The notes under the pieces were generated by a model. That model worked only from the letters and a program-made list of their open reading frames with translations, ran no database searches and was not told the origin of the DNA. A stretch of DNA of 64,000 nt from Cliona cf. orientalis (taxonomy: Eukaryota; Porifera; Demospongiae; Clionaida; Clionaidae). A program made the translations under genes and the position numbers. The stretch's first letter is position 1, and each line of letters starts with the position of its first letter. The stretch is taken from the NCBI GenBank assembly GCA_963930775.1, contig CAWVNT010000142.1, positions 1 to 64,000 of the forward strand, in the 5' to 3' direction. This document shows, piece after piece, positions 1-64,000 of this stretch.

Positions 1-370
1 AACTCCATGTTTCATGGTTCTCCTTTAGACTGAATTGCCGCCGCCGTTTATATACCATTTTTATGTCGATTATCTGCCGGTTAAAGAGACCAGTCAAGTG
101 CTAATTATCATATTGCCGATTATGTGTCGTTTCCATTCTGATGGACCCAATCAAGGTGCCGATTATCCGTCTATTTGCAAGGAGTTGGGAGGGTATACAT
201 ATTGTCATTTGCTGAAAGGGTTAGGGCACCTGTGATAAAGAGAATACTAGATATCAACAGAATACTTTCCATTCCTATGGACCCAATCAATGTCCCAATT
301 ATCAGTGTATTTGCAAATATTTCACCAAATGTTTCTCTTTAGGTTTCTCTACTACTCCTCAGTGTGGGGC
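1..370. repeat. Upstream non-coding stretch with a 136-bp-spaced direct duplication
   Basis: No gene is supported here. A segment of about 50 bp beginning at 131 (TTCCATTC, then ATGGACCCAATCAA) recurs in diverged form at 267, an offset of 136 bp. A pyrimidine-rich stretch ending in CAG at 360-362 lies just before the ATG at 371 and looks like a 3' splice site, so the relic that follows may once have had an upstream exon, but none can be identified. Confidence 0.5.
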
Positions 371-3300
371 ATGAACAAGGACCAATTCGATGACTTACTT
401 ATGAAATATGTTGAGAGTATGACCCAACAACCTGAAGTAACTACTTACATTGGAGAAATTGTTTGAATTAGTGACAACCCTGGACCAAAGGAGCAATTCT
501 TTGCTCTTGGAACAATTTCCAACTATCACTGGAAAGGGAATCCTTCAGAAAGAGATCCAAAGAAGATAACAACACCCAAGATTCCCTATGTTACGCACAT
601 GTTAAACACTCCAAGCCTCAAATACCAACCAGCATCCCCAAGGAATCGGCTTATGATGTATCTTAAGCAAGAAAATGAAGAGAAATTGAGTGAATACCTC
701 CAGTACATGAAATTCATAGATACAGAACAACATACTGAAAATGAGGAAATTTAAGAACAGCAACCTAAACGCCATAAATTGACTGCAAGAAGCAAAAAAG
801 TACAGAAGGAAAAAGTCATAAAGCGGTACATATCACCAGGTGTGCAACCAATTCTGGATGATTGTGTCAGTGAAAGAAGTGTTTACTCTACATTCAAGAA
901 CCAACTCCTTACCTCAGGATTAATTAAGTGGAGATTGAGTGAAGGAGGAAAAGACATCTGTGTTATGAATGATATCAATTCAACATCAGGACACTTGATC
1001 CCAAACTGTTTTGTTCATGTTTCCTGTGAGGAGTTTGAAGAAGGTCCAATAATAAAATGCAACTGCGAAATCTACAAATTCCTCAGGAATTCTCTTCAAG
1101 AGGAAGACAATGATAACCCCGAATTGGACCCTTCTACATCTTGCATGCACTGCAGATTTTTCCATGACCACCTAATGGATGCATATGCAAAAATTATTTC
1201 ATCCAATTCAAACTTGCCGCGACCATTGGACATGGTAAAAAATTCACTTGGAACAATGTGTTCACCTATTATACTACTTGGAGAACCTGTCAAAACTGGA
1301 GCTACCAAATTTTCAGTAAATGGAAATGACACTCTAGCAATTGTTACCCTCACTTTTGTGTCAGGAGCTTGTTACATAAAATGTCACAACGGGATGTGTG
1401 GAGCATCAAACATAAACAAGAAGAGGATGCCCAAATCTGCAGTCCTTGGCCAAACGCTTAAAATGTGCTGTCACCTACAGACTTGTAGCCAAAATATAGC
1501 AGCAATAACTCAATATTTCCCAAAATATTTTAATACTGGAGACAGTGATGAAGAAGAAGAAAATGGAAATATTCTGGATGAACCAAACATTGAAGATGAT
1601 GAAACTGTTGACAATTATTTGCAAAGCACATTTGACAAAACCACAGGCCTTTGGCAGTACAAGAGCTTAAGCAAGCTCAGACCAAAAGATTTGTTAGATG
1701 AAAAGCTGACAAAAGGAACAAGACTACGGATGAAACTTGTTATTGATAGCCCAACACCTGACCCTACGATTGACTGCAAACCAAATTGGAAAAAACTCAA
1801 TGGATCACCAAGAGACTGTGACTGTGGTGGTACTTACACAGAAGAAGGAATATACCAGGAAGGATTGGCAACCCTGTACACTAGAGTAGGATGTGTACAT
1901 TTGAAATATTACAGCATGAAATGCTCCAAAAATTCCTGTGAAAAGAAGTATACAGATCTTGCAAAAGAGGAAGGAATTTTCTTCTACACAAAAATGACCT
2001 GTGCTGGTGATGAAATTGGCTGGGACTTTATCAGGTGTGTTAAATCCAGCAAAATAAGTTTCACTGGTTTCTGCACACAGATGACCAATTTCTACAGAAC
2101 AACACACTCCAACCCACAACCTTTTATGGCTGTGAAGACTTTCATAGGATGGTTTTTTGGATGGCTGTTTGCTTTTAAGATTGATTTTCGTAAGGAGATC
2201 GACCCCTTCTGTGGTTACAATCCCAGAGTTTTGGCTTGTGATGGCACCCACATAGGAGTTAGCCTAAGGCATCTTAAACTAGACAAGCCAGTAACTAAAC
2301 CAGACAAGACAGATGTAAGCCCGTGGGTTCATGACAAACCTGAAAGGCGTATGTTTCATCAAAAACAGGACAAGGATCATGTGAAGTACATGTGCAGGAA
2401 AATACTGAACCGGATAAAACCAGAACAAATTCTTTCTGACATTGATGAGAGAGGACTTACACTAGAAACATTGCAAAAGATCTCCCAGGACAAGCCTCTT
2501 AGGGACTTTATTGAGCCTATTCTGTATCAGACAGGAAGAAAGGATTACTTGGATATGTGTGCTGAATTTGTTCACAGTTTATCTGGAGATGAGTTTATTG
2601 GAACTGTAGTGTCACCCAGATGTAAACCTCTCCTCAGGACAATTTTTGATAAAATTGCCAGGAATGAGAACTGCGCACAGGAACTAGGAATGATGCACAA
2701 GTACAATTACCAAATTGCCGACTTGTTCTGGATTGCCTCTGATGCAGGGAAAGTTGAAGAAGTTGTTACATTTCTCAAATACCTTATTGATAGAGTAGAA
2801 GCAGTCCATTACAAAGACCCAAACCCAACAGAAGTGAAAGAAATTGCAAATTCATATGACCCCCGGACAGGAACAGCATATTACTTCACTGAGAGAGGGA
2901 ATCAGTTGAGGGAAATGCCAACATATCAAACTGACATTGAGAATCAAAGAAGAAACAAGAACAGAAGAGAAGGTGCTGACTCAGTTGATGAAGAGCAATG
3001 TAGGAAAAAGTATCCTTTGGTTTCTTTTGGAGGCTACTCTTACATACTCTTGTGGTTTTGTCCACTCCATGGTCACAGTTACGGATTCCATTTGATTGAT
3101 GGAGCTGAAGGAAGAAAAGATCCATTCTCTTCCCTTGTGAAGTATATGGAACAAATGCCAGAGGAACTTTACTATGACTTTGCATGTTCCCTGTCAGAGT
3201 ACTGTTTGAACAGAGAGCCAGATCTTTTCAAGAATACGCACTTTTGGCATGATTTGTTTCATGCAATAGGACATATCTGTGGGATTAACTTCAAGTCAAC

Positions 3301-3383
3301 AATTGGAAGGATTGGATGGTGTCAACTCAGAAATATGTGAACAAGTGAACAGCTATTTAGCACATTTTCTCAAAAATGTGATC
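371..3383 (+). pseudogene. KDZ/Zisupton-like transposase relic with cysteine-rich region
   Basis: An ATG at 371 follows a good acceptor (CTCCTCAG, 355-362). Its frame runs to 3340 with only two interruptions, TGA at 464-466 and TAA at 752-754; after the second it is open for over 850 codons. Counting from this ATG, a cysteine-rich region (CDCGG and several CxxxxC pairs) lies near residues 480-550. The motif LACDGTHIG puts a candidate catalytic Asp at residue 624. The motif YYDFACSLSEYC puts a second at 936, followed by an FHAIGHICG block. This order resembles KDZ (Kyakuja-Dileera-Zisupton) DDE transposases and their HMGXB3-like relatives. At the 3' end a +1 shift near 3311-3315 moves to a frame containing NSEICEQVNSYL, the ending such proteins would be expected to have. 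Three lesions mean this copy is probably dead, although a shorter product from a downstream Met is possible. Family assignment is from motifs only. Confidence 0.65.
3366..3383 (+). repeat. Candidate left terminal inverted repeat
   Basis: TTTCTCAAAAATGTGATC pairs with the complement of 22013-22030 with two transition differences. The first TCGTNAC-type motif (GTAACGA) follows 13 bp inside, at 3397. The sequence is A-rich, so chance similarity is not excluded. Confidence 0.4.
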
Positions 3384-3468
3384 ACTTTTGTCCGAAGTAA
3401 CGATTTTTGACGCGAATTTTTTTGGTTTTCGGAGTAACGAAAAAAATCGTTACTATATTATCGTGATT
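3378..3468 (+). repeat. Subterminal repeat copy 1, with GTAACGA/TCGTTAC inverted pair
   Basis: This stretch is related to 4062-4156. Both begin GTGATCA, continue TTTGTCCGAAGT then ACGATTTTT, and end with a TTACGAAAAA- or TAACGAAAAA-like tract followed by CTATATTATC. Here the tract includes a perfect 7-bp inverted pair, GTAACGA (3434-3440) and TCGTTAC (3447-3453), separated by six A residues. Confidence 0.6.
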
Positions 3469-4061
3469 ATTAGCTTGATTATATTTTAAATGTTCGAATG
3501 CAATTTTACCAATGCCAGACATTATTTATAAAAGAAACAAATCATATTATTGTTACGTCACGAAAGCTGGAGAAGATGATGACTCATCAATGTATTGTCC
3601 TCCATAAGAGAGGGTAGATTAAGTATCTTTTGGAACTTTTTGTAAGTATTTTCTGGTATTGCGTCCATTTTATTTTTTAATAATTTTAACAAAAATCGTA
3701 ACGAATATTTACACAGCAGTGAAGTACAATTTTAAGGGAAAATTACCAAAAAATAGTTTTACACACTTGAAAAAATTATTTCGCAAAACACCATAAATTG
3801 ACAAAAATACAGTTGACTATTTATTTAGTGAATTCCATTCAGTGTTACCTCATTTATTCCATCAAATTGTAGCGTCTCAGTTGGCCGTTACTCACCTAAT
3901 TTTGTAAAGGTTCATAAATTGCATGGACCAGAAAAAGCAAAAAGCATAACTTTAAAAGAAATATCAAAAATGTGTTCCCTCTATTGGCTTAGCCATTTAA
4001 TAGGTCTCGTTATCCGTCTTTGTATCTTCCAGTGTGATCACACCATGAGCTGTCAGAAAGC

Positions 4062-4156
4062 GTGATCAAATTTGTCCGAAGTCACGATTTTTCAGGCAAT
4101 GTTTTGCGATGTTTTTGAGTTACGAAAAAATTATCGCTACTATATTATCAGATTTT
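4062..4156 (+). repeat. Subterminal repeat copy 2
   Basis: Diverged copy of 3378-3468 with shared blocks in the same order. It contains GTCACGA at 4081 and GTTACGA at 4119. Its presence shows that the GTGATCA-containing sequence at the left border belongs to the element rather than to the KDZ gene. Confidence 0.6.
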
Positions 4157-4471
4157 ACGGGGGGATATTTCAATTTCTGTAAGTTATCTTAATGGTACTT
4201 TCCTAGTTCATTATTATTGTTTTTTGTGTTTTTAGGTGTTCATCCCTGGCAGAACAGTCAAGTCAAGTTTTATTTTTTTATTTTTTACCGACTTATCTAT
4301 CGCAAAACTTGTAATTTGAAACGGTTTTGAATTATATAGTATGTTGTAAAATAAAATTAAAAAAAACAATACATATTTGTTTGTTTATCTCAACAGTATA
4401 ATTTATTACAAAATATAATAGAATACTGGTTCAATATTCTTATGATATAGTATGTCATGGAAATGTGTGAA

Positions 4472-4671
4472 TCAAAAAGTACGGCTCACAAATCTTAGCA
4501 CCACTTTTTAAATGCAAGTAATTAAATGCAAGTAAACGAGTATTTCGTGACTCATTTACTGAAACATTTTGATCTTTGGCTCAAAAAGTACGGTTTACAA
4601 GTATTCACTACCACTATTTAAATGCAAGCGAATGAGTATTTTGTGACTCTTTCGTTACTCATTAACCAAAC
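4472..4671 (+). repeat. Two adjacent diverged copies of a ~90-bp repeat
   Basis: Copies start at 4472 and 4581. Shared blocks are TCAAAAAGTACGG, then ACCACT followed by TTTAAATGCAAG, then GAGTATTT and TGACTC. A TCGTGAC site (4545) is in the first copy and TCGTTAC (4652) in the second. A third, poorer copy lies at 5391-5455. Confidence 0.6.
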
Positions 4672-5117
4672 TTGTTAAATAATACATATATTGTATGATG
4701 AACATCTCTGATTGAAAACTTTTGATATTCATGATATCTACTACTCATGCCATCTTCTGGATCAGTATTCCGTTTGAGGTAACTTTTGATACATTGGCAT
4801 TAATTTCACAATATAGCCCTTTGGTCCATATATATATTTACACAATACACATTTTTACTTACTTTTACTTTACTTTTACTTACTATCCATACAAAATTAA
4901 CATCATACTCATTATAAATCTCCAAAAGTCTCCAAGACTTGCATTCTTCCCACATATATCTCATCACGTTTTAGTTCCAACAGTCTCAATAGTTTTTCGA
5001 TGGTCCCCAAATGAACTGTCACGAACAGTTACATTAAATATTTCGTAACTAATCAACATCTCTCATTCCATGTAATTTATCTTAAAGAAATATCCTATAA
5101 CATAAAAACTAAAACTG

Positions 5118-5240
5118 TATTATCACCCCGTCGGGTACCTCATTGACAATAAAACAATCTATAAGTAAGAAATCATGGTACTTAGTCTACCAGGTATTAT
5201 CACCCCCTCGGGTACCTCATTGAAACTAAAACAATTTATA
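5118..5240 (+). repeat. 77-bp-spaced direct duplication
   Basis: TATTATCACCCC followed by CGGGTACCTCATTGA occurs at 5118 and again at 5195, with similar A-rich sequence after each. This is a local duplication with no coding content. Confidence 0.6.
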
Positions 5241-5390
5241 GTAAACCTAGCCAAACAATATTTCTGGCATTATCTAACGCATATAAATAAATTGAAACTT
5301 TTTCCAATTTTTGAAGTAGAAAAGTAATAAAGCAATCACAAAAGTTGTGACAAAAACCAAAATACAAAAAGTAGTCCTTTTCCGTAAGGG

Positions 5391-5455
5391 AAAGCTTACA
5401 AGTGGTTACTACCACTCTTTATGCAAGCTACTGAGTATTTCGATACTCTTTCAGT
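5391..5455 (+). repeat. Third diverged copy of the ~90-bp repeat
   Basis: It shares AGCTTACAAG, ACTACCACT, TTTATGCAAG and GAGTATTTCG in the same order as the copies at 4472 and 4581. The TCGTNAC site is degraded here (TCGATAC). Confidence 0.45.
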
Positions 5456-5913
5456 AAAACCTAATGAAAAGTCACGATAATTCATATAGATCTTGGATGT
5501 AACTTTTTAGGTTTGCACAAAACACATAATAGCAAAGACGCTCCCGATACTGTCAGTGACTCAATCTAAATTGTGTCACTATATCCGACGAATTGCTTTA
5601 CTGTACTAATAAAAGTACACAACCTCAGATATTGTCGTTTGAAAATTTAGTCCACGTATCAGAAGACTACCTACTCCCCACCTGAAAACAACCCACCCGC
5701 ACCCAAAAAAAATACATATCAGCGTATTACTACATAACTGTATGAGTTTTCCTACTCCCACATATAAAAGCAACCCTCCCTTGATAAAAATACATGAAGC
5801 CACAATCCAACAGTACACTGTGTCACTGCGAAACTCTCATTAAATTATAAACTCAATGAAAATCTGTAACGTTTTTTTTTTTTTTTTAGAAAAAGCGGTG
5901 TTTTGAAATATTG

Positions 5914-6471
5914 TTACATTTTAGCCACCTCACGACTGCACTTCCTACAAGATTGCACACATGGTCCTACACCATTATATTTTCTCCCGTAGTCCCATGT
6001 TATCTCCTCGCCATTCTTATGTCACGTTTTGAAAAAAATATTATCTCTAATTTACCTTTTGCAGTAGCATAAATTCTAGGAGTAGCATTAGGATGCAATG
6101 AAGAATGGTTTAACAGTTGACCATAACTTTTATCCATTTTTGGATCATAATTCATATAAAAAAGTTCCATCCCGCAACTAGTTTTTTCTAATAATTCTAC
6201 TAAGTAATTACACTTGTCTTCATCAGGAAGAAGATATTTCTCTGCATAAGTTCGTGACAGTTGGACTCCTCCATAATTGCACAACGGGCGGTTTTTTTTA
6301 ATTAATGCATTGGCAAAAACTCCTCATCCCTCTTTAAATCCGGACTTAATTTCAATTCCAGACCACATCTGGTTTACACATTTTTCCCGTAATGAATCTG
6401 GAATTATTTTTCTGAGTGGGAATCCAAACTTGGACCCGGACTCTAAATAATTCGTTTCTTCATGATGAATC
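5914..6471 (-). pseudogene. SET-domain methyltransferase module (KMT5A-like), frameshifted
   Basis: Read on the minus strand, this segment carries the landmarks of a SET domain in order: GVFA after a Gly-rich turn, CNYGGVQLS, GMELFYMNYD, GQLLNHSSLHPN (the NHS signature), EIIFFSKRDI, then GEEITWDYG and a cysteine group (CVQSCRKC) resembling a post-SET tail. SET proteins transfer methyl groups from S-adenosylmethionine to lysines, usually on histones. Three lesions break it. A 15-A run (6472-6486) puts the upstream acidic protein one frame off, ending it at 6460. TGA at 6324-6326 sits where GxGVFA proteins would normally have a sense codon, perhaps from CGA. A missing base near 6011-6016 separates SKRDI from GEEITWDYG. 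The relic ends at TAA 5914-5916. It is probably the C-terminal domain of the gene starting at 8892. The KMT5A affinity is a motif-level judgement. Confidence 0.7.
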
Positions 6472-8892
6472 TTTTTTTTTTTTTTTGCTAACCTTTTTCC
6501 TATGAATTACGATCTCTGGCTCTGAGTCAGAGGAAACGTTTGGAGATTCATCTGTGACAGTTGTAACAGTGGTGTCAGATTGAGAAAAAATTTGTCTATC
6601 CACCTCGTGTCTAGTTTCTTTAATAATTGTACCTTCGTCAAATACTCCTCCTTTCAAGAAGTCTTGTGCATATGTATCTATATTCCTCCATAGACATCTA
6701 TATTCAATCTCGTCTTTGTACTCATTATCCATTAATCTATCAATTATTCCTTCAATGCCAAAGGTACTACCGTCATAAGCTGCATCATCTCTTGCATTAT
6801 CAGCATCAGTATCAGTAAAACACGCAGTACTTTCGTGACTCACAGAGTTCGACATTTTAAATGTTGATAAAGGTACATTGTCATCATCAGATGAATCAAA
6901 ATCACTTTGTAATACTTCCTTTTCATTATTTCCAACATTGCCACTTGTCTCTTTATCCTCTTCAGATGTAACATCAACCCCACTCTTTTGTGGACCATTT
7001 TCTTCTTGATTCTTGTCACGATTACCAACATCTACACTGTTGTTTGTATCATCCTTAACTGAAGGTTCACTAACTTTACCGTCATGATCACTTTCTCTGC
7101 CATCAATCATAACTATTTTTCCTGAATCATTTCCAACATCGCCACTTGTCTCTTTATCCTCTTCAGATGAAACGTCTTCAACCCGACTCTTTTGTGGACC
7201 ATTTTCTTCTTGATTCTTGTCACGATTATCAACACCTACACTATTGTTTTCATCATCATGAACTGAATGTTCATTAAATTTACCGTCATGATCAATTTTT
7301 CTGCCATCAATAGTAACTGTTTTTCCTGAATCATTTCCAACGATGCCACTTGTCTTTTTATCCTCTTCAGATGAATTGTCTTCATTCTTGTCACGATTGT
7401 TTGTATCATCCTGTTCTGAACGTTCATTAACTTTACCGTCATGATCACTTTCTCTGCCATCAATCGTAACTGTTTTTCTTGAATCATTTCCAACTTCCCC
7501 AGTTATCTTTTTATACTCTTCAGATGAAACGTCTAGATTCTTGTCAGGATTACTAACACCTACACTGTTGTTTGTATCATCCTGTTCTGAATGTTCATTA
7601 ACTTTACCGTCATGATCACTTTCTCTGCCATCACCCGTAAATGTTTTTCTTGAATCATTTCCAACATCGCCACTTGTCTCTTGATCTTCTTCAGATGAAA
7701 CGTCTTCATTCTTGTCACGATCACCAACACCTACACTGTTGTTTGTATCATCCTGTTCTGAATGTTCATTAACTTTACCGTCACTATCACTTTCTCTGCC
7801 ATCACCCGTAAATGTTTTTCTTGAATCATTTCCAACATCGCCACTTGTCTCTTGATCTTCTTCAGATGAAACGTCTTCATTCTTGTCACGATCACCAACA
7901 CCTACACTGTTGTTTGTATCATCCTGTTCTGAATGTTCATTAACTTTACCGTCATGATCACTTTCTCTGCCATCACCCGTAAATGTTTTTCTTGAATCAT
8001 TTCCAACATCGCCACTTGTCTCTTGATCTTCTTCAGATGAAACGTCTTCATTCTTGTCACGATCACCAACACCTACACTGTTGTTTGTATCATCCTGTTC
8101 TGAATGTTCATTAACTTTACCGTCATGATCACTTTCTCTGCCATCACCCGTAAATGTTTTTCTTGAATCATTTCCAACATCGCCACTTGTCTCTTGATCT
8201 TCTTCAGATGAAACGTCTTCATTCTTGTCACGATCACCAACACCTACACTGTTGTTTGTATCATCCTGTTCTGAATGTTCATTAACTTTACCGTCATGAT
8301 CACTTTCTCTGCCATCACCCGTAAATGTTTTTCTTGAATCATTTCCAATATCGCCACTTGTCTCTTGATCCTCTTCAGATGAAACGTCTTCATTCTTGTC
8401 ACGATCACCAACACCTACACTGTTGTTTGTATCATCCTGTTCTGAACGTTCATTAACTTTACCGTCATGATCACTTTCTCTGCCATCAATCGTAACTGTT
8501 TTTCCTGAATCATTTCCAAGATCCCCTGTTGTCTCTTTATCCTCTTCATATGAAACGTGTTCAACCCTACTCCTTGCACTTTTCTTGCCTGATTCTTTTT
8601 GTGGACCATTTTTTTCTTGATTCTTCTTATCAGCCTTCTTATTCTTTGTTTTATTTTGTTCCGATCTATTTTCACGCACTCTACTTTTATTCTCCTTCGT
8701 CTTTGAGTTTTCACTCGATTCCAATGACCTGCACAAAAAGAAAACATCTAAAATTAACTAGTATTTTACAATAGTAACAACAGAAATTTACACACGTGTA
8801 TTTCATATAGTATCAATATTTGCTGTCCATATTAAAGCAATCTCTCACCATTTGTTTGTGTTACACCTACTCGGACAAAATACCCTATTCAT
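6460..8892 (-). CDS. Acidic tandem-repeat protein, two exons, N-terminal part of a SET protein
   Basis: Exon 1 (8892-8849) is ATG plus 14 codons and ends at a GTGAGA donor in phase 2. Exon 2 starts at 8728 after a strong acceptor (TTTTTGTGCAG) and resumes in the same frame, giving NKW-SLESSENS at the junction. The protein has a basic stretch (residues ~20-60: KTKNKKADKKNQ and similar), then roughly nine copies of an acidic Ser/Glu/Asp-rich unit of mostly 57 residues with SSEED and TSGDVGNDS blocks, then a unique acidic region and a lysine run. SSEED-type sites suit CK2 phosphorylation (general knowledge). The frame closes at 6460 just after a 15-A homopolymer; one base fewer would continue it into the SET module. 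A TATATAAA box stands at 8951-8958. Function is unknown beyond the presumed SET fusion. Confidence 0.65.
6472..6486 (-). other. 15-A homopolymer at the acidic/SET frame break
   Basis: The T15 run on the plus strand encodes a Lys run on the minus strand. With 15 bases the frame exits to a stop at 6460; with 14 or 17 it would run on into the SET module. It could be a slippage mutation, a consensus error, or less likely a functional frameshift site. Confidence 0.7.
6960..8530 (-). repeat. Coding tandem repeat, 171-bp units (57 residues)
   Basis: Equivalent points (TTGTCACGATC or similar) fall at 7015, 7219, 7390, 7543, 7714, 7885, 8056, 8227 and 8398. The last five are spaced exactly 171 bp and are nearly identical; the earlier ones are spaced 204, 171, 153 and 171 bp and are more diverged. 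Recent expansion is therefore at the 5' (high-coordinate) end of the gene. Confidence 0.9.
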
Positions 8893-8950
8893 ATCAATCC
8901 TCACATCAAAACGAAAACAGTCAATTCAAAACTTGTAAACAAATTTCAGT

Positions 8951-8958
8951 TTTATATA
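8951..8958 (-). promoter_or_regulatory. TATA box upstream of the acidic/SET gene
   Basis: TATATAAA on the minus strand lies 59 bp upstream of the ATG at 8892 and about 45 bp past the stop of the upstream gene. This spacing leaves room for a start site about 30 bp downstream and a short leader. No experimental support. Confidence 0.45.
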
Positions 8959-9004
8959 TTTTCCTGCAGAGTGGCCCAAATTTTTACACCAGACAAATTA
9001 CAAC

Positions 9005-12000
9005 TTAGTTATCAAAGTCATAATCTTTACTCAACTGTGACAGAACACCATCAGATATAGGCGATAAATTTACGTAACACTCCTTAAAACCTTTAGGTTT
9101 TACTGGAGTGCTAGTTCTTCTACCATACGCGAGATTTCTCTTTTTCAACACTTGTTCATTGCATTTGGAAACACTTTCATAATCTTCGAGGTATAACATT
9201 TGCCTTGGTTCTTGAAACACAAGAAGGTTTTTCTCATGCAAACGCCTTCTTGTTCTGCGGCCAATTGGAGATTCCCCTTGTGAAATATCTTTCAATCCTT
9301 CTTTTACATGTATCAAAGGCAAATCGTCCTCGTAATCCGAATCATCAGAGTCACGATTAAATATCGTGACATTATTGACATTACTTGAATTAGTGGAGGC
9401 TGAGACAAAAGCAGTGGACTCTTTGTTCTCATTTATATTCCTTTGCGAAACCCTCTTCTTACCTTTTCGTTTAGTAACACTTCCAGTCATAGGCCTAAAA
9501 ATGGGTTTCTTTGCATGTGCGTATGGCAAGGAATATGTGTCCCAGAGTTTGTTTTCCACATTTTCTCCAATGTACATATTTTTGTACAGTGAAGCCCATG
9601 CAAAGTCTTCTACAAGTGCTCTATTTTTGCATTCCCCTTCTTCGTTTAGAAAGCATACTTCACAAAAGCAACTAGATTCACGAACCTCAATTATTCCTCT
9701 AACACCAACATTGCGTACAGAGTGTAATGTCATAGTACCTTTTACAGTTCTGCTGACTGTATTAACATCACGATTTATTTGAGACACCTCATAATAATGT
9801 CGTTGCCAATGGCAACATTTAGTTAGATCGTCATTATGTATTTTCAATTTTAATTGACAGTAGCGATAGATATCGCCTGCATTTGAAAATTCATGTGTAC
9901 CTGATCTTACCACGCTATCAATGTGCATAGACAAACGACCAATGGCCCCATCGGCCTCAGCTTTTCCATGTTTTGCACAGAAATAATTTCGCATAACGGG
10001 AATATCTCCATATTTGGAAACATCATCAAAAACTCTATGTGACTTATATTGCTGACCACAGTTGTCTGACCACATTACAATCCTTTTTATTGTGACCTTA
10101 TTGTCCCTCAAGTGTGTCAGCGCCTTTTCTACAAACGTATTGACCGCAAAGCTGTCATGCTTCACATCATTTGACAATATCATTATTTCGTCACGAACCA
10201 AGTGGCCACACTTGCAGGGGCATGGATAATATGCAATTATAGGGTGCAATGTTGTTTGTTTCCTACACCAGAAGGCACCATGTACTTCATCTTGTTTGTG
10301 GTGACTATAATTTGTAGCAAAATCCATGATAAGCAATATGTCACCATCCTGAAGCTGTTTTTTAGATTCATCAAACTGAACCGCTTGCCAACGAAAATGA
10401 AACAGGTGTATAGACATATCATTGACAGACTTAACAAACAGTGACAGTAATTCAGCTAGAGTTCCCCAATATCTCACTTTGTCCAAAATCCTCTTCTGCT
10501 TCTCTTGCTTACTATCGGAAATATTCTCAGTCCTGCCTAAAATTAAGTTTTTCCACTGGGACCATGTCACAACTTGATTCCAGTCTACATCTGGATTCTG
10601 TCTTACTATTGATTCTTGTAATTTTGTAATGCCACCACAATCTTTGCAATGGCGAAATATACAATTACGATTATGATCCGAAATAGTTACCCTATGTTCG
10701 GGCCTATCCGTCTCCCATTCCAATCTCCTACATGCACCATTTCGTGACTCATTGTTTCGTGACACATTGCTTTCACTTTTTTTTGGGGTTGGACATAACG
10801 AATTTAGAATGTTTTCTGTCATTCTCCTCTTAATTCCCTTTACTTTTGATACAATCAATGCATCTATAAGTAAACTGTTGTTAACACAGTCTGTACACTG
10901 AGTATCTTTAAACGGAATCCTTTTTCTAGTTCTAAATTTGCCTTTAATGGACCGGTAAACTGAGCTCTGCGAAAGTACTTTGAAACCAAGTTTTAACTGC
11001 TCTTTAACATATGTATCGTACGCAACTGCCAAAGAAGTGCGCAGATAGTAAAAGTTTGTATATCTTTTAAAAGGTAGTTGCATTGAAATTTTATTGCTTT
11101 TGTAGCAATTAACAATATTTGCCTTGGACGACTTTGATAGTGACCTGGCATGTGGTTCTTGCCTAATTGACACCAACCTATGTAAATGGCTGTACTGCAT
11201 TTTCAATTTTCTTGCTGCGCAACGAATACTATATTTCTTTTTCAGAAGAGCTACACATTCAGCAGCTTTTAAAATATTCTTTGATGTCTTGTATTTTTGT
11301 ATTTTGAGCACACTATGCACCAAGTCTGAATCGTTACTGTCCATACTTACAAAAGTACAATGCCGTTTCATTATTTGAGACATAGTTCCTGAGGTAGAAG
11401 GCGACTTCATCATTTTACCAACAACACGATTGAGAACAGCACATTTCAATTCTTTTGAATCTGGCAAATTGCTGTTGCAATCGTAAGTGCGTTGCCTAAT
11501 TTGCTTTAGGAATTTCTCTGGTGTTTTGTAAATATTGGTTTTATTATCAATTTTGAGGTGTGAGGATTGTGATAATGCAGTACGGCATAATGTATCTCCA
11601 TGCTTTTGTGATGCCCTCCTCATTATGCGCTTCAAACTATGAATTCTTAGTAATCGCTTTTTGTCCCTATAACGTTGCTGTCTAAAGAGAAAAATAATTA
11701 TAATAGTTACGATTTTAAATGTTATTTATCTACCTGTCTGTCTTCGTATTACCCTTGCCTATTGCTTTGCTACTTTTTCGATTCGTTGAATCAGCTAGCA
11801 TGTTGTAACCATCTTCTAGTGAACTAAATGGAGGAAATATGCATGCATGGTTAGTCATGGATAAATGGGATACAGTGTAATTTTACCTTAATCTCCCTTG
11901 TTCTCGTATTTTCATCCTTTTTGCTGTATCCATCTCGCACGGACTAACATTTGATCTAAACATTAGTTCATATATTTGTCAAATGCATGAACAATTAGGG

Positions 12001-15000
12001 AAAAACACTGAATGAATATGGAAAGTGTAGCAACTTGTACAGACTTGAAACAGAAACGCTGAAGAATGCTTTCGTGACATTAATTATGGATGGGTCGGAT
12101 TTGAATTGTAAACAGAAACGCTGAAGAATGCTTTCGTGACATTAATTATGGATGGGTCGGATTTGAATTGTAGAGCTACCTTTTATTACGTTTATCCTTT
12201 TTTTGGTCAGCTAACACCTTTCGTCGGCGACGTTGTCTCATTGCAGCTTGAAAAGTCAATTTTTCTCCTTTACTCATGTGTGCCACATCTACTTCCGGTC
12301 CGTAAACAACATTTCTACCACTTATGGATGGCACAAACTGACCACGTGCAGAACCTTAAATAAGAAAATAAAATGCAAATGTACCGAGTTGTATTTTACA
12401 AGTAAATCACGATTTATGTTGTCGTTAATTAAGAACTAATGATTAAGATTTTAACAAAAGTACAAAAGATTTTCATGTTCTGACAAAATTATAAATGTCA
12501 TTAAACAAGACGAACCAGTAGTATAGCCTGTTTGGCTATTGCGGTCAAATGAAATGTCACTGATAGATTGCGAATCATTCCAAACAAGTATAGGAATTGG
12601 GCTACTGTCACTCACAATGTCGAACAATGGCCTGAAATATGTCAACGGTTATTATTATTGCACAGGGTTAAATTGAGGAATGTTTATGAAAGTTTAATAT
12701 TTCGTGCGAGTTCTTCATAGCTATGTTTACTTACGATTTGAGGATATGCTCTTCGTACTGCTCTTTATACACCCTTAACAAAATGAAGTTTTCGTCAATC
12801 TCATTGAGAACTTCAGAAATTCTAGAATGTAATGAAAAATCCCTAGAAATATTTTGAATCTATTCCTGAGGTGTTAATACAACTCTAAACCAAAATCGTG
12901 ACTAATACTGCCATTGTAAAAATATTTAGGAAACATAATTAATCAAATATTAGACACAACAAATGTGTCACGTTTCATGTGTGACACCTATTTCCAGTTT
13001 GAAATACCGGTACTGTGGCATCAAGACAGACAGACAGACAGTGACTATCAAACCTTAAACAAAGACGTTATTGTTCAAAGAAAAGACTTACGTTTTGGAA
13101 TATTCAGTAGATGTTTGTGACACATTATTATCTGCCGAGGTTGGTGCTGCAGTTTGGTTATCTTCAATGGGCATAACAATGCGTGACATGATCGCAGCTT
13201 CATTCTCTTTGAAGTACTGTTTGTTGACATAGCAGTTGTAGTGTGCATCGAGATTTTTTCCTCTTCTAACCGATGATGGGTGAAACAACATAAACACATT
13301 GGTGTTGGACTTGTATCTTGTACAGTCATAAGACGTTAGTGAAAATGTCTTCTGATTTTTTTGGATAATATTGAGGTTCACACCCAGGGCATTCGCTGTT
13401 GCCCCAATGCAAAGATCAGCTACTTCAAGAGTATATTCTCCTCTTTGAAAAAAATCCGAACATAACACTAAGAAAGTTTCCTCCGAGGATGAATCATCAA
13501 ATTCTCGGTAAAATTTAAGGTGATTTCGTATCTCCGTCATGACATCGTGAGCCAAAACGGCCATTTGTTTATCAATTCCTTGTTCCGCTAAACTTATCAG
13601 TAATGCTGAGATGAAACAGAATCCATTTCCCGGAATTATCACTTCATGATAATTGCTCTCTCGCAATAATTTGTTAAACTTGGAAGAGGTCAAGAGACCT
13701 CTCTGGGTTGACAGAAATGTTTTTCTTATGATATTGTCTTCTTCAATTGTTTTTTTGTCAGGTTCACAATTCTGAATGGGCGAATGTTTTTCAAGAATAT
13801 GAAGCTTCATCAATGTAATTTCACATGGTTGAAATCCGCATTCAAATGGACACAGACATTCAATTTTATCATTTCCTTCAACAGACACAGACTGATGCCT
13901 TGGTGAACTTTGCAATGTCGGTGGAGTATCGAAATCAGAAATTTCCGGTAAAGGGCTCACTGAACGAGAAAGATTGCTTCCAGCTACTTGACTGGGGTCA
14001 CGTTCTTCTTCTTTAGAGTTACGATGTGTACGTGATTTTTTTGCAGACATTTTTCCCCCTTCCCTACTTTCTTGGCCGTGTTCATCTACAACTTCTGCCA
14101 CTTGTTTACTTCTAGCCTTTCCCACTGCTTTATTAGCTCTTGTTTTCTTTTGCTGTACAGAATTAACGTCTTGTTTCCCTTCTTTACCTGGAACTTTGTT
14201 TTTTTTTTGGCGAGATTTTTGCTTAGCACCTGTTAATTTATCATGGTCACGTTCTTGATGATGATTGGGCTCTGTAATGTCGTTGTTCACCACTTTGTTA
14301 AGTTCTTCACCATGGTTATGCTTCACAACAGTTGATTCTTCATCAGACTTAGGCTCTGTAATCTTTTGGTTCACCACTTTGTTAAGTGTTTCGCAAGGGT
14401 TTGTCGTGGCGAGTGTTGATTTATTACTATCCAAATGTTCATGAGACTTGGGCTCTGTAATACCTTTCTTCGCAGAGTTTTTTTCCAGGTCCATAGATTT
14501 TTCACAATTTTTTAATTCATGGTACTTACTCTCATCATCATCTGAAGTCCTGTCTGGAGAAGGTGTGTAGGATAGCCTTGACAGTAGAGACTGTGGGCGA
14601 GATGATGCTGTTGAAATTTGAGACGGAGATCTCGATGTAATGGAACGTTTCCTTTTGGAAGTAGTTGAAGTAAATTTATCTTTGCGACTGGTTCGATCCT
14701 GTGAACGGAATCGGCATTGTGAATTATCACGAGAGGCAGATCGGGATCGAGATCTCGCATCTGGATGCTTCTCACAAGTGTGGCTATGTTTCTGGTGTTT
14801 TCTTCGCTGCGAGGTGGATCGCGATCGGGATCGTGATAGTGATCTCCCATCTGGATGCTTCTCAGAAGTGTGGCTATGTTTCTGATGTTTTCTGTGCCGT
14901 GAGGTGGATCGTGATCGGGATCTCGCATATGGATGCCTCTCAGAAGTGTGGCTATGTTTCTGATGTTTTCTGTGCCGTGAGGTGGATCGTGATCGGGATC

Positions 15001-16021
15001 TCGCATATGGATGCCTCTCAGAAGTGTGGCTATGATTCTGATGTTGCCTGTGCCGTGAGGTGGATCGTGATCGGGATCTCGCATATGGATACCTCTCAGA
15101 AGTGTGGCTATGTTTCTGATGTTTTCTGTGCCGTGAGGTGGATCGTGATCGGGATCTCGCATATGGATGCCTCTCAGAAGTGTGGCTATGTTTCTGATGT
15201 TGCCTGTGCCGTGAGGTGGATCGTGATCGGGATCTCGTATATGGATGCTTCTCAGAAGTGTGGCTATGTTTCAGACGTTTTCTGTGTGGTGCGGTGGATC
15301 GTGATCGAGATCGTGACCTCACATATAGATGCATATCAGAAGTGTGGCTATCTTTGTGAAGTTTTCTGTGCCGTGAGGTGGATGACGAACGGGATAGTGA
15401 TCTCTCCAATTCTTCATATGGGAAATTGTCAAAATATTTGATACTCTGTCTGTGCGATGAACGGGATGCCAATGGCGATCTTGATCTCTCACTCCGCTCC
15501 TTTGCCAACTTAGCCTTTGGAGAAATGTTTCTATATTTGTGATTTATCCTGTGACGTGAACGGGATCGTGATCTTGAGCCATTTTTGCTGTGAAAAACAT
15601 CTTTTGAAAAACTTTGAGGAAACGTGTAACTGTGACTCCCTCTAGATATTGATCGCGAGCGTGATCTGGTTGAAGATTTCTTCCGATCCTTGGTTCTGGA
15701 TGGCGATGGGCTTTTCCGACGGTTACTGGTGTATGGCATGTCACGTTTATTACCATATCGCACGCCTCTTGGTGTTGAAGGTGATCTTGTTCGTGATCGG
15801 TAATGATTTTTAGCTGTGCAAATGTCCCTTGGCCTTGAATGAGACCTGCTGTGCCTCTGTTTCTTTGAATGCGAGAGTGATGGAGTTTCATGCTTTCTTT
15901 TCCTTGAAATTCTGTTTCTATCCTTTGAATTTGATCGTGAGCGGGATCTTCTGTGGGACCGGGAATGTTTGTAATATGTTTCTTCATCTGATGACGAATA
16001 GACGTTATTATATCTTGGCAT
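9005..16021 (-). CDS. Seven-exon RS / OTU / HTH / DD35E transposase fusion, 2047 aa
   Basis: Exons: 16021-13092, 12821-12735, 12631-12516, 12354-12180, 11955-11887, 11823-11734, 11681-9005. Every junction has GT-AG borders and keeps frame (phases 2,2,1,2,2,2). The first donor is GTAAGT; the third (GTTCGT) is weak. Domains: RS-rich region with 26-residue repeats (residues ~10-440); charged linker; Cys/His finger (CPFECGF, LHILEKH, ~720-747); OTU-like fold with Cys in GNGFCF (802) and His in DAHYNCYV (927); short basic exons; HTH-like stretch (AARKLKMQYSHLHRLV); and a DDE core with Asp1609 (LIMDF), Asp1695 (WSDNCGQQ) and Glu1731 (HGKAEADG). I infer the element's transposase, with OTU acting on ubiquitin-like conjugates. 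The OTU Asp is Asn here, so activity is uncertain. The alternative is two genes, with a stop at 12176 and a second ATG at 11933. The C-terminal family resembles uncharacterised invertebrate proteins. Confidence 0.72.
9950..10327 (-). other. DDE catalytic core, D-85-D-35-E
   Basis: Codons: Asp at 10324-10322 in LIMDFATNYS, Asp at 10066-10064 in MWSDNCGQQYK, Glu at 9958-9956 in HGKAEADGAIGR. Counting residues gives 85 between the Asp pair and 35 between Asp and Glu, the classical DD35E spacing of RNase H-like integrases and transposases. An Asp two residues after the Glu could be used instead. A CPCKCGH cluster lies between the first two acids. Confidence 0.7.
12048..12171 (-). repeat. 62-bp tandem duplication in intron 4
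   Basis: The segment beginning AAACAGAAACGCTGAAG at 12048 is repeated exactly from 12110. Each copy contains TCGTGAC (12072 and 12134). It lies wholly in the intron after the exon ending at 12180, next to its donor. Confidence 0.9.
13024..13041. repeat. Short (GACA)n microsatellite
   Basis: Four to five consecutive GACA units lie in intron 1 of the RS/OTU/DDE gene. Confidence 0.85.
13141..13700 (-). other. OTU-like cysteine protease domain
   Basis: Within exon 1 of the fusion gene, GNGFCFISALL supplies a catalytic-type Cys (codon 13618-13616) and DAHYNCYV a His (codon 13243-13241), about 125 residues apart and fitting the compact OTU fold. OTU enzymes cleave ubiquitin or ubiquitin-like chains. 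The usual GDGNCF loop is altered to GNGFCF, losing its Asp. Confidence 0.65.
14750..15400 (-). repeat. Coding minisatellite, 78-bp units (26-residue RS repeats)
   Basis: The plus-strand marker GTGTGGCTATG recurs every 78 bp from 14868 onward. It encodes minus-strand units of the type HSHTSERHPYARSRSR followed by STSRHRKHQK. Edge units are more diverged, with one shorter and several longer variants. The length of the RS region is therefore likely to vary between copies. Confidence 0.9.
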
Positions 16022-16119
16022 ATTTGAAGAATGTAACAATATATAAAGCAACAGTTACTTCACTGAAAAATATCTCAATACTTGAGATTTAATATAATGA
16101 CACGTAAATAAGAAATAAA

Positions 16120-16337
16120 ATGGACAATGTATCTGAAATCACTATTCACATATTATGAAGTTTGTATATATGAAATCGTTGCCTTAGCAGCTTATGCAGT
16201 TCTCCTGCTATTTCTTCTTTTTTCAGTGGATATTCTCCAATTTTGTCACAAAACAACTTTCATTTTCCAAATTGAAATATTAACTGTTCGGCTATTTGTT
16301 TCCTGTCCTCGTCCAATGTTTAATCAAAATTTTCAAT
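16120..16337 (-). pseudogene. Degenerate tandem copy of the 3' part of the 122-aa coiled-coil gene
   Basis: Blocks such as TATGCAG, TCTCCTGCTATTTCTTC and TTTGTCACAAAAC match 16365-16570 at an offset of 245 bp. The open frame is lost on the coding strand. It lies between the coiled-coil gene and the fusion gene. Confidence 0.65.
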
Positions 16338-16390
16338 CACAGATAAATAAGCAACAAAATGGACAATGACGATGTATCTAAAATCACAAA

Positions 16391-16759
16391 TCACATGTTA
16401 TGAACAGAGGGTATATGCCACCATTGCATTAGAAGTTTATGCAGCTCGCCTGCTATTTCTTCTTTCTGAAGTTGCCACTCGGCAACTTTGTCACGAAACC
16501 ACTTTAATTTTCCGAATTGAAGCACTAACTGATCGGCAACTTTTTTCCTTTCCTCCTCTAGTGCTTCATCAAAATCTTCACTGGCATCTATTTCTTTTAA
16601 TTTGCCCGCTAATCCATCACATTCTGCTTTTAATAACTCTTCGAATTGTTCGGCAGCTGCTTGTTCAGCATCAGCAAGCAGTAATTTCTTTTGGTGTTCT
16701 GTAATCAAGGCTTCGAGGTCTTTAACATAGTGCTGTTGTGCATAATGTTGTTCCATCAT
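16391..16759 (-). CDS. Small coiled-coil protein, 122 aa
   Basis: The ATG-ATG start at 16759 is preceded in frame by a stop (TGA), so translation begins here; the stop is at 16391-16393. The sequence is Glu/Lys/Leu/Ala-rich with heptad-like spacing for most of its length (for example LEALITEHQKKLLLADAEQA and FEELLKAECDGLAGKLKEID), and ends with a Trp-containing tail (LLMQWWHIP). No enzyme motif is visible. A candidate non-coding first exon, with donor GTGAGT at 17447 and acceptor AG at 16789-16788, would link it to the TCTCGCGAGA promoter motif at 17491. The 3' part has been duplicated downstream. It may oligomerise with another element protein, but this is a guess. Confidence 0.55.
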   Translation of the reverse strand: MMEQHYAQQHYVKDLEALITEHQKKLLLADAEQAAAEQFEELLKAECDGLAGKLKEIDASEDFDEALEEERKKVADQLVLQFGKLKWFRDKVAEWQLQKEEIAGELHKLLMQWWHIPSVHNM

Positions 16760-17797
16760 TCAATTGTACCGCCACTCATGTATAAATCTAGCCAAAATGT
16801 AGGGAAGACAATATTAATATAACGATTTTTGCTCATGCAATTTACAACCACATAGTCATAGGTAATTTAAATTAAAGTCTGTCGATGATAAAGCTATGGA
16901 TTTCTAGTGTAGTGTTTCTTGATAAGTTATCGTGACTCTTGAAGAAATTTTGCTGCAAAGAAATGCAGAATATAACACTACACTTGTATTCAGTCGGCTG
17001 TTTGTATCAATAGAATAGAGAAGAAAAAAATTGTACCCTGTAAAAATTATGATAGAAGCTTTGAAAAATAACAAATTTCTAAAGGTGAAATACAGACATA
17101 AAATTATCGTGACATCTATATCTGGGACATCTATCGTGACATCTATACCTGGGAAAAACACTAAAAATGTTACGTTTGATGTCTGAATTTAGATATAATC
17201 AATAAAATAACCTTCGAATTTTATGACTGACGTACCGAGCTCAGATAAATGAAATCATTACAAGATGCATTGCCGAATGGAAAACCAAAATGGCGGCACA
17301 AAGATTATGAGCCCATTTGACACTAATACGCACATAAATATTCAATTCAAAATGCTTGACATTGGCAGAATGACATGACCTTAACTGCCATTAATCAAAA
17401 TGTTTATAATTTGAAGAAGTAACAACAAACTTGATGGTAATACTCACAAAAAACTTATTCCCAACCTAATCTTTCGCGCCGAATGTAGGATCTCGCGAGA
17501 GCGATATTTGGGAATCGAGACTACACAGGTTATGATCGTAACTTAAATCGTGATTGGGTTTAGAAACGGAATAAATAACAGTCACGTCAATTGTGTATAG
17601 AACTAACTACATAAGCAAGACATAAAAACAGTGTCGTAAAGTTGGTGAAGCTTTGACAAATATTTCAAAATATTGTGTTTGCCAAAATTAGACATTCCTC
17701 CAACAAAAATGAAGGAAAGTCTATTTTGTGAAAGGGGTTAATGTCTAGAATATCTAGAATTAAGCAAAAAAATTCTTACTTCAGAGTTACGATGTCA
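16760..17797. other. Intergenic region, promoter side of the 122-aa gene
   Basis: No coding exon is seen. The interval holds the TCTCGCGAGA motif, a candidate leader exon ending at 17448, and TCGTNAC-type sites at 16930, 17107, 17134, 17536 and 17786. A pair of near-identical short segments (ATCGTGACATCTATA type) lies at 17106 and 17133. Confidence 0.55.
17491..17500. promoter_or_regulatory. TCTCGCGAGA palindromic promoter motif
   Basis: This is an exact match to the 10-bp palindrome known from many animal TATA-less, often bidirectional promoters. It stands in an otherwise CpG-poor interval, 44 bp upstream of a GTGAGT donor at 17447 on the minus strand, and so suits transcription of the 122-aa coiled-coil gene. 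Confidence 0.55.
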
Positions 17798-20700
17798 TCA
17801 TTGACCTAGTGGATGGGGATAGGGCCGGCCATGAACACATTCGTAGCAACAGCATCCTCCACGGTGTCCAGTATTTTCCCTTTTCGGAGATGGCGTTCGT
17901 GGCCGAGTTGGCGAAGGAGATCTGTGTTCTGGGATAGGCATTTCAAAAGTACTGCCCCGAGAGCTGCCAAACAAAGTGAAAGGTTCGGGCAGAGGAGGAT
18001 CGTCAGGTCTCTCCCTTCTTCTGTCAGAGTCTTCTCCAAAATGGTGATTGCGGGCACTACCACTATGACTACTTCTCCATTGCCTCTGATGTGATGGAAT
18101 GGCCGAATACAGGGCACAACCTAAAGCTTGTATGAATGATATTTCGGGGGGTTTGCGAGGAACAGGAGGTGGGGTTGGAGACCAATCTTTTCTTTCTTCA
18201 TCATCAGATGAAGGTGAATCAGACTCTATTTGTTTCATGAAGTCTTCAGGGTCAGTTTCAAAAAAATCTGCGCAGAGGGTCAAGCGATCCTTTTCTAAAT
18301 GTAATTTAATCAGTTGTTTTTCGAGATTTTTAATTTCTTTTTTTATTTTTTTATGTCTTTTTTTCAGTTCTTTTAAAGAAGTTTTTTGGTAAAATTGAGG
18401 AAAAGGTGGAAGAGGAGGGGGTTGATCAGGATAACGATTTTGACGAGGTGGAGGTGGAGGGGGTTCATCTGGTGGAGGCACAACGGGTTCATCAATTATA
18501 AGTGTAAGCTGTTGATCTGGTGCAGGCACAGTGGGGTAATGATAACCACCTGTAGGGGGTTCATCTGGTGGATGCACAAAGGGGTCATCAAATTCCAATT
18601 TAGGTGTAAGCGGTCGAGCTGGTGCAGGCACAATGGAGTCATCATCATCACGTTTCGGGGGTTCATCTGGTGGCTTATGTTTTTTCTTCTCTCTTTCCTT
18701 CTTCTTTTTCTCTTTTTTTGCTTCTTCTTTCTGCTCCTTTTTCATGATTTTGCGCTTCGCTCCCACTCCTACTTTTTCCCCTTCTTTAGGAGGAGGAATA
18801 CGGATTCTCCCAGTACTTTGATCCTGCAAGTTAAGTTATGTATTGATTTATGTTCTGTCACATTTTAGTCAAAATTACCTTTTGATTCAAAGCAAAGCCA
18901 TTGTATAGAAAAACGTTGAATTAACCAAGTATACAAAGAATGAAATTTGAAATGATATTTTATTCATAAAAACCAAAGTGATTCCAACACTCCGTAGACT
19001 AATTTAATAAAACGTGACAATCTTAAAAAGAAAATACAAGTTAGAATAAACTTACAAACCAGTCACTAAGTGGGCGTCCAGGAGAATCTTGCATAAGAGC
19101 TCTATGGAAGGCTTTTGTTGCATCTGCTGAATCTTTCGCTTCTCTGTCATATTTAAACAGCTCAACCTCTCTCCCTAAAGCTTCAGCTTCTTGAAACACT
19201 CTGTCTTCTTTCTCTTCCAACTTCTTCCCCATTTGTTCTAGAGCATCCAGTTCCATCTTTTTTGGTTGTTCTAAATAGAAAAGGCGAACTTATTGAGTAT
19301 GAAATGGGGTGAATAATTAAAGATTAGACAATTATGATTTAGAACATACGTAGTGATAGATTTTTAAGATTACAAAGTCACGATATTCCTTGAGAGGAAA
19401 AAGTTGGGATCACTTTTGACAATTACATTTGTACATTATGAGAACATTCATGGTTAAAGTAAATAAATGGATTTGGGATTTCGTTTGAGAGAAAATCAAA
19501 AAGAACTTATTTATGTCCGAATAAGGATTGGTATAGTGGAATTATTCATATGTTGTATGAATTTGAAATTCTAGTCAATTCTAGTACATTTGGTTTTTAA
19601 ATTGCATAGATCGTAATTTGTACTCACTGCCTGCAGCATATTTACGATTAATTCTTTCTTGAAGTGCCTCACATCTATTTTTTTCCTCCTGGTATTTTGC
19701 GAAATGGATTTCCAATTGCTTATTTGCAATTTTTTTAGTATTTTCATTTTCTAAAGTAGTTATAATTTCTTTAACGTCCTCTTTAGTTTTTTTCTTTCGA
19801 GGCATCGTGACTAAATGAATGCAGGCACAGCTGCAGACTGTGGAGACAAAAGTCTCTGCAGTGACAATAAAATTATCATAGATAACATTTTGGGGTAAAT
19901 TTAGAATATTATGCAACGGTCAAAGTGATCCAAACATAAAGATCGCAGCTGCAATGCAGACATGGGAAAGCCAATGAAAAGCCAAGAGCATATCAAGAAT
20001 TTGTAAAAAGTGACGGTAAATGCATAATTTTATGATTTACGATAAGCAGGAAAACTCATGATCAAGTAATTTAATATGAGGGGATCCGTTAGACTGGATG
20101 AACGACAGAAATATTTGAATGAGAATTCATATTCGGTGTACACTGATCTGGTCATTTGAAACAAAATTAAAACATTTAATAAGTACTTAGACAATGAAAA
20201 AATTTACAGAATTCCATTACCGAATAATTCCAATTGATGTAAAATTCCATAGCACAAATTCATTTTCAGGAAAAAAGCATAATTAAATTAAATTGTGTAC
20301 AGACATGTGATCCTTGCAAATTGCCGGCTGGCCTTAAATGACCAGATCAGTGGACAGAGGGAGTCATGGCTAATTAGCCTTTTGTTGGCTGAATGCATTT
20401 TGTAGTCAATCGTGCAACAAGTCATCCAAAGACACAATGGATGTTATTTATGTCAGATAATACACTTCGCCACGGACATTATTTGCCCATAAATATCAGC
20501 AAAAATGTGACGTGACGAAACAAAAATATTGCAGTTTAATTTTAAGTTTTAATAATTGGAATATGAATTAAATTTTCTTTTATGGTGAACATGTAGCATT
20601 TACAAGTGATTATGTGGTGAAACGGAGTAAAATGAAATTCGTGATGACAAGGATCACATTTTTGCGCAACCAGTTAAAAACGTGACGACATAATTCCCAA

Positions 20701-20920
20701 CAAGAACATTTACATCAAATGTCACGTTTTTGCGCAACCAGTTAAAAACGTGATGACATAATTCCCAACAAGAACATTTACATCAGATAGACAAGAATAA
20801 TTTAAATATTAAATTAATTTACAGTAATGAAATGATGCAAGTGAAAAAAATTTGATACTCACTTCGCTTTCGTGATGGAATTGCTGATGGTGAAAAATGG
20901 CTACTCCTTTTGCGAACCAT
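17798..20920 (-). CDS. Four-exon coiled-coil / proline-rich protein, 493 aa
   Basis: Coding exons 20920-20863, 19810-19628, 19270-19056 and 18823-17798 join in frame. Donors are GTGAGT, GTGAGT and GTAAGT; acceptors are CATTTAG, CTATTTAG and CTTGCAG; phases are 1, 1 and 0. The protein opens with a short basic Ser-rich segment (MVRKRSSHFSPSAIPSRKR), then a lysine-rich coiled coil (MPRKKKTKEDV onward), a second charged helix region, a KKE-rich stretch, several PPDEPP repeats with poly-Pro, another coiled coil (TSLKELKKRHKKIKKEIKNL), and a Ser/Arg/Pro tail ending in a CCCYEC cluster. I do not recognise the family. Charged coiled coils plus proline repeats suggest a scaffold or structural role. 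A further leader exon probably ends at 21170 (donor GTATGC), joining the acceptor at 20938-20937. Confidence 0.65.
20659..20788. repeat. 68-bp tandem duplication
   Basis: TTTTTGCGCAACCAGTTAAA starts at 20659 and again at 20727, followed in each by ACGTGA, GACATAATTCCCAACAAG and ACATTTACATCA. The copies differ at few positions; one carries GTGACGA (20682) and the other GTGATGA. Confidence 0.85.
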
Positions 20921-20936
20921 GACGTTGTGCCTCCAC

Positions 20937-22012
20937 CTGAAGGCAAAAGAGTAAAGTTATAATGTATATTTAATACATTTCTTACGATAAATAATTTAAT
21001 TTGTTAATGAATGAAGACAATGTTTCGAGTAGATTTGTTCCAGGAAATGACTACATGGTTGAAACAAGGAATAATAAATGAATGACACACCAGTTTATAC
21101 AAATGTTTTCCCAATTACGCCCTTAAACTATTAAAGTAAACTATTAACTAGTAATAAACATAAGCATACCTCTATTGTGTTGTGAATACTGAAATTTAAA
21201 ATTTTGACATTGTTCCTCGTGGCCAAAATTTTCCCCCTAATGACGTCACGGAAATGTTGTACACCCGGCAAAAAAATTAACTCGAGATGGCTACACATGA
21301 TAGTGTAAAGAACTACAATGTAGTCTTCATGAAATAAGAAAAGATGAATTTTTAAACATAATGTTAACAATTAAATTCCAATTATATTTATTGGAAAGAC
21401 ATAAATGTGGTGTCCCTTCATTACTTACCGTATCGTGACTGCGTTACTCAGCGTTACATTCTAGGTAGAAAAGGATTATGCAGAAACAGTTCATGAAATA
21501 AATTATTCGTACACCCACAATTAAACCACAAACTTAGTTTAAATTGTCCGCTTGAGAAAAAAAAAAAAAAATCAATAATCAATGCAATATTATTAACAAC
21601 CTGTATCCAGAATGACTCACGATTTTTAATTTGAACATGACCATTGAAAAATTTGAATATTAAATCGAGGCTTAAAACATAGACAAGAAGTAGAGAAAAG
21701 AAACATGTAACAAACAGAAGAAAAGCAAAACAGATTTATATTTTTTGAAAAAATTTAATGTAAATTTTCCCCAAAGAGAGATTATTTTTATCGTTACCCG
21801 GACAGTGGACATAGATAAATGTAATAGTATAAAATCATGAATCGGGGGAAAAAATACTAAAACAGTCACACAAGAGAAAATGTTTCATATATTTAATTTG
21901 ACAAAGGGAAATGATGCAAAAATAAAAGGAAAAGAGTAAATTTAAGATCTATGTATTTAGTTGTTTTGTATATTTTTATACGGTGGAAAGGAAGAGTTAC
22001 GATAATAGTTAC
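20937..22012. other. Right arm: 5' region of the four-exon gene, otherwise non-coding
   Basis: Apart from the presumed leader exon (donor at 21169-21168) and the CRE-like site, no coding exon is visible. Four TCGTNAC-type motifs lie here (21433, 21791, 21996, 22008); the last two are 12 bp apart next to the candidate right end. Confidence 0.5.
21241..21248. promoter_or_regulatory. CRE-like palindrome TGACGTCA
   Basis: This exact TGACGTCA is 71 bp upstream of the candidate leader-exon donor (minus strand) of the four-exon gene. That places it at a sensible distance from a transcription start for CREB/ATF-type factors. Only the sequence match supports it. Confidence 0.4.
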
Positions 22013-22030
22013 GATCACGTTTTTAAGAAA
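22013..22030 (-). repeat. Candidate right terminal inverted repeat
   Basis: The minus strand reads TTTCTTAAAAACGTGATC, matching 3366-3383 at 16 of 18 positions. It overlaps the last GTTACGA site by two bases and ends 6 bp before satellite-homologous sequence begins. Confidence 0.4.
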
Positions 22031-22036
22031 ATACGC

Positions 22037-25000
22037 TAATAATCATTGAAACTAGACATTAAAATGCTTTGTGAATTTCAAATAAATATGTCAAAAGCTA
22101 AGTTCAAAAGTTATTTGTGAAATTTTTTCCCAAAACTTGACCAAAAATATGTTAAGTATCGGCCATTAACTTCAATCGTAAGTTGAAATGGGTCAACATT
22201 AGATGTTGTACTGAAGGTCAAATCTATGCTGGTTGCCTACATACCATTAAAGAAATAATGCCATATATATTGAATTTTTCTTGATTTATTTAATAAATGT
22301 ACCCAAAATATCAATTTTATACTGAGAAAAATGAGAAAATCTTCAGTCCTGAAGGGGTTAACATGAGATGGCCGAAAATTAGAATCTTACGGAAATGACT
22401 TTTTTGAGTCATAAATAGCTATTGTAAGTTATTTAAACCTGTTTTAGACTGTTTTGGACAGATCAGGTCATGTATTATCCCTTTCAGGACTGCTGTACCC
22501 GCTGAGGGTACATATAAACATTATATCGTCCTCACAAGCATGGCTAATTATAATATCAGACGTAAACTGCCAATATTGCCCGAAATGGTATGAGCTGACT
22601 CGTAACGGCTGGGGCAACCCAACGGAACTTGACAGATTGACATGACCTAATTAGAGAGTGCTACTGATAGCATTATTTGAGGCTGTTTATAAATTTGGCA
22701 TTTCATAGAGGGATAGGTGATAAACTCGATGCAAAGCATGGAACGACCTTTGGACTCTAGTCCAGTTGAATGGCATGTTTCCTTTTGTGGACATAATAAT
22801 CATTGAAACTAGACATTAAAATGCTTTGTGAATTTCAAATAAATATGTCAAAAGCTAAGTTCAAAAGTTATTTGTGAAATTTTTTCCCAAAACTTGACCA
22901 AAAATATGTTAAGTATCGGCCATTAACTTCAATCGTAAGTTGAAATGGGTCAACATTAGATGTTGTACTGAAGGTCAAATCTATGCTGGTTGCCTACATA
23001 CCATTAAAGAAATAATGCCATATATATTGAATTTTTCTTGATTTATTTAATAAATGTACCCAAAATATCAATTTTATACTGAGAAAAATCAGAAAATCTT
23101 CAGTCCTGAAGGGGTTAACATGAGATGGCCGAAAATTAGAATCTTACGGAAATGACTTTTTTGAGTCATAAATAGCTATTGTAAGTTATTTAAACCTGTT
23201 TTAGACTGTTTTGGACAGATCAGGTCATGTATTATCCCTTTCAGGACTGCTGTACCCGCTGAGGGTACATATAAACATTATATCGTCCTCACAAGCATGG
23301 CTAATTATAATATCAGACGTAAACTGCCAATATTGCCCGAAATGGTATGAGCTGACTTGTAACGGCTGGGGCAACCCAACGGAACTTGACAGATTGACAT
23401 GACCTAATTAGAGAGTGCTACTGATAGCATTATTTGAGGCTGTTTATAAATTTGGCATTTCATAGAGGGATAGGTGATAAACTCGATGCAAAGCATGGAA
23501 CGACCTTTGGACTCTAGTCCAGTTGAATGGCATGTTTCCTTTTGTGGACATAATAATCATTGAAACTAGACATTAAAATGCTTTGTGAATTTCAAATAAA
23601 TATGTCAAAAGCTAAGTTCAAAAGTTATTTGTGAAATTTTTTCCCAAAACTTGACCAAAAATATGTTAAGTATCGGCCATTAACTTCAATCGTAAGTTGA
23701 AATGGGTCAACATTAGATGTTGTACTGAAGGTCAAATCTATGCTGGTTGCCTACATACCATTAAAGAAATAATGCCATATATATTGAATTTTTCTTGATT
23801 TATTTAATAAATGTACCCAAAATATCAATTTTATACTGAGAAAAATCAGAAAATCTTCAGTCCTGAAGGGGTTAACATGAGATGGCCGAAAATTAGAATC
23901 TTACGGAAATGACTTTTTTGAGTCATAAATAGCTATTGTAAGTTATTTAAACCTGTTTTAGACTGTTTTGGACAGATCAGGTCATGTATTATCCCTTTCA
24001 GGACTGCTGTACCCACTGAGGGTACATATAAACATTATATCGTCCTCACAAGCATGGCTAATTATAATATCAGACGTAAACTGCCAATATTGCCCGAAAT
24101 GGTATGAGCTGACTCGTAACGGCTGGGGCAACCCAACGGAACTTGACAGATTGACATGACCTAATTAGAGAGTGCTACTGATAGCATTATTTGAGGCTGT
24201 TTATAAATTTGGCATTTCATAGAGGGATAGGTGATAAACTCGATGCAAAGCATGGAACGACCTTTGGACTCTAGTCCAGTTGAATGGCATGTTTCCTTTT
24301 GTGGACATAATAATCATTGAAACTAGACATTAAAATGCTTTGTGAATTTCAAATAAATATGTCAAAAGCTAAGTTCAAAAGTTATTTGTGAAATTTTTTC
24401 CCAAAACTTGACCAAAAATATGTTAAGTATCGGCCATTAACTTCAATCGTAAGTTGAAATGGGTCAACATTAGATGTTGTACTGAAGGTCAAATCTATGC
24501 TGGTTGCCTACATACCATTAAAGAAATAATGCCATATATATTGAATTTTTCTTGATTTATTTAATAAATGTACCCAAAATATCAATTTTATACTGAGAAA
24601 AATCAGAAAATCTTCAGTCCTGAAGGGGTTAACATGAGATGGCCGAAAATTAGAATCCTACGGAAATGACTTTTTTGAGTCATAAATAGCTATTGTAAGT
24701 TATTTAAACCTGTTTTAGACTGTTTTGGACAGATCAGGTCATGTATTATCCCTTTCAGGACTGCTGTACCCGCTGAGGGTACATATAAACATTATATCGT
24801 CCTCACAAGCATGGCTAATTATAATATCAGACGTAAACTGCCAATATTGCCCGAAATGGTATGAGCTGACTCGTAACGGCTGGGGCAACCCAACAGAACT
24901 GGACAGATTGACATGACCTAATTAGAGAGTGCTACTGATAGCATTATTTGAGGCTGTTTATAAATTTGGCATTTCATAGAGGGATAGGTGATAAACTCGA

Positions 25001-28000
25001 TGCAAAGCATGGAACGACCTTTGGACTCTAGTCCAGTTGAATGGCATGTTTCCTTTTGTGGACATAATAATCATTGAAACTAGACATTAAAATGCTTTGT
25101 GAATTTCAAATAAATATGTCAAAAGCTAAGTTCAAAAGTTATTTGTGAAATTTTTCCCAAAACTTGACCAAAAATATGTTAAGTATCGGCCATTAACTTC
25201 AATCGTAAGTTGAAATGGGTCAACATTAGATGTTGTACTGAAGGTCAAATCTATGCTGGTTGCCTACATACCATTAAAGAAATAATGCCATATATATTGA
25301 ATTTTTCTTGATTTATTTAATAAATGTACCCAAAATATCAATTTTATACTGAGAAAAATCAGAAAATCTTCAGTCCTGAAGGGGTTAACATGAGATGGCC
25401 GAAAATTAGAATCTTACGGAAATGACTTTTTTGAGTCATAAATAGCTATTGTAAGTTATTTAAACCTGTTTTAGACTGTTTTGGACAGATCAGGTCATGT
25501 ATTATCCCTTTCAGGACTGCTGTACCCGCTGAGGGTACATATAAACATTATATCGTCCTCACAAGCATGGCTAATTATAATATCAGACGTAAACTGCCAA
25601 TATTGCCCGAAATGGTATGAGCTGACTCGTAACGGCTGGGGCAACCCAACGGAACTTGACAGATTGACATGACCTAATTAGAGAGTGCTACTGATAGCAT
25701 TATTTGAGGCTGTTTATAAATTTGGCATTTCATAGAGGGATAGGTGATAAACTCGATGCAAAGCATGGAACGACCTTTGGACTCTAGTCCAGTTGAATGG
25801 CATGTTTCCTTTTGTGGACATAATAATCATTGAAACTAGACATTAAAATGCTTTGTGAATTTCAAATAAATATGTCAAAAGCTAAGTTCAAAAGTTATTT
25901 GTGAAATTTTTTCCCAAAACTTGACCAAAAATATGTTAAGTATCGGCCATTAACTTCAATCGTAAGTTGAAATGGGTCAACATTAGATGTTGTACTGAAG
26001 GTCAAATCTATGCTGGTTGCCTACATACCATTAAAGAAATAATGCCATATATATTGAATTTTTCTTGATTTATTTAATAAATGTACCCAAAATATCAATT
26101 TTATACTGAGAAAAATCAGAAAATCTTCAGTCCTGAAGGGGTTAACATGAGATGGCCGAAAATTAGAATCTTACGGAAATGACTTTTTTGAGTCATAAAT
26201 GGCTATTGTAAGTTATTTAAACCTGTTTTAGACTGTTTTGGACAGATCAGGTCATGTATTATCCCTTTCAGGACTGCTGTACCCGCTGAGGGTACATATA
26301 AACATTATATCGTCCTCACAAGCATGGCTAATTATAATATCAGACGTAAACTGCCAATATTGCCCGAAATGGTATGAGCTGACTCGTAACGGCTGGGGCA
26401 ACCCAACGGAACTTGACAGATTGACATGACCTAATTAGAGAGTGCTACTGATAGCATTATTTGAGGCTGTTTATAAATTTGGCATTTCATAGAGGGATAG
26501 GTGATAAACTCGATGCAAAGCATGGAACGACCTTTGGACTCTAGTCCAGTTGAATGGCATGTTTCCTTTTGTGGACATAATAATCATTGAAACTAGACAT
26601 TAAAATGCTTTGTGAATTTCAAATAAATATGTCAAAAGCTAAGTTCAAAAGTTATTTGTGAAATTTTTTCCCAAAACTTGACCAAAAATATGTTAAGTAT
26701 CGGCCATTAACTTCAATCGTAAGTTGAAATGGGTCAACATTAGATGTTGTACTGAAGGTCAAATCTATGCTGGTTGCCTACATACCATTAAAGAAATAAT
26801 GCCATATATATTGAATTTTTCTTGATTTATTTAATAAATGTACCCAAAATATCAATTTTATACTGAGAAAAATCAGAAAATCTTCAGTCCTGAAGGGGTT
26901 AACATGAGATGGCCGAAAATTAGAATCTTACGGAAATGACTTTTTTGAGTCATAAATAGCTATTGTAAGTTATTTAAACCTGTTTTAGACTGTTTTGGAC
27001 AGATCAGGTCATGTATTATCCCTTTCAGGACTGCTGTACCCGCTGAGGGTACATATAAACATTATATCGTCCTCACAAGCATGGCTAATTATAATATCAG
27101 ACGTAAACTGCCAATATTGCCCGAAATGGTATGAGCTGACTCGTAACGGCTGGGGCAACCCAACGGAACTTGACAGATTGACATGACCTAATTAGAGAGT
27201 GCTACTGATAGCATTATTTGAGGCTGTTTATAAATTTGGCATTTCATAGAGGGATAGGTGATAAACTCGATGCAAAGCATGGAACGACCTTTGGACTCTA
27301 GTCCAGTTGAATGGCATGTTTCCTTTTGTGGACATAATAATCATTGAAACTAGACATTAAAATGCTTTGTGAATTTCAAATAAATATGTCAAAAGCTAAG
27401 TTCAAAAGTTATTTGTGAAATTTTTTCCCAAAACTTGACCAAAAATATGTTAAGTATCGGCCATTAACTTCAATCGTAAGTTGAAATGGGTCAACATTAG
27501 ATGTTGTACTGAAGGTCAAATCTATGCTGGTTGCCTACATACCATTAAAGAAATAATGCCATATATATTGAATTTTTCTTGATTTATTTAATAAATGTAC
27601 CCAAAATATCAATTTTATACTGAGAAAAATCAGAAAATCTTCAGTCCTGAAGGGGTTAACATGAGATGGCCGAAAATTAGAATCTTACGGAAATGACTTT
27701 TTTGAGTCATAAATAGCTATTGTAAGTTATTTAAACCTGTTTTAGACTGTTTTGGACAGATCAGGTCATGTATTATCCCTTTCAGGACTGCTGTACCCGC
27801 TGAGGGTACATATAAACATTATATCGTCCTCACAAGCATGGCTAATTATAATATCAGACGTAAACTGCCAATATTGCCCGAAATGGTATGAGCTGACTCG
27901 TAACGGCTGGGGCAACCCAACGGAACTTGACAGATTGACATGACCTAATTAGAGAGTGCTACTGATAGCATTATTTGAGGCTGTTTATAAATTTGGCATT

Positions 28001-31000
28001 TCATAGAGGGATAGGTGATAAACTCGATGCAAAGCATGGAACGACCTTTGGACTCTAGTCCAGTTGAATGGCATGTTTCCTTTTGTGGACATAATAATCA
28101 TTGAAACTAGACATTAAAATGCTTTGTGAATTTCAAATAAATATGTCAAAAGCTAAGTTCAAAAGTTATTTGTGAAATTTTTTCCCAAAACTTGACCAAA
28201 AATATGTTAAGTATCGGCCATTAACTTCAATCGTAAGTTGAAATGGGTCAACATTAGATGTTGTACTGAAGGTCAAATCTATGCTGGTTGCCTACATACC
28301 ATTAAAGAAATAATGCCATATATATTGAATTTTTCTTGATTTATTTAATAAATGTACCCAAAATATCAATTTTATACTGAGAAAAATCAGAAAATCTTCA
28401 GTCCTGAAGGGGTTAACATGAGATGGCCGAAAATTAGAATCTTACGGAAATGACTTTTTTGAGTCATAAATAGCTATTGTAAGTTATTTAAACCTGTTTT
28501 AGACTGTTTTGGACAGATCAGGTCATGTATTATCCCTTTCAGGACTGCTGTACCCGCTGAGGGTACATATAAACATTATATCGTCCTCACAAGCATGGCT
28601 AATTATAATATCAGACGTAAACTGCCAATATTGCCCGAAATGGTATGAGCTGACTCGTAACGGCTGGGGCAACCCAACGGAACTTGACAGATTGACATGA
28701 CCTAATTAGAGAGTGCTACTGATAGCATTATTTGAGGCTGTTTATAAATTTGGCATTTCATAGAGGGATAGGTGATAAACTCGATGCAAAGCATGGAACG
28801 ACCTTTGGACTCTAGTCCAGTTGAATGGCATGTTTCCTTTTGTGGACATAATAATCATTGAAACTAGACATTAAAATGCTTTGTGAATTTCAAATAAATA
28901 TGTCAAAAGCTAAGTTCAAAAGTTATTTGTGAAATTTTTTCCCAAAACTTGACCAAAAATATGTTAAGTATCGGCCATTAACTTCAATCGTAAGTTGAAA
29001 TGGGTCAACATTAGATGTTGTACTGAAGGTCAAATCTATGCTGGTTGCCTACGTACCATTAAAGAAATAATGCCATATATATTGAATTTTTCTTGATTTA
29101 TTTAATAAATGTACCCAAAATATCAATTTTATACTGAGAAAAATCAGAAAATCTTCAGTCCTGAAGGGGTTAACATGAGATGGCCGAAAATTAGAATCTT
29201 ACGGAAATGACTTTTTTGAGTCATAAATAGCTATTGTAAGTTATTTAAACCTGTTTTAGACTGTTTTGGACAGATCAGGTCATGTATTATCCCTTTCAGG
29301 ACTGCTGTACCCGCTGAGGGTACATATAAACATTATATCGTCCTCACAAGCATGGCTAATTATAATATCAGACGTAAACTGCCAATATTGCCCGAAATGG
29401 TATGAGCTGACTCGTAACGGCTGGGGCAACCCAACGGAACTTGACAGATTGACATGACCTAATTAGAGAGTGCTACTGATAGCATTATTTGAGGCTGTTT
29501 ATAAATTTGGCATTTCATAGAGGGATAGGTGATAAACTCGATGCAAAGCATGGAACGACCTTTGGACTCTAGTCCAGTCGAATGGCATGTTTCCTTTTGT
29601 GGACATAATAATCATTGAAACTAGACATTAAAATGCTTTGTGAATTTCAAATAAATATGTCAAAAGCTAAGTTCAAAAGTTATTTGTGAAATTTTTTCCC
29701 AAAACTTGACCAAAAATATGTTAAGTATCGGCCATTAACTTCAATCGTAAGTTGAAATGGGTCAACATTAGATGTTGTACTGAAGGTCAAATCTATGCTG
29801 GTTGCCTACGTACCATTAAAGAAATAATGCCATATATATTGAATTTTTCTTGATTTATTTAATAAATGTACCCAAAATATCAATTTTATACTGAGAAAAA
29901 TCAGAAAATCTTCAGTCCTGAAGGGGTTAACATGAGATGGCCGAAAATTAGAATCTTACGGAAATGACTTTTTTGAGTCATAAATAGCTATTGTAAGTTA
30001 TTTAAACCTGTTTTAGACTGTTTTGGACAGATCAGGTCATGTATTATCCCTTTCAGGACTGCTGTACCCGCTGAGGGTACATATAAACATTATATCGTCC
30101 TCACAAGCATGGCTAATTATAATATCAGACGTAAACTGCCAATATTGCCCGAAATGGTATGAGCTGACTCGTAACGGCTGGGGCAACCCAACGGAACTTG
30201 ACAGATTGACATGACCTAATTAGAGAGTGCTACTGATAGCATTATTTGAGGCTGTTTATAAATTTGGCATTTCATAGAGGGATAGGTGATAAACTCGATG
30301 CAAAGCATGGAACGACCTTTGGACTCTAGTCCAGTCGAATGGCATGTTTCCTTTTGTGGACATAATAATCATTGAAACTAGACATTAAAATGCTTTGTGA
30401 ATTTCAAATAAATATGTCAAAAGCTAAGTTCAAAAGTTATTTGTGAAATTTTTTCCCAAAACTTGACCAAAAATATGTTAAGTATCGGCCATTAACTTCA
30501 ATCGTAAGTTGAAATGGGTCAACATTAGATGTTGTACTGAAGGTCAAATCTATGCTGGTTGCCTACGTACCATTAAAGAAATAATGCCATATATATTGAA
30601 TTTTTCTTGATTTATTTAATAAATGTACCCAAAATATCAATTTTATACTGAGAAAAATCAGAAAATCTTCAGTCCTGAAGGGGTTAACATGAGATGGCCG
30701 AAAATTAGAATCTTACGGAAATGACTTTTTTGAGTCATAAATAGCTATTGTAAGTTATTTAAACCTGTTTTAGACTGTTTTGGACAGATCAGGTCATGTA
30801 TTATCCCTTTCAGGACTGCTGTACCCGCTGAGGGTACATATAAACATTATATCGTCCTCACAAGCATGGCTAATTATAATATCAGACGTAAACTGCCAAT
30901 ATTGCCCGAAATGGTATGAGCTGACTCGTAACGGCTGGGGCAACCCAACGGAACTTGACAGATTGACATGACCTAATTAGAGAGTGCTACTGATAGCATT

Positions 31001-34000
31001 ATTTGAGGCTGTTTATAAATTTGGCATTTCATAGAGGGATAGGTGATAAACTCGATGCAAAGCATGGAACGACCTTTGGACTCTAGTCCAGTCGAATGGC
31101 ATGTTTCCTTTTGTGGACATAATAATCATTGAAACTAGACATTAAAATGCTTTGTGAATTTCAAATAAATATGTCAAAAGCTAAGTTCAAAAGTTATTTG
31201 TGAAATTTTTTCCCAAAACTTGACCAAAAATATGTTAAGTATCGGCCATTAACTTCAATCGTAAGTTGAAATGGGTCAACATTAGATGTTGTACTGAAGG
31301 TCAAATCTATGCTGGTTGCCTACGTACCATTAAAGAAATAATGCCATATATATTGAATTTTTCTTGATTTATTTAATAAATGTACCCAAAATATCAATTT
31401 TATACTGAGAAAAATCAGAAAATCTTCAGTCCTGAAGGGGTTAACATGAGATGGCCGAAAATTAGAATCTTACGGAAATGACTTTTTTGAGTCATAAATA
31501 GCTATTGTAAGTTATTTAAACCTGTTTTAGACTGTTTTGGACAGATCAGGTCATGTATTATCCCTTTCAGGACTGCTGTACCCGCTGAGGGTACATATAA
31601 ACATTATATCGTCCTCACAAGCATGGCTAATTATAATATCAGACGTAAACTGCCAATATTGCCCGAAATGGTATGAGCTGACTCGTAACGGCTGGGGCAA
31701 CCCAACGGAACTTGACAGATTGACATGACCTAATTAGAGAGTGCTACTGATAGCATTATTTGAGGCTGTTTATAAATTTGGCATTTCATAGAGGGATAGG
31801 TGATAAACTCAATGCAAAGCATGGAACGACCTTTGGACTCTAGTCCAGTCGAATGGCATGTTTCCTTTTGTGGACATAATAATCATTGAAACTAGACATT
31901 AAAATGCTTTGTGAATTTCAAATAAATATGTCAAAAGCTAAGTTCAAAAGTTATTTGTGAAATTTTTTCCCAAAACTTGACCAAAAATATGTTAAGTATC
32001 GGCCATTAACTTCAATCGTAAGTTGAAATGGGTCAACATTAGATGTTGTACTGAAGGTCAAATCTATGCTGGTTGCCTACGTACCATTAAAGAAATAATG
32101 CCATATATATTGAATTTTTCTTGATTTATTTAATAAATGTACCCAAAATATCAATTTTATACTGAGAAAAATCAGAAAATCTTCAGTCCTGAAGGGGTTA
32201 ACATGAGATGGCCGAAAATTAGAATCTTACGGAAATGACTTTTTTGAGTCATAAATAGCTATTGTAAGTTATTTAAACCTGTTTTAGACTGTTTTGGACA
32301 GATCAGGTCATGTATTATCCCTTTCAGGACTGCTGTACCCGCTGAGGGTACATATAAACATTATATCGTCCTCACAAGCATGGCTAATTATAATATCAGA
32401 CGTAAACTGCCAATATTGCCCGAAATGGTATGAGCTGACTCGTAACGGCTGGGGCAACCCAACGGAACTTGACAGATTGACATGACCTAATTAGAGAGTG
32501 CTACTGATAGCATTATTTGAGGCTGTTTATAAATTTGGCATTTCATAGAGGGATAGGTGATAAACTCAATGCAAAGCATGGAACGACCTTTGGACTCTAG
32601 TCCAGTCGAATGGCATGTTTCCTTTTGTGGACATAATAATCATTGAAACTAGACATTAAAATGCTTTGTGAATTTCAAATAAATATGTCAAAAGCTAAGT
32701 TCAAAAGTTATTTGTGAAATTTTTTCCCAAAACTTGACCAAAAATATGTTAAGTATCGGCCATTAACTTCAATCGTAAGTTGAAATGGGTCAACATTAGA
32801 TGTTGTACTGAAGGTCAAATCTATGCTGGTTGCCTACGTACCATTAAAGAAATAATGCCATATATATTGAATTTTTCTTGATTTATTTAATAAATGTACC
32901 CAAAATATCAATTTTATACTGAGAAAAATCAGAAAATCTTCAGTCCTGAAGGGGTTAACATGAGATGGCCGAAAATTAGAATCTTACGGAAATGACTTTT
33001 TTGAGTCATAAATAGCTATTGTAAGTTATTTAAACCTGTTTTAGACTGTTTTGGACAGATCAGGTCATGTATTATCCCTTTCAGGACTGCTGTACCCGCT
33101 GAGGGTACATATAAACATTATATCGTCCTCACAAGCATGGCTAATTATAATATCAGACGTAAACTGCCAATATTGCCCGAAATGGTATGAGCTGACTCGT
33201 AACGGCTGGGGCAACCCAACGGAACTTGACAGATTGACATGACCTAATTAGAGAGTGCTACTGATAGCATTATTTGAGGCTGTTTATAAATTTGGCATTT
33301 CATAGAGGGATAGGTGATAAACTCAATGCAAAGCATGGAACGACCTTTGGACTCTAGTCCAGTCGAATGGCATGTTTCCTTTTGTGGACATAATAATCAT
33401 TGAAACTAGACATTAAAATGCTTTGTGAATTTCAAATAAATATGTCAAAAGCTAAGTTCAAAAGTTATTTGTGAAATTTTTTCCCAAAACTTGACCAAAA
33501 ATATGTTAAGTATCGGCCATTAACTTCAATCGTAAGTTGAAATGGGTCAACATTAGATGTTGTACTGAAGGTCAAATCTATGCTGGTTGCCTACGTACCA
33601 TTAAAGAAATAATGCCATATATATTGAATTTTTCTTGATTTATTTAATAAATGTACCCAAAATATCAATTTTATACTGAGAAAAATCAGAAAATCTTCAG
33701 TCCTGAAGGGGTTAACATGAGATGGCCGAAAATTAGAATCTTACGGAAATGACTTTTTTGAGTCATAAATAGCTATTGTAAGTTATTTAAACCTGTTTTA
33801 GACTGTTTTGGACAGATCAGGTCATGTATTATCCCTTTCAGGACTGCTGTACCCGCTGAGGGTACATATAAACATTATATCGTCCTCACAAGCATGGCTA
33901 ATTATAATATCAGACGTAAACTGCCAATATTGCCCGAAATGGTATGAGCTGACTCGTAACGGCTGGGGCAACCCAACGGAACTTGACAGATTGACATGAC

Positions 34001-37000
34001 CTAATTAGAGAGTGCTACTGATAGCATTATTTGAGGCTGTTTATAAATTTGGCATTTCATAGAGGGATAGGTGATAAACTCAATGCAAAGCATGGAACGA
34101 CCTTTGGACTCTAGTCCAGTCGAATGGCATGTTTCCTTTTGTGGACATAATAATCATTGAAACTAGACATTAAAATGCTTTGTGAATTTCAAATAAATAT
34201 GTCAAAAGCTAAGTTCAAAAGTTATTTGTGAAATTTTTTCCCAAAACTTGACCAAAAATATGTTAAGTATCGGCCATTAACTTCAATCATAAGTTGAAAT
34301 GGGTCAACATTAGATGTTGTACTGAAGGTCAAATCTATGCTGGTTGCCTACGTACCATTAAAGAAATAATGCCATATATATTGAATTTTTCTTGATTTAT
34401 TTAATAAATGTACCCAAAATATCAATTTTATACTGAGAAAAATCAGAAAATCTTCAGTCCTGAAGGGGTTAACATGAGATGGCCGAAAATTAGAATCTTA
34501 CGGAAATGACTTTTTTGAGTCATAAATAGCTATTGTAAGTTATTTAAACCTGTTTTAGACTGTTTTGGACAGATCAGGTCATGTATTATCCCTTTCAGGA
34601 CTGCTGTACCCGCTGAGGGTACATATAAACATTATATCGTCCTCACAAGCATGGCTAATTATAATATCAGACGTAAACTGCCAATATTGCCCGAAATGGT
34701 ATGAGCTGACTCGTAACGGCTGGGGCAACCCAACGGAACTTGACAGATTGACATGACCTAATTAGAGAGTGCTACTGATAGCATTATTTGAGGCTGTTTA
34801 TAAATTTGGCATTTCATAGAGGGATAGGTGATAAACTCAATGCAAAGCATGGAACGACCTTTGGACTCTAGTCCAGTCGAATGGCATGTTTCCTTTTGTG
34901 GACATAATAATCATTGAAACTAGACATTAAAATGCTTTGTGAATTTCAAATAAATATGTCAAAAGCTAAGTTCAAAAGTTATTTGTGAAATTTTTTCCCA
35001 AAACTTGACCAAAAATATGTTAAGTATCGGCCATTAACTTCAATCGTAAGTTGAAATGGGTCAACATTAGATGTTGTACTGAAGGTCAAATCTATGCTGG
35101 TTGCCTACGTACCATTAAAGAAATAATGCCATATATATTGAATTTTTCTTGATTTATTTAATAAATGTACCCAAAATATCAATTTTATACTGAGAAAAAT
35201 CAGAAAATCTTCAGTCCTGAAGGGGTTAACATGAGATGGCCGAAAATTAGAATCTTACGGAAATGACTTTTTTGAGTCATAAATAGCTATTGTAAGTTAT
35301 TTAAACCTGTTTTAGACTGTTTTGGACAGATCAGGTCATGTATTATCCCTTTCAGGACTGCTGTACCCGCTGAGGGTACATATAAACATTATATCGTCCT
35401 CACAAGCATGGCTAATTATAATATCAGACGTAAACTGCCAATATTGCCCGAAATGGTATGAGCTGACTCGTAACGGCTGGGGCAACCCAACGGAACTTGA
35501 CAGATTGACATGACCTAATTAGAGAGTGCTACTGATAGCATTATTTGAGGCTGTTTATAAATTTGGCATTTCATAGAGGGATAGGTGATAAACTCGATGC
35601 AAAGCATGGAACGACCTTTGGACTCTAGTCCAGTCGAATGGCATGTTTCCTTTTGTGGACATAATAATCATTGAAACTAGACATTAAAATGCTTTGTGAA
35701 TTTCAAATAAATATGTCAAAAGCTAAGTTCAAAAGTTATTTGTGAAATTTTTTCCCAAAACTTGACCAAAAATATGTTAAGTATCGGCCATTAACTTCAA
35801 TCGTAAGTTGAAATGGGTCAACATTAGATGTTGTACTGAAGGTCAAATCTATGCTGGTTGCCTACGTACCATTAAAGAAATAATGCCATATATATTGAAT
35901 TTTTCTTGATTTATTTAATAAATGTACCCAAAATATCAATTTTATACTGAGAAAAATCAGAAAATCTTCAGTCCTGAAGGGGTTAACATGAGATGGCCGA
36001 AAATTAGAATCTTACGGAAATGACTTTTTTGAGTCATAAATAGCTATTGTAAGTTATTTTAACTTGTTTTAGACTGTTTTGGACAGATCAGGTCATGTAT
36101 TATCCCTTTCAGGACTGCTGTACCCACTGAGGGTACATATAAATATTATATCGTCCTCACAAGCATGGCTAATTATAATATCAGACGTAAACTGCCAATA
36201 TTGCCCGAAATGGTATGAGCTGACTCGTAACGGCTGGGGCAACCCAACGGAACTCGACAGATTGACATGACCTAATTAGAGAGTGCTACTGATAGCATTA
36301 TTTGAGGCTGTTTATAAATTTGGCATTTCATAGAGGGATAGGTGATAAACTCGATGCAAAGCATGGAACGACCTTTGGACTCTAGTCCAGTCGAATGGCA
36401 TGTTTCCTTTTGTGGACATAATAATCATTGAAACTAGACATTAAAATGCTTTGTGAATTTCAAATAAATATGTCAAAAGTTAAGTTCAAAAGTTATTTGT
36501 GAAATTTTTTCCCAAAACTTGACCAAAAATATGTTAAGTATCGGCCATTAACTTCAATCGTAAGTTGAAATGGGTCAACATTAGATGTTGTACTGAAGGT
36601 CAAATCTATGCTGGTTGCCTACGTACCATTAAAGAAATAATGCCATATATATTGAATTTTTCTTGATTTATTTAATAAATGTACCCAAAATATCAATTTT
36701 ATACTGAGAAAAATCAGAAAATCTTCAGTCCTGAAGGGGTTAACATGAGATGGCCGAAAATTAGAATCTTACGGAAATGACTTTTTTGAGTCATAAATAG
36801 CTATTGTAAGTTATTTTAACTTGTTTTAGACTGTTTTGGACAGATCAGGTCATGTATTATCCCTTTCAGGACTGCTGTACCCACTGAGGGTACATATAAA
36901 TATTATATCGTCCTCACAAGCATGGCTAATTATAATATCAGACGTAAACTGCCAATATTGCCCGAAATGGTATGAGCTGACTCGTAACGGCTGGGGCAAC

Positions 37001-40000
37001 CCAACGGAACTCGACAGATTGACATGACCTAATTAGAGAGTGCTACTGATAGCATTATTTGAGGCTGTTTATAAATTTGGCATTTCATAGAGGGATAGGT
37101 GATAAACTCGATGCAAAGCATGGAACGACCTTTGGACTCTAGTCCAGTCGAATGGCATGTTTCCTTTTGTGGACATAATAATCATTGAAACTAGACATTA
37201 AAATGCTTTGTGAATTTCAAGTAAATATGTCAAAAGTTAAGTTCAAAAGTTATTTGTGAAATTTTTTCCCAAAACTTGACCAAAAATATGTTAAGTATCG
37301 GCCATTAACTTCAATCGTAAGTTGAAATGGGTCAACATTAGATGTTGTACTGAAGGTCAAATCTATGCTGGTTGCCTACGTACCATTAAAGAAATAATGC
37401 CATATATATTGAATTTTTCTTGATTTATTTAATAAATGTACCCAAAATATCAATTTTATACTGAGAAAAATCAGAAAATCTTCAGTCCTGAAGGGGTTAA
37501 CATGAGATGGCCGAAAATTAGAATCTTACGGAAATGACTTTTTTGAGTCATAAATAGCTATTGTAAGTTATTTTAACTTGTTTTAGACTGTTTTGGACAG
37601 ATCAGGTCATGTATTATCCCTTTCAGGACTGCTGTACCCGCTGAGGGTACATATAAACATTATATCGTCCTCACAAGCATGGCTAATTATAATATCAGAC
37701 GTAAACCGCCAATATTGCCCGAAATGGTATGAGCTGACTCGTAACGGCTGGGGCAACCCAACGGAACTCGACAGATTGACATGACCTAATTAGAGAGTGC
37801 TACTGATAGCATTATTTGAGGCTGTTTATAAATTTGGCATTTCATAGAGGGATAGGTGATAAACTCGATGCAAAGCATGGAACGACCTTTGGACTCTAGT
37901 CCAGTCGAATGGCATGTTTCCTTTTGTGGACATAATAATCATTGAAACTAGACATTAAAATGCTTTGTGAATTTCAAATAAATATGTCAAAAGCTAAGTT
38001 CAAAAGTTATTTGTGAAATTTTTTCCCAAAACTTGACCAAAAATATGTTAAGTATCGGCCATTAACTTCAATCGTAAGTTGAAATGGGTCAACATTAGAT
38101 GTTGTACTGAAGGTCAAATCTATGCTGGTTGCCTACGTACCATTAAAGAAATAATGCCATATATATTGAATTTTTCTTGATTTATTTAATAAATGTACCC
38201 AAAATATCAATTTTATACTGAGAAAAATCAGAAAATCTTCAGTCCTGAAGGGGTTAACATGAGATGGCCGAAAATTAGAATCTTACGGAAATGACTTTTT
38301 TGAGTCATAAATAGCTATTGTAAGTTATTTTAACTTGTTTTAGACTGTTTTGGACAGATCAGGTCATGTATTATCCCTTTCAGGACTGCTATACCCGCTG
38401 AGGGCACATATAAACATTATATCGTCCTCACAAGCATGGCTAATTATAATATCAGACGTAAACTGCCAATATTGCCCGAAATGGTATGAGCTGACTCGTA
38501 ACGGCTGGGGCAACCCAACGGAACTCGACAGATTGACATGACCTAATTAGAGAGTGCTACTGATAGCATTATTTGAGGCTGTTTATAAATTTGGCATTTC
38601 ATAGAGGGATAGGTGATAAACTCGATGCAAAGCATGGAACGACCTTTGGACTCTAGTCCAGTCGAATGGCATGTTTCCTTTTGTGGACATAATAATCATT
38701 GAAACTAGACATTAAAATGCTTTGTGAATTTCAAATAAATATGTCAAAAGTTAAGTTCAAAAGTTATTTGTGAAATTTTTTCCCAAAACTTGACCAAAAA
38801 TATGTTAAGTATCGGCCATTAACTTCAATCGTAAGTTGAAATGGGTCAACATTAGATGTTGTACTGAAGGTCAAATCTATGCTGGTTGCCTACGTACCAT
38901 TAAAGAAATAATGCCATATATATTGAATTTTTCTTGATTTATTTAATAAATGTACCCAAAATATCAATTTTATACTGAGAAAAATCAGAAAATCTTCAGT
39001 CCTGAAGGGGTTAACATGAGATGGCCGAAAATTAGAATCTTACGGAAATGACTTTTTTGAGTCATAAATAGCTATTGTAAGTTATTTTAACTTGTTTTAG
39101 ACTGTTTTGGACAGATCAGGTCATGTATTATCCCTTTCAGGACTGCTGTACCCACTGAGGGTACATATAAACATTATATCGTCCTCACAAGCATGGCTAA
39201 TTATAATATCAGACGTAAACTGCCAATATTGCCCGAAATGGTATGAGCTGACTCGTAACGGCTGGGGCAACCCAACGGAACTCGACAGATTGACATGACC
39301 TAATTAGAGAGTGCTACTGATAGCATTATTTGAGGCTGTTTATAAATTTGGCATTTCATAGAGGGATAGGTGATAAACTCGATGCAAAGCATGGAACGAC
39401 CTTTGGACTCTAGTCCAGTCGAATGGCATGTTTCCTTTTGTGGACATAATAATCATTGAAACTAGACATTAAAATGCTTTGTGAATTTCAAATAAATATG
39501 TCAAAAGCTAAGTTCAAAAGTTATTTGTGAAATTTTTTCCCAAAACTTGACCAAAAATATGTTAAGTATCGGCCATTAACTTCAATCGTAAGTTGAAATG
39601 GGTCAACATTAGATGTTGTACTGAAGGTCAAATCTATGCTGGTTGCCTACGTACCATTAAAGAAATAATGCCATATATATTGAATTTTTCTTGATTTATT
39701 TAATAAATGTACCCAAAATATCAATTTTATACTGAGAAAAATCAGAAAATCTTCAGTCCTGAAGGGGTTAACATGAGATGGCCGAAAATTAGAATCTTAC
39801 GGAAATGACTTTTTTGAGTCATAAATAGCTATTGTAAGTTATTTTAACTTGTTTTAGACTGTTTTGGACAGATCAGGTCATGTATTATCCCTTTCAGGAC
39901 TGCTGTACCCGCTGAGGGTACATATAAACATTATATCGTCCTCACAAGCATGGCTAATTATAATATCAGACGTAAACTGCCAATATTGCCCGAAATGGTA

Positions 40001-43000
40001 TGAGCTGACTCGTAACGGCTGGGGCAACCCAACGGAACTCGACAGATTGACATGACCTAATTAGAGAGTGCTACTGATAGCATTATTTGAGGCTGTTTAT
40101 AAATTTGGCATTTCATAGAGGGATAGGTGATAAACTCGATGCAAAGCATGGAACGACCTTTGGACTCTAGTCCAGTCGAATGGCATGTTTCCTTTTGTGG
40201 ACATAATAATCATTGAAACTAGACATTAAAATGCTTTGTGAATTTCAAATAAATATGTCAAAAGCTAAGTTCAAAAGTTATTTGTGAAATTTTTTCCCAA
40301 AACTTGACCAAAAATATGTTAAGTATCGGCCATTAACTTCAATCGTAAGTTGAAATGGGTCAACATTAGATGTTGTACTGAAGGTCAAATCTATGCTGGT
40401 TGCCTACGTACCATTAAAGAAATAATGCCATATATATTGAATTTTTCTTGATTTATTTAATAAATGTACCCAAAATATCAATTTTATACTGAGAAAAATC
40501 AGAAAATCTTCAGTCCTGAAGGGGTTAACATGAGATGGCCGAAAATTAGAATCTTACGGAAATGACTTTTTTGAGTCATAAATAGCTATTGTAAGTTATT
40601 TTAACTTGTTTTAGACTGTTTTGGACAGATCAGGTCATGTATTATCCCTTTCAGGACTGCTGTACCCGTTGAGGGTACATATAAACATTATATCGTCCTC
40701 ACAAGCATGGCTAATTATAATATCAGACGTAAACTGCCAATATTGCCCGAAATGGTATGAGCTGACTCGTAACGGCTGGGGCAACCCAACGGAACTCGAC
40801 AGATTGACATGACCTAATTAGAGAGTGCTACTGATAGCATTATTTGAGGCTGTTTATAAATTTGGCATTTCATAGAGGGATAGGTGATAAACTCGATGCA
40901 AAGCATGGAACGACCTTTGGACTCTAGTCCAGTCGAATGGCATGTTTCCTTTTGTGGACATAATAATCATTGAAACTAGACATTAAAATGCTTTGTGAAT
41001 TTCAAATAAATATGTCAAAAGCTAAGTTCAAAAGTTATTTGTGAAATTTTTTCCCAAAACTTGACCAAAAATATGTTAAGTATCGGCCATTAACTTCAAT
41101 CGTAAGTTGAAATGGGTCAACATTAGATGTTGTACTGAAGGTCAAATCTATGCTGGTTGCCTACGTACCATTAAAGAAATAATGCCATATATATTGAATT
41201 TTTCTTGATTTATTTAATAAATGTACCCAAAATATCAATTTTATACTGAGAAAAATCAGAAAATCTTCAGTCCTGAAGGGGTTAACATGAGATGGCCGAA
41301 AATTAGAATCTTACGGAAATGACTTTTTTGAGTCATAAATAGCTATTGTAAGTTATTTTAACTTGTTTTAGACTGTTTTGGACAGATCAGGTCATGTATT
41401 ATCCCTTTCAGGACTGCTGTACCCGCTGAGGGTACATATAAACATTATATCGTCCTCACAAGCATGGCTAATTATAATATCAGACGTAAACTGCCAATAT
41501 TGCCCGAAATGGTATGAGCTGACTCGTAACGGCTGGGGCAACCCAACGGAACTCGACAGATTGACATGACCTAATTAGAGAGTGCTACTGATAGCATTAT
41601 TTGAGGCTGTTTATAAATTTGGCATTTCATAGAGGGATAGGTGATAAACTCGATGCAAAGCATGGAACGACCTTTGGACTCTAGTCCAGTCGAATGGCAT
41701 GTTTCCTTTTGTGGACATAATAATCATTGAAACTAGACATTAAAATGCTTTGTGAATTTCAAATAAATATGTCAAAAGCTAAGTTCAAAAGTTATTTGTG
41801 AAATTTTTTCCCAAAACTTGACCAAAAATATGTTAAGTATCGGCCATTAACTTCAATCGTAAGTTGAAATGGGTCAACATTAGATGTTGTACTGAAGGTC
41901 AAATCTATGCTGGTTGCCTACGTACCATTAAAGAAATAATGCCATATATATTGAATTTTTCTTGATTTATTTAATAAATGTACCCAAAATATCAATTTTA
42001 TACTGAGAAAAATCAGAAAATCTTCAGTCCTGAAGGGGTTAACATGAGATGGCCGAAAATTAGAATCTTACGGAAATGACTTTTTTGAGTCATAAATAGC
42101 TATTGTAAGTTATTTTAACTTGTTTTAGACTGTTTTGGACAGATCAGGTCATGTATTATCCCTTTCAGGACTGCTGTACCCGCTGAGGGTACATATAAAC
42201 ATTATATCGTCCTCACAAGCATGGCTAATTATAATATCAGACGTAAACTGCCAATATTGCCCGAAATGGTATGAGCTGACTCGTAACGGCTGGGGCAACC
42301 CAACGGAACTCGACAGATTGACATGACCTAATTAGAGAGTGCTACTGATAGCATTATTTGAGGCTGTTTATAAATTTGGCATTTCATAGAGGGATAGGTG
42401 ATAAACTCGATGCAAAGCATGGAACGACCTTTGGACTCTAGTCCAGTCGAATGGCATGTTTCCTTTTGTGGACATAATAATCATTGAAACTAGACATTAA
42501 AATGCTTTGTGAATTTCAAATAAATATGTCAAAAGCTAAGTTCAAAAGTTATTTGTGAAATTTTTTCCCAAAACTTGACCAAAAATATGTTAAGTATCGG
42601 CCATTAACTTCAATCGTAAGTTGAAATGGGTCAACATTAGATGTTGTACTGAAGGTCAAATCTATGCTGGTTGCCTACGTACCATTAAAGAAATAATGCC
42701 ATATATATTGAATTTTTCTTGATTTATTTAATAAATGTACCCAAAATATCAATTTTATACTGAGAAAAATCAGAAAATCTTCAGTCCTGAAGGGGTTAAC
42801 ATGAGATGGCCGAAAATTAGAATCTTACGGAAATGACTTTTTTGAGTCATAAATAGCTATTGTAAGTTATTTTAACTTGTTTTAGACTGTTTTGGACAGA
42901 TCAGGTCATGTATTATCCCTTTCAGGACTGCTGTACCCGCTGAGGGTACATATAAACATTATATCGTCCTCACAAGCATGGCTAATTATAATATCAGACG

Positions 43001-46000
43001 TAAACTGCCAATATTGCCCGAAATGGTATGAGCTGACTCGTAACGGCTGGGGCAACCCAACGGAACTCGACAGATTGACATGACCTAATTAGAGAGTGCT
43101 ACTGATAGCATTATTTGAGGCTGTTTATAAATTTGGCATTTCATAGAGGGATAGGTGATAAACTCGATGCAAAGCATGGAACGACCTTTGGACTCTAGTC
43201 CAGTCGAATGGCATGTTTCCTTTTGTGGACATAATAATCATTGAAACTAGACATTAAAATGCTTTGTGAATTTCAAATAAATATGTCAAAAGCTAAGTTC
43301 AAAAGTTATTTGTGAAATTTTTTCCCAAACTTGACCAAAAATATGTTAAGTATCGGCCATTAACTTCAATCGTAAGTTGAAATGGGTCAACATTAGATGT
43401 TGTACTGAAGGTCAAATCTATGCTGGTTGCCTACGTACCATTAAAGAAATAATGCCATATATATTGAATTTTTCTTGATTTATTTAATAAATGTACCCAA
43501 AATATCAATTTTATACTGAGAAAAATCAGAAAATCTTCAGTCCTGAAGGGGTTAACATGAGATGGCCGAAAATTAGAATCTTACGGAAATGACTTTTTTG
43601 AGTCATAAATAGCTATTGTAAGTTATTTTAACTTGTTTTAGACTGTTTTGGACAGATCAGGTCATGTATTATCCCTTTCAGGACTGCTGTACCCGCTGAG
43701 GGTACATATAAACATTATATCGTCCTCACAAGCATGGCTAATTATAATATCAGACGTAAACTGCCAATATTGCCCGAAATGGTATGAGCTGACTCGTAAC
43801 GGCTGGGGCAACCCAACGGAACTCGACAGATTGACATGACCTAATTAGAGAGTGCTACTGATAGCATTATTTGAGGCTGTTTATAAATTTGGCATTTCAT
43901 AGAGGGATAGGTGATAAACTCGATGCAAAGCATGGAACGACCTTTGGACTCTAGTCCAGTCGAATGGCATGTTTCCTTTTGTGGACATAATAATCATTGA
44001 AACTAGACATTAAAATGCTTTGTGAATTTCAAATAAATATGTCAAAAGCTAAGTTCAAAAGTTATTTGTGAAATTTTTTCCCAAAACTTGACCAAAAATA
44101 TGTTAAGTATCGGCCATTAACTTCAATCGTAAGTTGAAATGGGTCAACATTAGATGTTGTACTGAAGGTCAAATCTATGCTGGTTGCCTACGTACCATTA
44201 AAGAAATAATGCCATATATATTGAATTTTTCTTGATTTATTTAATAAATGTACCCAAAATATCAATTTTATACTGAGAAAAATCAGAAAATCTTCAGTCC
44301 TGAAGGGGTTAACATGAGATGGCCGAAAATTAGAATCTTACGGAAATGACTTTTTTGAGTCATAAATAGCTATTGTAAGTTATTTTAACTTGTTTTAGAC
44401 TGTTTTGGACAGATCAGGTCATGTATTATCCCTTTCAGGACTGCTGTACCCGCTGAGGGTACATATAAACATTATATCGTCCTCACAAGCATGGCTAATT
44501 ATAATATCAGACGTAAACTGCCAATATTGCCCGAAATGGTATGAGCTGACTCGTAACGGCTGGGGCAACCCAACGGAACTCGACAGATTGACATGACCTA
44601 ATTAGAGAGTGCTACTGATAGCATTATTTGAGGCTGTTTATAAATTTGGCATTTCATAGAGGGATAGGTGATAAACTCGATGCAAAGCATGGAACGACCT
44701 TTGGACTCTAGTCCAGTCGAATGGCATGTTTCCTTTTGTGGACATAATAATCATTGAAACTAGACATTAAAATGCTTTGTGAATTTCAAATAAATATGTC
44801 AAAAGCTAAGTTCAAAAGTTATTTGTGAAATTTTTTCCCAAAACTTGACCAAAAATATGTTAAGTATCGGCCATTAACTTCAATCGTAAGTTGAAATGGG
44901 TCAACATTAGATGTTGTACTGAAGGTCAAATCTATGCTGGTTGCCTACGTACCATTAAAGAAATAATGCCATATATATTGAATTTTTCTTGATTTATTTA
45001 ATAAATGTACCCAAAATATCAATTTTATACTGAGAAAAATCAGAAAATCTTCAGTCCTGAAGGGGTTAACATGAGATGGCCGAAAATTAGAATCTTACGG
45101 AAATGACTTTTTTGAGTCATAAATAGCTATTGTAAGTTATTTTAACTTGTTTTAGACTGTTTTGGACAGATCAGGTCATGTATTATCCCTTTCAGGACTG
45201 CTGTACCCGCTGAGGGTACATATAAACATTATATCGTCCTCACAAGCATGGCTAATTATAATATCAGACGTAAACTGCCAATATTGCCCGAAATGGTATG
45301 AGCTGACTCGTAACGGCTGGGGCAACCCAACGGAACTCGACAGATTGACATGACCTAATTAGAGAGTGCTACTGATAGCATTATTTGAGGCTGTTTATAA
45401 ATTTGGCATTTCATAGAGGGATAGGTGATAAACTCGATGCAAAGCATGGAACGACCTTTGGACTCTAGTCCAGTCGAATGGCATGTTTCCTTTTGTGGAC
45501 ATAATAATCATTGAAACTAGACATTAAAATGCTTTGTGAATTTCAAATAAATATGTCAAAAGCTAAGTTCAAAAGTTATTTGTGAAATTTTTTCCCAAAA
45601 CTTGACCAAAAATATGTTAAGTATCGGCCATTAACTTCAATCGTAAGTTGAAATGGGTCAACATTAGATGTTGTACTGAAGGTCAAATCTATGCTGGTTG
45701 CCTACGTACCATTAAAGAAATAATGCCATATATATTGAATTTTTCTTGATTTATTTAATAAATGTACCCAAAATATCAATTTTATACTGAGAAAAATCAG
45801 AAAATCTTCAGTCCTGAAGGGGTTAACATGAGATGGCCGAAAATTAGAATCTTACGGAAATGACTTTTTTGAGTCATAAATAGCTATTGTAAGTTATTTT
45901 AACTTGTTTTAGACTGTTTTGGACAGATCAGGTCATGTATTATCCCTTTCAGGACTGCTGTACCCACTGAGGGTACATATAAACATTATATCGTCCTCAC

Positions 46001-49000
46001 AAGCATGGCTAATTATAATATCAGACGTAAACTGCCAATATTGCCCGAAATGGTATGAGCTGACTCGTAACGGCTGGGGCAACCCAACGGAACTCGACAG
46101 ATTGACATGACCTAATTAGAGAGTGCTACTGATAGCATTATTTGAGGCTGTTTATAAATTTGGCATTTCATAGAGGGATAGGTGATAAACTCGATGCAAA
46201 GCATGGAACGACCTTTGGACTCTAGTCCAGTCGAATGGCATGTTTCCTTTTGTGGACATAATAATCATTGAAACTAGACATTAAAATGCTTTGTGAATTT
46301 CAAATAAATATGTCAAAAGCTAAGTTCAAAAGTTATTTGTGAAATTTTTTCCCAAAACTTGACCAAAAATATGTTAAGTATCGGCCATTAACTTCAATCG
46401 TAAGTTGAAATGGGTCAACATTAGATGTTGTACTGAAGGTCAAATCTATGCTGGTTGCCTACGTACCATTAAAGAAATAATGCCATATATATTGAATTTT
46501 TCTTGATTTATTTAATAAATGTACCCAAAATATCAATTTTATACTGAGAAAAATCAGAAAATCTTCAGTCCTGAAGGGGTTAACATGAGATGGCCGAAAA
46601 TTAGAATCTTACGGAAATGACTTTTTTGAGTCATAAATAGCTATTGTAAGTTATTTTAACTTGTTTTAGACTGTTTTGGACAGATCAGGTCATGTATTAT
46701 CCCTTTCAGGACTGCTGTACCCGCTGAGGGTACATATAAACATTATATCGTCCTCACAAGCATGGCTAATTATAATATCAGACGTAAACTGCCAATATTG
46801 CCCGAAATGGTATGAGCTGACTCGTAACGGCTGGGGCAACCCAACGGAACTCGACAGATTGACATGACCTAATTAGAGAGTGCTACTGATAGCATTATTT
46901 GAGGCTGTTTATAAATTTGGCATTTCATAGAGGGATAGGTGATAAACTCGATGCAAAGCATGGAACGACCTTTGGACTCTAGTCCAGTCGAATGGCATGT
47001 TTCCTTTTGTGGACATAATAATCATTGAAACTAGACATTAAAATGCTTTGTGAATTTCAAATAAATATGTCAAAAGCTAAGTTCAAAAGTTATTTGTGAA
47101 ATTTTTTCCCAAAACTTGACCAAAAATATGTTAAGTATCGGCCATTAACTTCAATCGTAAGTTGAAATGGGTCAACATTAGATGTTGTACTGAAGGTCAA
47201 ATCTATGCTGGTTGCCTACGTACCATTAAAGAAATAATGCCATATATATTGAATTTTTCTTGATTTATTTAATAAATGTACCCAAAATATCAATTTTATA
47301 CTGAGAAAAATCAGAAAATCTTCAGTCCTGAAGGGGTTAACATGAGATGGCCGAAAATTAGAATCTTACGGAAATGACTTTTTTGAGTCATAAATAGCTA
47401 TTGTAAGTTATTTTAACTTGTTTTAGACTGTTTTGGACAGATCAGGTCATGTATTATCCCTTTCAGGACTGCTGTACCCGCTGAGGGTACATATAAACAT
47501 TATATCGTCCTCACAAGCATGGCTAATTATAATATCAGACGTAAACTGCCAATATTGCCCGAAATGGTATGAGCTGACTCGTAACGGCTGGGGCAACCCA
47601 ACGGAACTCGACAGATTGACATGACCTAATTAGAGAGTGCTACTGATAGCATTATTTGAGGCTGTTTATAAATTTGGCATTTCATAGAGGGATAGGTGAT
47701 AAACTCGATGCAAAGCATGGAACGACCTTTGGACTCTAGTCCAGTCGAATGGCATGTTTCCTTTTGTGGACATAATAATCATTGAAACTAGACATTAAAA
47801 TGCTTTGTGAATTTCAAATAAATATGTCAAAAGCTAAGTTCAAAAGTTATTTGTGAAATTTTTTCCCAAAACTTGACCAAAAATATGTTAAGTATCGGCC
47901 ATTAACTTCAATCGTAAGTTGAAATGGGTCAACATTAGATGTTGTACTGAAGGTCAAATCTATGCTGGTTGCCTACGTACCATTAAAGAAATAATGCCAT
48001 ATATATTGAATTTTTCTTGATTTATTTAATAAATGTACCCAAAATATCAATTTTATACTGAGAAAAATTAGAAAATCTTCAGTCCTGAAGGGGTTAACAT
48101 GAGATGGCCGAAAATTAGAATCTTACGGAAATGACTTTTTTGAGTCATAAATAGCTATTGTAAGTTATTTTAACTTGTTTTAGACTGTTTTGGACAGATC
48201 AGGTCATGTATTATCCCTTTCAGGACTGCTGTACCCGCTGAGGGTACATATAAACATTATATCGTCCTCACAAGCATGGCTAATTATAATATCAGACGTA
48301 AACTGCCAATATTGCCCGAAATGGTATGAGCTGACTCGTAACGGCTGGGGCAACCCAACGGAACTCGACAGATTGACATGACCTAATTAGAGAGTGCTAC
48401 TGATAGCATTATTTGAGGCTGTTTATAAATTTGGCATTTCATAGAGGGATAGGTGATAAACTCGATGCAAAGCATGGAACGACCTTTGGACTCTAGTCCA
48501 GTCGAATGGCATGTTTCCTTTTGTGGACATAATAATCATTGAAACTAGACATTAAAATGCTTTGTGAATTTCAAATAAATATGTCAAAAGCTAAGTTCAA
48601 AAGTTATTTGTGAAATTTTTTCCCAAAACTTGACCAAAAATATGTTAAGTATCGGCCATTAACTTCAATCGTAAGTTGAAATGGGTCAACATTAGATGTT
48701 GTACTGAAGGTCAAATCTATGCTGGTTGCCTACGTACCATTAAAGAAATAATGCCATATATATTGAATTTTTCTTGATTTATTTAATAAATGTACCCAAA
48801 ATATCAATTTCATACTGAGAAAAATTAGAAAATCTTCAGTCCTGAAGGGGTTAACATGAGATGGCCGAAAATTAGAATCTTACGGAAATGACTTTTTTGA
48901 GTCATAAATAGCTATTGTAAGTTATTTTAACTTGTTTTAGACTGTTTTGGACAGATCAGGTCATGTATTATCCCTTTCAGGACTGCTGTACCCGCTGAGG

Positions 49001-52000
49001 GTACATATAAACATTATATCGTCCTCACAAGCATGGCTAATTATAATATCAGACGTAAACTGCCAATATTGCCCGAAATGGTATGAGCTGACTCGTAACG
49101 GCTGGGGCAACCCAACGGAACTCGACAGATTGACATGACCTAATTAGAGAGTGCTACTGATAGCATTATTTGAGGCTGTTTATAAATTTGGCATTTCATA
49201 GAGGGATAGGTGATAAACTCGATGCAAAGCATGGAACGACCTTTGGACTCTAGTCCAGTCGAATGGCATGTTTCCTTTTGTGGACATAATAATCATTGAA
49301 ACTAGACATTAAAATGCTTTGTGAATTTCAAATAAATATGTCAAAAGCTAAGTTCAAAAGTTATTTGTGAAATTTTTTCCCAAAACTTGACCAAAAATAT
49401 GTTAAGTATCGGCCATTAACTTCAATCGTAAGTTGAAATGGGTCAACATTAGATGTTGTACTGAAGGTCAAATCTATGCTGGTTGCCTACGTACCATTAA
49501 AGAAATAATGCCATATATATTGAATTTTTCTTGATTTATTTAATAAATGTACCCAAAATATCAATTTTATACTGAGAAAAATCAGAAAATCTTCAGTCCT
49601 GAAGGGGTTAACATGAGATGGCCGAAAATTAGAATCTTACGGAAATGACTTTTTTGAGTCATAAATAGCTATTGTAAGTTATTTTAACTTGTTTTAGACT
49701 GTTTTGGACAGATCAGGTCATGTATTATCCCTTTCAGGACTGCTGTACCCGCTGAGGGTACATATAAACATTATATCGTCCTCACAAGCATGGCTAATTA
49801 TAATATCAGACGTAAACTGCCAATATTGCCCGAAATGGTATGAGCTGACTCGTAACGGCTGGGGCAACCCAACGGAACTCGACAGATTGACATGACCTAA
49901 TTAGAGAGTGCTACTGATAGCATTATTTGAGGCTGTTTATAAATTTGGCATTTCATAGAGGGATAGGTGATAAACTCGATGCAAAGCATGGAACGACCTT
50001 TGGACTCTAGTCCAGTCGAATGGCATGTTTCCTTTTGTGGACATAATAATCATTGAAACTAGACATTAAAATGCTTTGTGAATTTCAAATAAATATGTCA
50101 AAAGCTAAGTTCAAAAGTTATTTGTGAAATTTTTTCCCAAAACTTGACCAAAAATATGTTAAGTATCGGCCATTAACTTCAATCGTAAGTTGAAATGGGT
50201 CAACATTAGATGTTGTACTGAAGGTCAAATCTATGCTGGTTGCCTATGTACCATTAAAGAAATAATGCCATATATATTGAATTTTTCTTGATTTATTTAA
50301 TAAATGTACCCAAAATATCAATTTTATACTGAGAAAAATCAGAAAATCTTCAGTCCTGAAGGGGTTAACATGAGATGGCCGAAAATTAGAATCTTACGGA
50401 AATGACTTTTTTGAGTCATAAATAGCTATTGTAAGTTATTTTAACTTGTTTTAGACTGTTTTGGACAGATCAGGTCATGTATTATCCCTTTCAGGACTGC
50501 TGTACCCGCTGAGGGTACATATAAACATTATATCGTCCTCACAAGCATGGCTAATTATAATATCAGACGTAAACTGCCAATATTGCCCGAAATGGTATGA
50601 GCTGACTCGTAACGGCTGGGGCAACCCAACGGAACTCGACAGATTGACATGACCTAATTAGAGAGTGCTACTGATAGCATTATTTGAGGCTGTTTATAAA
50701 TTTGGCATTTCATAGAGGGATAGGTGATAAACTCGATGCAAAGCATGGAACGACCTTTGGACTCTAGTCCAGTCGAATGGCATGTTTCCTTTTGTGGACA
50801 TAATAATCATTGAAACTAGACATTAAAATGCTTTGTGAATTTCAAATAAATATGTCAAAAGCTAAGTTCAAAAGTTATTTGTGAAATTTTTTCCCAAAAC
50901 TTGACCAAAAATATGTTAAGTATCGGCCATTAACTTCAATCGTAAGTTGAAATGGGTCAACATTAGATGTTGTGCTGAAGGTCAAATCTATGCTGGTTGC
51001 CTACGTACCATTAAAGAAATAATGCCATATATATTGAATTTTTCTTGATTTATTTAATAAATGTACCCAAAATATCAATTTTATACTGAGAAAAATCAGA
51101 AAATCTTCAGTCCTGAAGGGGTTAACATGAGATGGCCGAAAATTAGAATCTTACGGAAATGACTTTTTTGAGTCATAAATAGCTATTGTAAGTTATTTTA
51201 ACTTGTTTTAGACTGTTTTGGACAGATCAGGTCATGTATTATCCCTTTCAGGACTGCTGTACCCGCTGAGGGTACATATAAACATTATATCGTCCTCACA
51301 AGCATGGCTAATTATAATATCAGACGTAAACTGCCAATATTGCCCGAAATGGTATGAGCTGACTCGTAACGGCTGGGGCAACCCAACGGAACTCGACAGA
51401 TTGACATGACCTAATTAGAGAGTGCTACTGATAGCATTATTTGAGGCTGTTTATAAATTTGGCATTTCATAGAGGGATAGGTGATAAACTCGATGCAAAG
51501 CATGGAACGACCTTTGGACTCTAGTCCAGTCGAATGGCATGTTTCCTTTTGTGGACATAATAATCATTGAAACTAGACATTAAAATGCTTTGTGAATTTC
51601 AAATAAATATGTCAAAAGCTAAGTTCAAAAGTTATTTGTGAAATTTTTTCCCAAAACTTGACCAAAAATATGTTAAGTATCGGCCATTAACTTCAATCGT
51701 AAGTTGAAATGGGTCAACATTAGATGTTGTGCTGAAGGTCAAATCTATGCTGGTTGCCTACGTACCATTAAAGAAATAATGCCATATATATTGAATTTTT
51801 CTTGATTTATTTAATAAATGTACCCAAAATATCAATTTTATACTGAGAAAAATCAGAAAATCTTCAGTCCTGAAGGGGTTAACATGAGATGGCCGAAAAT
51901 TAGAATCTTACGGAAATGACTTTTTTGAGTCATAAATAGCTATTGTAAGTTATTTTAACTTGTTTTAGACTGTTTTGGACAGATCAGGTCATGTATTATC

Positions 52001-55000
52001 CCTTTCAGGACTGCTGTACCCGCTGAGGGTACATATAAACATTATATCGTCCTCACAAGCATGGCTAATTATAATATCAGACGTAAACTGCCAATATTGC
52101 CCGAAATGGTATGAGCTGACTCGTAACGGCTGGGGCAACCCAACGGAACTCGACAGATTGACATGACCTAATTAGAGAGTGCTACTGATAGCATTATTTG
52201 AGGCTGTTTATAAATTTGGCATTTCATAGAGGGATAGGTGATAAACTCGATGCAAAGCATGGAACGACCTTTGGACTCTAGTCCAGTCGAATGGCATGTT
52301 TCCTTTTGTGGACATAATAATCATTGAAACTAGACATTAAAATGCTTTGTGAATTTCAAATAAATATGTCAAAAGCTAAGTTCAAAAGTTATTTGTGAAA
52401 TTTTTTCCCAAAACTTGACCAAAAATATGTTAAGTATCGGCCATTAACTTCAATCGTAAGTTGAAATGGGTCAACATTAGATGTTGTACTGAAGGTCAAA
52501 TCTATGCTGGTTGCCTATGTACCATTAAAGAAATAATGCCATATATATTGAATTTTTCTTGATTTATTTAATAAATGTACCCAAAATATCAATTTTATAC
52601 TGAGAAAAATCAGAAAATCTTCAGTCCTGAAGGGGTTAACATGAGATGGCCGAAAATTAGAATCTTACGGAAATGACTTTTTTGAGTCATAAATAGCTAT
52701 TGTAAGTTATTTTAACTTGTTTTAGACTGTTTTGGACAGATCAGGTCATGTATTATCCCTTTCAGGACTGCTGTACCCGCTGAGGGTACATATAAACATT
52801 ATATCGTCCTCACAAGCATGGCTAATTATAATATCAGACGTAAACTGCCAATATTGCCCGAAATGGTATGAGCTGACTCGTAACGGCTGGGGCAACCCAA
52901 CGGAACTCGACAGATTGACATGACCTAATTAGAGAGTGCTACTGATAGCATTATTTGAGGCTGTTTATAAATTTGGCATTTCATAGAGGGATAGGTGATA
53001 AACTCGATGCAAAGCATGGAACGACCTTTGGACTCTAGTCCAGTCGAATGGCATGTTTCCTTTTGTGGACATAATAATCATTGAAACTAGACATTAAAAT
53101 GCTTTGTGAATTTCAAATAAATATGTCAAAAGCTAAGTTCAAAAGTTATTTGTGAAATTTTTTCCCAAAACTTGACCAAAAATATGTTAAGTATCGGCCA
53201 TTAACTTCAATCGTAAGTTGAAATGGGTCAACATTAGATGTTGTACTGAAGGTCAAATCTATGCTGGTTGCCTATGTACCATTAAAGAAATAATGCCATA
53301 TATATTGAATTTTTCTTGATTTATTTAATAAATGTACCCAAAATATCAATTTTATACTGAGAAAAATCAGAAAATCTTCAGTCCTGAAGGGGTTAACATG
53401 AGATGGCCGAAAATTAGAATCTTACGGAAATGACTTTTTTGAGTCATAAATAGCTATTGTAAGTTATTTTAACTTGTTTTAGACTGTTTTGGACAGATCA
53501 GGTCATGTATTATCCCTTTCAGGACTGCTGTACCCGCTGAGGGTACATATAAACATTATATCGTCCTCACAAGCATGGCTAATTATAATATCAGACGTAA
53601 ACTGCCAATATTGCCCGAAATGGTATGAGCTGACTCGTAACGGCTGGGGCAACCCAACGGAACTCGACAGATTGACATGACCTAATTAGAGAGTGCTACT
53701 GATAGCATTATTTGAGGCTGTTTATAAATTTGGCATTTCATAGAGGGATAGGTGATAAACTCGATGCAAAGCATGGAACGACCTTTGGACTCTAGTCCAG
53801 TCGAATGGCATGTTTCCTTTTGTGGACATAATAATCATTGAAACTAGACATTAAAATGCTTTGTGAATTTCAAATAAATATGTCAAAAGCTAAGTTCAAA
53901 AGTTATTTGTGAAATTTTTTCCCAAAACTTGACCAAAAATATGTTAAGTATCGGCCATTAACTTCAATCGTAAGTTGAAATGGGTCAACATTAGATGTTG
54001 TACTGAAGGTCAAATCTATGCTGGTTGCCTATGTACCATTAAAGAAATAATGCCATATATATTGAATTTTTCTTGATTTATTTAATAAATGTACCCAAAA
54101 TATCAATTTTATACTGAGAAAAATCAGAAAATCTTCAGTCCTGAAGGGGTTAACATGAGATGGCCGAAAATTAGAATCTTACGGAAATGACTTTTTTGAG
54201 TCATAAATAGCTATTGTAAGTTATTTTAACTTGTTTTAGACTGTTTTGGACAGATCAGGTCATGTATTATCCCTTTCAGGACTGCTGTACCCGCTGAGCG
54301 TACATATAAACATTATATCGTCCTCACAAGCATGGCTAATTATAATATCAGACGTAAACTGCCAATATTGCCCGAAATGGTATGAGCTGACTCGTAACGG
54401 CTGGGGCAACCCAACGGAACTCGACAGATTGACATGACCTAATTAGAGAGTGCTACTGATAGCATTATTTGAGGCTGTTTATAAATTTGGCATTTCATAG
54501 AGGGATAGGTGATAAACTCGATGCAAAGCATGGAACGACCTTTGGACTCTAGTCCAGTCGAATGGCATGTTTCCTTTTGTGGACATAATAATCATTGAAA
54601 CTAGACATTAAAATGCTTTGTGAATTTCAAATAAATATGTCAAAAGCTAAGTTCAAAAGTTATTTGTGAAATTTTTTCCCAAAACTTGACCAAAAATATG
54701 TTAAGTATCGGCCATTAACTTCAATCGTAAGTTGAAATGGGTCAACATTAGATGTTGTACTGAAGGTCAAATCTATGCTGGTTGCCTACGTACCATTAAA
54801 GAAATAATGCCATATATATTGAATTTTTCTTGATTTATTTAATAAATGTACCCAAAATATCAATTTTATACTGAGAAAAATCAGAAAATCTTCAGTCCTG
54901 AAGGGGTTAACATGAGATGGCCGAAAATTAGAATCTTACGGAAATGACTTTTTTGAGTCATAAATAGCTATTGTAAGTTATTTTAACTTGTTTTAGACTG

Positions 55001-58000
55001 TTTTGGACAGATCAGGTCATGTATTATCCCTTTCAGGACTGCTGTACCCGCTGAGCGTACATATAAACATTATATCGTCCTCACAAGCATGGCTAATTAT
55101 AATATCAGACGTAAACTGCCAATATTGCCCGAAATGGTATGAGCTGACTCGTAACGGCTGGGGCAACCCAACGGAACTCGACAGATTGACATGACCTAAT
55201 TAGAGAGTGCTACTGATAGCATTATTTGAGGCTGTTTATAAATTTGGCATTTCATAGAGGGATAGGTGATAAACTCGATGCAAAGCATGGAACGACCTTT
55301 GGACTCTAGTCCAGTCGAATGGCATGTTTCCTTTTGTGGACATAATAATCATTGAAACTAGACATTAAAATGCTTTGTGAATTTCAAATAAATATGTCAA
55401 AAGCTAAGTTCAAAAGTTATTTGTGAAATTTTTTCCCAAAACTTGACCAAAAATATGTTAAGTATCGGCCATTAACTTCAATCGTAAGTTGAAATGGGTC
55501 AACATTAGATGTTGTACTGAAGGTCAAATCTATGCTGGTTGCCTACGTACCATTAAAGAAATAATGCCATATATATTGAATTTTTCTTGATTTATTTAAT
55601 AAATGTACCCAAAATATCAATTTTATACTGAGAAAAATCAGAAAATCTTCAGTCCTGAAGGGGTTAACATGAGATGGCCGAAAATTAGAATCTTACGGAA
55701 ATGACTTTTTTGAGTCATAAATAGCTATTGTAAGTTATTTTAACTTGTTTTAGACTGTTTTGGACAGATCAGGTCATGTATTATCCCTTTCAGGACTGCT
55801 GTACCCGCTGAGCGTACATATAAACATTATATCGTCCTCACAAGCATGGCTAATTATAATATCAGACGTAAACTGCCAATATTGCCCGAAATGGTATGAG
55901 CTGACTCGTAACGGCTGGGGCAACCCAACGGAACTCGACAGATTGACATGACCTAATTAGAGAGTGCTACTGATAGCATTATTTGAGGCTGTTTATAAAT
56001 TTGGCATTTCATAGAGGGATAGGTGATAAACTCGATGCAAAGCATGGAACGACCTTTGGACTCTAGTCCAGTCGAATGGCATGTTTCCTTTTGTGGACAT
56101 AATAATCATTGAAACTAGACATTAAAATGCTTTGTGAATTTCAAATAAATATGTCAAAAGCTAAGTTCAAAAGTTATTTGTGAAATTTTTTCCCAAAACT
56201 TGACCAAAAATATGTTAAGTATCGGCCATTAACTTCAATCGTAAGTTGAAATGGGTCAACATTAGATGTTGTACTGAAGGTCAAATCTATGCTGGTTGCC
56301 TACGTACCATTAAAGAAATAATGCCATATATATTGAATTTTTCTTGATTTATTTAATAAATGTACCCAAAATATCAATTTTATACTGAGAAAAATCAGAA
56401 AATCTTCAGTCCTGAAGGGGTTAACATGAGATGGCCGAAAATTAGAATCTTACGGAAATGACTTTTTTGAGTCATAAATAGCTATTGTAAGTTATTTTAA
56501 CTTGTTTTAGACTGTTTTGGACAGATCAGGTCATGTATTATCCCTTTCAGGACTGCTGTACCCGCTGAGCGTACATATAAACATTATATCGTCCTCACAA
56601 GCATGGCTAATTATAATATCAGACGTAAACTGCCAATATTGCCCGAAATGGTATGAGCTGACTCGTAACGGCTGGGGCAACCCAACGGAACTCGACAGAT
56701 TGACATGACCTAATTAGAGAGTGCTACTGATAGCATTATTTGAGGCTGTTTATAAATTTGGCATTTCATAGAGGGATAGGTGATAAACTCGATGCAAAGC
56801 ATGGAACGACCTTTGGACTCTAGTCCAGTCGAATGGCATGTTTCCTTTTGTGGACATAATAATCATTGAAACTAGACATTAAAATGCTTTGTGAATTTCA
56901 AATAAATATGTCAAAAGCTAAGTTCAAAAGTTATTTGTGAAATTTTTTCCCAAAACTTGACCAAAAATATGTTAAGTATCGGCCATTAACTTCAATCGTA
57001 AGTTGAAATGGGTCAACATTAGATGTTGTACTGAAGGTCAAATCTATGCTGGTTGCCTACGTACCATTAAAGAAATAATGCCATATATATTGAATTTTTC
57101 TTGATTTATTTAATAAATGTACCCAAAATATCAATTTTATACTGAGAAAAATCAGAAAATCTTCAGTCCTGAAGGGGTTAACATGAGATGGCCGAAAATT
57201 AGAATCTTACGGAAATGACTTTTTTGAGTCATAAATAGCTATTGTAAGTTATTTTAACTTGTTTTAGACTGTTTTGGACAGATCAGGTCATGTATTATCC
57301 CTTTCAGGACTGCTGTACCCGCTGAGCGTACATATAAACATTATATCGTCCTCACAAGCATGGCTAATTATAATATCAGACGTAAACTGCCAATATTGCC
57401 CGAAATGGTATGAGCTGACTCGTAACGGCTGGGGCAACCCAACGGAACTCGACAGATTGACATGACCTAATTAGAGAGTGCTACTGATAGCATTATTTGA
57501 GGCTGTTTATAAATTTGGCATTTCATAGAGGGATAGGTGATAAACTCGATGCAAAGCATGGAACGACCTTTGGACTCTAGTCCAGTCGAATGGCATGTTT
57601 CCTTTTGTGGACATAATAATCATTGAAACTAGACATTAAAATGCTTTGTGAATTTCAAATAAATATGTCAAAAGCTAAGTTCAAAAGTTATTTGTGAAAT
57701 TTTTTCCCAAAACTTGACCAAAAATATGTTAAGTATCGGCCATTAACTTCAATCGTAAGTTGAAATGGGTCAACATTAGATGTTGTACTGAAGGTCAAAT
57801 CTATGCTGGTTGCCTACGTACCATTAAAGAAATAATGCCATATATATTGAATTTTTCTTGATTTATTTAATAAATGTACCCAAAATATCAATTTTATACT
57901 GAGAAAAATCAGAAAATCTTCAGTCCTGAAGGGGTTAACATGAGATGGCCGAAAATTAGAATCTTACGGAAATGACTTTTTTGAGTCATAAATAGCTATT

Positions 58001-61000
58001 GTAAGTTATTTTAACTTGTTTTAGACTGTTTTGGACAGATCAGGTCATGTATTATCCCTTTCAGGACTGCTGTACCCGCTGAGGGTACATATAAACATTA
58101 TATCGTCCTCACAAGCATGGCTAATTATAATATCAGACGTAAACTGCCAATATTGCCCGAAATGGTATGAGCTGACTCGTAACGGCTGGGGCAACCCAAC
58201 GGAACTCGACAGATTGACATGACCTAATTAGAGAGTGCTACTGATAGCATTATTTGAGGCTGTTTATAAATTTGGCATTTCATAGAGGGATAGGTGATAA
58301 ACTCGATGCAAAGCATGGAACGACCTTTGGACTCTAGTCCAGTCGAATGGCATGTTTCCTTTTGTGGACATAATAATCATTGAAACTAGACATTAAAATG
58401 CTTTGTGAATTTCAAATAAATATGTCAAAAGCTAAGTTCAAAAGTTATTTGTGAAATTTTTTCCCAAAACTTGACCAAAAATATGTTAAGTATCGGCCAT
58501 TAACTTCAATCGTAAGTTGAAATGGGTCAACATTAGATGTTGTACTGAAGGTCAAATCTATGCTGGTTGCCTACGTACCATTTAAGAAATAATGCCATAT
58601 ATATTGAATTTTTCTTGATTTATTTAATAAATGTACCCAAAATATCAATTTTATACTGAGAAAAATCAGAAAATCTTCAGTCCTGAAGGGGTTAACATGA
58701 GATGGCCGAAAATTAGAATCTTACGGAAATGACTTTTTTGAGTCATAAATAGCTATTGTAAGTTATTTTAACTTGTTTTAGACTGTTTTGGACAGATCAG
58801 GTCATGTATTATCCCTTTCAGGACTGCTGTACCCGCTGAGCGTACATATAAACATTATATCGTCCTCACAAGCATGGCTAATTATAATATCAGACGTAAA
58901 CTGCCAATATTGCCCGAAATGGTATGAGCTGACTCGTAACGGCTGGGGCAACCCAACGGAACTCGACAGATTGACATGACCTAATTAGAGAGTGCTACTG
59001 ATAGCATTATTTGAGGCTGTTTATAAATTTGGCATTTCATAGAGGGATAGGTGATAAACTCGATGCAAAGCATGGAACGACCTTTGGACTCTAGTCCAGT
59101 CGAATGGCATGTTTCCTTTTGTGGACATAATAATCATTGAAACTAGACATTAAAATGCTTTGTGAATTTCAAATAAATATGTCAAAAGCTAAGTTCAAAA
59201 GTTATTTGTGAAATTTTTTCCCAAAACTTGACCAAAAATATGTTAAGTATCGGCCATTAACTTCAATCGTAAGTTGAAATGGGTCAACATTAGATGTTGT
59301 ACTGAAGGTCAAATCTATGCTGGTTGCCTACGTACCATTAAAGAAATAATGCCATATATATTGAATTTTTCTTGATTTATTTAATAAATGTACCCAAAAT
59401 ATCAATTTTATACTGAGAAAAATCAGAAAATCTTCAGTCCTGAAGGGGTTAACATGAGATGGCCGAAAATTAGAATCTTACGGAAATGACTTTTTTGAGT
59501 CATAAATAGCTATTGTAAGTTATTTTAACTTGTTTTAGACTGTTTTGGACAGATCAGGTCATGTATTATCCCTTTCAGGACTGCTGTACCCGCTGAGGGT
59601 ACATATAAACATTATATCGTCCTCACAAGCATGGCTAATTATAATATCAGACGTAAACTGCCAATATTGCCCGAAATGGTATGAGCTGACTCGTAACGGC
59701 TGGGGCAACCCAACGGAACTCGACAGATTGACATGACCTAATTAGAGAGTGCTACTGATAGCATTATTTGAGGCTGTTTATAAATTTGGCATTTCATAGA
59801 GGGATAGGTGATAAACTCGATGCAAAGCATGGAACGACCTTTGGACTCTAGTCCAGTCGAATGGCATGTTTCCTTTTGTGGACATAATAATCATTGAAAC
59901 TAGACATTAAAATGCTTTGTGAATTTCAAATAAATATGTCAAAAGCTAAGTTCAAAAGTTATTTGTGAAATTTTTTCCCAAAACTTGACCAAAAATATGT
60001 TAAGTATCGGCCATTAACTTCAATCGTAAGTTGAAATGGGTCAACATTAGATGTTGTACTGAAGGTCAAATCTATGCTGGTTGCCTACGTACCATTTAAG
60101 AAATAATGCCATATATATTGAATTTTTCTTGATTTATTTAATAAATGTACCCAAAATATCAATTTTATACTGAGAAAAATCAGAAAATCTTCAGTCCTGA
60201 AGGGGTTAACATGAGATGGCCGAAAATTAGAATCTTACGGAAATGACTTTTTTGAGTCATAAATAGCTATTGTAAGTTATTTTAACTTGTTTTAGACTGT
60301 TTTGGACAGATCAGGTCATGTATTATCCCTTTCAGGACTGCTGTACCCGCTGAGCGTACATATAAACATTATATCGTCCTCACAAGCATGGCTAATTATA
60401 ATATCAGATGTAAACTGCCAATATTGCCCGAAATGGTATGAGCTGACTCGTAACGGCTGGGGCAACCCAACGGAACTCGACAGATTGACATGACCTAATT
60501 AGAGAGTGCTACTGATAGCATTATTTGAGGCTGTTTATAAATTTGGCATTTCATAGAGGGATAGGTGATAAACTCGATGCAAAGCATGGAACGACCTTTG
60601 GACTCTAGTCCAGTCGAATGGCATGTTTCCTTTTGTGGACATAATAATCATTGAAACTAGACATTAAAATGCTTTGTGAATTTCAAATAAATATGTCAAA
60701 AGCTAAGTTCAAAAGTTATTTGTGAAATTTTTTCCCAAAACTTGACCAAAAATATGTTAAGTATCGGCCATTAACTTCAATTGTAAGTTGAAATGGGTCA
60801 ACATTAGATGTTGTACTGAAGGTCAAATCTATGCTGGTTGCCTACGTACCATTTAAGAAATAATGCCATATATATTGAATTTTTCTTGATTTATTTAATA
60901 AATGTACCCAAAATATCAATTTTATACTGAGAAAAATCAGAAAATCTTCAGTCCTGAAGGGGTTAACATGAGATGGCCGAAAATTAGAATCTTACGGAAA

Positions 61001-64000
61001 TGACTTTTTTGAGTCATAAATAGCTATTGTAAGCTATTTTAACTTGTTTTAGACTGTTTTGGACAGATCAGGTCATGTATTATCCCTTTCAGGACTGCTG
61101 TACCCGCTGAGCGTACATATAAACATTATATCGTCCTCACAAGCATGGCTAATTATAATATCAGACGTAAACTGCCAATATTGCCCGAAATGGTATGAGC
61201 TGACTCGTAACGGCTGGGGCAACCCAACGGAACTCGACAGATTGACATGACCTAATTAGAGAGTGCTACTGATAGCATTATTTGAGGCTGTTTATAAATT
61301 TGGCATTTCATAGAGGGATAGGTGATAAACTCGATGCAAAGCATGGAACGACCTTTGGACTCTAGTCCAGTCAAATGGCATGTTTCCTTTTGTGGACATA
61401 ATAATCATTGAAACTAGACATTAAAATGCTTTGTGAATTTCAAATAAATATGTCAAAAGCTAAGTTCAAAAGTTATTTGTGAAATTTTTTCCCAAAACTT
61501 GACCAAAAATATGTTAAGTATCGGCCATTAACTTCAATCGTAAGTTGAAATGGGTCAACATTAGATGTTGTACTGAAGGTCAAATCTATGCTGGTTGCCT
61601 ACGTACCATTAAAGAAATAATGCCATATATATTGAATTTTTCTTGATTTATTTAATAAATGTACCCAAAATATCAATTTTATACTGAGAAAAATCAGAAA
61701 ATCTTCAGTCCTGAAGGGGTTAACATGAGATGGCCGAAAATTAGAATCTTACGGAAATGACTTTTTTGAGTCATAAATAGCTATTGTAAGTTATTTTAAC
61801 TTGTTTTAGACTGTTTTGGACAGATCAGGTCATGTATTATCCCTTTCAGGACTGCTGTACCCGCTGAGGGTACATATAAACATTATATCGTCCTCACAAG
61901 CATGGCTAATTATAATATCAGACGTAAACTGCCAATATTGCCCGAAATGGTATGAGCTGACTCATAACGGCTGGGGCAACCCAACGGAACTCGACAGATT
62001 GACATGACCTAATTAGAGAGTGCTACTGATAGCATTATTTGAGGCTGTTTATAAATTTGGCATTTCATAGAGGGATAGGTGATAAACTCGATGCAAAGCA
62101 TGGAACGACCTTTGGACTCTAGTCCAGTCGAATGGCATGTTTCCTTTTGTGGACATAATAATCATTGAAACTAGACATTAAAATGCTTTGTGAATTTCAA
62201 ATAAATATGTCAAAAGCTAAGTTCAAAAGTTATTTGTGAAATTTTTTCCCAAAACTTGACCAAAAGTATGTTAAGTATCGGCCATTAACTTCAATCGTAA
62301 GTTGAAATGGGTCAACATTAGATGTTGTACTGAAGGTCAAATCTATGCTGGTTGCCTACGTACCATTAAAGAAATAATGCCATATATATTGAATTTTTCT
62401 TGATTTATTTAATAAATGTACCCAAAATATCAATTTTATACTGAGAAAAATCAGAAAATCTTCAGTCCTGAAGGGGTTAACATGAGATGGCCGAAAATTA
62501 GAATCTTACGGAAATGACTTTTTTGAGTCATAAATAGCTATTGTAAGTTATTTTAACTTGTTTTAGACTGTTTTGGACAGATCAGGTCATGTATTATCCC
62601 TTTCAGGACTGCTGTACCCGCTGAGGGTACATATAAACATTATATCGTCCTCACAAGCATGGCTAATTATAATATCAGACGTAAACTGCCAATATTGCCC
62701 GAAATGGTATGAGCTGACTCGTAACAGCTGGGGCAACCCAACGGAACTCGACAGATTGACATGACCTAATTAGAGAGTGCTACTGATAGCATTATTTGAG
62801 GCTGTTTATAAATTTGGCATTTCATAGAGGGATAGGTGATAAACTCGATGCAAAGCATGGAACGACCTTTGGACTCTAGTCCAGTCGAATGGCATGTTTC
62901 CTTTTGTGGACATAATAATCATTGAAACTAGACATTAAAATGCTTTGTGAATTTCAAATAAATATGTCAAAAGCTAAGTTCAAAAGTTATTTGTGAAATT
63001 TTTTCCCAAAACTTGACCAAAAATATGTTAAGTATCGGCCATTAACTTCAATTGTAAGTTGAAATGGGTCAACATTAGATGTTGTACTGAAGGTCAAATC
63101 TATGCTGGTTGCCTATGTACCATTTAAGAAATAATGCCATATATATTGAATTTTTCTTGATTTATTTAATAAATGTACCCAAAATATCAATTTTATACTG
63201 AGAAAAATCAGAAAATCTTCAGTCCTGAAGGGGTTAACATGAGATGGCCGAAAATTAGAATCTTACGGAAATGACTTTTTTGAGTCATAAATAGCTATTG
63301 TAAGTTATTTTAACTTGTTTTAGACTGTTTTGGACAGATCAGGTCATGTATTATCCCTTTCAGGACTGCTGTACCCGCTGAGCGTACATATAAACATTAT
63401 ATCGTCCTCACAAGCATGGCTAATTATAATATCAGACGTAAACTGCCAATATTGCCCGAAATGGTATGAGCTGACTCGTAACGGCTGGGGCAACCCAACG
63501 GAACTCGACAGATTGACATGACCTAATTAGAGAGTGCTACTGATAGCATTATTTGAGGCTGTTTATAAATTTGGCATTTCATAGAGGGATAGGTGATAAA
63601 CTCGATGCAAAGCATGGAACGACCTTTGGACTCTAGTCCAGTCGAATGGCATGTTTCCTTTTGTGGACATAATAATCATTGAAACTAGACATTAAAATGC
63701 TTTGTGAATTTCAAATAAATATGTCAAAAGCTAAGTTCAAAAGTTATTTGTGAAATTTTTTCCCAAAACTTGACCAAAAATATGTTAAGTATCGGCCATT
63801 AACTTCAATCGTAAGTTGAAATGGGTCAACATTAGATGTTGTACTGAAGGTCAAATCTATGCTGGTTGCCTACGTACCATTTAAGAAATAATGCCATATA
63901 TATTGAATTTTTCTTGATTTATTTAATAAATGTACCCAAAATATCAATTTTATACTGAGAAAAATCAGAAAATCTTCAGTCCTGAAGGGGTTAACATGAG
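22037..64000. repeat. 757-bp satellite array, about 55 head-to-tail units
   Basis: Unit homology starts inside a unit at 22037 (TAATAATCATTGAAAC) and continues to the window end. The landmark TTGGACAGATCAGG occurs 55 times from 22454 to 63330, always 757 bp apart except for two 756-bp intervals. One of these lost a T from a T6 run near 25150, the other an A from an A4 run near 43327. Units differ by only a few substitutions, mostly transitions, and no other sequence interrupts the array. Each unit can be read as a 63-codon frame from TTG, but this reflects repeat identity, not a gene. Shared variants cluster in blocks, which indicates local homogenisation. Confidence 0.97.
22479..23114. mobile_element. 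MITE-like core of the satellite unit, piggyBac-type ends (first full copy)
   Basis: The left end CCCTTTCAGGACTG and the right end CAGTCCTGAAGGGG are inverted repeats (13 of 14). The right end is followed directly by TTAA; the left is preceded by TTAT. Short elements with CCC-type ends and TTAA target duplications are typical of piggyBac-related MITEs. The 636-bp core plus a 121-bp linker makes the 757-bp unit, and the same arrangement repeats throughout the array. A coding capacity is not seen. Confidence 0.55.

Follow-up and report, generated by a model that had tools for sequence, protein, structure and literature searches.

The window, a stretch of 64,000 nucleotides from Cliona cf. orientalis, carries at positions 3360-22036 a block of 18.7 kb that we read, with a probability of roughly 0.8, as one DNA transposon encoding a DDE transposase, OTU, SET8-like, and RS domains, and two coiled-coil-like proteins (Table 1). 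As to affiliation, the element is best read as a new lineage, giant and with several genes, within a DDE transposon superfamily that is perhaps Sola2-like. Single OTU or SET modules are known from different transposon superfamilies, and both occur here together in one large element. With this combination one can test the hypothesis that editing of ubiquitin and histone marks serves some transposons in transposition or in escape from silencing.

Table 1. Features of the proposed giant transposon in the window
Feature	Position	Strand	Remarks
Whole giant transposon (proposed)	3360..22036	.	18.7 kb; CGTGAC 43 times, both orientations
Left terminal inverted repeat	3360..3383	+	GCACATTTTCTCAAAAATGTGATC; 20/24 against reverse-complemented right end
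Left-end segment found alone	3359..3970	.	99% on C72:987-1599
Acidic-repeat protein, then KMT5A/SET8-like SET	5918..8730	-	Acidic ORF 8730-6463; best SET part 6323-6003
Remnant of second, C-terminal OTU domain	8821..8973	-	Just behind the DDE stop codon
RS/OTU/DDE gene, exon 7: DDE transposase domain	9005..11681	-	D468, D554, then E590/D592
RS/OTU/DDE gene, exon 6	11734..11823	-	GT..AG, in frame; C42 homologue
RS/OTU/DDE gene, exon 5	11887..11955	-	GT..AG, in frame; C42 homologue
RS/OTU/DDE gene, exon 4	12180..12354	-	GT..AG, in frame; 71% to C42 over 59 aa
RS/OTU/DDE gene, exon 3	12516..12631	-	GT..AG, in frame; 67% to C42 over 42 aa
RS/OTU/DDE gene, exon 2	12735..12842	-	GT..AG, in frame; 73% to C42 over 33 aa
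RS/OTU/DDE gene, exon 1: RS-rich region, C2H2-like finger (by eye), OTU-like domain	13092..16021	-	ATG 16021; donor GTAAGT at 13091
Degenerate partial duplicate of the 122-aa ORF	16149-16259	.	
122-aa charged, coiled-coil-like protein	16394..16759	-	51% to C42 over 122 columns, E=3.6e-38
472-aa coiled-coil-like/proline-rich protein, exon C	17798..18823	-	Spliced frame; C42 homologue E=4e-11
472-aa protein, exon B	19056..19270	-	Donor GTAAGT, in frame; C42 homologue E=8e-15
472-aa protein, exon A	19628..19805	-	ATG 19805, donor GTGAGT; C42 homologue E=6e-16
Right terminal inverted repeat	22013..22036	-	GCGTATTTTCTTAAAAACGTGATC on minus strand; 20/24 against left end

Boundaries and further copies

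An earlier note on this DNA had proposed a unit with ends at 3366 and 22030, bordered by an imperfect inverted repeat. A bounded unit was indeed found, but its exact ends lie at 3360 and 22036, as homology to another contig of the assembly, C72, begins at 3359 and the register of the right-hand satellite begins at 22037. The imperfect repeat was recovered at these borders over 24 bp, and its 20 matching positions compare with 15 of 24 for the best of 5000 random pairs within the element. A KDZ transposon gene lies to the left and a 757-bp satellite to the right, and both junctions are sharp. In a Pfam scan, CxC4 (CxC4-type KDZ transposase) matched the left-flank ORF 755-3337 but none of the four scanned ORFs of the element; the KDZ gene is apparently interrupted by the left end. 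TA adjoins both ends in the window and the two flanks are otherwise unmatched, with no target duplication longer than TA seen for the giant element at this locus and no empty site found for it. Because the ends on C72 and on a further contig, C42, lack an adjoining TA, the ends are read as GC..GC. Within the left end, the segment 3378-3462 occurs again at 4062-4149.

C42 carries a second, diverged copy with the same gene order, orientation, exons, and right end. Beginning with the DDE gene and up to the right end, every exon has a counterpart there, the DDE sequence is 79-80% identical to that of the window, and the right end matches the window left end at 19 and the window right end at 18 of 24 positions. 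Because C42 begins inside the DDE gene, this comparison covers the stretch between that point and the right end; over that range the genes do travel together, which is the check that the earlier note had named. On C72 the left 613 bp occur alone, starting at the same first base as the window copy, with AGAA(GC) on both sides of the solo end. The ends thus coincide between copies as well, the right one in C42 and the left one in C72, which places the terminal repeats at different loci. No second full copy was found: the window holds the only copy with both ends that was found in the assembly, C42 being cut by its contig start. These DNA searches of the assembly give lower bounds, and the element and satellite searches did not list the window's own contig.

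Gene content of the element

All genes lie on one strand, as had been claimed. The RS/OTU exon is joined to the DDE exon in a single open coding sequence of seven exons, with GT..AG at every junction. The fusion of DDE, RS, and OTU parts described in the earlier note is therefore present in one spliced frame, although the protein is 2054 aa long instead of 2047. The DDE core has an RNase H-like integrase/transposase fold. On VIA realignment, which is a re-ranking within Foldseek's own match list, it is similar to retroviral integrases and also to Mos1 and IstA; with Foldseek by itself, no DDE structure matched at E<=1e-3. A profile of the transposase family searched against PDB sequences found nothing but OTUD1 (E=0.0019) and a pair of chains labelled RNA-dependent RNA polymerase (E 0.26 and 0.52), and no Pfam transposase name was obtained above the curated cut-off for the window DDE or five scanned relatives. 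A DD35E core had been proposed, of which the DDE core itself was upheld. Which residue serves as third catalytic acid is uncertain, since E590, which gives the DD35E spacing, is absent from 3 of 22 aligned rows, whereas D592 is invariant in all 22 (residues numbered in the 906-aa stop-to-stop frame).

The OTU domain of exon 1 matched Pfam at E=0.009, below the curated cut-off, and showed an OTUD1-like fold in structure comparison. Eight homologues of the RS/OTU part were found, and C42 is 34% identical to exon 1 over residues 1-88 and 55% over residues 599-977. Behind the DDE stop codon, five of seven OTU pieces from relatives matched by tblastn at E<=1e-3 (best 3e-6, 34-41% over 50-51 aa); those of the relatives P0030 and L050 gave no tblastn match at 8821-8973. 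Given these matches, the C-terminal OTU is regarded as a remnant and not as simply absent.

The acidic-repeat ORF is followed by SET sequence (Pfam SET, E=7.1e-7), so that the proposed passage from an acidic repeat protein into a SET module was recovered, albeit with a broken frame: the window copy has one in-frame stop and two frame breaks. In the longer relative P0045, the frame is open through SET (Pfam E=3.3e-12). A PDB sequence match was obtained for P0045 and none at E<=0.1 for the window piece, and NCBIfam gave a sub-threshold SET match only. The linkage of SET to the transposase was seen in this window only. L050 has a charged ORF downstream of its transposase, at a place matching the acidic/SET gene. 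Its best match to the window, of 24.6 bits, was no better than shuffled sequence (up to 28.9 bits; 79 matches from 200 shuffles), and a SET linkage through L050 was dropped. Because the SET frame is broken and the second OTU is only a remnant, the window copy is, as judged from its sequence, probably not autonomous now.

The 472-aa coding sequence of three exons and the 122-aa ORF are both charged and heptad-like in appearance. Two proteins of this type had been described as coiled-coil; both are present, with the coiled-coil character putative and based on this heptad-like look.

Two other origins were weighed against this gene content. Protein-level selection was detected in the DDE exon, and together with the spliced genes it would suit a cluster of host genes or a locus with a domesticated transposase. 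Such an origin is very unlikely in view of the diverged copy on another contig, the solo end on C72, the apparent interruption of the KDZ gene, and the broken SET frame; database copies also hint at different loci in related species. An integrated virus or Maverick/Polinton-like element would share the large size, the several genes, and the integrase-like DDE fold. Maverick/Polinton elements are marked by protein-primed DNA polymerase B and capsid genes. However, in the four largest ORFs Pfam detected no polymerase, capsid, packaging ATPase, or retroviral integrase, 36 pattern matches in viral contigs included no relative, and the gene is spliced, which leaves a viral origin with hardly any probability.

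Relatives of the transposase and proposed mechanism

With the window protein as query, 29 related DDE loci were found on chromosomes of the same assembly (best E=3.2e-19). Their identity is 23-39% and the neighbour genes are absent as far as seen; being so distant, these relatives do not break up the unit. At four loci both ends were recognised, delimiting compact elements of 3.8-3.9 kb with one ORF of up to 785 aa and the terminal inverted repeat GGGTMATTCCATGT. This repeat was not seen in the L029/L030 subgroup, and neither OTU nor SET gave a Pfam match in two scanned proteins of compact relatives. Target duplications of 4 bp are perfect at three of the four loci (TTAT, AAGT, and CATA) and imperfect at one. 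Kolobok has a TTAA target duplication. The compact elements, possibly Sola2, thus resemble the giant element in their related DDE core and have terminal inverted repeats and short target duplications where both ends are seen, but differ in size, in their single ORF, and in their terminal repeat.

The searched protein data contained 36 transposase homologues, 24 of them with a second, C-terminal OTU; judged from these sequences, the family is broad. Two of the eight RS/OTU homologues share the source and an equal-sized contig with a DDE homologue. Among 24 pattern matches in GTDB contigs there was one relative, L050, in a contig titled Poribacteria MAG. On account of its gene, which is of the same kind, L050 was taken for stray eukaryotic DNA; its sample prefix may point to a coral.

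Alternatively, the giant element may represent no new superfamily but belong, as a larger member with added modules, to one that already has a name, most likely Sola2; its mode of action would then be as proposed below. Sola has a DDD-type triad, which the invariant D592 fits. The 4-bp duplications at three of the four loci of compact relatives agree with the 4-bp target duplications of Sola2, AT-rich in the examples given, in the available part of PMC3627910. On the other hand, the ends of the giant element are unlike the GGGTMATTCCA ends of the compact relatives. Membership in a named superfamily, most likely Sola2, has somewhat less than an even chance.

Other published systems share single traits with the giant element. 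Ginger1, as far as described in the available part of PMC2836005, has a Gypsy-integrase type DDE transposase with a C-terminal OTU or Ulp1 in elements of about 2.6-7.1 kb. The C-terminal OTU of the homologues and the window remnant resemble this arrangement, but the window protein ends without that domain, its open OTU, which is of a different type, lies at the N-terminus, and a SET gene is present. At E<=1, Pfam gave no integrase core for the window DDE or for five homologues, and the fold is like that of retroviral integrases, Mos1, and IstA. SET histone methyltransferase genes occur in HarbingerS and MuDR elements from the oomycete Phytophthora (PMC12730594, part of the text), as in the window; the transposase superfamilies differ, and that part of the source mentions no OTU/RS fusion. 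IS3EU carries TET/JBP and alpha-kinase cargo genes and has TA..TA ends and usual 6-bp target duplications (PMC10045372, PMC12730594, both in part); in the giant element an adjoining TA is confined to the window copy. Helentrons include an OTU protease in their large protein and Helitrons encode Rep/helicase (PMC6431247, in part). The giant element shares an OTU in a large protein, but its four largest ORFs gave no Pfam match to Rep/helicase. A literature search over titles and abstract openings gave no description of a DDE, OTU, and SET element among the matches listed. The claim that no named class has this gene set is softened, since OTU and SET are each known singly in other DNA transposons (PMC2836005 and PMC12730594, as far as available).

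In the proposed mechanism, the transposase would bind the terminal repeats and internal CGTGAC sites, cut with its acid triad, and paste the element elsewhere. Insertion would produce a short target duplication, perhaps of 4 bp as in the compact relatives. The OTU domain would remove ubiquitin from the transposase or from target chromatin. The SET protein would act on a histone or some other substrate by methylation, and the complex would be positioned and assembled by the RS and coiled-coil-like parts. As a net effect, a very large element could pass host repair and silencing; the ubiquitin-removing and histone-methylating domains may thus aid movement past the host silencing machinery. Tentatively, and with odds against it, we suggest a clade, of superfamily rank, of giant eukaryotic DNA transposons with several genes and a complete chromatin-editing kit. 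The kit would comprise an RS domain, a methyltransferase of the H4K20 type, and one or two deubiquitinases in the transposase protein, and the elements would use it to evade silencing or to steer their own insertion and repair.

The CGTGAC motif

The earlier note had also described saturation with one short motif, which is borne out by CGTGAC: 4.0 occurrences were expected in the element against the 43 found, part of them inside a coding tandem repeat. In the non-coding ends, 12 were found against 0.6 expected and 5 against 0.4 expected. The flanks contain none (0.2 expected in the KDZ flank and 1.8 in the satellite). The motif bears on the explanation that the block is a composite, built up beside the satellite from unrelated pieces of mobile and host DNA, with the common strand and end repeats coincidental. 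The differing flanks, the lack of a target duplication beyond TA, and the internally repeated left end would agree with such a composite. It is nevertheless improbable, because one motif runs throughout the tested parts and is not found in the flanks, C42 has the same order and exon structure, and RS/OTU and DDE lie in one open spliced frame. Of the three words tested, TCACGA showed a pattern like that of CGTGAC, and GTGATC was enriched in some parts only.

Ends and flanks of the giant element

The assembly comprises 217 Mb in 149 contigs, and the window covers C82, a contig of 77 kb, from its start to 64 kb; its spliced genes mark the source as eukaryotic. At the left boundary, homology to C72:987-1599, a solo left end on another contig, starts at window 3359 with 99% identity, and the preceding sequence is unrelated. 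At the right boundary, the register of a satellite starts at 22037. The terminal 24-mers agree as an inverted repeat at 20 of 24 positions, compared with a maximum of 15 in 5000 random pairs within the element, and the right end of C42, the contig with a second, diverged copy, agrees with both ends of the window copy (19/24 and 18/24). The earlier note had placed an inverted-repeat border at 3366 and 22030; the border was confirmed, and the exact positions were each six bases off. Because TA adjoins both of its ends, the window copy taken alone is compatible with a TA duplication or with TA..TA termini; AA is found at that place in C72 and C42. The outer 613 bp of the left end stand alone on C72 between AGAA(GC) repeats, perhaps as a non-autonomous or one-ended derivative. 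The left-end sequence (3359-3970) is also partly duplicated inside the element at 4062-4149 (80% over 91 columns).

The flanks mismatch, with a KDZ gene on the left and the satellite on the right, and are fitted by no explanation offered. A second frame of the KDZ gene, which presumably carries the usual KDZ motif, continues up to 3359, the point at which the giant element begins. Among the matches listed in the assembly, no close copy of this gene (755-3359) was present, the next being protein parts at 26-49% identity. The listed satellite relatives lie on C100 (66-68% identity, plus one 44-bp match at 95%), a listing that is no gauge of satellite rarity because the satellite of C82 itself is absent from it.

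Features of the giant element and its flanks (window coordinates)
Feature	Position	Strand	Remark
RS/OTU/DDE gene, seven exons	16021-13092, 12842-12735, 12631-12516, 12354-12180, 11955-11887, 11823-11734, 11681-9005	minus	
472-aa charged, proline-rich protein		minus	three exons; upstream of RS/OTU/DDE gene
122-aa charged protein		minus	ORF; upstream of RS/OTU/DDE gene
C-terminal OTU remnant	8973-8821	minus	directly behind DDE stop codon
KDZ-type transposase ORF	755-3337		left flank; Pfam CxC4
757-bp-unit satellite	22037-64000, on to near C82 end (~C82:77000)		right flank; sequence read

Genes and selection on the transposase

The RS/OTU/DDE exons, separated throughout by GT..AG introns, splice into one uninterrupted reading frame that encodes 2054 aa. 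All seven have a C42 counterpart in the same order, exons 5 and 6 at just 40%, and the middle of the RS exon gave no alignment to C42 in the exon search. Between the window and C42, the DDE exon carries substitutions at 99/837, 81/837, and 192/836 of codon positions 1, 2, and 3, a bias which argues that the transposase was under protein-level selection while the copies diverged. The DDE frame of C42 itself holds three stops. The 472-aa and 122-aa proteins, labeled coiled-coil by appearance only, have C42 counterparts at about 30-51% and thus evolve faster than the transposase.

The OTU remnant was matched by five of seven OTU pieces of relatives (E<=1e-3, best 3e-6). Beyond it follow an acidic repeat ORF and then SET sequence, in a frame disrupted at three points, once by an in-frame stop and twice by frame breaks. 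Of the seven copies of the acidic/SET protein that were read in the database, five end at or near one lysine (poly-A) run, at window about 6466-6480; these endings are compatible with run-length instability, with sequencing error, and with a recoding site alike.

The CGTGAC motif and a proposed mechanism

CGTGAC exceeds the control maximum in all six tested parts of the giant element, the excess in the acidic region stemming partly from a tandem coding repeat, and is absent from both flanks, though few are expected in either. C42 contains 8 copies outside the DDE region (1.4 expected, control maximum 6) and 3 within it (0.4 expected, control maximum 3). L050, a relative on a GTDB contig, is not clearly enriched (5 versus 1.3 expected, control maximum 6). 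TCACGA is distributed similarly and just equals the control maximum in introns; neither the DDE exon nor the introns are enriched in GTGATC, whose count in the right end stays below the control maximum.

What is established for the giant element comprises its domains, its ends, the motif, and the second copy, together with selection on the transposase at the level of codon substitutions. By analogy with DDE transposases in general, the transposase would bind the TIRs, with cut-and-paste transfer and a short duplication, and the CGTGAC sites are putative transposase-binding sites. The predicted deubiquitinase OTU may act on transposase or chromatin; excerpts of PMC2836005 make a related suggestion for Ginger1. 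SET is predicted to act like SET8, on H4K20 or on some other substrate, and the RS and coiled-coil-like parts may serve nuclear targeting and assembly.

Relatives and classification

Besides C82 and C42, 29 loci match DDE weakly. Compact transposons among them bear the TIR GGGTMATTCCATGT, which was looked for and not seen in the L029/L030 subgroup. Six compact loci were extended, and both ends were seen at four, with perfect 4-bp duplications at three (TTAT, AAGT, and CATA) and an imperfect one at the fourth (ATAT/CTAT). Some pairs of these possibly Sola2-like transposons (L012-L039), which lie on chromosomes, are 97-99.9% alike and were thus probably active recently. The close giant-family copies seen, a lower bound, all lie on three small contigs (C82, 77 kb; C42, 14 kb; C72, 32 kb), which may belong to the main genome or to a second organism in the sample. 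C72 also holds 11-13-bp-unit arrays spanning 1-2 kb and a separate repeat family (L042-L045) with listed matches on C59, C53, and C127 (18-36 kb), C106, C71, C23, C52, C25, and C72; known megabase-sized contigs are absent among these.

The ends on C72 and C42 speak against IS3EU, which is disfavored on this sequence comparison. Sola2 is a plausible candidate superfamily. Excerpts of published work describe OTU in Ginger1 (PMC2836005) and Helentrons (PMC6431247) and SET in HarbingerS and MuDR (PMC12730594). One element combining OTU and SET in this way is not apparently described in the literature searched. Given these separate precedents and the apparently undescribed combination, the giant element is regarded as a variant within known kinds, with a sizeable chance that it merits a higher rank.

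In the databases, 24 of 36 relatives, including the seed P0011, have a C-terminal OTU; L050 has one too, with a charged ORF behind it. In a quick tree built from 46 rows, the window, C42, and the database proteins P0001-P0005 and P0015 form one group of eight (SH-aLRT 100); none of these rows, some of them partial, has an open C-terminal OTU. Since the window is 99% identical to P0001 and C42 95% to P0002, both subfamilies occur in other data sets. Among the proteins, eight RS/OTU relatives were found. P0043 and P0025 have a common source and equal-sized contigs, as do P0044 and P0030, which suggests that the RS/OTU and DDE genes are linked in both pairs. L050 is a eukaryotic-looking family member on a contig titled Candidatus Poribacteria, probably host DNA inside a bacterial bin.
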